Of a DNA stretch of 64,000 nucleotides, positions 1-64,000 are shown piece by piece; position 1 is the stretch's first letter; every line of letters starts with the position of its first letter. The notes under the pieces are model-generated. The model made no database searches. It was not told the origin of the DNA and was given only the letters and a program-made list of their open reading frames with translations. Position numbers and translations under genes: made by a program. The stretch is from Fragilaria crotonensis. Taxonomy: Eukaryota; Bacillariophyta; Fragilariophyceae; Fragilariales; Fragilariaceae. Location: contig JAKSYS010000074.1 in NCBI GenBank assembly GCA_022925895.1, forward strand, positions 79,015 through 143,014, in the 5' to 3' direction.

Positions 1-1689
1 ACTCCCGAAAAGTGTCGCCCATGCGTTAGCGATCGACAAGAGAACGGGAACGGATTTCTGGACGAAGGCGATCGAAAAGAGATTCGGAACGTTTTCCCTG
101 CATTCGAGTTTATCGAAGACGACGACACAAAAGTTCCACCTGGGTACGAGTTCGTTGATACATATTTTGTCTTCGACATCAAAATGGACCTTACTAGAAA
201 GGCCAGATTGGTAGCGCGAGGCAATATGACCGAGGCAACGAAGGAACAAACGTTTGCGTCTGTCGTGAGCAGAGATACGGTGAGACTCTTCTTCCTCTTG
301 GCCGCTCTCAACGATTTAGACCTCTTGTCGTGTGATATTCAAAATGCTTACCTGGCGGCACCGAATAAGGAAAAGGTGTGGACTAAGTTTACTGATCAAT
401 TAGGACCTGAGTACAATGGTAAAAGAGCTATAATCGCGAAAGCTCTCTATGGCTTAAGATCGAGCGGAAGATCGTTTCGCGACTACTTGGCTAAGAATTT
501 AAGGGAACTGGGCTTCGCGTCGTCGAAAGCTGACCCTGATCTGTGGATGAAAGCGGCGGTCAAACCGAACGGGGACAAAGTCTACGAGTACGTCATATCG
601 TACGTGGACGACTTGATTTTTCAAGGAATAGATCCGGAGGGCTTTATGGATGCCCTGGGACAGCGTTTTACCTTGAAGCCCGGGAGCATTAAAGAACCAG
701 ATACTTATTTGGGCGTTGACATAAAGAAATTCCGTATCCCAGATTCTGACGAGCCCGATAAGGTGCGGTGGGCGTTCGAGTCAACTTCATACGTGAAGAA
801 GGCGATCGCCGACCTGGAAAAGGAACTTGAAGATGCCGATCTCAGACTGTTGCCAAATGCAAAGACTCCGCTGGCAAGTGGATACCGGCCTGAGTTAGAC
901 CTTTCAGCGGAGTTGGGGAGCAAACAATTGAACTACTATCAAGGTTTGATTGGCGTCCTCAGATGGATTTGCGAAATTGGGAGGATTGATGTTTTGATGC
1001 CGGTGTCGTTAATGTCGCGGTACTTGGTATCGGCACGACAAGGACATTTAGAACAAGTCTTCCATATTTTTGCATACTTAAAGCATCATCCGAGATCGAC
1101 AATGGTGTTCGACGATACGATCCCGACATTCCGAGGTGAGCGATTCGTCAAATGTGACTGGTCCGAGTTCTACCCCGACGCAGCCGAAGCAATACCCGAA
1201 AACATGCCGACGCCACGTGGAAAGGATGTCACAATGTCATGTTTCGTGGATGCTGACCACGCAGGGTGTAGAGAGACAAGGAGGTCACATTCAGGGATCT
1301 TAATATTCGTTAATCGAGCGCCGATACTTTGGTTTTCCAAGAGGCAGAATACGGTCGAGGCGTCTACGTATGGTTCAGAGTTACTTGCAATGCGACTATC
1401 GATTGAGATGATAGAGGGACTACGTTACAAACTGCGGATGATGGGTGTTCCGCTAACCGAGGAATGCTCCGTGTTTTGTGATAATTCGGCAGTTGTGACT
1501 AATTCCCGACCTGAATCGACACTCAAGAAGAAGCACGCTGCAATTAACTTTCACCGCGTACGCGAAGCGATTGCTGCCGGGACCATCAGGGTGGCAAAAG
1601 AAAACACACAGACGAACTTGGCAGATATCTTGACAAAGTTAATGCCAGGACCGAAGATGAAGGAGTTGTTGCATAACATACTCTGGTAA
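1..1689 (+). pseudogene. Copia pol, 3' part (reverse transcriptase and RNase H), 5' end outside window
   Basis: This is the C-terminal part of a Ty1/copia polyprotein. The frame open from about position 79 to the stop at 1689 carries the reverse transcriptase (CDIQNAYLAAP, KALYGLRSSG, and the catalytic YVDD in SYVDDLIF) and the RNase H (CFVDADHAGC, WFSKRQNTVEASTYGSE, CDNSAVV). Positions 2-78 continue the same protein in another frame (GTDFWTKAIEK), so one base is missing near 77-79. The same peptide order occurs uninterrupted in the second copia element (RLPHSVEEAL to RKAIEKEMRN), which supports the frameshift reading. The first methionine, at 184, is internal and not a real start. Gag, protease and integrase would lie left of the window. 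The two copia pols in the forward strand clearly belong to one lineage. It is inactive as read unless the missing base is a sequence error. Confidence 0.9.
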
Positions 1690-2044
1690 TCGACGACCAA
1701 CACCCGGGGACACGAATTGGGTAGTCGCGATATAATGGTAACTGTCCATCGAAAACAGTAGGTGACCGTCGCAGGGTTATATATGTTAACGACGTAGCCG
1801 GGGCCTCTGTCGATCGGTTCAGGAAGTGTGATTCGCCTCTGATTCAGGAACTTAATTCAGAGTCGCGGGGACTGTTGATATTACAAGCTACCGGTACTGT
1901 ATCATTCAGGATGCTATGAATCATGTATCAAGTATCAAGTACCATTATACGGTACTACATCTGCACAGTACGACTCGGGATTGAAGGATGACTCCGAACA
2001 AGGTAATGCTCACTTTTCTATGTTTTAGATAATTCATAACTGAA
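1690..2044 (+). repeat. Copia 3' untranslated end and start of its 3' LTR
   Basis: About 185 bases after the pol stop, the sequence CGCGGGGACT followed by GTTGATATTAC at 1874 copies the layout of the complete element downstream, where GTGGGGACT is followed by the LTR starting GTTAAG. I therefore place a polypurine tract at about 1864-1873 and the LTR start at 1874. The LTR end cannot be fixed because the matching 5' LTR is outside the window. The region also holds palindromic GGTACTGTA/TACGGTACTAC-type sequence near 1890-1960. Confidence 0.55.
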
Positions 2045-3860
2045 TCAAGACATGCTTTCCTGCAAGGATGATCTACTTGTAGGATTAACAGTCCCTTTCG
2101 TCCAGATCGTGCGCCGCCTCCTCCTGATGCGCTGGGGGCTTCCGCCTTCGCGGCAGCGCTGCCCCCGGACCCCATCCTGTCTTTCAAGAAGTCGCAGGCG
2201 GGGAAGACGAAGGCTCCGTCCTCCAGTTGCTGACGCGTCGAACGGAGTCCAGCAGATTCGGGTTGATATCGTCCTCGTGTTCCACTCCTGCGCACAACAC
2301 CAAGTATTGTTGCGTGCGTTTCTCGATGAACCAACCGAGGCGACAGGCGGTGAGTTGTCTTCGTGAGCTAGCTGTCGTAACGTCGCTAAGTCGATCCGAC
2401 TGCTCGCGTCAGGAAACGACACCACTCGTCCAACATATGCGTCAACGGGGACCGCGGGCCGAAGAGGAGCTCGGCCACCCCGCCATGTTCTCGGTAGTCG
2501 CGCGAGCTCGTGAAAATCACGCGGGATAGTGAAATTGAGCTTCGCCATGCTCTTGATGTCTTTGTCCGAGAATCCAGTTGTCGTGTCTGTCGTCTTAAGT
2601 TGCATTTGAACAAGGGTGCTGGTGGTCGAGCATCCTGCCGTCGCGTTCGATCGTGCGAGCGTCTGGGGCCCGCAGCAAAAAGGCTGAAGCTCCTGGTCTG
2701 TCCAAGCGTCGGCTAGGAAGGATGCGGTCGAATGGCTGCGCAGAAACCCATTGGGATGAATGCATCCCTCCCTTTCGTGTTGCGCAAGAAATGGTGTATG
2801 TGGTTTGGACGTACGCCACGTTGCTGAGCGCTAGGATGTCTGCGAAGGTCTGGACGGGGCGAGTTGGGGTCCTCCCAAGGCGTCCTTCTCCGAAACGAAC
2901 AGGATCATCCGCTTTGTCGACGGGAACGAGTCGAATCCTGTCTTCGGGATTTGAGGAGATGACGCGACTGCGCTAGCGACCTGTCTTTCGAGGAGGCTCG
3001 ACAAGTTTCTGATGGCGTCGTTCTCTCGTCCTGGCGTTTCTGACTGATCGTCCGATTGGATGAGGCTTTTCACGGCCAGGTACTTCATGTGGGGACTTTC
3101 GCCCAGTCGTCCGCTCGCCTAGAGTAAGCTGACAAGCCGCCACTCCCCACTTTGTTGGACCGTGAGTGGTTCTGGTGCTCGCTGCAACGCAGAGAACCCA
3201 TCGAGGTACGTAGGACGCTGCGCTTCGGCCAACCTCGACGCCCGGTCGAGGTCCGGGTCCTCACTCGCCCCTCTGTTTGATGGTCCTGACTATCATCAGG
3301 GCCAATTCCTCAGGTCGGTGACGTATGATTCCATGATGGCTGCTGCGATGAACGCCGGAACTGGTACTGTCGGTTTCATGGTGAAACCGACGACCGTGAC
3401 GTCTTCTGTGTCGTCGCGTCCGCGTCGTTCGTCTTGTCTTGGTCGTTAGTCCCGAGTATGTTTGCTCGACTGGATCTGCCTCTTGGGGCACTGCCTTTCT
3501 TAGGGCGTCCTCTCGTCGCTGCCACAGGAGGTGGCTCCGCGCCGCGCCGATGCCTGTCCGGCGCCTCGCTGACGCCTGACACCGAAGATCTCGTCGTCAC
3601 CAATTCTTCAATCGCTCTTCGTACGTCGGACGTAGAATTCCACGTGAGCATTTTGGACCAATCGTAAGGCGCCCAACGTGGCTTCTGACGATCTGTTTCG
3701 TGTCGACCGCCATGGCGGCTGCGAATCCACCGCCGCCGAGAAGTGCCCATAGGGCGTTCGTTCCGTCGTTTAGTCCGTCGTCGGCGTCGTGGTGAAAGTG
3801 GTGGAACAGACGGATCGTCCGTGCGTGTTTACCATCAGGTGTGCGATGTCCGGCGAACAC
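2045..3860 (-). pseudogene. Decayed minus-strand coding region, family not recognised
   Basis: Several minus-strand stretches have protein-like composition and follow each other in different frames, as expected for one gene broken by indels. From its 5' end: a Gly/Ala-rich start near 3750 (LLGGGGFAAAMAVDTKQ), a stretch with RWAPYDWSKMLTWN and a basic AT-hook-like TRGRPKKGSAPRGR, an alpha-helical stretch (LDRASRLAEAQRPTYLDGF), another with KYLAVKSLIQSDDQSE and LSSLLERQVASAVASS near 2900-3090, and a last piece with SDKDIKSMAKLNFTIPRDF and PVDAYVGRVVSFPDASS near 2380-2600. No catalytic motif or zinc knuckle is visible. A retroelement Gag or a fast-evolving host protein are both possible. Neighbours on both sides are repeats. 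The boundaries are approximate. Confidence 0.35.
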
Positions 3861-4234
3861 AGGTGTACAAACCCTGTAGACTCCGTATTAATCGATTCGA
3901 TTTCGTGTGTAATCTGTTGAGCCGGGACCACTTCCCACTGGTCAAGGGCACGGAAGACGCTCTTCCCACGTAGACGTCATCGTCATGGGGACGACATGTC
4001 GGCCATCCTATCTGCGTTCGTCGTTCGAGTCGTCGGTCGGTTGGTGGTTTGAGGGAAGAGGCCAGATTAAATTAACTAGAGTAGTGTCTTTGTTGATTCG
4101 AGTTCGTCCGGATTGTGAGCAATTCGCATCTTGTGTTGTGTCCGGGTGTTCGTCTGTCTGTGTCTCGTGTTCGTCTGTCTGACGGCGACTGCTCTCCCTT
4201 TCCCGAACTTCGGACATGCCAAGCTAGTTGTATG
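3861..4234. other. Intergenic stretch without a recognised feature
   Basis: Nothing is supported here beyond a short CGTCTGTCTG/CGTGTTCGTCTGTCTG duplication near 4145-4185. Confidence 0.3.
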
Positions 4235-4985
4235 TCATAGTGTGCATTGCTCTGTTCTTTTTTATCCATCTTTTTGCACTTCAATCTTGTCTCGGAGTAC
4301 CGATGACAACATTAGCTCATGGTTATTTAGAGCTGCCTATGTGACGTCTCCTTAGCAAAAAGCAAGCTGCAGTTCTCCGCAATCTCGAGTGACGCTGGAT
4401 ATCATTCCTTCGAGCAACTTGCTTTTGCTAGAGGGAGACGCCAAGAGCTTCCTGTATCTTCCCGTTAAACTTTGGATGAGCCATTTACATGTGCCGAGTA
4501 TCAGCACTTGACCTGTGCAAACGGACGTTGATGTTGCGGAGTTAATTACTAATTCGCCAGCCTGGTCCCATTAGCAACGACACCTGGTACAAGTACCGGT
4601 TGATGCATAAGTCATTTATAGTGTATTGCTCTGTTCTTTTTCATCCGTCTTTTTGCACTTCAATCTTGTCTCGGAGTACCGATGACAACATTAGCTCATG
4701 GTTATTTAGAGCTGCCTATGTGACGTCTCCTTAGCAAAAAGCAAGCTGAAGTTCTCCGCAATCTCGAGTGACGCTGGATCTCATTCCTTCGAGCAACTTG
4801 CTTTTGCTAGAGGAAGACGCCAAGAGCTTCCTGTATCTTCCCGTTAAACTTTGGTACAAGTACCGGTTGATGCATAATTCATTTATAGTGTATTGCTCGG
4901 TTCTTTTTTATCCATCTTCCATCGATGATCTTTCTGCACTTCAATCTTGTCTCGGAGTACCGATGACAACATTAGCCCATCGTTA
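4235..4985. repeat. Array of two and a half direct repeats of about 240-267 bp
   Basis: Three near-identical copies lie at about 4235-4475, 4586-4852 and 4853-4985. All share GTCTCGGAGTACCGATGACA and the following ACATTAGC[TC]CAT. Copies 1 and 2 also share the downstream part ending CCCGTTAAACTTTGG. Copies 2 and 3 begin with GGTACAAGTACCGGTTGATG and are directly adjacent, while copy 1 is separated by about 110 bp of unrelated sequence. Copy 3 stops at CATCGTTA and carries a short insertion (CATCGATGATCTTT). No coding capacity is apparent. It could be a decayed mobile element or a segmental tandem duplication. Confidence 0.8.
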
Positions 4986-5287
4986 GCGTTTGTGTCGATG
5001 CCAGCGAACAATCAAGTCAACCAAATCCGAACCCCAATGTTTGCCACCATCCTCAATCCAAATATTGAGAACACCACCACTTTCATTTCGCATCCACTTT
5101 TCTCATAACTTGGGAAAAAGCCGTCGAGTTATCGTGTCGTCAGCCCAATCTACTCGTAAGTACTGGAGTGGAACATTGTTTCTGCTGCTGCATAGATCCA
5201 TTCAGTTGGGTTCTCTTTAATTCGTTTCGACGACTGACAACACTGACAACACAACACGCACAACACAGAAAGGTATTCACTGTGACC

Positions 5288-6305
5288 ATGAAGCTTTCCA
5301 TTCCGACTCTGTCCATTGGATTCGTCGCGGCCATTGCCATTCTCGGTGACACTGCCTGTGCCCAGAACAACATCCCCCCCCACTCGATCACCACTGGCGA
5401 CGAGCTTGAAAAGGACAGCATCGTCAGCATCGATCAAGACGAGCATCGTTTGCTTAAACAAGGCAAGGGCACGAGCGCTCCAACGCGCGCTCCAACGAAG
5501 TTTCCAACCCGCGCTCCAACGACGTTTCCGACCCGCGCTCCAACGAGCGCTTGCCTCATCATCGATCCGGAGGAGCGTCTATTGAAAGGAGGCAAAGGCT
5601 ATCAACGCGCGCTCCAACGCGCCCTCCAACGAAGTTTCCAACGCGTGCTCTACGAATCCTCCAAAAGAGCGTGATTGCAACGACAATAAGGCCTGTACGG
5701 TGGACAGCTGCGACCCTGCCACTGGATGTGTGAACTCTCCTGTGAATGTAATCGACCCCAAACATCGACGGGATAATCAGCCCCAATGAATGGACCGGCG
5801 CAGCCACCGCCACGATCGGCAACGGTGGCGGCACGGCTTATTTCAAAGCCGATGCCAATTTCATCTATGGGGCATTTGATATCACCGGCTGGACAAGTCA
5901 AGAGGGGCTACTTCGAATGGCAACCTCTTGGGATTTGGTGTTTGGAACGAGGATAATAGCTACCCGGGTAACGGGGTCGAATTCCAGCAAGCGACAGGCC
6001 AAGCGAACTGGGGTAATGATGGACAGTCTGGGACCCTGAACGGGCTAGTTTCGGCTTTCCGGATCAATGCCCAGTCCCCTCCTGCGTCCTCAATCCCAAC
6101 TACTTTGGAGGCGATGGATTCGTTTGGTACGGGCCACCGCGTCTGGGAGGTGAAAATGCCGATCAGCACCATGACAGTAGTCGATTGTCAAGTCTGGGTC
6201 GTTGGTGGCATTAATTACGCGGGAGCTCAACATTGGTATCCGGCCTCCTTTTTCCCTGGTTATAACGGCTACTTCTCTGTTCAGCTGCAGGTACCGGTAC
6301 CCTAA
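5288..6305 (+). pseudogene. Secreted protein with Pro/Thr linkers and a possible carbohydrate-binding-like domain, frameshifted
   Basis: The ATG at 5288 follows a plausible leader and gives an obvious signal peptide, MKLSIPTLSIGFVAAIAIL, ending near CAQ. Next come two copies of a short unit, HRLLKQGKG and ERLLKGGKG, each followed by a Pro/Thr linker (APTRAPTKFPTRAP type). Then a Cys-rich piece (DCNDNKACTVDSCDPATGC) and a beta-rich domain (SPNEWTGAATATIGNGGG, YFKADANFIYGAFDITGW, then FGVWNEDNSYPGNGVEFQQA) run to a stop at 6305. The pieces lie in different frames: breaks are visible near 5600, 5650, 5770 and 5910. The last domain resembles carbohydrate-binding or DOMON-like beta sandwiches by pattern only. 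RxL sites in the HRLL and ERLL units recall processing sites of diatom secreted proteins; that is a guess. Introns cannot fully explain the breaks inside the repeats. Confidence 0.65.
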
Positions 6306-6365
6306 TCAACATTACTTCCTGGATGCGCCAGAAATCATGCAATGGCGCCTAGTATGCGACGTATG

Positions 6366-7151
6366 TTACGGCATGGAACGGGATAGCCTTATACTTGTTA
6401 GATGAATGTAAATTGTGACTTGAAACATGTTCGTTGTAGCCATATGAACGACCACTTCGGCAACACGTGCAGCCGTTGAAACCAGCTGTTCTATAAGCGT
6501 GCTGTGCAGACCGGAGGGGTCATCAAGAACCAACCGACTTCCAGCCTCGGAAAATTTCCTCTGTGCCTCAGCTTGTCCCATCTGAGCCACGACAAGTTCC
6601 TTCCCTAAATCAGAATACTCCGCAAAGGCTCCGCATTTTTTCTCTCTGGCTTTGCGAGCTTCGTCGCAGCATCAGCATGTAATCTCTTTGCCTTTTCAAG
6701 CTCCTTTTCATCGTCAGTGCGCGTTTTCTTGCTCTTGAGGAATCTCTCGCAAGTTGCTTTCATCTTGGCAAAGGATTGGCATAAAGTCAATGTGCATACT
6801 TCGTTGCCACTGGTAGAACACTGCAAGACGTTCAAAATTGATCATTTCCTGCTCCTCTTGCTGGCACCATTGCTGCATCTCATGCACAAGTTCTTGGAGC
6901 TTCAACGCCCGCTCGCGCCAACGATTGGTGATTGAAACACAGGAAACGAGTCTCTCTTTCTCCGAATTTTGTTCTGTTCTTGATTCATGAGGCTGAGTGT
7001 CTGGATTGAATCGCTCTATAAGATAACGGTTCAAGTCAATCCCCTTTGCGGGAATTGCTGATGCAACGCCACTGCTGACATTGCTGAGCGAGCTTACGTC
7101 GTCGTCGTCGTTGTCGTCCATCTGATTTACTTGTACCGTAATAGTATTCAT
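6366..7151 (-). pseudogene. Coiled-coil protein gene, frameshifted
   Basis: The minus strand starts at 7151 with MNTITVQVNQMDDNDDDD, an acidic low-complexity N-terminus, followed by a charged helical stretch (NRWRERALKLQELVHEMQQW, CQQEEQEMINFERLAV). The frame then changes near 6830 to SFAKMKATCERFLKSKKT and ELEKAKRLHADAATK, and again near 6670 to FAEYSDLGKELVVAQMGQ and STLIEQLVSTAARVAEVV before the end near 6366. Length and helix-rich make-up fit a coiled-coil or BAR-like protein, but no family is certain. The copia element at 7411 is inserted about 260 bp upstream of its start. Confidence 0.5.
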
Positions 7152-7405
7152 GATACTACCAGTAGTAGGATTCCGTCGGCGGGATGAGTGAGGACTGGTC
7201 GACTTTCACGATGGATACGAGATCGTGATGCTACTGCATGTACTAACTACATTGAGTGGATAGTCGATTGCAGAATGTGAAATGTGAAACTGTGAACGAA
7301 CAGACACGATGGAAAACATAGAGGATGGGTGTGTGTGAGTGTGTGCGGAGAAGGGCGGAGGTAAATGAAGCGAAACCGTTCGCTGTTTTGACGTTTTGAC
7401 CGGTC
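7152..7405. other. Intergenic, nothing recognised
   Basis: This stretch lies between the coiled-coil relic and the copia target site. It may hold the promoter of the minus-strand relic, but no defined motif is visible. Confidence 0.3.
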
Positions 7406-7410
7406 GCAGT

Positions 7411-7622
7411 GTTAAGTTCTGCTCGTGCTATCGTGTTTTCAGGCTACTGCATATGCATGACCGTACGATTCGTACGGTAGCTATGATGCATGTAGAGGAA
7501 TGCGAAGTATGTGTTATAATTTTTTTAAGTTACTAGCATCACCAACATGCTGCCCCTTCGGGGCACATTCACCTTGCGAAAGGCCTTGCCTAGATCTTTG
7601 ATTATGCGGACAGATATTAATA
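7411..7622 (+). repeat. 5' LTR of copia element
   Basis: It begins GTTAAGTTCTGCTCG and ends CAGATATTAATA, matching the 3' copy base for base by eye. It contains a palindrome, CCGTACGATTCGTACGG, near 7463-7479 and a GC hairpin CCCCTTCGGGG near 7552, followed by an A/T run (TTATAATTTTTTT) that could serve as a promoter or terminator element. Confidence 0.92.
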
Positions 7623-7623
7623 G

Positions 7624-7636
7624 TTTATCAGACCCA
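7624..7636 (+). promoter_or_regulatory. Likely primer-binding site
   Basis: Directly after the 5' LTR stands TTTATCAGACCC, which shares the TATCAGA core of the initiator-tRNA-Met complementary site used by many copia elements. The match is partial, so the primer tRNA is not certain. Confidence 0.5.
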
Positions 7637-8261
7637 AGGCGCTGCAGGGCAACTTTGGCATAGCAGCACCATCGTCGTTTCGGTATATGGCAGCTTGGCT
7701 GGGCTGAATCCAATCGACGACGAATGTGTGATCGGGTCGGCGCATGCGCCTTTCACATGGGTAACAGAAAACGAGTCCCAGCCCTCGAATCCCCGGATGG
7801 ATAATGTTTATGGCGACGTTCGTTTGCGGTGATTATCAATGGGATGCGTGCGATTCCTTGTCATGCCTGCGGTAGTTGAGGAGTGATGTCGTGTCGTTTC
7901 TTTACACAGCGACGCATACCTCACAGCTGTCCAAAGGTTCGTCCTTCTGTCAGACTGCATGGGACAGATCACCGTTTCCGTTTTGGTCCTGTGGGGCGAC
8001 AGTCGAGGTCGGGTGCGCAATTTTTGGTCGCTTCTTTCGCGATATTACATCCGGTTAAAATTGTCTCAACCGATGCGTCGGTATTGAGCAAGTAACACCT
8101 CGGGCGCTGATTGATTTCGGTTGGCGCAACTTCCGCTGAAATATGGTTCGTGGGAACCGTTGGGAAACTAATGCTGGAACGGTCTCTCTCGAAGATTACT
8201 CACTTCTTGAACGGTTTGTGTTTTAATCGCTCTATTCTCAAGGTTTTTGGATCATAGAAAG

Positions 8262-11200
8262 ATGGCCGATGCAGTCAATATGAGAGCGGCTTTGGAGAGG
8301 TGTGGCCTCAACCAAACGACTGCAACCTACATGATGACCGATCAAGGTTTTGATTCTACGGATGAGCTTCTCATGGCTTCGAAGGAGAGCTTTGACACGA
8401 TGATAAAAAATGCAATCAAGTCTTCCCCACCTGACGTCATTTTCTCAACTGCTTCTATCAGGCGGTTGAATGCTTTCAAGTACTGGGCTGAGGAGCGTCA
8501 CATGTGTGGTTTGCCAGTGACTCCCATCCTTTTTACCGCTGCGGTTTTGTCGGAATACATGAATGTTTTGCGCTCCGATGAGATCGAGATCACTGCCAGG
8601 AAGGACCAGATCCCAACGAAGCCGGACCCGTTAAAGGCTGAAAAGGAGTGGTTCAAGTTCTGGGAGAAGCTTAAGAATTACCTCGGGCGTATTCGGGGTG
8701 CTGCCAAGATTCCGTTGCTGTACACGATTAGAGACCATGATGTGGTCACAGATGAGATTCGAGGTGCAACGTATTCCACGCACACCAAGAAGATCATTGA
8801 TATTGTTTTGTTGTCAGGCGAGCATTATGCTGTTGACAACGTGAGCTTGTGGGAGATCATTAAGAGCCTCGTTATTGACGGGTTCGGATGGTCGTTTGTT
8901 AAACGCTTTGACAAGACGATGGACGGTAGAGGAGCGGTGCTTGCCTTACGTCGCCAGTGCGAGGGGAAGACATCGGTCAAGACTCGCAAGAACAAGGCAT
9001 ATGCTTCAATCGCATCGTCCAGTTATCGGGGCATAAGGAAGCAGTTTACTTTTGCTCAGTATGTTGCAATACATCAGTCTGCGCACAATGAGCTTGAAGA
9101 CTGCAACGAGCCCATTCCCGAGACAAAGAAGGTGTCGGACTTTCTCGCTGGAATATCGGATTCGTCGCTGGAGGCCGGGATCACATGTGTCCTTAGCGAG
9201 GATCGATATCAGGACAGCTTCGAGGCGACTCAACAGTTCTTAGGAACATTGGTCGCCAACCAGATGATTCATCGTCAAGCCAAGAGGGCTGGGGGCGATG
9301 ATCGCAATGTGTCTTCGACTGACGGCGGGAGCAACGCTCACGGAAAAACGAAGGGCGGGAAGAAGAAACTTGAGGCCCGATTTTATTCGACGGAGGAGTG
9401 GAAACAGCTCACGCCTGAAGAGCGTACCAAGGTCATCGAGCTCAAGAAACAAAAGGGATCTAAAGGCAAAGAAAAGAAGGGTTCTAGTAAAAGGAAAGCA
9501 GCTTCTGCCGAATCGAGTAAGGACAAGGATGATGAGGCTGCACAAAGCGAGGGTGACGATGCGAATGAAACTGATACGACGACCCAAGGAGGTAACGAGT
9601 TTGGACGTGGTGCTCACAAGAAATCCAAGAAGAAGGCAACGGTTTCGGCCGTCTCTTCTACGGCAGCGTTGCCCACTCCGAGGGCTGTTCGTCACGTGAT
9701 GATGGTCACCCGCAGAAACGTCATGGATTCGAGTCAATTAGTCGAGACCGAGACAGGCGTTGAGGGACGAATGGAACTGGACACCCACGCTGACACGTGT
9801 GTCGCGGGTGGTAATACAGTTGTCCTTGACCTCACCGGTAAAGTTGCATCCGTGTCACCCTTCTGTGATTCAGAATTCAAGGCACTTGAAGACATCCCGA
9901 TCGCAACTGTTGCGACTGCATACGATTGCCCATTGACCGGCAAGACTTATGTCTTGGTGATCAACGAGGCTTTATATTTTGGGGACAAGATGAAGCATTC
10001 TCTTCTTTGCCCCAACCAACTGAGAGCCAATGGGTTGAAGGTGGATGACTGTCCTCGACAGTACGATTCGGATTCCACTCACAGTATACATGTGCCGGAA
10101 TCCGACCTAAGTATACCCTTGGCACTACGTGGCGTCATTTCGGGTTTTGTAACACGGGTTCCGACCAACGCCGAGCTTGCTGACCTGACGCGACACGTTG
10201 AGATGACTTCCGAAGAAGAGTGGGATCCTTATGCTTCGGCATTCTCCACTGCTGAAGAGGACCGCGATGTCTTATGGAAGGAGCGGGAGTTGTCCTCCAC
10301 TACCGTGGGAAGGCAACAGCACGCTGTTGATTTCGACCCCTTGATTGAGTTGGCAATTGGTGAGTCCAATGATATGGCGGATCGACTCATAGCCTCGGTT
10401 CGCGTAGACTTGGTTGGCAGTGATCCGGTTCGTTCTGCTGGCGCATGCGAGTCACGCTCTGTGGCCGCCGTCGTACGCGATGGGACTCGCTCGGTCATTG
10501 CTCCCGAAGATGTTGCGAAAATGTGGAATATCGGTTTGTCTACAGCAATGAAGACGCTTCAAGTCACGACACAACTTGGCGTCCGGACGTTACAACATCC
10601 GGCGCAACGACGCTTTCGGACAGCCATGCCCCATTTGCGATACCCACGCTTGAAGGGGACCTTTTATGCGGATACTCTTTTTTTCACGGTGAAATCGGTC
10701 CGCGGGTTCAAGTGTGCGCATCTGATTGGGAATGGACTTGGGTTTGCAAGGTTCATGCCAATGGAATTGAAGAGTGATGCACATTTGTCGCTCACAAGCT
10801 TCATTCAGCAGCACGGGGTGATGGAAAACTTAATCGTTGACAATGATCCTACGATGGCTTATAAGGAGTGGCGTCGAACAGTACGCGAATTTCGGATCGA
10901 TCAGCGGATGACAGAGCCTTACTCACCATGGCAGAATCGAGCGGAACTCGATGTCCGTGAAATAAAACGGTCCATTAGGAGGTTTACGAAACGATCGGGT
11001 TCTCCGAAAAGACTATGGTGTTTTCTTGGCGAATTGGTTGCCACCTTGAGGGGACTGACAGCGTACGAATCGCCAAAGTTGCAAGGACGTTGCGCAACCG
11101 AGCATGCATTGGGTTATACACCTGATATTTCCCCTTGGGTTCAACATGCATGGTATGAGAATGTCTGGTACCGTGACTCCGACGGAGAAAGTAAGATCGG

Positions 11201-13792
11201 GAAGTGGCTTGGGTTGGCTGCTAACATAGGGGGCGGAGATTGCTTTTGGATACTGCCTTTATCGGCGCGACCTATCGCAAGGTCGACGGTATGGTCGATC
11301 ACCCGAGATGAGTTGGCTGGTGACGCTGTAAAAAGGGCCATTGAATCTTTGGACTTGTCAATCAGGGACAAGATTGGGGATGGCATTGATGACGGTGTCG
11401 CACAAGAGAATGTGGGAGCGTTACCGGTGAATGGGGACCTGTTGGAGGATTTGGACGATGACGCAGCAGTTACTGATGACGAAGCTGGTGTACCAGATAT
11501 GGACGAGTATACTCCAGAAACTTTTGATGGTTACTTGACTGCGTCCGTCATGTTACCTCGGGGCGATGAGGTGTTGAAAGCACAAGTTGTTGCCAGAAAG
11601 AGGGATGCCAATGGGAATCCAATCGGGAAGGCAAACTCTAATCCGATATTGGACACAAGGGAATATGTCGTTGAATTTGAAGACGGCACGAAGGAGGTGT
11701 ATATGGCAAATATGATTGCCGAAAACATGTATGCACAGGTGGACAGTGAAGGCAGGGCCTTTGCACTTATGTCTGAGATTGTGGACCACGAGTCGGACGC
11801 ACGGGCGATGAAGATTGCTGACGGTACCTTTGTCGACAAGCAAGGTCGCCAGCGGCCACGGATAACTACCCAAGGGTGGAGGCTCTTGGTTGAATGGAAG
11901 GACGGTACGACCACTTGGGTGCCTCTTAAGGATTTAAAGGAGTCGTTCCCAATCGAAGTGGCTGAATATGCCGTTGCAAACAAGATTTCGGAACAACCGG
12001 CTTTTAAATGGTGGGTTGATGACACGCTGAGGAAGCGACATCGCATCATTAAGAAGGTTAAGTCGGCTAAGTACTGGAAGCGGACGCACAAGTTTGGCAT
12101 TCGGCTTCCGCATTCAGTTGAAGAAGCGCTGAGATTTGACGAGGAATCAGGAACTGATTTCTGGCGCAAGGCGATTGAGAAAGAGATGAGGAATGTCTTA
12201 CCTGCTTTCGAGTTCAGGGACGATGACAAGATGCCAATTGGTTACGAGTGTATCAGATGTCATATGGTCTTCGACATCAAGATTGGAGACCTGACGCGGA
12301 AGGCAAGGTTTTGTGCAAATGGCAATGAAACAGACCCTCCGAAGGAATCGACGTTCTCCACAGTTGTGTCAAGGGATACGGTTCGCCTCTTTTTCTTGAT
12401 GGCAGCGTTGCATGACACTGATATATTATCGGCAGACATTCAGAATGCCTATCTGAATGCGCCGGTAAAGGAGAAGTTGTATACTATTGCCGGAAAAGAA
12501 TTTGGCCCAAAGAATGAGGACGGCCGGTGATAATTGTACGGGCACTTTATGGACTGAGGAGTAGCGGCAAATCCTTCCGTGACTTTCTTGCAAATAATCT
12601 GCGGGAGATGGGATACGCGAGTACTAAGGCGGACCCGGACTTGTGGATGAAGCCGGATTGTAAGACTGATGGAACTGAGTACTATCATTATGTGATATGC
12701 TACGTTGATGATGTTGCGGTTACAATGGAGGAACCCGAGCGCTTCATGGACGAACTGGGGCGTAGGTTTACATTGAAGGAGGGAAGTGTCCAGGAACCAA
12801 CCCTGTACTTAGGGGCTGACGTTTTGAAGTGGTATATCGCCGAATCTGATGAGCCGGGTAAGGTTCGTTGGGCGTTGGCGTCTACCAAGTATACCAAGAG
12901 GGCAATCGCTGACCTTGAGACTGAGCTTGACTCGATAGGCAAGCGACTGCCCACCAAGGTTGTGACTCCGCTCTCGGGCGCCTACCGGCCGGAGTTGGAC
13001 CAAACAACGGAGTTGAATGCCGAGAGGCAAAACTACTATCAAGGACTGATAGGGGTGCTTCGCTGGATTTGCGAATTGGGACGGCTCGATATCCTTATGC
13101 CTGTCTCAATGATGTCGCGATATATAGTGGCCGCCAGAAGCGGTCACTTGGATCAATTGTTTCATATATTTGCTTACCTGAAACGATACGATTCATCAAC
13201 GATGGTGTTCGATGACACCGAACCTGCCTTCGATGAAAGGAGGTTTAAGGATTGCGATTGGAGTGAATACTATCCTGGGGCTAAGGAAGCTTTGCCTCCG
13301 GATATGCCTGCGCCGCGTGGGCGTTCCGTCGTGATGTCCTGCTTTGTTGATGCAGATCATGCTGGGTGCAGGGTCACGAGGCGCTCACACACAGGTGTGA
13401 TCATTTTCGTGAACCGTGCCCCTATTCTGTGGTTTTCAAAAAGACAGAATACTGTGGAGTCCTCGACATTCGGTTCTGAGTTTGTTGCAATGCGGATTGC
13501 TATCGAAATGATTGAGGGTCTACGTTATAAGCTTCGGATGATGGGTGTTGGAATTGAAGGACCGTGCAATGTGTTTTGTGATAACAATGCGGTGGTGTTG
13601 AATTCGGTGAACCCGGAGTCTGTGTTGAAGAAGAAACATGCAGCTATCAACTACCATCGGGCGAGAGAAGCAATAGCCGCGGGAGTGATTAGAGTTGCGA
13701 AAGAGGATACGGAGACCAACATCGCCGATCTCTTAACGAAATGTTTACCTGGCCCAGCTTTGCGGGAACATGCAAGTCGGGTCTTGTGGTGA
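8262..13792 (+). CDS. Copia gag-pol polyprotein with one frameshift at about 12527
   Basis: The likely start is the ATG at 8262 (MADAVNMRAALERCGL); the open frame begins slightly earlier without an ATG. Residues 1 to about 370 form Gag, followed by a Lys/Ser/Glu-rich tract (about 370-480). No CCHC knuckle is seen. The protease motif is LDTHADTCVAG near residue 507. The integrase core shows FYADTLFF, IVDNDP and PYSPWQNRAE, giving the D, D, E triad near residues 802, 859 and 893. The first frame ends at 12530 just after the reverse-transcriptase fingers (ADIQNAYLNAP). The downstream frame resumes with RALYGLRSSGK, holds the catalytic CYVDDVAV and the RNase H (CFVDADHAGC, CDNNAVVLN), and ends at 13792. 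Joining them needs a -1 shift at CGGCCGGTGATAA. I see no classic slippery heptamer, so a one-base loss or sequence error is more likely than programmed shifting. Confidence 0.9.
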
Positions 13793-13914
13793 ACGATGCG
13801 CCATGGCGCAAACCCCTTTCTCTTAATACCGAGGTTCCCAAAATGGTGCCTCAGGCCTCTGTTGGTTGATGGGGATTGTTCCAAGGCAAATTGATTCGCG
13901 GCATGCGTATCATT

Positions 13915-13925
13915 TTGTGGGGACT
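13915..13925 (+). promoter_or_regulatory. Polypurine tract of copia element
   Basis: TTGTGGGGACT directly precedes the 3' LTR start at 13926. The same GGGGACT-GTT junction is present at 1866-1876 in the partial element. Confidence 0.65.
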
Positions 13926-14137
13926 GTTAAGTTCTGCTCGTGCTATCGTGTTTTCAGGCTACTGCATATGCATGACCGTACGATTCGTACGGTAGCTATG
14001 ATGCATGTAGAGGAATGCGAAGTATGTGTTATAATTTTTTTAAGTTACTAGCATCACCAACATGCTGCCCCTTCGGGGCACATTCACCTTGCGAAAGGCC
14101 TTGCCTAGATCTTTGATTATGCGGACAGATATTAATA
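13926..14137 (+). repeat. 3' LTR of copia element
   Basis: It carries the same 212 bp as 7411-7622 and is followed by the second copy of the GCAGT target duplication at 14138-14142. Confidence 0.92.
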
Positions 14138-14142
14138 GCAGT

Positions 14143-14583
14143 AGTCCCGCGTCCCGCACATGACGGGGAGTATTCCTACACACCTGTACCTGGTACAAGC
14201 ATAAATGTCACTGCTGCACATGGTGGCAACCAGTACCATTGTACGACTTACTGGAGTACTGGAGTACATTATAGAGATATATGTGTATCATACAAATTGT
14301 ACTTGTACCCAAGGCTCAACTTGTAGTTTGGCGTTGAGCAGAACCTGCATCCGAATTCCATATGCATATCTACTCTACCTAGTGCTAGTACCATAGAGAG
14401 TACCAGTGACTAGTCCTACTGTGCCGGTATTAGAATACGTATGTACCAGGTAGCGAAAAAAAAGTATGATGATACACATGATACATGATGTATGCCGATC
14501 ACGGGCAAATGCTTGACATCAGGGTCACGATCGACTCAAACCGCATCCGCGACGACCGATGACATTCTATTGGCTAATCTGTT
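14143..14583. other. Intergenic stretch rich in GTAC palindromes
   Basis: No gene is seen. GTAC-centred words are dense: CCTGTACCTGGTACAAG, CCAGTACCATTGTACG, GGAGTACTGGAGTAC, TTGTACTTGTACCC and AGAGTACCAGTG. The last 100 bp likely include the promoter of the LRR gene that starts at 14584. Confidence 0.5.
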
Positions 14584-16395
14584 ATGCTAGTGGCGCGGCA
14601 GATTTACGAGCCGGCACGAGAATTCAACAAAATCGATGAATTCTCGAGCGCCCCAAATGAAATTTTATCGACCCATTATGGTCCATTTGGGTCATTCCTC
14701 AGATTTCGCTCCAGAAGGCAGCGCTGCGCCGACGACGATTGCATGGATTCTTATGATGACGAGCATGAGAATGAGAATGTGCCCGTAACTGCACCAGCAG
14801 AACTTACTATAGACTTGACAGAAACCGAAATCAAGCATGATGACTTTGTGGAAGAGTTTTTGCTTCGATTGGAGAATGGAGGTACAACGTCGTTCGAAAG
14901 CACCGCCGCCGACGACGGCGGCGTGGATGCTTCGGCTGGCAATGCGGAGGATGCTCTCCTTGCTGCAGCTGCAGAACGTACTACAGACGAGACGGAAGAC
15001 AGGTGTGATGACTTTGTTGGTGAATCTCAGACTGACTTGCCCACCGTGTCCATGTCGTCGGATCCTTCTGCCGTCGCTTCACATGCTTTGTTACCACTAA
15101 TTGAAGTACGCAACCTTGCTCCCAGTGATGATATTAATGGTTTAGATCATGCACCACTGGTTGAATCATTGCATCCAACCGGGCTACGAAATGTCGATTC
15201 CGGAGCATATCCCATATCATCAGATAGCAACACAGCAACACGCCCGGCATCTGCGTTTCCAACTGCTGCATATGGTTCAACCACAGGGTTCGCCGATGAA
15301 TCCAAGGAGGAAGAGGAGGTGCCAAACTATGCAGGAGCACCTACTAATGCGCATGACAGCAATGGAATTACTGGTGAACGTGGTTTGCAAATTGTGGAAG
15401 CACAGCCGGTGCATGATGTAGATGAAGAGGGATCGATGATTGTTGCGGAGGCCCATCACGTCACAATCAAGTGGTACCAACGTCCCTTCTATCGGTGGAT
15501 TCTCGTTGGAAGTACTCTGTTTACCACCGGTCTTATTGTGGTTGTGATTGTCCTTGTCACTCGACCATCAGCTGCACCAGGCAGCTCTTTGTTGCAGCCC
15601 CCAACACTGGCGCCGAGTGAGGCGTCGCCCCCCACACCGGTACCTTCCTTGTTGACGCCGGAACAAATTGCCTGCAACTTTCTTTCTACTCCGAACGTGA
15701 CGATGTGTCGATCGAAAGTCGTCTTCGACTCGTGGAATAATGGGAATATTGGCGACAATACCACTGGTTCCACAATTCCGACCGAGATCGGGCTCATGAC
15801 GCAGCTGACGTATTTGGATTTCTACAACAACCAATTGAATTCTACTGTTCCAAGTGAGATCGGGCTCTTATCAAATCTGACGTTATTGTCCATCTGGAAA
15901 AATCAGTTGACCTCCACAATTCCAACTGAGATCACACGCCTTACTGATCTGTTGTTTTTGGATTTTTTATACAATCAGCTGACGGGCACAATTCCTAGTG
16001 AGATGGCGCTCATGACAAAGCTGATTAGATGGGATGTGTCCAACAATCGATTGACCTCCACATTTCCAAGTGAGATGGGGCTCTTAACGGATCTGACGTA
16101 TTTGTCTTTCTACAGCAATCGTTTGTCGGGGACAATCCCAACGGAGATCGCTCTCTTGACAAATCTGCTATACTTTTATACCTCCAGCAATCAGTTGACT
16201 TCCACAATTCCTACGGAGATGGCGCTCATGACGCAGCTGACGGAACTGGATTACTATAACAATCAGTTGGCGGGCACAATTCCATCATCTCTGTGCTCAC
16301 TCGGTTATATGATGATCTGGATTGACTGTGATAAAATTTCATGTGCTTCAGGCTGTTGCATTTCAGGTACAGATGGGTTTCCTTCCTGCGGCTGA
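14584..16395 (+). CDS. LRR membrane protein with acidic cytoplasmic region, single TM and extracellular LRRs
   Basis: This intact 603-residue protein has a long acidic N-terminal region (residues 1-300; motifs DDDCMDS and EIKHDDFVEEFLLRLENG). A positively flanked segment KWYQRPFYRW leads into one transmembrane helix (about 305-327, ILVGSTLFTTGLIVVVIVLV). A Pro/Ser/Thr linker (about 330-358) and a Cys-containing cap (IACNFLSTPNVTMC) precede about eight 24-residue LRRs (IPTEIGLMTQLTYLDFYNNQ type). A Cys-rich end (WIDCDKISCASGCC) closes the protein. The order predicts a type II topology with LRRs outside or in the lumen. Such receptors are widespread in diatoms; ligands are unknown. No kinase domain is present. 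Its closest visible relative is the convergent gene at 17409-19241, which shares the same domain order and the KWYQRPFYRWILVGST block exactly. I took the first in-frame ATG; the paralogue starts about 30 residues later. Confidence 0.88.
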   Translation: MLVARQIYEPAREFNKIDEFSSAPNEILSTHYGPFGSFLRFRSRRQRCADDDCMDSYDDEHENENVPVTAPAELTIDLTETEIKHDDFVEEFLLRLENGGTTSFESTAADDGGVDASAGNAEDALLAAAAERTTDETEDRCDDFVGESQTDLPTVSMSSDPSAVASHALLPLIEVRNLAPSDDINGLDHAPLVESLHPTGLRNVDSGAYPISSDSNTATRPASAFPTAAYGSTTGFADESKEEEEVPNYAGAPTNAHDSNGITGERGLQIVEAQPVHDVDEEGSMIVAEAHHVTIKWYQRPFYRWILVGSTLFTTGLIVVVIVLVTRPSAAPGSSLLQPPTLAPSEASPPTPVPSLLTPEQIACNFLSTPNVTMCRSKVVFDSWNNGNIGDNTTGSTIPTEIGLMTQLTYLDFYNNQLNSTVPSEIGLLSNLTLLSIWKNQLTSTIPTEITRLTDLLFLDFLYNQLTGTIPSEMALMTKLIRWDVSNNRLTSTFPSEMGLLTDLTYLSFYSNRLSGTIPTEIALLTNLLYFYTSSNQLTSTIPTEMALMTQLTELDYYNNQLAGTIPSSLCSLGYMMIWIDCDKISCASGCCISGTDGFPSCG

Positions 16396-17408
16396 ATGAA
16401 GGGAAGAGGAGCAAGTCTCGTACAAGCCTCTGAAAAGTGCGACTGCTTGCCGGGGTCTTCCATTTGCTCGTCGTTTGTTAGGTTTTCGCACTGTTTGAGA
16501 TCGGAAGTAAATGGAGTGGCAATTGGTAATCAAGTGGGCGCGGCGGAATTCATGGTGCAAAGAAAGTAATTTGATTTTGGATGATTGGCGTCGCATTGAC
16601 TTCGTCGTTCAATCTGCGTTGATGGACATGATGTATGGTGGATGATTTATGTTTCACGTGATGACGAGTACACGACAAGCTGGAGTACAAGAATTGTGTC
16701 TGATGCGAGTTTGCGACAATTTTTAATACTTGTCTAAATTTTTTGTTCCGTACTTCGCAGTACCCTCATTGTCTACAACACTATGCATGCGATGTTGAAC
16801 ACCAACGAAAAGACTTCTGCAACATGGGTATGATCAGCGGACTACTGCCGCTGTTTAGTCGAGTATGCCATAGGCCTCGTAGGCGCAGTTATTACCAGCG
16901 CTGGTCAGAAGTCGCGACCGAACATTCGCAAGGCCTGTCAATGCCGTCGCACTTCGGATATCACCGAGATTGCACGGGATCTCGGCAGGCGCGACTCACA
17001 TTCGTCGTCCCAACCTTTTCACCATGCCTTCACTTAAGATGGAAAACGTGGCAAAAACATCGCCTGCAAGGAATAGTCCGTCCCACGGCTAGTCTCGAGG
17101 GTCGCATTACGTCCAAACAAGTAACTGGCTCACATCCGTGGAACACATGGCTCGTCCGGGATGCTGAAGCAGCTGTCAGAAATAGACATCACTAACACAA
17201 CAATCGCAGTCGCTGAGATGAAAGGTTCCTGCACCGCGACAACAGGCACCTTATTTCGCAACTTCTCGAACGCTTGAAGAGCGTATCACAATTCCTGCGC
17301 CCCATGAATCATCAACCGCCAACCATCAACCATGTAACCATAACCCGCATCACGGATGGAATAACGGAGCCAGTCCGACGTCAAACATCCAATTATTTCA
17401 ACTGCATC
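16396..17408. other. Spacer between convergent LRR genes, possible relic ORF
   Basis: The tails of both LRR genes end here. On the plus strand between about 16780 and 17280 a frame interrupted by several stops reads LVEYAIGLVGAVITSAGQKS, then DITEIARDLGRRDS and ITNTTIAVAEMKGSCTATTG, which looks like degenerate protein but matches no family I know. I do not call it a gene. No clear terminator is visible. Confidence 0.3.
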
Positions 17409-19241
17409 TCACATATCTTTTCGCACCGCACCACACCGATTGCCACCATGGACAACGCGACCAAATCTGTAACACCTACCAAGATGAAATTCATAATAAG
17501 CATTTGCAATCTCCTGCGAATACTGCGTGCCTCGATTCATCCATTTTCTTTTGTTACAGCCACATGAAGGGTAACCTTCTCCACCTGACTTGCAACAACC
17601 TGAACCGCACGTGATTTCACCACAGTCAATCCATATCGGGATAACACCGAGTTCGCAGAGAGATGATGGAATTGTGCCCGCTAACTGATTGCTGGCGAGA
17701 TATAAATAGGTCAGGTATGTTAAGAGCCCCATCTCACTCGGAATGGTGGAAGTCAGTTGATTGCTGGAGAAATCCAACAGCAGCAGTTTTGATAAGAGCC
17801 CAATCTCACTTGGGACTGTCCCGGACAACTGATTGCTATAGAACGACAAAAACGTCAGATACGATAAGAGCCCGATCTCGCTCGGCAAAGTGGAAATCAT
17901 CTGATTACTGGATGCATCCAAATGTGCCAGCTGTGTGATGAGCCCGATCTCTGTTGGAATTGATCCAGAGAAATGATTAAATAGAAGATCCAAATTCAAC
18001 AGATTTGTCAGGAGCACGATCTCACTTGGAAGTGTGGAAGTCAACTGATTGTTCCAGAAAGACAATAACGTCAGATTCGATAAGAGCCCAATCTCACTTG
18101 GAATTTTGGAAGTTAACCCATTGCCATAGAAATCCAAATACGTCAGCTGCGTCATGAGCCCGATCTCGGTCGGAATTGTGAAACCAGTCGTTGCATCGTC
18201 CGATTTATACGAGTCAAACATGACTTTCGATCGACACTTTGTCACGTTCGGAATAGAAAGAAACTCGCAGGCAATTTCTTCCGGCGTCATCAAGGAAGGT
18301 ACCGGTGTGGGGGGCGACAATTTATAGCCTCCTGGTGCTGCTGACGGTCGAGTGACAAGGACAATCACCACCACAATAAGCCCACAGCCAAGAAAAGTAC
18401 TTCCAACAAGAATCCATCGATAAAAGGGACGTTGGTACCATTTAATTGTGACGTGATGGACCTCAGCAACCACAGTCGCTCCCTTCTCGTCTACATCGGG
18501 TACACGGTGCCCTTCGACAATATACAAACCACTTTCAGCAGAGCTTGGCATCCCCTCTTCTTCCTTGGATTCAACAACACGCAAACCGCTTTCGGAAGAG
18601 ATTGGAAGCCCGTCTTCTGCTTTGAATTCATCTAAGAACACTATGGTTGAACCATATGCACCAATTGGAATCAAGGGCGCCCGACGTGTTGCAGTGTTGC
18701 TATCTGATGATATGGGATACGCTCCTGGAGCGACATTTCGTTGCCTGGTGGGACGCATTGGTTCAACCAGAGGTGCATGATCTAAACTATTAATACCATC
18801 ACGGGGAGCAAGGTTGGGTTCATCAATTAGCGGTACCAAAGCATATGAAGGCAGGGCAGAAGGATCCGATGACGTGGTAACGTCGGGCAACTTGGGATGA
18901 AATTCATCAAGAAGGTCATCTTTCTTGATTTCGGCCTCCGTCGCGTCGGGAGTACGTTCTGCCGCTGCTGCTGCTGCGGCAGCAGCAAGGAGAGCATCCT
19001 CCTCATTGCCAGCCGAAGCATCCACGCCGCCGTCGTCGGCGGCGGTGCTTTCGAACCAAGTAGTATCTCCATTCTCCATTCGAAGCAAAAATTCTTCCAC
19101 AAAGTCATCATGCTTGATTTCGGTTTCCATCAAGTCTGCAGTACGTTCTGCTGGTGCAGTTACGGGCGCATTCTCCTCATCGTCATCAGAAGAATCCATG
19201 CAATCGTCGTCGGCGATGCCGTTCGAACGAACTGCAAGCAA
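17409..19241 (-). CDS. LRR membrane protein, paralogue of the 14.6-kb gene
   Basis: This intact 610-residue protein repeats the domain order of the convergent gene: acidic cytoplasmic part (DDDCMDSSDDDEEN, EIKHDDFVEEFLLRMENG), KWYQRPFYRW, a transmembrane helix (about 276-298), a shorter Pro linker, the Cys cap (IACEFLSIPNVTKC), about eight LRRs and the Cys-rich end (CGEITCGSGCC). Differences are informative. It starts with a shorter N-terminus (MLAVRSNGIADDDC), carries a run of nine alanines near residue 90, has a second EIKKDDLLDEF copy of the acidic motif, has expanded SESGL repeats before the TM, and ends with about 48 extra basic residues beyond the conserved PSCGC. The tail may have arisen by loss of the ancestral stop, since the paralogue stops at that point. 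Head-to-tail convergence suggests an inverted duplication. Confidence 0.88.
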   Translation of the reverse strand: MLAVRSNGIADDDCMDSSDDDEENAPVTAPAERTADLMETEIKHDDFVEEFLLRMENGDTTWFESTAADDGGVDASAGNEEDALLAAAAAAAAAERTPDATEAEIKKDDLLDEFHPKLPDVTTSSDPSALPSYALVPLIDEPNLAPRDGINSLDHAPLVEPMRPTRQRNVAPGAYPISSDSNTATRRAPLIPIGAYGSTIVFLDEFKAEDGLPISSESGLRVVESKEEEGMPSSAESGLYIVEGHRVPDVDEKGATVVAEVHHVTIKWYQRPFYRWILVGSTFLGCGLIVVVIVLVTRPSAAPGGYKLSPPTPVPSLMTPEEIACEFLSIPNVTKCRSKVMFDSYKSDDATTGFTIPTEIGLMTQLTYLDFYGNGLTSKIPSEIGLLSNLTLLSFWNNQLTSTLPSEIVLLTNLLNLDLLFNHFSGSIPTEIGLITQLAHLDASSNQMISTLPSEIGLLSYLTFLSFYSNQLSGTVPSEIGLLSKLLLLDFSSNQLTSTIPSEMGLLTYLTYLYLASNQLAGTIPSSLCELGVIPIWIDCGEITCGSGCCKSGGEGYPSCGCNKRKWMNRGTQYSQEIANAYYEFHLGRCYRFGRVVHGGNRCGAVRKDM

Positions 19242-20673
19242 CTCGACTTCGAGTATCTGTCAGCGACATTCTAGAGGGTTGAGAAAAACCACCGCAACCC
19301 AAAACGAGGTGGTTTTTTAAATAAAAAAACAAAAACCACTCAGCAAAAAACACCTTCCTGCGAACCTGGGACATCCGGAAATTTGTCTTGATGGGATTAC
19401 GGATTACGGTCACAATACCGTACTTGTAGTGATACAGGACAACAGACATGACCTGCAGAAGTGTACTACCGGTAGTATACGGAGTACCAGGTACCGACTT
19501 AAGTTGACTACTGGTACAGCGAGGGTATTTTCTGTTTTCTATCCTTGAGAGGAACAGGATGACATTCGTACCGGTACTGTAGGAAAAAAGGTTATACTGT
19601 ACAGTCAACATTTTTAGTGAGCTCGATCGTGTGTACCGTTGCATTGGCTCTTTATGCATACTGTACAATTCGCCATGTGTGTAGTAATGTTTGCTTCGTG
19701 GTAGTACTGTAAAACGTACCACCGGTAGTACCATAGACTGAACAACATAAATTAACGGTCAAAATCTTCTAGTTGAATTTTAACACAGTAGAATAGTCTT
19801 ACTGCATACCCTCTCCGGTACGACCCACCGGTTTTTAGATTCTTGTAGCATTCTCATATGCATGTTCCTACTGTACTGCACAAGTACATACAAGTACCAG
19901 GTTGTGCGACCGCAACAAAATCCCTCATCTTACGCTACAGTACCTGGTACTTGTACTTTTTCCGTGATGTTTATCGTACAATATTTGGAGAAGTACTGTA
20001 CAACTGGCATTGGCATGGTCGACAATCCTCATTTCTCATCCGCACGCCAATGGTGCGATTGAATATATATATAGCGACTATGAATACTAGCTAGTGGGTA
20101 ACTCACATTTGATCGAGTGTCTACTACAGGAAACTGGACGTACAGTACCCCAACCTGGTCACTCCGTACCACTACTTTTTCCCTACAGTATGCAGTACCA
20201 TGGTACCAACGTAGGAAACTTCATGAAGTACAGTACCAGGTACTTATCATGCCCCAGTATTGCAGTTCATCGCACGGTATATTTTACAGTAGCATTTGTG
20301 AAGCAACCTGTTCACAGCAAATTCAATAAGTATTCCATCCAGTAACTTTGAATTCGTACAGTATTGTAGTTCAGTAACGTAACACACTGTCGTGTCAACA
20401 TAAATTACCGTCCGTTTGTGTACTGTAGACCTGTAGTACATGTAATCCACGTAGCAGTGCAACAGTACCCCAGAGTGGTCATACTCCGTAACAGACGCAC
20501 GCACGCACACAATTAATTTATAATATAGTAGGATATATGTATGGTTGTATGGTGTATTCATACTTCATACAACCACTCGCACATGGCGAAACAAGGATTG
20601 AGCTTCGCGTACAGTCATTTTCATGTTGTTTTTGACTTAACACAAATCAACAATCATCCATCATTCAATCATC
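19242..20673. other. Long intergenic region rich in GTAC palindromes
   Basis: No gene is supported. GTACC, GGTAC, AGTACT and CAGGTAC words recur throughout (for example ACAGTACCTGGTACTTGTAC near 19938-19957, CAGTACCATGGTACCAACG near 20190, GTACAGTACCAGGTACTT near 20228). Part of the right end should be the promoter of the ancestral phosphomannomutase gene. Confidence 0.45.
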
Positions 20674-21460
20674 ATGACGACCGCTGCTCCTGAGAATCCT
20701 CGCATTATCAGACTGCTTGATGTTGATTGTGTATGGCACGTTGACGATTCCTCGTGGTGAGGTAGAACCGTCCATAATGGACTTTATGATTGAGTTGAGC
20801 AAGAAGATCACGGTTGGCATTGTTGGCGGTTCCGATCTTCCAAAGCAAGAAGAGCAGCTTGGAGAAGGCATTGCCAGTATCTTCCCATACAACTTTAATC
20901 AGAATGGGTTGGTCGCGTATAACAATGGTGAACTCAAAAAGTTCAGAAGATTGCCAAATTCCTTGGAGACGACAACGTCAAGAAGATTGTCAACTGGGTT
21001 TGAAGTACATGGCGGAACTCGATCTTCCCATCAACGTATGCAAACATTGGTTGGCGTGTTTCATTACCTTCCGCGTTGTGAAGGCGATAGCATGTATGTC
21101 TCCATTGGAACATTTGTCGACTTCAGGAGTGGCATGCTCAATATTATGAAAAGTTTGAGTTGTATAATTTCGTGAGAAAGAATATGGTGGAGACTATGAG
21201 AAAGGAATTCAATGCCTTGAACTTGAAGTACAGCATTGGAGGTCAGATTTCGTTTGTTGTTTGAGATATTTGTCTCCCGATGACGTTGAAGATCCACTTC
21301 TTTTGGTTGTTTGAGGACAAGACTTTGAGGGAGGCGACAACTGAGATCTTTCCATGAAAGGATCTGTTGACATACGGTCACTGATCGAACATGTGTGGAC
21401 TACACACCGACACCAGCGAGCACATGTTTCAGCTGCCACTTGTAGCGTCACAACCTTTTT
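20674..21460 (+). pseudogene. PMM: Phosphomannomutase (eukaryotic PMM type), frameshifted
   Basis: The enzyme interconverts mannose-6-phosphate and mannose-1-phosphate for GDP-mannose supply in the cytosol. The ATG at 20674 gives MTTAAPENPRIIRLLDVD, carrying the start of HAD motif I. The frame then breaks and resumes with GTLTIPRGEVEPSIMDFM, ELSKKITVGIVGGSDLPKQ (the second conserved PMM block) and NGLVAYNNGEL. After another break come KYMAELDLPIN, GTFVDFRSGMLNI, KNMVETMRKEFNALNLKYS, IGGQISF and a last DKT[LM]R-like block near 21320. Block order and spacing match full-length PMM (about 245 residues). At least four frame changes exist and the catalytic DVDGT is itself split. I infer a dead copy; an active PMM should exist elsewhere. 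Indel errors could mimic this pattern. Confidence 0.85.
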
Positions 21461-22117
21461 CATGGTGGACACGAAACAGCACTCAGAGTGCCGGTGCCCA
21501 GGAATAATATTGTAGGGCCACCATTGGATCTATCAGGGACGGGTTACTGCTCATTATTACTGCATCATTGAAATACTAACCTTCACAGTGGGCATAATGC
21601 GGCCGATGTTGACGCAGGTCGCATTACACTGTTGGAGTAGATTGCTCACGAACTAAAGGGCGTGTGCTCATTATAGGTTCTGAATCTATTGGTGACACAA
21701 GCAACTCGAATCCTCCGAGGTTGTCGAGCGAAGCTGGCGACGATGAGTTTCGACAACCCTGAATTGCTATATCATAATTGCTTTTCTATTTGCATCATAC
21801 ATTATACACTACGTTTTACAATGGCAACACAACACAAACAAATATTCGAAGTAGTTTTAATACGGGTGTGGACGACAGAATGCTTTCGAACTTGAACTCA
21901 ACCGTGAAAAGAGAACCATTGTCAACAAACGCAAACTCAACTCACTGTACGGGGGGCGACACCTTTGAAGTAGGTGATCCGAATTCCCCAGAATCCGGAA
22001 GGTTACTTAACGCTTAAAGTACAATATGAGTTACGAGAGTCTGCTGTTGAAGTCAATGGGTCAGGGTTACACAATATAATGAGTCACGAACATGGGCATC
22101 CTGCAAAGTTTGTGAAG
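21461..22117. other. Intergenic, nothing recognised
   Basis: Only short open frames are present (for example near 21780-22017, ending GDPNSPESGRLLNA). None has a family signature. The region right of 22000 is the 3' flank of the minus-strand repeat protein. Confidence 0.3.
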
Positions 22118-23218
22118 TTAGTAGACGAAGTACTGGCGCACTAGGTGCTGTGGGTTGTCATACGAAGCCTGTACAGTCAAGAAACGCAACACAGGAGTGA
22201 GTAGTAGAGCCGGGGCAAGAGAAATTCCTTGGAAAGAAGTTACCAGAAGATCCATTTCCGCAGGAGTCACATCATCCTTGCTAATGGAAAGTGCTTCGAA
22301 AAAAGGAATCAGGAGATTAACTTCTTCATCGGAAGATTCCCAATCCATGGTATCGTCGATCTCGTCTTCGGTCTCGTCTTCGAAGCATGGAATCAGGAGA
22401 TTAACTTCTTCTTCGGACGATTCCCAATCCATGGAATCCACGGTTTCTCTGTATTTCCAATACATGGGATCGTCAATTTCCGTGGGCTCCCAATCCATGG
22501 GAACGGGATCCTCGATTTCCGTGGATTCCCAATCCATGGGAATTGGATCGTCAATTTCCGTGGATTCCCAATCCATGGGAATGGGATCTTCAATCACCGT
22601 GGATTCCCAATCCATAGGAATGGGATCCTCAATTTCCCTCGATTCCCAATCCATGGGAATGGGATCCTCAATGACTGGGACAAGGGGGGTTGCGGGCGTG
22701 GCGGGCCAACGTGGACTGGCATAGCTGATTGGCGTGTTGAATGGGAAGCCAAACTGGTTCAAGTTCGACGGGGGTGGCGTAGCACGAGCGTTGTGGGGCG
22801 CACTGGCATAGCTGATTGGCGTGTTGAATGGGAAGCCAAACTGGTTCAAGTTCGACGGGGGTGCCAGAGCACGAGCGTTGCGGGGTGCACTGGCATAGTT
22901 CGTGGTCGCGGGTGTGGCGGGCCAACGTGGACTAGCACGTAAAATAGATCTGGGATTTTTGGCATAATTGTTCGGAGTGTTCGTGGGAAGCCATGGGAAG
23001 CCAAACTGGTTCAAGTTTGACGGGGGTGGCGTAGCACGAGCGTTGTGGGGCGCACTGGCATAGCTGATTGGCGTGTTCAATGGGAAGCCAAACTGGTTCA
23101 AGTTCGACGGGGGTGGTGGAGCATGAGCGTCCGAAGGCGAACTTGCATGCTTTGGGAAGCCGAACTGATTGAAGTTCGAGGGGGGTGGAGCATTGGGGGG
23201 ATCGGTAGGGGCGCACAT
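22118..23218 (-). CDS. Two-module repeat protein (NLNQFGFP and DPIPMDWES repeats), function unknown
   Basis: This intact 366-residue frame runs from the ATG at 23218. The N-terminal half holds five copies of a Pro-rich unit with the invariant core N[LF]NQFGFP, mostly preceded by PPPS and followed by NTPISYASAPHNARA. The second half holds about eight copies of a short acidic unit, typically I[ED]DPIPMDWESTE. The last two are longer (SMDWESSEEEVNLLIPCFE and TMDWESSDEEVNLLIPFFE). A C-terminal hydrophobic part follows (AEMDLLVTSFQGISLAP, ALLLTPVLRFL). There is no signal peptide, TM helix or known domain. The Pro-rich half and the repeated Trp-acidic motifs look like disordered multivalent docking sites, which is inference. 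Repeats stay in frame despite nucleotide divergence, arguing for a translated gene. Confidence 0.65.
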   Translation of the reverse strand: MCAPTDPPNAPPPSNFNQFGFPKHASSPSDAHAPPPPSNLNQFGFPLNTPISYASAPHNARATPPPSNLNQFGFPWLPTNTPNNYAKNPRSILRASPRWPATPATTNYASAPRNARALAPPSNLNQFGFPFNTPISYASAPHNARATPPPSNLNQFGFPFNTPISYASPRWPATPATPLVPVIEDPIPMDWESREIEDPIPMDWESTVIEDPIPMDWESTEIDDPIPMDWESTEIEDPVPMDWEPTEIDDPMYWKYRETVDSMDWESSEEEVNLLIPCFEDETEDEIDDTMDWESSDEEVNLLIPFFEALSISKDDVTPAEMDLLVTSFQGISLAPALLLTPVLRFLTVQASYDNPQHLVRQYFVY

Positions 23219-23352
23219 GGTGTCTTTAAGAGGTTGTTGATGTTGATGGTAATGTTTTTTGTAATTGTGATGATGTTAACGTGGTCAGTCGGTCTTTGTT
23301 GACGCTGTCCTCGCTTTTCTACAGCCCTTTGTACATGGGTCCACCGTATTGA

Positions 23353-23500
23353 ATGTCCGTTCAGTTTTGTCGATGAGACATCCACGTATCTTCACGGCAC
23401 TTCCTACAAAGGTTCTTCGTATATATTGTCCGTTCAGATTTCCTTGTAACACCCCTTATCCGTTCAGTTTTTGTCCTCACCAAGCCTGTTCGTTCAGTTT
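23353..23500 (-). promoter_or_regulatory. Four spaced copies of CCGTTCAG[TA]TT upstream of the repeat-protein gene
   Basis: GTCCGTTCAGTTTTG (about 23354), GTCCGTTCAGATTTC (about 23429), ATCCGTTCAGTTTTTG (about 23459) and TTCGTTCAGTTTCAG (about 23489) lie 135-270 bp upstream of the start at 23218. The clustering within 150 bp suggests a cis element; no factor is known to me. Confidence 0.35.
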
Positions 23501-23560
23501 CAGTCAGTCGGTCCACCCCCTCAGTTCGGAGACACCATTCGGCCATTCAACGACGTAAAC

Positions 23561-23824
23561 AGTTGTGTCCTTTCTGTCTGCTCAGTATGTAGGACCTGTG
23601 GGCTTACTGATAAATATTTGAGACTTAGAGCACTAAATGTCTTGGATTCAGAAGTAACGGGGTTAATACTACGTATATAAAAAGATCATGCCGGTTTGAT
23701 ACGATGCATACCTGTGTACCATGGTGCAAGTACTAGCTTGTACCAGGTAGTGCGCTGGAAAGTTCCGGCCACGCACCTCAGCTTGGTATTAACTGCGTGT
23801 AGAAGCTACGAGAAAAAAGTCATT
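23561..23824. other. Intergenic, GTAC-containing
   Basis: No gene is seen. It contains GTACCATGGTGCAAGTACTAGC-like GTAC words near 23716-23748, the same flavour as other spacers in this window. Confidence 0.35.
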
Positions 23825-24517
23825 TTACCGGACCTCCTCATAAGTGGAGGTCGTTCGTCTACAAAAGGTAGCAGTACTAATACTTAGTACTATAGCTACT
23901 GTAGCTAGTATTTCTGCTTGCACTCGGAGCACAGAACAGATTGCTGTACCGTACTCCAGTACTCGAGTATTGGGTACCAGTGAGCTTGAAAGAGATACGA
24001 GCATGTTGGAGAAATCTTGGACTTCAACGTCATCGTCGTTTTTTATGACCAGCTCAGTGACCAGTTCAAAACATGGATAACTCGCAGATACCATCCCGAG
24101 GCTGTGACAGCTGAGAGTCGAGTCCATTGGGACGTTCCAATTTCACAAGATAGTACAGAACAATAGAGAGCCTTTTGCGAACATTCTTATCTTCGGGAAG
24201 AATGCACACGAAAAGAAGGGGAGTTCGTCCATCACCATCTCTGCTTTCCAAAAAAAAAGTCAAAGTGTACGCACGACCCCGAACTGCTCGGCTCACCAAC
24301 AACTTGACCAACTCGACTATCATTCCTGCGGATGGCAATGTGCAAAAGTGATTCAGATGAGCACAAGCCCACCACATCAATCGCACGAAAGATATCCAAC
24401 AGGTACTCCACCACCTTTAGATTACGGCCTTTTAACCGAAAAACGCAACATGGAGCGCTGTTGTGCCTTGACGATCAACAGCGTACATAAGTTCCTTCCG
24501 ACTGCCACCCCATTCTG
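23825..24517 (-). pseudogene. Ankyrin-repeat protein, 3' part, split by LINE A
   Basis: Reading leftwards from 24517: YAVDRQGTTALHVAFFG, then NLKVVEYLLDIFRAIDVVG, SSESLLHIAIRRNDS, VELVKLLVSRA and SRDGDGRTPLLFVCIL. These are ankyrin helices with the typical G.T.LH.A pattern. Frames change near 24430, 24320 and 24100, so the gene was broken in several places. The missing 5' part is on the other side of LINE A at 33597, in the same orientation. Ankyrin proteins mediate protein contacts; nothing shows a specific role here. Confidence 0.75.
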
Positions 24518-24528
24518 TCCCGAGGTAT
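24518..24528. repeat. Left target-site duplication of LINE A
   Basis: TCCCGAGGTAT here is repeated exactly at 33586-33596. It is the host ankyrin gene sequence duplicated on insertion. Confidence 0.88.
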
Positions 24529-24822
24529 AATAAACCTAATTATTAGGGTTTTCACCGTCGATGGTCTTTTAACAAAACCATCGTGTGTACCCCGTCGTGG
24601 CCATCCCTTATTCCATGGTGGCGACGATCATGTTATCCTAACCCCATCCCTAGCGCGATACCTTATTTCGGTGCATGTATTCCAAGTGTGTTTGAACGTT
24701 GTGTATCCGTGTTCGACGGTCTGAAAAAGTTTGTCAGTAAAGTTTGTCTCTTCCCGTCACGACTGTATCTATCCTGTGCCATTTTCATGTAACGAAGCCA
24801 TCGCCGTCGTGAGGACGCTGAT
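24529..24822 (-). other. 3' UTR of LINE A
   Basis: It shares blocks with the 3' UTR of LINE C: GTGTGTACCCCGTC[GA]TGGCC, a small stem-loop around GGTCTT..AA[GA]ACC, and the terminal near-palindrome CCTAATTATTAGG at 24534-24546. These shared parts are candidates for the RNA signal recognised by the element's own reverse transcriptase. The tail next to the target site is TTTATT in element orientation. Confidence 0.6.
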
Positions 24823-27800
24823 TTATTTAAAATCTTCCAATGGTTGCTCGCAGTAATGCCTATCGCCTGCTCTTAAGGTTTCCGATTGTCGGTGCATTGC
24901 AGTTATCTCCGCCGCCTCCGCTTCCCTGATGTGTCGGTTGATGGCATCCTGGTTGTCGTAGCATTGTATTCCGGGCCTTCCATGTTGTCTGCGTGAGAGC
25001 TTGAACGGCTTTAAGAATGTGTGTATGCGGTGAAAACCAGTGTCCGGTTTAGCTGGAGAAGAATCGAACATAGCGTCCTCCGCCATGAATCGCCACTCGA
25101 CACTCAAGTACCCTTTGACTGCGTTATCCCATCCAATCGTCAGCTGATCACTTAAAGCTACACGCAGGCGTTCGTGGAATTTAGACGGAATTTGATCGAA
25201 CGGAGGATCGTATACTGCAATGCCCTCCACCCAGGAGATGATGCCATCTCGTAGGATTTGAAACACCGGGTGGGGTTCCTTCGGGGACATTGTTTTCCTG
25301 AAAGTTTGTAGACCTTTTTCGTGGTCCAATTCGATCGGCATTGAAGGACGTGCTGTGTCGTCTCGTCCGTCGTCTTGCAGCACGGACATAATCGAAGCTG
25401 GGGATCCTTGACCTTTGCGTTACGTATCCTCGTTACGCCCGTATGCCATTGGTTGAACATGAATTTTGTTTGCGCCACCTGTGCAGCCGGTGGTAATCGT
25501 CTATAGAAACGCCCGAGAGCTTCCACGTCGATTCGGTTCCAGGTGGCATTCGACCACCGATTTTGCGATTGGATATGCAACCGCAAGTGATAGCCGTTTA
25601 TGTGGAATCGAATACTGGACTCGACCTGGGATACCAATCGAACCCCGTTAAGCAATACCGTGACTCGTGCTTCAGGAGTGTGATCTGTTTTCTCAATTGA
25701 TTGTCGTTTGTTGGATTGTTCGCGATACCATGTTGCCAGAGAATCAACGTGATTGTTACGGATGACATCCCGATTATGCCCATTACAGACATCGTGTCGC
25801 ACCGTTTGATGGCCTTTGATCCACTTCGTCGTTATTTTCCGACGAAGGAACTTTGTTTCCGATCGAATGACTCCCAGATAATCAGAGTTTGCAGGTTGAC
25901 GTGTTTGGTTGATGATGATTTAGTTTCCGCACCACGTTGTTTATCGCGGTTTGACTGTCCGTTACCCATCGGAACGTGCATTTATGACGATGTCCCCAGT
26001 GTCGGTGTAACAATGAGAGAAACAGGAGAGCTGCCGCGTATCCACCGAGTTCGCATCTCGTAGAACTAGCGGTATCGTACGGTCCATCGATAGGTCCAGC
26101 CCTTCGCAGAGAATGTCATTCTTTGGTGTCGTCACGCTCCATCCAACGTACCTTTGCGACCTTTCAGACCGCCGTCCGAAGCAATCGTAAGAATTTGTTT
26201 GCGTTGGCATTCTTTCCAAAGCGTGTCCTCGTCGGATGTAAAATTGATGTGAGACAAGAGGCGTCGCGTGTTCCTTGGTAATCGTTTGAGTCTCGACGAT
26301 AGGGTCAATGCGTCGTCTTGTTGTTGCGAAGATTCCATGCTGACTTGGGTCTTCAGATCCTTCAGTGTGCTTTGGGGTGCTACTCTCCATGCCCTGCCGT
26401 ACCTGAGAAATTGTGACGCTATATACCGTCTCCACAGGCGCTGCTGTTTCACAGTCGGATTTTGTTGCCTCGGCCACGTCGGATTGACAACAAAATCTGT
26501 AGGTCGTATGCCGTCAAGTGCCCATGCTGCAATCTTAGAAGGTTCATGGCAATCCACCATATCGGCTATCGTCGTCACTTGGAGGAACAGTCGTATGAGA
26601 TTGATATCGGTCTGTTGTTGCGTTGTATCCCTTCAAACGGATTGAGTTCATGATGTACTGGTCATGTGGACCCCGAAGTGGAAGCGAGAGGACATTTGTG
26701 ATGTCCATGCTAATGTTGTGATTGGACATGAACTGACGCATTGAAAGGATCCAAGTCGGCGTGAGATACGGTATATGTATACTCGGTTCCGCTAGTAGTT
26801 GCATGGGGACGCCCGATTCGAGTTGTGATGCTTGAAGTTGAAGAAGAAGCAACTTCCCGACTTCTGTGTTGCCGTAAACCTCGTGACGAAAATATTTAAT
26901 CATTTCAATGCCTCCCTCTGTGCGAAGGTCCATGAGTCCTAATCCGCCCATGGATATGGGACCGTGACACAGCGACCGGTAATTTGCTGGAGAGTCCCAG
27001 TTTTTGCACAATCGTCGGAATGATTTTTGTCTGCACCTGAGCCAATTCTTCTTCGTCCACCGCTACGGCTGGCAGTGAATACCTCATGGCCGGATCGTAT
27101 ATAGTGCGATGGAAAACTCGAATGTCGCCAGGAGTTAATCGAGGTGATTTGAGGTAACCTGCGAATTTGTCAGCCTTGGCTTTCAGAGCTTTGATATGTG
27201 CCGAGAAATCCCCTGACGGTGTTTGATGCACACCAAGAATCCTTGCAGGCTGGTTGATGTCTTGTCGTCGAATTTTCGCCCTTTGATGATGGGATAATGA
27301 CCCCTGATATAAATTGATGGAGGGATCGGAGAGGGACGATGTGCGCATTTGTGGTCGACCATTGCGCCAGTCCCAATACATAATGTACCAGGAACATTTC
27401 TTCAGATTAAGAGCTCCCCCTGAAAAAATGGAGAAGTTGTTCCCATGTCTGTGCGACCGTTTCTAGTGCTGTTGTCAATTCATGGATCGATTTTGTACCA
27501 TCATCTGTTATCCCGATAGCTGTGTCATCGACAAACGCGTCCACCAGTCGTCTATGAGTAATAGAGCCATCCACTGATCGAAAGCTTATGCGATCGGGAA
27601 TAACACGTTCCAACGTATTCAGCAGAAGTACCACGAGTGATAGCCACACCGATGGTGATGCCCCGCTTCCTTGGCCAGTACCGAAAAGAGGTTCCAAAGG
27701 CGTACCGCTGTACGACTCTTCTGATACTCCGTACACCGTTTTCACCATGTATTTCATCAATTCGAGAGATGTTGCATGAGTACGGATGGCCTCTGGCGGC

Positions 27801-30521
27801 ATCCCGCACCTTCGAGCTGCCAACATACCCAATGCTACAATAATTCGATCAAAGCATGCCGACGCATCGTTATCGAAACGAGCGTAGTTGATTTTGAGGA
27901 CTCTGCACAGGTCGGTGGTGAGTTGGTTTAACATTACTGGGTCCATTGTTGTTCGTCCCGGAACTGATCCATGTTGACCATCATTTAATAGATGGAGTCT
28001 GACCGAACGTCTGACCAGACGGGATCCCCACATTATTTTGAGAAAAAGGTTGTAATCAGCCTCGAACAGATGTATAATCCGCAGGCGGTTGATTTGAGGT
28101 CGTCCAGGGTCTTTTTCTATCATCACATTCACAGCATTACTCCATCGCGGTATAGAAATCCCTCGTGAGATTGCTATATTCATAAACTTGCGGAAACACT
28201 CCAATAGCATTGTATCCTGAATCATTGCCTTATAGTGACCCAAATGCCTCCCAGACGGAGACGTGGTTGTCGTCTCCTTCCAGGATTTGAAACCCCTTAC
28301 GATATCTGCTGAGGTTATGTCGCAGGGTATTGGTCCGCTTTCAAGTACTGAACCCGGTATTTGGAATGAAGCAAGAAACTCTCGTAACAGTTCGCGATCT
28401 CCATACCACTCCTCCGGGATTTCGCCTTGCAATAGAGCCTCCGATTCCGGGGAGAGGCTCGTGAACGTGAGTGCGTCATGTATCAATCCATGTCCGCACG
28501 GTGATTCAGCAGCTGCTCGGAAAGCTTCTCTGTTGAAGCTCAATAAATGTGCCTCGATATCTTCCCGTGTGATCACAGTATCCCAAATGAGATTGTCAGG
28601 GCAACTGTGTTGGAGTAGATTGTGAACTTGTCCGGGGGGTGTAACATCGCTCGATTCCGGGTGTCGAGGAACCAATACCTGAGAAAGAGCCGAATACTCG
28701 GTCGGTTTGACGATCTGCCTGAGTTTACCAAAGAGTTGTCTACTGGTTTCGCCAAGTAGAGTCCTTTTTACAATCCGAGCTTTTCTTGCCGATTCTGTTT
28801 TTGTAAGAGGATTGTTGTCCATTTCGTAGGTTTCGAGCAATTCCGCATAATTGTTGTTGTGTAGCTCGGACGCGTCCTTCTGAGTTTTGCGCAGTACTTT
28901 TGTCGCCTGATTAAGTCGTTTCCGTACCTCACATATTGGTAACTCTATCGAACGGTCGGGGAGCACGAAAGATGGATCGCAAGATTGTATCTGTCTCTCC
29001 CAGCGGCTAAATGTATTGTAGTAATCTTCCCGTACTGATGTTCTCGTAATCGCAGTTTCCAATATCGCATCAACACTCCCGCATTGCGTAGCCGTGGCGA
29101 CCATTTGTAGAGTTTTGGTCTGACGCGTAAAGAATTCTCAGCTTTAGCATCGCACGTCCTTGATCATCATCCCATGCAGTCAAAATTTCCGAACCTGCTG
29201 TCGTGTCATCGCTCGATGTGTTTTGAACAGTGTATCGATTCGCTCTTTCATTCGGTGATCTGAGTAATACTCTCGAATCGCCTTGTGGTATCTTTCCGTT
29301 AGTTCTGGATTGCCGCTCTTAAGAGCACGTCGATGGATCGTTGGTAAGGAGGTCTCTGTAACGTCCGCCCCAAAGAGAGATGACAGATTGATATCAATGT
29401 ACAGAGCCCTATGGTCCGATTGTGGACCTTCGAAGTAAGATAGAGTACCTTGACGACTCATAGCGTTACGAGTTCGAGGGCAACCAAACATATAATCGAT
29501 TCTCCTATTTGCAGACCCAATGAAAGTTGACGGTGCAGGAGTCAGCCGATGTAGGTCTTCAAGGTCCTGGGACATTAGCATGTTTTCGAGTCGGTGATCT
29601 CTCTCAAGAACTGCGTTCGAGTCCATCATAAGCAGTAGGGCATGTCCTTGCTCGCGCAATTCTCTTAACTTAGATGAAATATCCGTCAAGAAGTTTGTCC
29701 TAGGTTGTGGGTGTTGTTCTCCTTGCTCCTGATAGTACACGTATTCTCTATGGAATGTACTTCCTAGGGGCTGAGGATATGGAGCTCGCGCATGTACGGT
29801 AACCAGTAATAATGCTAAACTTCTGACCGTCTTTTCCGATCAGCGTGAAACCACTCCACCTACCAAGACCAGTTGGATCCGTTATTGGTGGACCAAAACC
29901 GCTGTCGTTAATGCGCCTCGAACCAGTTGGAGGACTCCCCAGCGTGGAAGGTTTCCCTGTCATGGAGAGGATCAATCGCGACAGATGGCGAACCGAAGAC
30001 TGTTTTCCGTACTGGAATTGCCTTTGGACGCACTGTTTAAAAGCATTTCGCAAGTGCGTATGTTGCCAGCCCAAATTTGTTTCAGCCATACCAAAAATGT
30101 CCACAGAGTACGATAGCATGGATGATAGAAAGTACCGATAGTCGGAACCTTCCTGTGTGGATGTAAGACCTTTGACGTTTTGAAACATCACTCTCGTTGT
30201 GTTCGGAGCCTTGTAAACAATAGCGTCGCCAAAACTTTGATCTGCCACCGGATCCACTGTGCGTCGAATCGTTAGACGTCCTGGACGCTGCTTTTGAAAC
30301 AGCAAAACCTGAGACGGTGGTATGGGAGGATGCCTGTCGATCCCTCGAGATGTGTAACGACCTCTGTTAATGAAGGTCGGAATATCGCCGGTAGTCTCCT
30401 CGGATCTGTTGGATGTATTCCTGAAAATGCCATGGATATGTTCCTGGCGTGTTGCTTCCGCAGCACCGTCCTGACTTCCTTCATGAGTTTGCCTTAGCGT
30501 AAATGCCGTAGTAGGATTCAT
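24823..30521 (-). pseudogene. LINE A ORF2 (endonuclease, reverse transcriptase, RNase H), multiply frameshifted
   Basis: The likely start is the ATG at 30521 (MNPTTAFTLRQTHEG), 22 nt after the ORF1 stop. The endonuclease N-half shows RVMFQNVKGL and FGMAETN; its C-half (29740-29180, another frame) shows MMDSNAV, RRIDYMFG and SDHRALY. The linker and reverse transcriptase (29104-27407) carry TTSPSGRHLGHYKA, IIHLFEADYN, LLNDGQHGSVPGR, DASACFDRI, GTGQGSGASPS and catalytic FVDDTAIG. After further frame changes come the C-terminal region (FRHEVYGNTEVGKL), RNase H (LTIASDGGLKG near 26200, HVDSLATWY near 25740) and a zinc-type motif LCPCC(X)nH near 25390. The end is LRAGDRHYCEQPLEDFK at 24823. At least seven frame changes occur across about 5.7 kb. 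Confidence 0.88.
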
Positions 30522-30543
30522 GTTTTGTGTGGTTGACTGCTGC

Positions 30544-33489
30544 CTATGACTCAAAAGGGAGTTTCCAGTCGTTGATATTCTGATCGGTGAAGGCGTCATC
30601 ATTCGTTGTCGCCTCCTCTGGATCACTTTGTTGGTTGTATTGAGTGTCCAGATTAGGCAAAATTGATGAGCTGTCGTCGGATGCATCCATTGTTGATGAT
30701 ATGTCCGGAGGTGCGGAATGTGGTTGAAAGGTCACAAGAGTTTCTTCCTCCAATTCATCCTCAAACTCGGTTGACCCCAAGGACATTTCCTCTAGTTCGT
30801 CGTGAAGTGATCGCGACTTTTTCTTCGTCGGTGAATTGGCTTGTAGAGATTCATTCCTGTCCGTAGGCTCCACATGGTTGATAGAGGGACTGTCAGATTT
30901 CTGCACGAGATTGAAGTGAAGTCGATTGACCCCGACGTGTTCAGTGCTCTCCGTCAGATCGCGCATGTCCATGAGTGTCCGTCGCCGTGTTGGATCCTTA
31001 GTACCAGTGGTCCGGTTGTGTTCGGTGCCTTTAACCTGATGTTCGTGTTCGCCTTTTACTATTGTTGCTGTGAGTACCTCGATCCGGGTGGCCATGCGAT
31101 CAATAACATCCATCAATTTTGACACTCGGATGTTCAGATCTACAATTTGAACATGGGAGTCTTGTTGGCGTTCCATCGTGACTGCGAGTTTGTCTCGGCT
31201 ATCGTGTAAAACTGCATCCATATCGTCGATCCGGCCCAGTTTGGACTCGATGTTGTCTAATCTGGTTGCGGTTTGGGACGTGAGAGTGGAAGTCTCCGCC
31301 GTTTCCTGCTGTTGACGTCGAAATAGAGCTTCCAACTCGTTTAGGCGTCGTGTGGTGTCAGAAGACATGACCGATGCGGTAGCCCTGGACTGTGTCGCTG
31401 ATTGAGTAAAGGCAGTGTTGTCATCACCATGCTCCAAATTGTTTGGTACCGAAGATTGAGCCGCTCCTGTGGGCAGCTTGGATGCCTTTGGGCCAGCTCG
31501 TTTTCCTCGTGAACGTTGGGTGGTGGAGAGGTCCTCTGCGTTATCCACCTCTGTCGTGATACCCCGCACCGATGATGGTGCATTTTTCCATATATCCTTT
31601 GATGACATCTGGCCTAAAAGATCCAAGTTCTTTTGAGTAGAGTGATCGATATGAATGACTGACGGTAATCCGGATAGACTGTCACGGAATCGAGCTTCGC
31701 GCTTGCCAATGGGGTTAAGTCTCAATCGATATTGCCGAAGGTGATCGGCAGCTTGCTGGGCGTACTGCCTTGGGACTAGCAAATAGGCTTTTTGGTCGTA
31801 GCCTCCGTTCACGACTTCACATCGAGCCGCGGGATCATCAACGTCCTGAAAAATTGTGCGCGCCCATTCCCTTGTGGAACGTTCAACAACCGTGCCATTT
31901 TCAAAAATTTCTTTCCGGATTTTATCCAAGTTGATCAGTGTTGGAAATAACGGAAAGGATTTGAGCGTTTTGGCGTAAACATCTTGCATCTCAAAGTATT
32001 CGCTAATCTGCGATGGTTGCAGTTGAGCGAGTGCAATACGTGGAAGAAACAAGGGAGAGTTATGTCCAGTCAAAAGAGCGGAGAGGGCCTGTGACAATGG
32101 TGACACGTGAGTTTCACCGCACTGAATCACAAGATGGTTAATCTTTTGTTCCATTGGTGTGCGATGGAAGAGAATAATGTCGAAAAAAGGGGTTTCCTTG
32201 GGTAGTTGTTGACGTAGACTCTGTAGGAAGTGGGTGCGTTGGGTAGTTCTAGCAGCTTTGAAAAGAATGTAACCGGCTGTTACAATTTTTCCGCTAGTTG
32301 TGGTGGAATTGGAGATTTTCACTTGTACTTTGTGCTCAGCAAGCTTGGTTACTGTGTTCTCTTTGTTTCTCCATTGGCAGGGAAATTTCGCTGCGAAGCA
32401 GACACGAGCTCCAAAAATGATTTGGGAGGTAGCCGACAGGAATGCAATGTTCGGTGAGAGAAATTCTCTCAGCTCACCTGGTGACAGAGTAGTTATCTCT
32501 GAGGAAAGCAAGAGATCACGACTTTCCCATCGATAGAAAAAACAGTCATTGTCTGGGAACAACTCGCACAACATTGCATGAACATCTGTCAACCAAAGGG
32601 GAGATTGTTCGTTGTAACGAGAAAAATCTCCTTGTGGCGACCATCGGAAAGTAAGTCGATACGTTCCGTCGTTCGTGGGAACATTGAGGTCTGGGTTAAA
32701 CACCGACTGTTTTTCCACAGTGAATGAGGTATCGGAGGCTGTAGTGCTGTTGGAGGATGTGGTTTTCTTGTTCGGAGAACCGCAATCATCCGTGGAGGTA
32801 GGCATGTTGGTGGTAGATAGATCACGTACGGGCGAATTGTCCTCTGTGCGCTCGAAAGTACTGAACGATACGTTGGCAGAGTCTGTGGTGAAAGATTCGG
32901 GTGGAACTTTGGATGCATTCAGGGTGTTGGGCGAGGAAGCCCTCTGCTGGGTCTTTTGCTTCTTCGATCCGACCTGTGTCCATTGGGTCACTTCGATATC
33001 CATAATGTCACGATCACCTTGTACGTAGTCTGTCCATGACATGTCAATCGTATTGATGGCGAGATATTGCGGAGCATGGCGCTGGAGATATGGCTGAGAT
33101 ACATCAGTGGCCCATGCCGACAAAGTTTTGGAAATCTCCAGTTTTCTGTCGACATGATACATAAAATTATACCATACCATTCTATGGCAGATGATCGGGT
33201 CAGCACTGTACTTCATCCACAACGTATCGAACTTTGTGCAGTCGTCGTACACAAAGAAGCCCAGAGTCACATATCGAGACCAGTTCTGCGGTGTTCCATG
33301 TTGCTTGTAGGCATGTGCGTTGGCATCTCGTCTGTATCGTTCTTCGACAGAGAACCAGTCTACGCCTGCAGTTGGCCTCGGGATGGCTTTCCACTCCGTC
33401 GTATAAAAACCATACGTCGGATGATGCGGATCATGGTACGCCGCGGGGTCGGGAGGGGACGGGAGCGCCGCATGGGCGGTCATGGTCAT
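30544..33489 (-). CDS. LINE A ORF1 protein (about 981 residues), conserved family with LINE B ORF1
   Basis: I chose the ATG at 33489 (MTMTAHAALPSPPDPAAY) because it aligns with the LINE B start; the open frame reaches 33531. An N-terminal module (about 30-135) has DWFSVEERYRRDAN, LGFFVYDDC and YNFMYHVDRKLEIS. A Ser/Thr-rich spacer follows. A long conserved domain (about 278-633) shows TYRLTFRW, YRWESRDL, FLSATSQIIFGARVCF, HLVIQCGETHVSP, RSTREWARTIF and YRLRLNPIGKREARFRDS. A coiled coil lies at about 715-800, then an acidic tail. No CCHC knuckle or RRM is recognised. By position it should be the nucleic-acid-binding ORF1p that packages the LINE RNA; that is inference. The frame is intact although ORF2 is heavily broken. 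Confidence 0.85.
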   Translation of the reverse strand: MTMTAHAALPSPPDPAAYHDPHHPTYGFYTTEWKAIPRPTAGVDWFSVEERYRRDANAHAYKQHGTPQNWSRYVTLGFFVYDDCTKFDTLWMKYSADPIICHRMVWYNFMYHVDRKLEISKTLSAWATDVSQPYLQRHAPQYLAINTIDMSWTDYVQGDRDIMDIEVTQWTQVGSKKQKTQQRASSPNTLNASKVPPESFTTDSANVSFSTFERTEDNSPVRDLSTTNMPTSTDDCGSPNKKTTSSNSTTASDTSFTVEKQSVFNPDLNVPTNDGTYRLTFRWSPQGDFSRYNEQSPLWLTDVHAMLCELFPDNDCFFYRWESRDLLLSSEITTLSPGELREFLSPNIAFLSATSQIIFGARVCFAAKFPCQWRNKENTVTKLAEHKVQVKISNSTTTSGKIVTAGYILFKAARTTQRTHFLQSLRQQLPKETPFFDIILFHRTPMEQKINHLVIQCGETHVSPLSQALSALLTGHNSPLFLPRIALAQLQPSQISEYFEMQDVYAKTLKSFPLFPTLINLDKIRKEIFENGTVVERSTREWARTIFQDVDDPAARCEVVNGGYDQKAYLLVPRQYAQQAADHLRQYRLRLNPIGKREARFRDSLSGLPSVIHIDHSTQKNLDLLGQMSSKDIWKNAPSSVRGITTEVDNAEDLSTTQRSRGKRAGPKASKLPTGAAQSSVPNNLEHGDDNTAFTQSATQSRATASVMSSDTTRRLNELEALFRRQQQETAETSTLTSQTATRLDNIESKLGRIDDMDAVLHDSRDKLAVTMERQQDSHVQIVDLNIRVSKLMDVIDRMATRIEVLTATIVKGEHEHQVKGTEHNRTTGTKDPTRRRTLMDMRDLTESTEHVGVNRLHFNLVQKSDSPSINHVEPTDRNESLQANSPTKKKSRSLHDELEEMSLGSTEFEDELEEETLVTFQPHSAPPDISSTMDASDDSSSILPNLDTQYNQQSDPEEATTNDDAFTDQNINDWKLPFES

Positions 33490-33499
33490 GGTGGGGATG

Positions 33500-33585
33500 C
33501 TACGCGACAACTTCCTATTCGGGATACGCAATTACGAACGGCGGACAGAACGTACTTGCGCAAAACTAAACTAGAAAATTGTGTG
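33500..33585 (-). promoter_or_regulatory. Conserved 5'-terminal block of LINE A
   Basis: The element starts with CACACAATTTTCTAGTTTAG and ends this block with AATAGGAAGTTGTCGCGTAG just before the ORF1 ATG. Aligned without gaps to the LINE B start (56944-57029), 70 of 86 positions agree. LINEs need an internal promoter, so this block is the best candidate. Confidence 0.6.
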
Positions 33586-33596
33586 TCCCGAGGTAT
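33586..33596. repeat. Right target-site duplication of LINE A
   Basis: TCCCGAGGTAT, identical to 24518-24528, directly follows the 5' end of the element. Confidence 0.88.
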
Positions 33597-33700
33597 TGAA
33601 TAATCACAAGGTTGTATTTAGAAACGGCAACGTGAAGCAGGTTCTGACCACACGAGTCCCTCGCGAGTGGATTCAGCGACCCTGATGCCTGATGCCCTGA
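33597..33700 (-). pseudogene. Ankyrin-repeat protein, 5' part, beyond LINE A
   Basis: On the minus strand this reads DSCGQNLLHVAVSKYNLVII then QYLGTEWGGSRKEL, running without interruption into the target duplication and, after removal of LINE A, into the YAVDRQGTTALHVA piece at 24500. It therefore gives one ankyrin repeat upstream of the insertion. Further upstream the minus strand has a short GATGCC(CT) tandem repeat near 33683-33712 and no clear coding sequence. Confidence 0.72.
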
Positions 33701-33720
33701 TGCCATGATGCCACATCACG

Positions 33721-34280
33721 ACGGATTTGGTCAAGCGGACGTCTCACTACGACATGCTGACAGTAGCTTGTACTCCGTACTCCGTGCATTTAGACTTTGC
33801 TGTACCAGTCATGCTGCGTGACTAGTAGATAGCATGTCAAACGCGAGCGAGGAAAGGACGGGTCCCCGATTAGGTTTCACCAATTTGACGTCAGCGCCCA
33901 CGTCACAAACAGTAGAAGTACTGACGTCTTTATCGTTCAAACGTACTCCGAGTACCAACATACATAGTACCGGAAGAGCTGTACTGGATTGACGTTCGTA
34001 CTGTGTCACTGGTTACTTGTTTGCGGACCACGAGACTGCGCTCTTCCAGGAGGTTCCGGAATTTCGGCTCTTTTATGTGTCTCGTAACTTTTACGCAGAT
34101 TATTTACCAGAAATTTGTTCGACAAACATCTAAATAATTCCACGTTTCCAAAATGATAGAATATCTTCTGTTGATACACTATAATTAAAACCGTGCTTTA
34201 TTTTGGAACTGTTGTTTACATCGTTTGTTATGACAAGTACGACATCGATTCAATGTCTTGGATGAACTAGTGCTATGTAG
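33721..34280. other. Intergenic, nothing recognised
   Basis: GTAC-rich near 33770-33800 and 33940-33980 (TTGTACTCCGTACTCCG). No gene is supported. Confidence 0.3.
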
Positions 34281-34696
34281 GGATATTCAAAAAAGACGTT
34301 GGCTCTTGAGCCACTGGCTCTTGAGCCATTGGCTCTTAAGCCATTGGTTCTTAAGCCAGTGGCTCAAGAGCCACTGGCTCAAGAGCCAATTTACCTCGTC
34401 CAACTAGTCGAGGAACGTGTTTTCTTTAAATGAGAACTCGCCACACGGGAACGGAAAAAATGACAGGTCATCTAAGGTCGATGGTATGCGTATGCATGTC
34501 TCCTATTGGTATGACATAAAGTGCGAGCACTTTTGAGGACGAGTTCTATGACACACAAAAACGTGTGTTCTTGAGTTTGACTTCGCCGGGGCTGTTGTTC
34601 AGCCGTTGGCTCTTGAGACAACGGCTTTGAGCCAATGGCTCTTGAGCCATTGGCTCTTGAGACAACGGCTGCCGACACTTCAAATGTCGAATATCC
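34281..34696. repeat. Small hairpin-rich element with 8-bp terminal inverted repeats
   Basis: GGATATTC at 34281-34288 is inverted as GAATATCC at 34689-34696. Just inside each end are serial 16-bp units of GGCTCTTGAGCC separated by ATT or ACT. There are about six on the left (34301-34391), with the last copies in opposite orientation, and about four on the right (34607-34670). Each unit can fold on itself and the left and right arrays can pair. No coding capacity is seen. A MITE-like element is the best guess; no target duplication is clear. Confidence 0.6.
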
Positions 34697-36189
34697 TTAA
34701 GTAGGATTTTTATAAAACGCCGATTCCGTTGTCGCATAGTCTAATCTCAAGTTCTTTAGTTTCAGCTCAAAATTTGTCACGTCATGAGATTGATGTACCT
34801 AATGATCCGGACATTTGAAGTGATGGAACGTGGAATATTTGTCCGGCGTGACGAACGAAGTTGTAGAATTAGTATCCGTAGCCAGTAGTAGACACTTATA
34901 GGTAAAAGAGCCGAAATTCCGGAACCTCCAGAACTCCACAAAAGGCGCGCAACTATTGGCAAGTACAAAGTACCGGCGGCAGTAGGTCTACTAGAGAGGG
35001 GATTGCTTCAAAACAATCCAAAAGTTGCTCGGTATCCTCTGTATTATGTTCCGACGTATCCCGAGTCCTCTTGAGTATCTGCAAAGATATGTGATGCATT
35101 ATGAATACATGGTCAACAAGCTGAGTGTTGCCTCACCAAGCACATTCGCAAATCGTGCCACAAATCACTTGGAGTATATGACATAGTGCTGAATCCCTTC
35201 ATCAATGACGTTCTGAGTGTGATTCGCGTCGACAAAATTCGAATGCTCCATCCAGCCCATTGCCGAGCACACATCACATGAAACGTGGAACTCAAGGACT
35301 TGTGTGGCCTGTCCAATCTGGCTAGCATCGACGAGGCGAACGTGTCAGAAGTGACCTGAACAGCCTGCACTTCATCAGCAGTGGGAAAGCTCGATACGTG
35401 TCTGTCTGCGTCTTGCTGTCTTTTCCTTCGGCTGACCGTCAACGCTGATGCTACTTGCTTTCGATTGCACCGCCGCCCTGATTGCAACCACCCACCCGCC
35501 TGTGTGTCCCAATGGACAATCACCCTGGAAAAGCTCCTCCCATAATCGGAGCGAAGACCTTGATAGTCAGCGGCGGTGACCGTTTTGCAACATCATTGGT
35601 GAAAGGAGTTGGCGGCAGAGGCCATATAGTCGGTATTGCCTGCCTTCTAGGTGAGAATGTATTTAAGCGACAGGAAGAAATGAACCAGGAAGGTTGTTTC
35701 GTTATCGACGAGTGTGCGGCTATACAAAAGTTCGAGTAACGACTGGCAAAAGCACGAGGCCGCAAAATCCTCCACTCCAGTGTATCGGAACGTATCGCAA
35801 ACACTGTGCAAGGCCTTGGATCACTAGAGCATCTTTGAGCTTAAATCGACTCACTCGTTCGGCAGCACCGTCTTTCTGACATTGGAAAACTAAGTTAACT
35901 TTGAATGGTCTGGACAAATTACCCCGGTATCACAGCGTTTGGTAGCAGTGCACCCAAAGGTGTCCAGCAAGGTTTCTCCGAATAGTTATCATGAACATTT
36001 ATCAGCCTGTCCAACGAAGATACTAATGCATTCGAAGAAAATTTTGGAAAGCTCGAGGGACTACTGATATGAGTCTCAACTGAGCACCGCGTTGGCGCAC
36101 ATGTCAAGATTTTGAACGGCCTCGAGCTCATCGCATCGAATGCCAGCGGCTAGTGCATGCCACAATTTGTGGAGAAATCATTGATTCCT
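34697..36189. other. No recognised gene; may include decayed upstream parts of the kinase gene
   Basis: A 76-codon plus-strand frame (ATG 35512) reads GAKTLIVSGGDRFATSLVKG and FVIDECAAIQKFE but matches no family I know. The ATM/TEL1-like relic may extend into this stretch, but I could not identify blocks before about 36190. Confidence 0.3.
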
Positions 36190-37919
36190 TGAGAATCGAC
36201 GCAGCTTTTCATGTTGTTGCATTGCCTTAGCGGAAAATGCAGCGAATGTATTCGAGAGAGCGCATAATCGGATCATGAGTGATGCGTCAAGAGCGAAGAC
36301 GGAGAAAGATATGCTGGAGGAGTAAATTGCGTCATCTGCGTGTCTTGCTTTGGATGCGTTCGGAGTGTCCTTGTCGTTATGCAACTAGTATTCGAATGAG
36401 GACTCGACATCGCACGAGTTTCGAGTTTTATCTATTTGGTTTCCGACGCTGCTGCTGGTGCAGGATTTCAATGTGGTCGGTGATCGCATTTTGACGTGGT
36501 CATTGATCGCGTTTTCGACACGATCCCGACGTCGTGGCTGTTGCAATTGACGTACCACTTGCACTCGCGACTATGTGTTGGGCAAGGACTGGATTGGGAT
36601 CCTATTCAGACTACACTGTCGAAGCTTATCGTGCTTATGTGTGAGCAGCATCCATCTGACTGAACTCCTCTCTCTCACCCACGGAGAAGACCATCGATCT
36701 GTCGGTGAAAGCCTTGATCCAATAATCCAAGCAGCAAATGCCATTATGGCTGCATTGTGAGGAGCAGCTGACGCAAACCGGCTCGACCTGTATGAAACAT
36801 AAAAGAAGCCATCACAGACGCGTATCGTAGCCATGCAATGGCAGTCCCATCTAGCCTGAACAACACATCGTGCAGCAACGAGGAATCCCGATTAAGGATT
36901 TCTCGAAGAACGGCATCAGAGCTAAAATGCGGTGCGCCGAATGCGTGCCGTGAGTATTAACTTGGTCTCCCACAGTCATTGAAATAATGAATACGGCAAT
37001 TTCACGACGGATTCGCCTGGAAAAGAGTCGATAAACAATTTTCAGCCCGAATGCCCGCCTCGCGCCAACGGCCGTACGCGCCTGACGATTTTGGTCTACA
37101 TGGTATCCACAGGAACGTGGTTCAAACAACTAGTGAAAGGAAATAACAACATCCAGCAAGATGCAATTATGCAACAAGGTTTCACGTATAGTAATGAGCT
37201 TCTGCGTCGTCGAACCGAGCAGAGTCGAGAACAGCCCTCTCGTCGAAAGAAGGGCGACACCCGATGTGTTCGCAAACCATTGAAACTTTTGACCAACAAT
37301 GTGGGTACCTCTGTGCCCCAAACGCGGCATTCTTGGCCGGATGTTGCGGGATACACGCACGAAACTGGTTAGGCGAATGGAGTTTTAATCGATGTATGGA
37401 GGAGCGAAATGATGAAGGTGTTCAAAGCCAAGCACGAAAAAAGCATGCTGCACTCGACCAATTCTGCCAGAATTTTTCGGCTGTTTTTGGAAGAGTCGAA
37501 ATGTTTGAACGCGATTTACTGGCTTGGCACACCGCTAACATGGCGTACACAAGAACCTTTGCCGTAAGCCGTATTGTCGGTCACATGTTGGGCATTGGTG
37601 ACCGGCATCATCGATTTTGGAAATTACTTTTGAACAGGGGCGTCTCGTGCGTAACCCAGAGACAGTTCCGTTCCGACTCACTTTGTGATATTGTCGACGG
37701 CACGGGACGCCTTGGGACGGACGGACCTTTCACAGCGGAGGCAGAAACTTCATCTCGGATTTTGAGGGAGAACTCCGACACGCTACATGAAATCCTATCT
37801 GGCCTTGTTAGCGATCTGCAATGCGAAAAGGCGCATCAAATGCTCGGGCCCGTCAAGAAGACGAGGAAGAGAGTGCGAGCTTGGTTGTAAGAAAATTTCC
37901 TCTAATGGAAGCCGCACGT
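36190..37919 (+). pseudogene. ATM/TEL1-like PI3K-related protein kinase, C-terminal part, interrupted by LINE C
   Basis: ATM/TEL1 kinases signal DNA double-strand breaks in the nucleus. Plus-strand blocks in changing frames follow the family order. FAT region: LALDAFGVSLSLCN and HEFRVLSIWF near 36345-36450, and WLLQLTYHL with LSKLIVLMCEQHP near 36530-36655. Kinase N-lobe: QLVKGNNNIQQDAIMQQ and ELLRRRTEQSRE near 37125-37230. C-lobe: AYTRTFAVSRIVGHMLGIGD followed by RH, near 37540-37600. Activation segment in other frames: IDFG and FEQGRLVRNPETVPFRLT near 37610-37680. Then DIVDGTG and TLHEILSGLVSDL. The catalytic loop loses its Asn, and about 15 codons between GDRH and IDFG are missing. Several frameshifts and stops are present. 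The frame just before 37919 (VVRKFPLMEAA) continues beyond LINE C at 40279. Confidence 0.82.
37911..37919. repeat. Left target-site duplication of LINE C
   Basis: GCCGCACGT is repeated exactly at 40279-40287, at the other end of LINE C. Confidence 0.88.
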
Positions 37920-40278
37920 TATATATAACCTAATTATTAGGTTAACACCTTCCCCGGTCTTTCGACAAGACCAGCGTGTGTACCCCGTCATGGCCTACCC
38001 GTATTACAGGGAGGCGGTGACTTATCTATCCCTAACCCTAATCGTCATATGTATAACCCCCCCCCTGGTCGCGTTTCCGTGTCTGTGGCTGTTTCAATCG
38101 TGGTTCTAGATCGGAAGAAATTTGTCATGAGTGTTTGTCGTGTCCCGTCGGTGGATGCTCGAGTGATAGCTCTTCTCATGTACAGTAACCACCGTCGTCG
38201 TGATGATGGAGATTTCTTTTGAATCGCCTCTAAGGGCTGTTCGCAGTAGTGCCGATCCCCTGCTCTCAGCCTGTCAGACTTCCTGTACAAGTCTGCTATC
38301 TCGATCATCTCGAATCCCTGATCATACGAAGGTCCAAATCCTGGGAATGGTGTAACATTTTATTTCTGCTCCTCCAAACCGTCTGATGATAAGAATGTAT
38401 GGCCAGTAGAATGGTGTGCATCCGTTGGTAACCTCGGCCTTGGATGGGAATATCTGAATCAAAGAGATCGTTCGGCCATGTGTCCATGCGACACTTAGAT
38501 ATCCTTTCATAGCATTTCCCACCCAATGTCCTGTTGATCTTGGAGAGCCTCTCTTATTGAATCGCTGAACTTTGCTGGGTACTCCCCTGGCTGTATCGCA
38601 TATGGTGCCGAGTCGTCACGATAATCTATCCATTCGCACAGCTTGTCTTTTATTATGTTGAATACCGGATGAGGTCCTGACGATGATAGTGTAGTTCGAA
38701 GCTGGCGCAAGGCTGACGTGTGATCGGTGTTCGAGCGACAACGAAGTACATGAATAGTCGTCTCGTCAGTCACCTTGCAGCAGGGACATAAACTGAGTTT
38801 GGAATCTCGCACTTTGGCGTTTCGACTTCGCACTTTGCCGGTGTTCCACTGATCGAAAATGAACTTCGTTTGCGCCACTTGTGCTGATGCCGATAATCTT
38901 CGATGAAACCGTCCGAAGATGTCCACGTCGATACTGTCCCAGGTGTTGTTTGTCCACTTGTTTTTCGACTGTACATACGAGCGTAGATGATATCCGTTAA
39001 TATGGAACCTCAAACATGATTCGATCTGAGATACTAGCCGAACCCCGTTGACAGATAATGTGATCCTGGCTTCAGGCGTGTGCTCTGTCTTCTCAACTGA
39101 TTGTCGTTTTTTGGAGCGTTCTCGGTACCATGTCGCAAGATGATCCACATGAGAGTTCCGAATCCCATCTTTGTTGGAGGTACACACCGTTTGATGACCT
39201 TTAACCCAGACTCGTGAAATTTTCCGTCTGATAAATTTAGTCTCCTTTTGAATGATACCCATGTAGTCCGGATTGGATGGTTGGCATGCCTTGATTGGTC
39301 GATGGAGTGTAGAATTGGCGACGTTGGTGATCGCAGATTTGCTATCCGTAATCCAACGGAATTGACATTTGTGACGTTTGCCCCATGAACGTTGAAGTAT
39401 CGATATCAAGATAAGTGCTGCCGCGTAGCCTCCGAGTTCGCAACGAGTGGAATTGGCAGTGTCGAATGGGCCATCGACTGGACCGGCACCTTCGCAGAGT
39501 ATTTTGTTCTGAGGAGTTGTGAGGCTCCATCCGAATGTCCCGTGTCGACCTTTCAGTCCGCCGTCCGATGCGATAGTCAGCGTCTGTTTGCGTTGGCATT
39601 CACTCCAAAGTTGATCATCACTTGCTGCAAAATGAATGTGGGTCATCATCCGTTTCTGATTCCGCGGCAAACCTTTGAGCCGCAGTGCCACCGTACCCGC
39701 ATGGTTTGTGGAAGGTCGAGCAGGAGCGAGCGGTTCGTTTACCTGCGTGTGGCCTATTGATTCTCGCGCCATTTCCTGTCATACCGCAGAAATTGCGACG
39801 ATATGTACCGTCGCCAAAGTCGTTTCTGGGAGGAACTCGGAGGTAGTTGGCGGGGCCAAGCATCCTTCGGAACGAAATCGTCGGGCCGTTCACCTTGCAG
39901 AGCCCATCGTGCTATGTTGGTTGGTATGTCGCTATCCGTCATCTCAGCTATCGTCGTGATCTGTAGATAGATCCTCGTGAGATTGATGTCCTTCTGTTGG
40001 TTGGCGCTATATCCTTGGAGCCGTGCAACATCCATCACATACTGATCAGTGGGACTCTTGAGTGGAAGGGATAACGTATCGGTGAGTGTAATCTTAATGT
40101 TGTGGTTTGACATGAATTGTCGCATCGAGAGGATCCATGTTGGTGTTAGATACGGAAGGAAGAGACCGGGTTCCTCGAGAAGGGGTATAGGAAGGCCTGA
40201 CTCGAGTTGTGAAGCCTGAAGTTGCAGAAGAAAAAGTTTTCCGACCTCCGTGTTACCGTAGACTTCATGTCTGAAGTA
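37920..40278 (-). mobile_element. LINE C: 5'-truncated LINE (2359 bp) inside the kinase gene
   Basis: The element is in minus orientation between 9-bp duplications. It starts abruptly inside ORF2 at the YFRHEVYGNTEVGK region (40278) and runs to the 3' end CCTAATAATTAGG with the tail TTATATATA. Its protein and 3' UTR match LINE A closely, so it is the same family. 5' truncation with a target duplication is the normal product of target-primed reverse transcription. Confidence 0.88.
38045..40278 (-). pseudogene. LINE C ORF2 C-terminal part with RNase H
   Basis: From 40278 leftwards: FRHEVYGNTEVGKL, PYLTPTWILSMRQFMSNHNI, WRRYISSQFLRYDRKW. The longest open part (39772-38507) then holds the RNase H (LTIASDGGLKGRHGTFGWSL, TRCELGGYAAAL, WITDSKSAITN, WVKGHQ, SHVDHLATWY) with the D, E, D, D acids in place, and a zinc-type motif LCPCCKVTDETTIHVLRCRS. 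The end piece (38308-38045) has LRAGDRHYCEQPLEAIQKK. Three frames are used. There is no reverse-transcriptase core, so it cannot move on its own. Confidence 0.85.
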
Positions 40279-40398
40279 GCCGCACGTGTTGTTTACGACC
40301 CAAAGGACAACGTCTCTACCAAATATATAATCGCGAGACTAAAGGAGAAGCTTCAAGGATACGAGGAAGTTACCTTAAGCGAACACCTAAGTGTTTGA
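40279..40398 (+). pseudogene. ATM/TEL1-like kinase, piece downstream of LINE C
   Basis: After the second GCCGCACGT the plus strand reads ARVVYDPKDNVSTK, YIIARLKEKLQGYEEV and TLSEHLSV before a stop at 40396. RLKEKLQGYEE is the helix that precedes the FATC tail in ATM-type kinases, in the frame that is open just left of the insertion. The FATC motif itself is not visible after the stop, so the tail was lost or frameshifted. Confidence 0.75.
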
Positions 40399-41069
40399 TT
40401 GTAGTGCGGTGCAGTTGTGAATTGTGATCCGATGTGCTGAATACTGAGTATACAGAATATACATACAAGTATCGGGTAATTCTACTGAGGATTGAAATTG
40501 GAACTAATGGTAGCATCATTACTACCCTATTCACATGTAGTGTTATGTAACGGTGTGGGCAGAATGGCGATGATGAGTGGGATGTGTGTACATGTTGGGA
40601 TTTAGGTTACGTTCAATTGAAAAAATGAGCGTTTGAGTGGTACGACTATTTATAGTATAAATACACATACACTAATGGCATGGAGGCATTGACCAGAATA
40701 GTACTCACTTTCGGAGTAATCGAGGACCAGGTAAAACACACATGATAACAAGTGACGAAAACATCACATCGAATGATTAAGGCATGGGTTACGCGAGCGT
40801 ATCCAGATACATGAAAATGTTTAAACAAATAAGTAACTAATCCGCTGTCCCCCCGCACTTCACTGATTGCTGATTGGCACACTGTACTCCCATCACCCAT
40901 CACGGTACCCACTTCATTCCGATCTGTAAAAACACGACCTGTAGATCGAAGGGCATCGGCAAGCAATCACACTCTCCGCACTGTTGACTGCTGAGCCATG
41001 CTACCTTCTGTACCTCCCCGTCATTATCATTCATACGTCAGCCACATGACCAAAAGTCATCAAGCCACA
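40399..41069. other. Intergenic, nothing recognised
   Basis: A/T-rich spacer without supported genes between the kinase relic and the convergent LRR pseudogene. Confidence 0.3.
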
Positions 41070-42082
41070 TTAATCACAACAACCAGCTCTGCATACGATT
41101 TCACCGGCGTCAATTGCAGGAGTCACATGTGAGCAGAGGACAGACGGAATTGTCCCCGTCAAGTTATTTCGGAACAACCATAACGTATCCAGCAGAGACA
41201 AGCGTCCTAACTCAGTGGGAACCTTGGAAGGCAAGCTGTTGGTTTGCAAATACAACCGAGTCATTTGTGTCAAGAGCCCCATCTGAGTTGGAATACTTGA
41301 TGACAAATTGTTGCGGGCGGCGGAAAACAAGTTGAGCAGTGTCAAGCGCCCAATTTCGCTTGGAATCCTGGATGACAAGGACCTGTCAGAGAAATCCAAA
41401 TATGTCAGCTTCGTCTAGTCGTTGTGTCGCCTGAATTTAGGAGCGCGTCAAACTTGGTTCTCGATTGACAAACAGACAATGATGGAATTGTTAGAAAATT
41501 GCAAGCAATTTGTATTGCGGAGAATGTGGGTGCTCTCGTGGGCGCTCTCGTGGGCGCTCTCGTGGGCGCTCTCGTGGGCGCTCTCGTGGGCGCTCTCGTG
41601 GGCGCTCTCGTGGGCGCTCTCGTGGGCGCTCTCGTGGGCGCTCTCGTGGGCGCTCTCGTGGGCGCTCTCGTGGGTGCTGTCGTGGGGTTGGCGGTGGGTG
41701 CTGTCGTGGGGTTGGCGGTGGGCGCTGTCGTGGGTGCTGTCGTGGGGTTGGCGGTGGGTGCTGTCGTGGGTGCTGTCGTGGGGTTGTCAGTGGGTGCTGC
41801 GGAAGGGTTGGCAGTGGGGTTGTCAGTGGGTGCTGCGGTCGGGTTGTCAGTGGGTGCTGTCGTCGGGTTGGCAGTGGGTGCTGCGGTAGGGTTGTCAGTG
41901 GGTGCTGCGGTAGGGTTGTCAGTGGATGCTGCGGTAGGGTTTGCAGTGGGTCGTACGGTAGGGTCGGAAGTTGGTGCTGCGGTACGGTTGATCGGGCCCA
42001 CAGCTTTGATCTGCATCCCTTTTTGTGCATCACATACCACGGCAAGCGATGCAAGGGATAGATAAATGTTGATCATGGTCAT
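41070..42082 (-). pseudogene. Secreted LRR protein with a long Pro/Thr repeat stalk, frameshifted
   Basis: I place the start at the ATG at 42082 (MTMINIYLSLASLAVVCDAQ), a signal peptide; the frame opens 14 codons earlier. A stalk of NPTAAPTD-like and then RAPT-like repeats follows (about residues 30-165). Next is the Cys cap (IACNFLTIPSLSVC) seen in the other LRR proteins here, and the frame ends at SGDTTTRRS. The LRRs continue in another frame from about 41410: TKLTYLDFSDRSL, IPSEIGRLTLLNLFS, IPTQMGLLTQMTRLYL, VPTELGRLSLLDTLWLF and the end AGEIVCRAGCC. About 20 nt of the first LRR are missing at the break. Without a TM helix, the ancestral protein was probably secreted or wall-bound. Confidence 0.8.
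41528..41672 (-). repeat. 12-bp minisatellite encoding RAPT repeats
   Basis: About twelve nearly perfect copies of GGGCGCTCTCGT (plus strand) encode Arg-Ala-Pro-Thr on the minus strand. Related 9-24 bp units with GTGGGTGCTG continue to about 41960 and encode the NPTTAPT part. Several other frames are open only because the unit is a multiple of three without stops. Confidence 0.92.
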
Positions 42083-44007
42083 GCTGTAGAAATCAATGAT
42101 CCTACCAAGGAACGATGGCAACAAAATTCATCATTTGAGGCTTGTGTGAACTTCAAACTCGTTGCCGTGACTTGCGGCGAGTTCTGCGGTGTTCGCAAGA
42201 TTGACTTTGCAGTGGTTGTATAAATGTGACACTTGTGTCCTTTTCTTGACGTATTTAGTATCGAATTGGTGAAATGTAAACGTGCCTGCTACCGTAATAA
42301 AGAAAGCACGAAACGAGAGTTCAATAGTGTTGCCTTAATAAGAAATTCGCTAAATATAGGCTTTTCCTCCTTGAGACAATGCTTCGAGTATGTAGGACAA
42401 TTCTAGTACTGGTGATGGGACATATCCGTAAGTGACATAAAAGTCGGAAGAGCGTCGGCGAGCTTTTCTATTTCACAACAGTTGTATACGAAGTTGTTCG
42501 CTGCGCCACTTCGAAACCAGTCTGTTGTTCTCTCTTGTTTCCGTTCGGGTTGCCCAGAGTATCTCTCCGTCATGATCGACGGTGTAGGTAGTCAGCATTA
42601 GTGGTAACGTACGACTGTAGGGGCGAGGTAGACTGATGTTTGGGTTGGTCGAGGGGATTCCCTCGACGGTAAATTCAGCTCCAACTCCCCGGATGTTGGG
42701 TGGTCCAGGGGTGGGCTTGGGGAAAATTAAACGATTAGTAAGCTATTGACTTAGTTGCTGGGATGGAAGTTTGCTTGGCACAGTCGGTTCACTTTGGTGG
42801 ATCGATGTGGGCAAAATCTCCCACTCCAGCGGCTTGGATCGGCGAGTTCACGTTGCAGCTAGTTTTCGCGTTCAACGGTGAATCGTGGATGTCACCGTAT
42901 CCATTACGTATGTATGCATACAACATGCCGATACGACATGCCGATATGAACTGCCGATCCGGGGCAACGATAGTACAGGTAGTCGTGCCCGTAGTGCTGC
43001 CCGTACAGTACTTTCGTGCCCCGTTGTAGTAGTGGCGCTGGAGGCACAGTACTGTGCTCCCACCCCAGACCATGTAAATTAGGACATAAAACCTGATGCG
43101 CTAGCAGTGCAACAAATTATGCATCCTACTTCTCTTTAAACTTACTTAGTTCTGCTTGTATGTCCACATTGCACAGACTACCTGATACACTAGCCCGAAT
43201 TATGCATACTATCTCTATCTCCATAACGGTCAGTTCAATATGGATGTGACAATCTGGCTTGTCGTAATCATGTCGTTCCAGGACTGAGGTTGCCGAAAGA
43301 GCACCGGTATCAGTAGTAGCAGAGACAAGTAGTCGGTTTTTGAAATCTTGACAATGGCTGCGATAGTACCAGGTGCTTTAAGGCACGCGTCCATTCTTTG
43401 CAACGTACAGTATTTGTTGACGTTGTGCGCCAACTACGACACCACGACTATGCTGGTTTGCGTGTTCTCCAGTATGTCTTAAGATATAAGAGATTGGAAG
43501 CATAACGACGAAGTCATTCCTCGTCGAAACGACATGATTAGCAACTCCCAAGTTAGAACCCAACATGTGAAGGTTGAACAAGGACAATGAAGCACCATAG
43601 TGACAAAATCAAAAACCTGCTCTCGCAATTGCCGCATCATCTCTGTCATTCTCTAGTCCAATTGCGATAGGTGATTGGAGAAGTTGCATTGAAAGGACAG
43701 GGATGACGAAATTGTGCCGGACAATGCATTCTTGGTGGACAAGGACACTTTTTTTCAAGGTTCGAGGTCGTATCCACGCTCGCATTTTCTACCTGGCATC
43801 TGGAGTACTCGGTTGAGGTTGTGGTCATATCTTTGCTGAAATCTATTTCCTGACTGTACGACAATGAAAGCACTGTCATTAAAATTTATAGGAGATACAA
43901 TGACTGTGCCCAGGAAAGCGAAAATGCGTTCGTCAAGAACGCGCTCGCCCTAGGGGCTTGAACGATTTGTCCTTTGCAGGGGACAACGTGAGAAAGACTG
44001 TTATTCC
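42083..44007. other. Intergenic, no supported gene
   Basis: Short open frames only. Near 43650-43730 the minus strand has NALSGTISSLSFQCNFSN, which might be one decayed LRR, but it is too short to call. CGTA/GTAC-rich words occur near 42960-43075. Confidence 0.3.
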
Positions 44008-44012
44008 TGACC

Positions 44013-44329
44013 TGTGATTTTACTACCTATCGGTACTATCTAACCTGTGATAGACGAATAGGATGTAAAGGGCTTTAGTATTTTGTAAATTGGTGTTAGC
44101 CAATATTGTGAGCATTGATCGTAGATTATTATTTGATCCAGAATGTGGGGACATTAGTACCTTGACATAATGGTGACATGATTGCAAGTACAATTCCTAC
44201 CACAATTGATACTGTACCTATGACCGAGTATTGTATCATAAGGTCATAATACGGTAAGTCGATTTGGGTAGCGTTGTCATACTGTGCTTAGCCGTACTGC
44301 TGTCCGGCTGTACCGTCGTATCATCACAC
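44013..44329 (-). repeat. 3' LTR of copia D
   Basis: This 317-bp LTR is preceded in element orientation by a purine-rich tract GCGTGAGGGA (about 44331-44340). Confidence 0.9.
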
Positions 44330-44367
44330 TCCCTCACGCGTCCAAATTGAGCTCTGCGTTCAGCGCA

Positions 44368-47300
44368 TCACCATCCCATGACAGTGCGTCTGTGCTTTGC
44401 CAATTGGATCTCGTTGAGAGCCTTTGTCAGATAGTCGGCTGGCTGTTCTTCCGTTGCGATCGCATGGATACTTATCTCCTGCCGTTCCACGTAGTCTCTG
44501 AAGTGATGCAATCGTATGTTGAGGTGTTTCGTTCTTGGACGATATTTATGTACCTTCGCCATTCGCCACTGTTGTCCTCGAAGACGCGGCAGTGAACTAG
44601 TGAACTTGGCCTGCGCGGTGGCGATGGGATACCCTCTTGACTTCATCTCCTTCAGAAGTTCCATGATTGGTATGGCGTCCCTGAGCGCGTAGCTGAGTCC
44701 AGTGTACTCGCTCTCTGTGGTGGACAGTGCGATTTCGGTTTGCAACTGGGATTTCCAGAGCAAGGGACATCCCGCATAGTTTATAATATACCCGTGTCGG
44801 GAACGGGCAGTGTCTCGATCGGTCGCTGCTTCAACTGGATCCCAGTCACCACAGAAACTCGCATCCACGAACACTTCAAGATCCTTTCCACTTATCGGAT
44901 TCAATATTGTCCCTTGGTGTCGAGTCCCTTTCAGATATCTGCCGAGCCACCTAATGGCGTCTCCATGTTCGCGTTTAGGATCTGAGACGAAGCGTGCGCA
45001 CTGATGCACAGCAAACGATATGTCACTCCTTGTCGCCTTTTCCAAGTAGTTGAGTTTACCCACTACGGAACGGTAATTGAATGAGTTGTCGAATGCCGAT
45101 GAGCCGCTGTGCCTTGTGAGCAACTTTGAAGAGGCGCTGGGGTTGTCCTTGGTTTTACCGAGTCGTCATTCATGCGAAGGTCATCAAGGATTTGTCCGAT
45201 CAAGTGAGGTTGAGTCAGATGTATCGTTCCATCATCCTTGCGCTCGATGTTGACGCCTAGGAAGTCAGCCAGGTCACCCTCTACTGTTATTGCCAGTCGA
45301 GCCTTGTTCTTCAAGTCTTCAATCACCCTGTCGATCTCATCTTTGTCTGGTCCGGCCAGAAGACTGTCATCCGTGTAAAGAACATACAGTGTCTTTCCTC
45401 GGTAGAAGACACATTCGTCAACCTTGGACTGTTTGAATCCCAGGTCGTTGATCAGCTTATCGACGAGGAATTTGTTCCATACACGCCCAGCCTGCTTCTG
45501 CCCGTATATGTTCCGATGAATCATGAGAACATAGGCTCTTGGATCACCCATCTTCGAGCTCTACCTCGGATGGTATTTTCATGTAGAGTGTTCTTTCTAC
45601 TGGCGCCTGTGCGAACGCTTGGACGAAGTCAATTTGTTTCGTGTGCCATCCGTGCACCGCAGTGAGCGTCAGTAACATGCGGACGGAGTTCCAGGAGGCT
45701 ACTGGTGAATATGTTTCATTATAGTGCACTCCGTGGCGCATGCGTGATCCGTCGATGTTAAGTCTGGCCTTGTACTTCTTGACTGCACCGGTCTTCGCGT
45801 CGCGTTTACGTTTCAGTTGCCATACTGCCGGAAGTATGATCTCACCTTGCGGTACCTCCGACTTTGGTATTACGGTAAAGTTGCCGTTTTCGAACTGATC
45901 TCCCAGTTCTTTCTCCATTCCCTCTAGGAATTTCGCCCAATCCTTTTCTTTCATTGCTTCGTGGAAGTAAAGGGTATCGGGGTCCGACACCGCTTTGTAT
46001 GCGAGGAGCGGGTCATCGTGATCGCGATCGTCATCGGGGAACATTGCTGCGAAGCAGAACAGTTCGCCCTCAACATCATCGGCGGTTAATGGGGATAGCT
46101 CCGCCATCATGGCCTCGATCGTTAATCGTCGAATCGGCTTCGTCTTTCGACCGGACCGTGTTACTGTTACAGTGTTACGGTCCACAACTTCGCTGTGGCT
46201 TCCACTGCCAGTTTTCGAAGTTCGAGACACTCGGTTGTTCTCGTTTGCTGCAGCTTGTTCACTCTGTTGTTGTGACTCCGGAGTACCTGCCTGATTCGTC
46301 GATGCCTTTTCCTGCCTTTTCCTTTTCCTGTTTCCGGAGGTGTTGACTCCCTCAGAGCTCCACGTCCGTTCGATTGTGGTTTGTTCCTCTGGGCCTTTGT
46401 TTCTGTCCGTCAGAGTCTCCCTCTGAGCGACAAATCCTGCCCTATTCTGCCATTTGGATTTCACCGTGATGTCTTTGACGGTTTCGAATGCTGCGTCAAA
46501 TGCGACATGGAATTGTGGACTTACGAGCGCCGTTTCTATCCAGTACAAGCGCTACGTTCCTTCCGTGGTGAGGTGACGTGCCGATGTATATTCCCACCTT
46601 CGATCTGCTTTTCCATTTGTGAAACGGTTGCTGACCCTGAAGGCTGTTGTCCAGCACATATGCTGGACATCCAAACGGTTTCCAATGTTTTGGATTTGAT
46701 ACCACTTTTGTCTTCGTGAATATCTCCGTCGGCGATCGTCGTTCCTTATCCTGGAGGCATGGTGTGTTGTTTATTGCTTCGTTCGCGACTCGTACTGCGT
46801 ACGGCCATAGGTTTGCCGTCACACCATCTGGCCACCGTGAGCTTGCATGGATCAGCATCGAGCGAGCCATTTCCTGAAGCTCTCTGATGCGTCTCGGCAA
46901 TGCCGTTTTGATGATGTGCGTTCACACCCGCAAAGGTGAGTCCCTGGCCGTCCTTCGCAGGTGTCAGTCCAAAGTCGTGCTTTGAATATGCCATTGTCAG
47001 CGTGATAATTTTCGACTGTTATGCCGTGTCGCTTTGCGTACCGCTCAAAAGCTTTCTTGCCATCGACAGTTTCTCTGCGGATGCTGTCTTCTGCAAGTAG
47101 ACGTAACCCATTCGACTAAACTGATCAACGTATACTGTCGCATATTTGTATCGTTTGGTCGTGAGAAATCCTGTCATCTGTGCTATCAAACCTGGTGTCG
47201 GCGATACCAACTGGTCGACGGATACTATTTGTCCGGGTCTCACAGGTGTTCCTTCATCGATGAGGTTCTTCCTGGTCTTGCCTCGCCATGGCCTTCGTGT

Positions 47301-49947
47301 TGCTTTTGCGTACAGGCACGCTGTGCATATTGGGGTTCTGCACTTTGCCAGGCGTCGCGGTAGTATGCCTTGTTCGGCCATTGTTTGAAGCTTTTTCATT
47401 GGCACATGTCCATATTGATGGTGCAACATCAACAACTCTGCCATTTCCTCTTTGGCTGTCGAGTTTCTTCGTCGAGTATCACGTTTGGGGTGCTGACCAT
47501 ATTTGCGGTGGCGTTTTCCCTCTGAGTTTGTCGGGCGGACCTTGTAGATTAAAGTCCGTTTGTGACGGTTTGTCGTTATCGACTTCCGGAGGTCGTTGCC
47601 AGAAATGTTGCCACGACAGTGCGGTCGTAACCGGCACCTCATCGTGAGCATCATCGTCGTCATCATCGGAGATGATGCCGCTGGGTAACGCCATCGGTTG
47701 TCGACAATGGTCCGCGTCGTCAATCTCACAACAGAAGGCCGCAAATTGAGAGTACCCGTGTGCCAAGGAAATGTCGCACGTTATCGCGTTTTCCGAGAGG
47801 CACGTGACGCTTGCTGGCACCGTCGTTCCAGTACAGGACGCATTCGGTTGCATTCGTGTGTTCTCCGCACGAGTTTTTGCGGTTCCGATTGCTGCCAGTC
47901 TGGCTCTGCGCCCAATGTTGTGGACTGAGCAGCCTTACCTTCCCATCAGGAATGAAGTATGAGTTTGGAATATCGAACGTGGACTTGCATCCGGCGTCGT
48001 CCTCCCAACTCCAACGTATTGTCCCAACGTGGACATTGGTTGTCCTGGAGCCGCCAAAGCCTTTCACAACTCGACTGCTTGGCTTGAGCTCTCCGATAAA
48101 GTCTTCTCGCGTGTGGGAAATGCATCCCGAGCATCGATTGTCGATCCCGATAAGAGAGGAGTCTGTATCAAAGTGCACTGAGCGCTCTGTGGCAATCGCA
48201 GTTCGTGCTTGCATCGCCAAAACTGACATAGCGGTTACCGCGCTACGGTGTCGATGTGCCTTCAGCGTTGTGCGAAGTCTTCGGTGTGGAGTTCGGCGTG
48301 CGTTTGACTTGAGATTGGACTCCATCCAATCGCCCAGTGTGCTCATTACCGACTCTGTCTTGCTGCACAGGTAAGACCATAACTTGCCTGCGATTGATAT
48401 TTTCTTCGTCTGTTCTTTCTGACGTACTCATCGTCACTGCTGTATAGCGCATGGTGTATCATGATGACGGTGAGTTGAACGGTCTGATGCTTGACATGAG
48501 GATCGAGTTTATAATGGTCCTCCGAATCGTCCTCAATGTGTTGGCGGTACTTCGTGTGACGTCTTGGATTGTTGTCGCAAGTTTCGAATGGGGTTGAGGC
48601 CAGTTCAATAATACTAGTATGAGAGTGGTTACCCATGCTAATCGGCTGGCCCACCTGAGAAGTCATTCCGTTTCTCCCCAGATGATACAGCCTCGGATGC
48701 CTGCTTCTCAATCCTTGCAACGTACGCTTTGGCGATCTTCAACTTCTTGGCGAGCTCTCTTTCTTATCGCCCTTATCGTTTGAGGTGTCGGTCGCTTCGC
48801 GTTTGCTGCCGGATGAAGCTTGCGCCCCTCCCTTGCATTCATTGGGCTTGTGTGCCCTCCACTTCTCACACTTGCCGCCTGTGTCTTTTCCGCACCAGTA
48901 CCAGGTGAAGCCTTTGTGTTCGACTTCCTTCTTATCGCCTTGCTTGGGCTTAGACCATGTCTTGGGATGACCTTTCTGCTTGTTGTGTCCCTTCTTGTTC
49001 TTGGACTTGTCGCTGGTCTTCTTTCCACTAGTCTTCTTTCCCAGTTCAAACGATACTTCTTGTTTAAGTTCTTAACCGTAGTTTCGAGTTTTGCTTCAAG
49101 CGCGACTATTTTCTCTTCTGCTGTTGGCGCGTTCCACGTTCCCTTCTCGACCATTGAGTCGTACTTGTTCTTCGCCGCTAACATTAACTCATCCGGCGTC
49201 ATCTCCTCGCTCCTTCATGATCATCCTGTTTGCGTCCCAGCCATGCTCGGAAGACTTCGTCGCTTGCTGCTCCGTAGCCTTTAAACAGGTTGATTAGGAG
49301 ATCGGAGGTCGATTGGTTTCGCGCCGTCAGGGACTGTAAGAGCAGCTTCACGTACTGGTTGAATCGTCCGATGTCGCTGTCGATAGTGGTGATGTACTGA
49401 TCGAGACTGGACAATTTTGTACGGATTTGGTTGGTGGTAGCGTTTGTGTCGAGGTGGCTCTCCTGATAATTACCTTGAGGAGTGCGACTCCACTGCATAC
49501 GTTATTCTCACCAATCCGATACTGGCTCGACCAAATGGACACTTTCTTCTTGGCATCGGTTGTCAGGGAGGCCATAAGACACTTGTATAGCATGTAAGTG
49601 TCCTGTGCTGGTCTCCCCTTCTTCGATGTATTGAAGTTCGGATATAACGACTTGCTCCAATGTCAACGTTCCATAGTTCTCGATGAGGTTTTCTTCTCTC
49701 TCATCTGGTTCGTCAGCATTCAACGTGATGTTCAGAATCCCTCCTGTCCAACCCATCTCGTCGGCTCTGTCTTGAACGTCCTTGAGGAATTGAAACAGGT
49801 TGTCCGCCTCACAGTTGAATAAGTCGTCCATACTTGCCTGATACCCGCCTTGTAGATCTTCGCATGGTCGCTCCTCGTGTAATCGAGGGCACCGTCAATA
49901 GCCAGTGCTGGGGAGCGCGAAGATAACTGGGGTTCTTCTTCTTCCAT
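44368..49947 (-). pseudogene. Copia D gag-pol, multiply frameshifted
   Basis: From 49947: Gag (EEEEPQLSSRSPALAIDGA, YKCLMASLTTDAKKKVSIW), a zinc-knuckle-like segment near 48900 (WCGKDTGGKCEKWRAHKPNEC, read in a frame between the open ones), protease FDTDSSLIGIDNRCSGC, pre-integrase H2C2 (LMLHHQYGHVPMKKL, CTACLYAKATRRPW), integrase (VSVDQLVSPTPG, VNAHHQNGIAE), reverse transcriptase (IDFVQAFAQAPVER, NIYGQKQAGRVWN, VLYTDDSLLAG) and RNase H (EVFVDASFCGDWDP, TESEYTGLSYALRDA) ending at 44368. All copia domains are present in order, but eight or more frame changes interrupt them. No complete polyprotein can be read from this sequence as given. Confidence 0.9.
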
Positions 49948-49978
49948 GTTCTTGTTCTTTACTTGCGCAGAGGAAGCG

Positions 49979-50296
49979 TGTGATTTTACTACCTATCGGT
50001 ACTATCTAACCTGTGATAGACGAATAGGATGTAAAGGGCTTTTAGTATTTTGTAAATTGGTGTTAGCCAATATTGTGAGCATTGATCGTAGATTATTATT
50101 TGATCCAGAATGTGGGGACATTAGTACCTTGACATAATGGTGACATGATTGCAAGTACAATTCCTACCACAATTGATACTGTACCTATGACCGAGTATTG
50201 TATCATAAGGTCATAATACGGTAAGTCGATTTGGGTAGCGTTGTCATACTGTGCTTAGCCGTACTGCTGTCCGGCTGTACCGTCGTATCATCACAC
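49979..50296 (-). repeat. 5' LTR of copia D
   Basis: This 318-bp LTR is otherwise identical by eye to the 3' copy. The base after it in element orientation begins CGCTTCCTCTGCGCAAG; this is where the primer site should be, but it does not resemble the initiator-Met site. Confidence 0.9.
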
Positions 50297-50301
50297 TGAC
50301 C

Positions 50302-50439
50302 CGATCGGAAGCTGTGCGACAGATTCTGTGCTTTAGAATTGCACCACAAGCAAACACGACAGTCTTTATGTTCCCCAGCTCAGGTGTCTCGAGTCAATAT
50401 GGTGGCTCGAACCCTTGACGCAGTTACAAAAGCATTTTA
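50302..50439. other. Right flank of copia D
   Basis: Joined to the left flank it restores an uninterrupted site (CTGACCCGATCGG). The restored sequence has no convincing gene. Confidence 0.3.
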
Positions 50440-51161
50440 GAGCAGGTCTTATCATGGGGTTAAATGAGTCCAATAAAAATCAAAAAAGCAAGTCTTATAT
50501 GGGAGGGTATAAGAGCAGGTCTTATCATGGGGTTAAGTGAGTCCCGAATCGAAAAAAAATCAAAAAAGCAAGTCTTATGGGAGGGTATAAGTCATTTTTT
50601 AGGATCTTGGATTTGACCCCCTGGGGTCTATATTTTAATCCCGGGTCTAAATTCAGCAAATTTGACCCCAGGGTCAAAGTTTAGACCCCGAGGGGTCTAA
50701 ATATTCTACGCGTTTCCTACGCCATATATACCTCTATCCCCTTTTTCTTCGGCACGAATTCTGCTCGTCAATGCATGGTGGATGTCACACTAGTAGCACA
50801 TCACTACATGTATGCATACACAACAATGCCACCTCCACAACACATGATCCGGAGAAGAGATGTGAGCACTCCTGTTAAATTTGTTCCATTTTCTTTTCTA
50901 CAATGATCACCACATGGCCATCAGTCTCCTGTGGGTGTGATTTGCTTCGCAATCAAATTTGCCATGGCAATGTTGTTGTTGACGATGAGTGACGAGTATA
51001 GAAGGGAGCTCGACTCTTGATTTTTTCAACACTGTTCTTCAAAAAGGTTTGAGTTATTAAGCAAAATGATAAGACTTGCTTTTTCGTTGGACGTGGAGGA
51101 TCTAAAATTTAGACCCCAGGGGTTAAACTGCCAAAATTTAACCTGATGATAAGACCTGCAC
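50440..51161. mobile_element. Inverted-repeat element of about 720 bp, no coding capacity
   Basis: GAGCAGGTCTTATCATGGGG at the left end is inverted at the right end (ACCTGATGATAAGACCTGCA, about 51141-51160). An inner pair, AAAAGCAAGTCTTAT (about 50483) and ATAAGACTTGCTTTT (about 51069), is also inverted. The left end is duplicated in tandem (50440-50512 and 50513-50588, about 75 bp each). The interior has GACCCC/GGGGTC palindromes (50616-50700) echoed at 51105-51125. No ORF is seen. It looks like a MITE or foldback element; target duplication is not evident. Confidence 0.65.
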
Positions 51162-51439
51162 TTATGGTGCAGACATTTTTTGAGACCTGATGTGGAGTGT
51201 AGCTGAGCCTTCTTTGCGGACTCCCACCGAATTCGGAATCTATGGCTGGGTGCAAATAAATAGTACTTTGGGTAGCCATCGTAGCTCTCGTCTAAAATAT
51301 GTTTAGTTCTAAATTCGTCTATGATGAGCACCAGAAAGATTTCTGTATAAAAAAGCTACAATATTGCATATTTTGAAAGCATGCTCTGGAGAATTTGCAG
51401 ACGAGAGAAACATCACATTCTTCCCAGAAACAAAGCACA

Positions 51440-51485
51440 TCATCACTCATCACTCATCACTCATCACTCATCACTCATCACTTCA
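51440..51485. repeat. 7-bp tandem repeat (ATCACTC)
   Basis: Six copies of CATCACT in a row: a simple microsatellite. Confidence 0.9.
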
Positions 51486-51684
51486 TGCCTCCATGATGAT
51501 TTGTAGTCGAAGTCGAACACGCAACGGTACGTTTTGAAGTTGTTGATCAGCTTGTCAACTGCTACTGGACCGAACTTCAAACAATCATGATGAGTTTGTG
51601 GATCAACTTGCCCTGTGTCGACAGCATGGTATGCCATCATATATTGTCGTGCTCGACGTGCATACTTTCTAACTCTCTCAATCG

Positions 51685-52188
51685 TTATAACTTCTTCCGA
51701 CAGGCAATGATATAAACTGGTCTTGAAATTGTCCTTCCTCTCTTTTGTGCAAGGCTTAATCTTCTGTATTCACCCTTCGCGCCACCCCAAACATACTCAA
51801 CACCCTCTCCTGCAAGCTCAGCATGACACTTCGGAGTCAAAAGGACCTCAACTCCGATACACTCTGCAATGTGTTGAAGCATGCCCTCTTTGTTAACAAA
51901 GTCATTGCACAAACCCAGAATATGCCTCAAGCTTGTTCCATAGTCAACTACACTCCCAAATGCATCCTTCTTTCCGGTAAGTGAATACTGTCTGATGTTG
52001 GTGGCGTCAATCAACCCTCTTTCCCACAGTACCTGTAATAACCACTTTGCTTTCCCTTCCCATCTTTCCTTTATCTTCTCAGCTGTCTTAGTGATCGCAA
52101 CGCTGTTAGTAGGCATGCATAAGTCCGCCAACTTCCGTTTGTTTTTCCCCTTAACGGAAATCCCCCTGCCTCGAAGTTCAACCTCCAA
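51685..52188 (-). pseudogene. C-terminal part of a DDE-type transposase
   Basis: A 167-residue open frame on the minus strand carries KIKERWEGKAKWLLQVLWER, then EVLLTPKCHAELAGEGVEYV followed by WGGAKGEYRRL and KRGRTISRP. The pattern LxPKxHxELxxxExVWGxAKxxYR is the C-terminal catalytic block of an IS630/Tc1-related DDE family found in fungi and algae, with the last acidic residue (E) present. The N-terminal DDE part is not found upstream, so this is a fragment. It is transcribed divergently from the relic at 52497. Assignment is by motif shape only. Confidence 0.5.
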
Positions 52189-52496
52189 TTCTGCTCAATT
52201 CCGCTCGATGACTTTTTCAACACGTCTTGAGGTCGGAATCTCATGTTGCAAACAAAGGTCCCTAAGGGGGCGGTCGGATTTCTATATAAAATTACTTCGG
52301 GGATGTATTTTTTTACTTGATACATCGGGTGGGAATTTAATATTGGAAAACTTGCATCAGGTGTGTCTTTTTCAGCATTGGGTGGTACCATAAGATACGC
52401 AACCGCTTCATCGGGTGGTACAGAGCTCCGCCGTAGGGGTCCCTATTCGTCGTCATCACATCGTCAGCATGGCAGGCGCGGATCAGCCACAAAAAT

Positions 52497-53968
52497 ATGG
52501 CGCGGACCTCCAATCACCGTCAGTATATCACACACACAATATTGCATGAAGCATCACATTCATTTGCTTTTGATGCTGCAATCATGTTTCCAATCACTCC
52601 CACACCAAAAAGACAAGCAACAACAGAGATTTCCCCATGGCAGGATTGTGTTGTTCCAGTAGTTTCTCCTCTTGCGTTCAGTTGTGGACCATTCAACTTC
52701 TCGCCATTTGGTCTGGGGTGTCGAATGTGCAAGAAATCGGTAACGATTCAGTTGAATCTGAGAAGCATTCAAATCCATCTCAAAAGCATGAGATGGAAAG
52801 CGGGATTTCTACTGCAAAATCCCTTTGAAAGCTTCAAAACACAAGTTGAGAAAGTGAAGCGTTATCGCTCAATTGAACCATATCGTGTCAATGATATCAC
52901 ATACAAGGGTGTATTGTGTACTTGTGGGAAAGTTCTTCAATTAGTAAGGAAGGATAGTACCATTTGGCATTGTCAGAAGGGTGGCTGTGACCCAACAAAG
53001 CTACAGAAAATCAATCTCATTAAGCTGTGTTGCGGTTCATACGTGTCTTTGAGTCAAATCGAATCCCTTTTCATGCCACCACATTACGAAACAATTCGAT
53101 TACGTAGAGGCAAGAGCGGCACTCATCTCATTCCTACCAAACCGTGAAAAAGATGACCACACTTCCACACATATGTTTACCCCTCTCATAACTCAATGTG
53201 GTGGTGCTGCACGATTTGTCCAGAAAATTAAAGAAGATTTTGCGGCCATCCATACTCACCAAGTTCAACTCAAGAGCCACTTTTGCTACCCATCCATAAA
53301 GAAGCCGAAATCTAGCTTCTAAAGTATGCCCAGAAGAATATTTTAATGGTCCCTGGCAATCTTTGTGCTGCATTGCAAACGCTTGAAGGCGGTGAAGTGG
53401 ATGATATCTCGCAACGCACCATTTATACCATGCAACATGATCCAACAACTCTCCTCATCGAACTCAAGAAGCTTCTATCATTTGCATACCGACGAGGTGT
53501 CTTTCTCAAGCCATTTCACACCAACGACGGATTTGCAATTGCGTACTTTTTGGCGGATCTGATGCTTGAGATCCCGGCATCAGTGGAACATCTTCCCCTT
53601 GCAGTTGAGTTTTGTTTGATGTCAGGATTTTGCATTGAAAAAACTGGTTCAAAAATCAAAATGATCTTGTGTGACACCATATCTTCCATTTTTGCCAAGG
53701 TGTCCTCAATATTGAAAGCTGCCATTTGTTCTGTTATTTGTTCCTATACAGAAGATGCATTCTCAACACATGGTCCAGCACTTTAACTGCTGTACGAGAT
53801 CCCATGTTCTCCATTCTCTGTCACCGATGCTCCGGCAAATTCGTGAAATGCATCGTTGACTCCCAAAACGGAGGAAGACCACTCGATGATATTGGAAACA
53901 TCATTGTCGATCAATTCTCCTTCCATTTGACACCTGGTCACAAATTGTTCCTAAGACTGTACTCTTGA
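52497..53968 (+). pseudogene. Cys-rich, possibly zinc-binding protein relic, unknown family
   Basis: The first frame (to 53147) has FGLGCRMCKKSVTIQLNLRS then IQIHLK, a C-x2-C-xn-H arrangement like a BED or C2H2-type finger. It continues with LCTCGKVLQLVRKDSTIWHC and QKGGC, a second Cys/His cluster. The protein continues in another frame (GGAARFVQKIKEDFAAIHT) and then in 53346-53786 (GEVDDISQRTIYTMQHDPTT, AIAYFLADLMLEIPASVEHL, DAFSTHGPAL). A last piece is in a third frame to 53968 (TAVRDPMFSILCHRCSGKF, GNIIVDQFSFHLTPGH). At least three frame changes occur. Finger-like domains and mobile-element neighbours suggest a transposon-borne gene, but no family is recognised. Confidence 0.5.
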
Positions 53969-53999
53969 TGAAGCTCGCAATGTCAAACTTGGCCAATGG

Positions 54000-56943
54000 A
54001 ATTTGGTGGGAGTCGGTAGTGGATGTTCTGACCGATGTAAAGTTCACGTGGAATGTAACACTGGTTACCTTTTTTAGTTGATGTGAGTCCCGTGTGGAAA
54101 CAAGGTTCTCTTTTTCACTGGAGCATTTCTGACCATATGCATGATGTTGTTGTTTCTGTGAGTGTATAGCCAGCAACCATGCGCCCAATGGTTGTTTTAA
54201 CTTTCCACTCGGGTGACTCAAAGTTTGTTTGCTCTCTTCCACAATACCCATTCCATCTCTGAAGGACGTTCTTGATGTATTGTGATACCTCGGGTGCGAC
54301 TGCTGATTAGACTGAACCTGCCGGTGAGTTCGTTAGGATCCAGGCAACGGCCATTTGGTTCCGTCAAATCCGATAACGTTGCCGCTTGAGGTATAAGCGA
54401 CAATGGTTTAACCTGCAAATTTCACTCGGTGAAAATTTCCGTGAGTCAAGGATGATGTCCATTATGTGAAAATCGTGCGTCCGTTGTAATGGTGGAATGA
54501 ACCGTGAATGTAACTGGAAGACTGGCGCCGCATGAAGAAAGAAACTTCCGGACGGAGACCAACAATTTTGATTCAAGATGTGGAAGATCCGTATCGGCAC
54601 GTTCCAAAAATGAATAAGAAACACCAACTTGCGCTTGAAACCAAGAAACCGCGATTTGTAGAAGTCGTCCTGCCACGGTGCTCTTCCGCCAGTGTTTAAG
54701 AAAGAGCAAAGTCTGTTGAATACCTTGTTGAACATATAATGACCGGAATGTTGCTCCCCATATTGCATCGGACCGTATAGGATTTCACGTTTTGTATTCC
54801 TGTTGAAGCCGCATCGAGGCACGATAATTGACATTGCTTTCCGTTGGATCTTATCTAATTGCACTTTTGATAGCGCAGAACATGCCAAGGGGTAACTAAC
54901 TGCCGGGAGACAACACGCATAATAATTGGTCCATGCTTCAAGACGTGAGCGGGCACTTCCATAAGAACGCCGTCGATTCGTTGCTCTTCTTCAACAATTG
55001 TCGGAACTGTTCGCCTTGGGTGCCTGCCGGGTCTTTGAAATGTCCTAGGGTTTAATGTGCGTGGAATGCTCCCAGGATCTGCAAGTTTTGTTCCTTTCCA
55101 CCGTCGGTCTCGAGGACTTTGACTTGTGCAATGTCGTTGGATATCTTTGGTACAAGAACAGGAGCCCTTGAGCAGAGAATTGCCATTGGAGAATGTGGCA
55201 CGAGCACTTGATAGCTCGAGTGCGCCTCCGCTAGCATTTAACATATCCGTCCACCCTGGGCGTTGGCTTGCGTTTGTTTGATCAGCTGAGGAACTGTATG
55301 TTCCGTGACATCGTCTCGAAAAGCGTTTGTTTGTCCATTGCAATCGTCAACAAATCCCACCATTCCTAACTCGACGGTGGTGCCCTCGGTATCGTAATAA
55401 TGCGCTTTCTGTGCCAAAGAGTCGTAACAATCGAATAATGTACTTGAAAGAAAACACCAGATTGCTGGCGAATTTGCACTGCCTTGTGCGGTTCCGTATA
55501 TTGGATGAGTCGGTGAATGTCGGTACCCTGAGGTTGACAATCCCAGCTCTGTCCGCACTCGATATTCAGCGTGTTGAAGTGTTGTAGCATTCATGTCGGT
55601 TACCGTGGCGGGGACACCAAATTTACGACTCACCGTCATTCCAAGATTTGGGATAATCCGATCGTAGCATGCTGATGCATCATAATTCGTGAGGGTCACT
55701 GGTTTCCGTGTGGCTCGAGAAACTTCCAGTTGTAACTCCTCAATGAATACGGGATCCGTTGCATTTCGAAAGGAGCGAGATCCGTATTGACCATCGTTTA
55801 GTAGTCTGAATGCCTCTGGCTGTTGTTGCATAGCAGCTCTCCATTTAACCTGAGTGCCAAGTTATAATCCGCTTCGTATATGTGGATCACTCTTGTCCGA
55901 TGCAGTCGGACATTATCGGTATCTTTAAATAGAATTGTGTTTGCGACCGTATGCCACCTTTGATACAAATAACCGCGCTCCAGCGAGTAATTGATCATTG
56001 ACAGATGAAGCTCCAAGAGAGCTGCCTGGCGTCGATTTAGCTCATCTCGTTTTGCCTTAAAGTCGTCCGTTAACTCATCGTCTGAAGCTGTTGTTGAGTA
56101 TGCATGCCTCGCAATAAGAGCTTTGTAGTGGCTCAAGTGCATCCCTGATGGGGATGTTGTTGTTGATTCCGACCAGACCTTAAGTTTGCCAATGAAATCG
56201 TTTTCCGAGATAGTGGGTCTTGATGTATCCTCAGCCATTTCTTGAGTATGTTGCAAGTGTGACAATAGCAGGCGAACGCTGGATGGTATGGTGAGGTGTC
56301 ATAAGTACCGTTCAACATATCCTCTTGCGCTTTGCTAGTGCCGGTGAAACCTAAGTGATCGGACAGCGGGGAATTGTGAAAGGAGTACCGTGGGCTTGTC
56401 CAAAGTGGTGACGATTTCGTTCCTGCAAATGTCTTGCCACCTCAGTCGGGACATCCACCTGGGTCCACTGAGTACATGATTTTGGATCATCCTCTGGATG
56501 CAAGGGTATTTCGATGCGAATGACTCCTTTCGTCGATCCGGTTTGTCTAACTCGTTGCAATTTCTGGAAAAGCATCTTTATATCTTCGGCTTTTTTCAAC
56601 CGACGCAGAATCCGTGCCGTATGCCGGTCCCCTGAAGCTCCCGATGATTCCAGAGCTTTGATCCGCTGATTTCGTTCGCTGTCTCGATGCAGAAAACTAT
56701 GTTGTACTATTTCACATACCTCTCGCTTTGCTATTCGCAACTGTCTAGAACATTCTCTTTTTGTTTGTGGTATCTCATTGTTGGTTGTTGCCAAGGGGTT
56801 GTTTTGTTGAATACTTAGAATTTTGGTGTGGTCGAGACCTGTTTTCAGTGTGGAGAGCAATTTCCGGAGCCACTGAACCTGTTTCCTGGCTAAAGACAGT
56901 TTCACTGACCACACGGGGGCTTCGAACTGAGGGATACGGGATT
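54000..56943 (-). mobile_element. LINE E: reverse-transcriptase part of a LINE, minus strand, frameshifted
   Basis: Reading from 56943: linker (FEAPVWSVKLSLARKQVQW, LRRLKKAEDIKMLFQKLQRV), reverse transcriptase (TTTSPSGMHLSHYKALIA, VIHIYEADYNLALRLN, LLNDGQYGSRS, YDASACYDRI, GTAQGSANSPA, catalytic GFVDDCNGQTN near 55350), then post-RT region (LDKIQRKAMSIIVPRCGFNR, HSGHYMFNKVFNRL, AATLSDLTEPNGR, WVLWKR) to about QPLGAWLLAIHS near 54160. No RNase H is found. At least four frame changes are present. The reverse transcriptase is related to, but clearly different from, that of LINE A. The left end near 54000 abuts the Cys-rich relic; no duplication was found. The 5' end is cut off exactly at the start of LINE B. 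Confidence 0.82.
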
Positions 56944-57029
56944 CACACAATTTTCTAATTTAGTTTTACGAGTGTACGGTCTGTCCGCAGTCCGCACGTA
57001 CGTACTCTGAATAGGAAGTTGTCGCGTAA
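56944..57029 (+). promoter_or_regulatory. Conserved 5'-terminal block of LINE B
   Basis: Counterpart of 33500-33585: 70 of 86 positions agree without gaps. The longest shared runs are at the two ends (CACACAATTTTCTA and GAATAGGAAGTTGTCGCGTA). It lies 17 nt before the ORF1 start. Confidence 0.6.
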
Positions 57030-57046
57030 CCAACAGTTGATCGACC

Positions 57047-60000
57047 ATGACAGAAGCAGCGGTGATGCCGCCACCCCCAGCATACCCTACCTTTGAGGAG
57101 GTAGAGCATTCAGTGTATGGGTTTGAGTGCGACCAGTGGGAAGAAATTCCATACCCAAATGGACCAGATTGGTTCACGGATAGTGAACGTAGTCGTCGCA
57201 ATGAGCATTCCAATCGTTATCAAAAATATGGAGGAACGGCAACCGGGTGGGCACGCTATCTCGAACTTGGGTTCTTTGGCTATGAAGATTGTAGCGACTT
57301 TGAGGAAGTGTGGAAAAACTTCGATACCAATCCATTGGCAGTTCACAAAGCGATCTGGTACCAATTCATGTACCACTTGGATAGAGAGTTTGAAATCTCC
57401 GAGAAATTGCAAGAATGGGCTACGAACTATAGCCATGTGTATGTGGCATACTATGATCCGGCATCACTGCAAGTGGATACACACGCATCGTTGACGGAGT
57501 GGAAACTTCTAAAGATATGGACACATCCATGGAAGAAGTTGATGCCAGTACAGAGGCGTGGATCAATGTCCCAGAAAGAGGCAGACGCAGAGGAAAGAGT
57601 CCACCACTACAGGACAGCGGAGTCGAGCAATGCACACTATCTCGGACAGTCCAAACGAGGAGATGGAAAACCGTTATTTCAACAAGGCCGAGGAGGAAAA
57701 CAGCGTGCAACTCCGGCTAGACAGGCCATAAAGGAGCTTCATAACCAGCTTAAGCAATCCAAGAGATACCAAAAGACAATGAAACCAGCATCGAAATTGC
57801 CTCAAGTGTCGACGGTCCAAGAAGAAGAAGAAGATGAGTTCGTTTTGGAAGATGAAAACAGGAAAAATACCACGACAGGAAACAGGCTGGATGCATTACC
57901 AAGATTGCAACCGTTTAGGAATATCCCAGTGAATGATGGCACTCATCGGATGACAGTCAGGTGGAAACCATCGGGAGGTATCCAACAATATGAACATGAT
58001 AAACAGAAACTCAATATCGCGATTCATAACTTGTTATCATCCGTCCTCGCCGATGAGGATGGAATGTTGTACCGATGGGAAAGTGCAGATCTTAAAGCAG
58101 CAGCGGTTATATCCCAATTGACCGGTGGGGCACTGCGGGATTATGTGTCTCCACATATCTCGTTCATCTCCGCAACCTCACAGATCATATTCGGCGTCCG
58201 TGTGGCGTTCACGGACAACCCGATAAGGTGGCAACATGCACCTCACAAGAAAGAGCAACTCAAATCGAACAATGTGGAAATCAAGGTTTCAAACTCCAGC
58301 AGCACGGGAGGCAAAACTGTTATTGCGGGCTACATCTTGTTAAAAGCACCAAACACAACATCGACGCACAGGTACACCCAATTCCTCCGCAGTAAGATGC
58401 CAGAAGTGACACCGTATTTTGATATTGAGAGATATAAGAAAACTCCATTCGATCAAACCATCCCTCACTTAGTAGTCCAATGTGGAGAACGTCATGTCAC
58501 CCCAGTGTGTCAAGCCTTGCTTCAAGTGTTGACGGGAAAAGGTACCGCCGCTTTCCTTCCTCGGTATGTGTTCAGCGCGATGACAGATGATCAAATCAGT
58601 AACCAGTTTTGTTTCCATGAAAAATGGTTACACTCCGTCAAAGCCTTACACCTATCACCCATGATATTTCATCTGGACCAACAACGCATTGAGTATTGTG
58701 ACGACGGGCGGATAATTAAACGGTCGACACGTGAATGGGCTGGAACGTTGAAACTTCCCGACGGATCCGCAGCATTATGCGATGTGGTAAACGGCACCAA
58801 AGAGAAGAAAGCATACTTGTTAACACCAGGGCATTACTTTACAGAAGCAAAGGAAGAGCTGCGTTTATATCGTCTTCGCCTATCACCGCCGAGCCATCGC
58901 GAAGCGAGGTTTCGTGATAGCGTCCCAGACCTACCTGATGAGATCCATATCAAAACAGCTGCTGACTCGAAGGTTTTATTGATGGATAATCTGTCGATGT
59001 CCGACGTTTGGCAACAGCTGCCGTCATGGTATAAGGATAAGACACAGACGTCATTGTCTAGTACAGAAGGTTCGAAACAGACGAGAGGGAGCGCGAAACC
59101 CAAGACGCAACGTCCGAAGAATGCATGGGCACTTCCTTCAGAGGAGGCACCGGCAGGTAAACCCTCAGTCAGAACGGAGGAGAGGCAGCACCGGGGCGAA
59201 GATGACTCTGCAAGTGTTGACGACCGTACCTCGGTGGGAACGGATGAACTTAGCACAGCCTCCACACAATCCTTAACCTGGACGTCGGAATCCAAGTATC
59301 AAGTTAAACTTCGAGAAATAGAAATGTCCACGAAGAAAAAGCTTGAATCGTTGCAAGTCGCAGGGCGTGAGGCTTCGAAACAATTGGAATCGTTGGAAGA
59401 TAAGTTCCAGGCGTTTGCAACGGACACATGCAAGAAAATTGAGGCAGTGCAAAGTGACCTGCAGCAAGTGGTGACTCAGTTGGCGGAATCCGTGGATACT
59501 CAACAGCAGATCTCAGGCAGCTTGACAACCTTCCAAACAAACACAACACTACAATTTGATCAAATCGGTGATCATCTGGTAACAACGGGCGAAAATGTTA
59601 GCTCTTTGGCGAATTCCATGACCGACATTAGATCGGAGTTGGCAAGATTGTTTGGATTGATGGCACAAGATCTTGCATCAAGAAATATGTCACAGGCAAC
59701 ACAAAACCAGACCGCAGAAGAAATGACCAACATGCAGGTGATGCCCAATAATCGCGAAGTATTATCCCTCCCTAGGAGGATGGGCCTGGCATATGACAAA
59801 CTCAACGCTCACGAGGAAGGGCCTCTTCGATCTCCGCCACCAAAACGCACTCGAGAAGGGGTGACTCTCCACTATGACGATCGGCCGCCGGAGGAAATGA
59901 ACGTCGATCATACGGAGGAGATGTCGGTCGGAGTGGATACGATGTTCGAGGATGGAGATGACATTACGGTCAAATCACACGATACGACCGAATCCGACTT

Positions 60001-60256
60001 ATACTCGCAGGACGAACACGTATGCACAGATCTGGGTGATAGATTTGCAGCTGCGACGGCGCCGGTCGAATTAGTCTGTGAAGCAAGTACGCCAGGCTCA
60101 GTCACGGCATCAGAAGCCGATACACCGAGGCATACAAACGTGCACCCTCTTCCAACAACGAGGAACAGCAACACCCATTTACCACGCAACACGCCAGCTC
60201 CCCTTGACTCCCAATACACATACGACATGGGTCCAGCTGGAGCGGCGGACTCATGA
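57047..60256 (+). CDS. LINE B ORF1 protein (1069 residues), intact
   Basis: The ATG at 57047 is the first after the conserved leader and begins MTEAAVMPPPPAYPTFEEVE. The N-terminal module (about 14-130) has DWFTDSERSRRNEH, LGFFGYEDC and YQFMYHLDREFEIS. A basic Gln-rich spacer follows. The long conserved domain (about 300-662) shows HRMTVRW, YRWESADL, FISATSQIIFGVRVAF, HLVVQCGERHVTP, RSTREWAGTL and YRLRLSPPSHREARFRDS. A coiled coil lies at about 750-880 (STKKKLESLQVAGREASKQL and following), then an acidic C-terminus (EEMNVDHTEEMSVGVDTM). It is the best-preserved member of the ORF1 family shared with LINE A. No known RNA-binding motif is recognised. The stop overlaps the ORF2 start as ATGA. Confidence 0.88.
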   Translation: MTEAAVMPPPPAYPTFEEVEHSVYGFECDQWEEIPYPNGPDWFTDSERSRRNEHSNRYQKYGGTATGWARYLELGFFGYEDCSDFEEVWKNFDTNPLAVHKAIWYQFMYHLDREFEISEKLQEWATNYSHVYVAYYDPASLQVDTHASLTEWKLLKIWTHPWKKLMPVQRRGSMSQKEADAEERVHHYRTAESSNAHYLGQSKRGDGKPLFQQGRGGKQRATPARQAIKELHNQLKQSKRYQKTMKPASKLPQVSTVQEEEEDEFVLEDENRKNTTTGNRLDALPRLQPFRNIPVNDGTHRMTVRWKPSGGIQQYEHDKQKLNIAIHNLLSSVLADEDGMLYRWESADLKAAAVISQLTGGALRDYVSPHISFISATSQIIFGVRVAFTDNPIRWQHAPHKKEQLKSNNVEIKVSNSSSTGGKTVIAGYILLKAPNTTSTHRYTQFLRSKMPEVTPYFDIERYKKTPFDQTIPHLVVQCGERHVTPVCQALLQVLTGKGTAAFLPRYVFSAMTDDQISNQFCFHEKWLHSVKALHLSPMIFHLDQQRIEYCDDGRIIKRSTREWAGTLKLPDGSAALCDVVNGTKEKKAYLLTPGHYFTEAKEELRLYRLRLSPPSHREARFRDSVPDLPDEIHIKTAADSKVLLMDNLSMSDVWQQLPSWYKDKTQTSLSSTEGSKQTRGSAKPKTQRPKNAWALPSEEAPAGKPSVRTEERQHRGEDDSASVDDRTSVGTDELSTASTQSLTWTSESKYQVKLREIEMSTKKKLESLQVAGREASKQLESLEDKFQAFATDTCKKIEAVQSDLQQVVTQLAESVDTQQQISGSLTTFQTNTTLQFDQIGDHLVTTGENVSSLANSMTDIRSELARLFGLMAQDLASRNMSQATQNQTAEEMTNMQVMPNNREVLSLPRRMGLAYDKLNAHEEGPLRSPPPKRTREGVTLHYDDRPPEEMNVDHTEEMSVGVDTMFEDGDDITVKSHDTTESDLYSQDEHVCTDLGDRFAAATAPVELVCEASTPGSVTASEADTPRHTNVHPLPTTRNSNTHLPRNTPAPLDSQYTYDMGPAGAADS

Positions 60257-60821
60257 ATTGGTGGCCAGGCCACCGAGAGGATGGAAGACGTCGGCGGCAA
60301 ACGCTGACTCCTCCATCACATCAGCAGTCTACCCTAGCCCACGGAGGGGAAACCCCCTTGTGTACGGAAGTTCCCAATACTGCATTACAGCGAGCTCAAG
60401 CCCAGTGGCGACAGCTCATGTCGCGGACCGGTCCGCCAGTTGCAGACCTTCCACATCGGAGAGAAACGGTGCTAAGCACAGAGAACAGCAGAGATAACAA
60501 CCCGTGGGGTGATGAACTATGTGGAAAAGACGATACCATAACACGGGTGTATGCAATAAACCTAAAGGGTTTGCAACTTGACAATAAAGGCGGCAAATTT
60601 GACTCGGTCTGCCGATACATCAAGGAGACCCAAGCGGATGTGTTCTGCGGTCAAGAACACAACGTGGATACGACACAAGCCTCAGTACGAAATATCCTGT
60701 TTGACACGACAAAACAACATTGGGAGCGAAATCGAATCGTGTTCGGGACATCCCCAATTCCCTTTAAGACTCAGTTTAAACCGGGAGGCACTATGGTTAT
60801 GACGGTGGGATCTCTCACAGG
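60253..60821 (+). pseudogene. LINE B ORF2, endonuclease N-terminal part, truncated
   Basis: The ATG at 60253 overlaps the ORF1 TGA (ATGA). After a Gln/Pro-rich leader comes the APE-type endonuclease start: TRVYAINLKGLQLDN, KETQADVFCGQEHNVD and MVMTVGSLTG, where the first conserved Asn and the Glu of GQEHN are visible. The frame then runs into the LTR sequence and stops at 60864. The C-terminal endonuclease motifs (D.N, SDH) and reverse transcriptase are absent. Confidence 0.78.
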
Positions 60822-61333
60822 TGTGAGACCCTCCCTAGTTACGAGCGCTCACGCTCAGGGGTAGGAGGGATAGAATGTGAGGTCCACAATCGTCGGTGAG
60901 TATGCGTCTTGGCAGTGAGCAGCAAACAGCTGAATCACGATGATTCAATGATGTTATTCAACCAGAAGAAGTTGATTGTGACTGAACGTGCTTGACTGTG
61001 GAAGGTTTAGTTGTGAGTGGTGTATGCGGTGTCTATTATACAGCCCGATACCTCTTCACCCTTACGATCAATGTGGACCGGCAAGAATGCAGTTGAGGCA
61101 ATAGTAGGCTATAATAGAAGTTGTGAGAACCGATGTGTGTGAAACACATCGGTATTAGACTAGACTAATACGACTAGTGCCGGAGGTATCAGCATCATGA
61201 CGATACCCGTACGATAGTGATGGCGGTACAGTAACATCTCTGAGTAACTTGACTGTGTGCAGTAGGCAGTACGAACATAGCACGGTATTGGAGAGCGACA
61301 TAGATATACCAACAATGCAGATGCACTGACACA
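60822..61333 (-). repeat. Probable 3' LTR (about 512 bp) of a minus-oriented LTR element inserted in LINE B
   Basis: On the plus strand it runs from TGTGAGACC to CTGACACA, the TG...CA ends of an LTR. Directly right of it is CTCCCCCATTG (61334-61344), which is a polypurine tract CAATGGGGGAG when read on the minus strand. The left edge falls exactly where LINE B homology ends. The matching LTR would be beyond the window. Confidence 0.6.
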
Positions 61334-64000
61334 CTCCCCCATTGTATGCACCGGAAGTCGAGCATCACAATGAGCAAACATGAGTGCATCATCATCAGAA
61401 AACAACAAGATGAAGGTCCATTGCTGTCCAAGGAGAAATAGAATGCAATGACACACTTGCAGAAATGTCACGGGTGTAGCTCTGTAACATTGAGAAACAG
61501 CACTGCACAACATACTACCCTGGGAAGACCGTGGGAGGGAGCAAGCAAGCAACCACCACCGAGTGATGCTCTGGAAATTTGAGTTGTTGCTGTGCAGAAT
61601 TTGGATATGCTTGCTTCTTGAGTGCATGGCCTTGAGGGTTGTGGAGAGTTAGTACGACCAAGAAGAAGGCGTTGCTTCTGTTCATGGGTTGCGACAACCA
61701 TGTCGAAGGCGCACGGCTTGGTAGGAAACCACCTGATTTGTCGATGGATCAAGGGAGGCAGCTGTCCACGCGGGAATTTCCGCAAACCGGCGCGAGCAAA
61801 CTGCACCAGCGTTACACTTGGAAGCCTTGTCGTTGCCATCGAAAACCAAGGAAGGCCTCAAACAAAGGAGCCAAAATGAAACAGCAAGCCAACATGTGAA
61901 CTGCTGCATACTAACGGAAGTGGCAGGGCACCTAAGCGCAGTGCGGAGTTTCCATTGCTGTCATCGCTGGGCGGTACAAAGCCACCAGAAATTGAGTACC
62001 CAGAAATTGAGTTCAGATGTCCAGCCTACTTGACTGCGCCAGCGTCGAGCACGGTGCCGATGACCGGACTTTACAAGAGGCTGCAATGCAGGAATGCAAC
62101 TTCCCTCATCAGTGCGCGCAAGAGAAGCACTTGCGACAGTCTGTCCACGGTCTGCAGCTTCTTGAGTCATCCTGTCCCTTCACTCCTCCTTTCGTTACGC
62201 AGCAGCAACATACATCAGCGGAGCCAAAGAGTCGGATCAGGGGCCCAACGCAGATTGATGCATGCCGTGATTGCTCAGGAAAGGCCATCGCGACAACCGT
62301 TTCATCACGGGACAGTGATTGTGCCGCTGTCGGCGCGCAGCAAGGCTGTGCTTCTGCACCATAGGCGTCGGTCGCGTTCGATTGGCCCCCGACAGCACGG
62401 CGTGATTCGGGAGAGGAGTATTATATTGTTACGGTCCTCGCCTCACACTCCCCCATTGTCTGCGCTGGCATAGAGTAGACAATGAGCAAATAGAAGTACG
62501 CCAAGTGATGGTTTGGGTAGAAGGACCATACAAGCACACAAGGACTCGCAAATGATGGGGGGATGCCCAACACATTGGTACTATGGAACGTTCTTGATAC
62601 GGTCGGCATGGAACAGGACAATCAGCAAACATGCACAGTCCTGTACTCCGGCTGTGTCCAGAGGAATAACTTCTGCGGCATGTTCTTGGATGCGGAGGAT
62701 TCACAATACTGGAATGGTGCAGTAGTGAATCTGAGGAGGTGTCACGGATGTAAAAGGTGGACTGACAGTAGCAATGGGTGTTGCACTGACACACACACTT
62801 CCTCACTGTCTGTCTGCATCGGTAATGCAGGCAGCAAGCATGCAGCAGGTTATCAAGTGATGGTCCTTGTCCTTCGTGTCATCTCCTCCGCCATGGAAGA
62901 GACCAATAGCGCAGTACTGCAGTACTGCTGCAGCACACGATCATCTGCAATCATTGTGAACATATGGTTGGTGTCACAATGAGAGAGATGCATTGAATGC
63001 ATTGACGTTCAGGGAGTTTCAGAGCGCCGGAAATGCATATTGTTTGTAGGAACTACAGGTGGTAACTTCGAGCAACAGGAAAACTTGACATGTGTTGTAA
63101 TGAGTACTCAGAAGTCACCGTATCAAGATTGTTTGTCATTTTCCCCGACAATTTGAAGCAATCCGGTTTCTCTCAACATAGAGTAACTTCAAGATAGACT
63201 GAAACTCGGACAAAGTTGCTGATGGCTCGGTAGTGTCTTGGATTTCATGTAATTCACCCATCGTATCCCGTGATTTGTTGATCAATTGGCACGCTTCCTT
63301 CAACGCACCATCACTCGGGAATCTTGATCAACTGTGAACGACCGATTGCAGGGTGAGATCGGTTGTCACCAAGTGAACTCGAACGGATTAGCGACAATCA
63401 CTTGCTGGCTGTGCATGTCGTGGAGCCGCCCTTTGGTGTCAATCGACACAAAGAATTCACTTATCGGCCTGCTGAGAGCAATTGTTGCACTTATAATGCG
63501 GCGGGATTCGCCTAGACAAAACACTTTTACAGAAAAGGTGTCCACGGTGTCGGAGAGAGCGCAGTATACAATACCGGTACACTGTTGCTGAATGCACCAC
63601 CGAGACACTCCCCAACTTTCGGTTGCCTGTGCCCAAGGCATTGACATCCAGGATGAGCACCTCCGAACATATCCCAATGGTCTTTGCCGAAGATGAGCTC
63701 AGCCAATTACAGTATTCAAGCAAACAATTTGCTATCAAGTGCCATCAACCGCGATTGATTGGGTGATGCCTCATGAGTCTACCAAGAGAGACAAACGTGT
63801 GGGCCTGCACATGTAGAAGGCCCGCGCATTCCGATTCTGTTTCGGGAGGCATCTCAACATCCTCAGGGTGTGTGTATGCAACACACCAGCAGTGAGTGAT
63901 GTTACCTCGGCAGACGTTCCGCAGCAGGCATTGTCGACTGTTGTAATGTCATCAACGGGCCGTTCAGGTCCCATTCAACAACGATGGGAACATCCACCAA
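61334..64000 (-). other. LTR-element-like sequence, minus orientation, no intact ORF
   Basis: Further purine-tract/LTR junctions occur, on the plus strand as GCCTCACA-CTCCCCCATTG (62447), GCACTGACACA-CACTTCCTCACTG (about 62793) and CCGAGACA-CTCCCCAACTTT (63607). With the one at 61333 this gives four LTR-type ends in 2.3 kb. The minus strand upstream of each reads similar degenerate peptide (FAHCDARLPVHTMGE, LLIVYSMPAQTMGE). No domain-bearing frame is found. The last 400 bp show nothing recognisable. Confidence 0.4.

Follow-up and report, generated by a model that had tools for sequence, protein, structure and literature searches.

ATM is a central kinase of the double-strand-break response. 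The available text of one survey reports no ATM gene from the ciliates examined, from several fungal groups, or from most of the Microsporidia examined (PMC5709506). In the diatom Seminavis robusta, ATM (Sro154_g070060) is expressed and is upregulated with meiotic genes, as stated in the accessible part of that report (PMC8027222). A study of diatom meiotic genes found MRE11 and RAD50 and did not find Xrs2/Nbs1, and the word ATM is absent from the portion of its text that is available (PMC4647503). In the literature searched, which covered subscription papers and preprints only to a small extent, we recognized no paper describing a diatom that has lost ATM. Here we examine a 64,000-nucleotide stretch of Fragilaria crotonensis DNA (the window; contig C722:79015-143014, reaching the contig's end) in which an ATM-type kinase relic is interrupted by a LINE (Table 1). 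We consider it likely that the relic is a unitary pseudogene of ATM/TEL1, meaning the species' own gene rather than a spare, and that the gene died first and the LINE came later.

Table 1. Coordinates, in window numbering, of the kinase relic and the inserted element
Feature	Position	Strand	Remarks
Candidate FAT-region remains of the same gene	36419..37030	+	Resemblance seen by eye
ATM-type kinase-domain relic left of the LINE	37031..37919	+	Frameshift-aware alignment, phmmer, PF00454; includes left duplication copy
Catalytic-loop gap	37607..37625	+	GDRH then almost directly IDFG
Target-site duplication, left copy GCCGCACGT	37911..37919	+	Also in C348
5'-truncated LINE	37920..40278	-	3' end at 37920, truncated 5' end at 40278
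Longest LINE open frame in the window	38507..39778	-	Weak RNase H match
Target-site duplication, right copy GCCGCACGT	40279..40287	+	Also in C348
Remaining 3' part of the relic	40288..40398	+	Ends LSV-stop; no FATC after

The identity of the interrupted gene was examined by phmmer comparison with PDB sequences. The unedited 230-aa open frame at 37198-37887 matches ATM best (4e-11), followed by tel1 (1.5e-7), MEC1 (1.1e-6), and ATR (5.5e-6); this is the only ATM ranking that derives from unedited sequence. A longer read-through of the relic, with frames put together by eye with ATM in mind, ranks ATM at 3.1e-32, tel1 at 5.5e-23, MEC1 at 3.5e-13, ATR at 1e-11, and TOR2 at 6.3e-8, and because it was built in this way it leans toward ATM here as well as in the genome search, the tree, and the FATC-added score described below. 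The read-through matches Pfam family PF00454 (6.3e-13) and shares 84 of 206 sites with human ATM, 77 of 205 with tel1, 62 of 204 with the diatom's own ATR, and 59 of 203 with its own TOR. In a nine-sequence tree, which includes neither DNA-PK nor SMG1, the relic sits on a long branch, and 92 of 100 bootstraps place it together with ATM and tel1 (local support 0.86). The first-pass annotation had assigned the gene to the ATM/TEL1 type on the basis of kinase signatures. These signatures are found in the relic, which contains QLVKG, GDRH, IDFG, FEQG...PETVPFRLT, and DIVDG, and the best match of the unedited frame together with the tree supports the predicted ATM/TEL1 type. The demonstrated ATM homology spans about 37031-40377. 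Searches of 36190 to 37030 with an upstream read-through and Pfam gave no ATM match, and the FAT profile has no match on C722; the sequence FRVLSIWF near 36419 is taken by us, by eye, as a possible resemblance to ATM-gene sequence. A TAN-domain search was negative for the relic and equally silent for the controls.

With the LINE removed, 37106-40377 aligns to human ATM in a frameshift-aware comparison, and 119 of the 291 aligned residues are identical. The alignment begins at 37031 with a frameshift penalty of -8 and at 37106 with penalties of -12 and -16; it scores 318, compared with 31-40 for five base shuffles, and its path on human ATM contains no stop codons. The relic requires four frameshifts at -16, seven at -12, and nine at -8. 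At both -12 and -16, the diatom's own ATR requires one, which falls at a presumed intron, own TOR requires two, and own TRRAP none. At -8, the same controls require three, four, and, for the intact TRRAP, nine, and the lenient count therefore says little. Fourteen residues of human ATM, including the catalytic-loop Asn, have no counterpart in the relic. The frame stops after LSV, the point at which FATC starts in ATM, and an FATC profile search found none on C722. The frameshifts and the missing catalytic-loop Asn that had been reported from a first reading of the sequence are thus both present in the alignment to human ATM. As judged from these lesions, the relic is dead as a kinase gene whether or not the LINE is present, and the loss of FATC is separate from the LINE. 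The decay is not old, since this degree of identity to human ATM remains, a point that counts against our preferred reading.

A second contig, C348, carries the same relic, the same lesions, the LINE, and both duplications, and its frameshift counts equal those of the window at all three penalties. The comparison covers 50,000 of its 55,099 bases. Window 24529-34993 is 94.8% identical to C348:15733-26207, and the two are about 99% identical further right, where they differ mostly by small indels; a 1,856-bp stretch, C348:26207-28063, is absent from the window at 34992. There are no differences between the contigs at 36900-38056. Across the left flank (36900-37910) identity is 100%, and this sequence is found at just these two places in the genome, so the assembly holds no empty site. 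C348 could represent an allelic copy, a duplication, or a second assembly of one locus, and if the same reads underlie both contigs, their agreement is weaker evidence. These comparisons bear on whether the breaks are assembly errors in a gene that is actually intact, which we regard as very improbable. Small indels are frequent in patches between C348 and the window, showing base errors in the assembly, and own TOR, too, is broken into two frames that overlap, through either an intron or an error. However, the contigs agree across 36900-38056 and share the LINE with both duplications, neither a 14-residue gap nor the lack of FATC can be a one-base error, and own ATR holds a 3,026-aa open frame.

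The element between the duplications is 2,359 bp long and lies on the minus strand. A genome search with this stretch revealed at least 64 related places, a lower bound because 40 of the 65 candidates were scored. The copy on C347 matches up to the 5' end of the window element and then continues as an open frame in which FVDD, by eye, occupies the position of a reverse transcriptase active site; the element is accordingly ruled out as a complete 2.4-kb unit. The C258 copy tracks C347 for 54 bp past the window element's 5' end before diverging, and its 3' end agrees with that of the window LINE. Read by eye from the sequences, homology to C347 and C258 ends at 40278, and homology to C258 starts at about 37920. 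The ends set independently by these related copies coincide with both copies of GCCGCACGT, which identifies the element as a 5'-truncated minus-strand LINE. Its longest frame matches RNase H (PF00075) with an E value of 1.4e-4, under the family's curated cut-off, and Pfam gave no match to 267 aa of the C347 frame. Older fragments of the same LINE family, about 65-70% identical, lie at window 25800-26221 and 26387-26630 (+).

The window contains two copies of GCCGCACGT and no more; in shuffled sequences it occurs 0.37 times on average and at least twice anywhere in 6 of 100 shuffles. The duplication could be 10 bp long instead of 9 bp, because an A precedes both copies, but this A also occurs in related element copies. 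When the element and one copy are taken away, the flanks read VVRKFPLMEAARVVYDPKDN...LSEHLSV in a single frame. These features support a predicted LINE insertion with target-site duplication. Both the exact 9-bp duplication around the LINE and the single-frame join claimed earlier are therefore upheld, the former by two copies of GCCGCACGT at independently set ends and the latter by flanks that read through VVRKFPLMEAARVVYDPKDN.

The first-pass annotation described the gene as cut by the LINE and allowed that decay may have come before or after it. The geometry of that description stands, with single-frame flanks and a duplication; its implied cause is probably wrong, and the decay probably came before. 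At least four frameshifts, common to both contigs, fall in 904 nt of the ATM part, whereas the LINE in C348 has a 738-aa frame that is open over 2,214 nt, and the LINE therefore probably arrived after gene death. If both parts had decayed for an equal time, with 2,190 nt used for the LINE, the probability that all of four frameshifts would fall in the ATM part is 0.007, and that all of seven would do so is 0.0002. The LINE frame in the window is broken by small indels that are absent from C348, and the argument for this order assumes that these indels are errors or private to the window contig. The LINE differs from the C347 copy at 49 of 1,092 sites, distributed over codon positions 1, 2, and 3 as 17, 5, and 27, the pattern to be expected had most of them arisen in working elements. 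A history in which the LINE insertion itself killed a working ATM gene, and the gene gained its frameshifts, catalytic-loop gap, and FATC loss only later, is unlikely. The insertion does lie in coding sequence and is present in both contigs, which speaks for such a history, but the lesion counts disfavor it, and the differences from C347, being mostly at codon positions 1 and 3, are those of a young copy. The LINE as the cause of the loss is likewise not supported, given lesions that are identical in two contigs and a LINE frame that is open in C348.

The sequence thus probably represents a young LINE in an older ruin, with decay of the gene preceding the element. In the mechanism that we propose, the ATM gene would have died first through frameshifts, a deletion in the catalytic loop, and removal of its 3' end. 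The LINE would have entered later, into DNA no longer under selection, presumably by target-primed reverse transcription, consistent with its truncated 5' end, a 3' end in common with related copies, and the 9-bp duplication. Break signaling would now depend on ATR, with MRE11 kept.

Whether the diatom retains a working ATM was addressed in one 62.1-Mb assembly of 881 contigs, searched in six frames and exon by exon. PF00454 gave ten matches in nine genes. PDB ranking names three of these as TOR (C131), ATR (C807), and TRRAP (C504), which are also the only genes genome-wide to match the FAT profile. Among the others, the gene on C437 has PI3K accessory domains, those on C41 and C669 weakly match a PI4K accessory domain, that on C108 has a weak ubiquitin-like match, and those on C186 and C262 have no other domain; FAT and FATC searches gave no match to any gene of this second group. 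Genome searches with the 230-aa frame or the read-through hit the window and C348, followed by ATR and TOR alone. The PF00454 search missed the relic itself, so badly damaged copies could escape it. The first-pass annotation had pointed out that the loss would matter if no intact copy exists; with PF00454, FAT, FATC, and two protein queries, no intact ATM was found in the assembly, within the sensitivity of these searches. MRE11 is intact as a 549-aa open frame.

FATC-coding fragments occur elsewhere in the assembly. Window 40343-40394 is 79% identical over 52 bp to a place on C34, near 187.2 kb (E value of 1.5e-6 against 10 kb), that lies directly 5' of an FATC coding stretch with its stop. 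With this stretch appended, the ATM score of the read-through increases from 115 to 133 bits, a gain that any FATC might give. In the C34 piece an in-frame stop immediately precedes FATC, and its contig has no PF00454 kinase match; as the end of an intact ATM, it was rejected on these grounds. The piece represents the detached 3' end of the relic gene or else a remnant of a second copy. The FATC stretches on C52 (near 22768-22845) and C780 (793-870) lie in broken surroundings and are almost identical to the tail of own ATR on C807. Over 9.6 kb, C52 and C780 share 99% identity, and their FATC resembles a copied piece of the ATR 3' end; a resemblance to a broken ATR tail ruled them out as ATM.

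The C34 fragment is relevant to the idea that the relic is a decayed spare and that an intact ATM is missing from the assembly or too intron-split for a six-frame search. A second copy would have sequence in common with the relic's 3' end, as the 52 bp on C34 do, and the searches were run exon by exon on 881 contigs. We nevertheless judge this explanation quite unlikely. The same searches recover own TOR, ATR, and TRRAP as long open frames, the two protein queries reveal no further ATM-like place, and the C34 piece has the in-frame stop and lacks a kinase match on its contig. We therefore retain the reading in which the relic is the species' own ATM gene. A more specific scenario is possible, and we offer it tentatively: a free-living photosynthetic diatom that keeps MRE11 and ATR would have lost ATM fairly recently, its FATC end carried to a different contig when a rearrangement broke the gene beside FATC, the remainder then decaying, and the LINE entering last.

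The remainder of the window contains several other features. There are 61 matches to the light-harvesting family PF00504, and one light-harvesting protein has its best PDB matches to FCPI-7 (4e-88) and Lhcr11, entries that we take to be from the diatom Chaetoceros gracilis. Two leucine-rich-repeat genes with internal repeats lie on opposite strands at 14578-16395 (+) and 17409-19259 (-), in a diatom-like style. RVT_2 open frames at 8211-13792 (+) and 45547-46551 (-) are probably Copia-type elements. At 41405-42127 (-), a PT-type disordered-repeat frame lies over a 12/24/48-bp tandem array, the length of which differs between the window and C348. The near-palindromic unit TGGCTCTTGAGCCA occurs in tandem arrays at 34291-34388 and 34607-34670. 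Two open frames have no Pfam match at an E value of 0.01, one of 995 aa at 30544-33531 (-) and one of 1,071 aa at 57041-60256 (+). Scans of the window for tRNAs and Rfam families found nothing.

If a diatom has lost ATM recently, a natural comparison with Seminavis robusta would become available, with break signaling examined in the presence and absence of the kinase. The species would, if this is true, run double-strand-break signaling on ATR alone, and the remains of the relic allow the loss to be dated. The LINE insertion itself is ordinary. Like LINE insertions in general, it has 5' truncation, a common 3' end, a short target-site duplication, and a longer relative, on C347, with an open frame that holds FVDD (by eye); it differs in its 3' end, which is TATATA-like and not poly-A. 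In comparison with ATM/Tel1 (human ATM, PDB 6k9k; tel1, PDB 9iz0), the relic has a recognizable kinase domain, identical to human ATM at 119 of 291 residues, and a helix before FATC that ends in LSV, but it lacks the catalytic-loop Asn segment and FATC, contains several frameshifts, and has a LINE in its frame. The Seminavis robusta gene is, by name, the same gene in a diatom, and in the available part of that report it is expressed, in contrast to the relic found here (PMC8027222). ATM loss is a known kind of event. In ciliates and several fungal groups, as in this diatom, ATM is missing from a eukaryotic genome; there, in the accessible text, an absence is reported (PMC5709506), whereas here the loss is seen with its remains in place.
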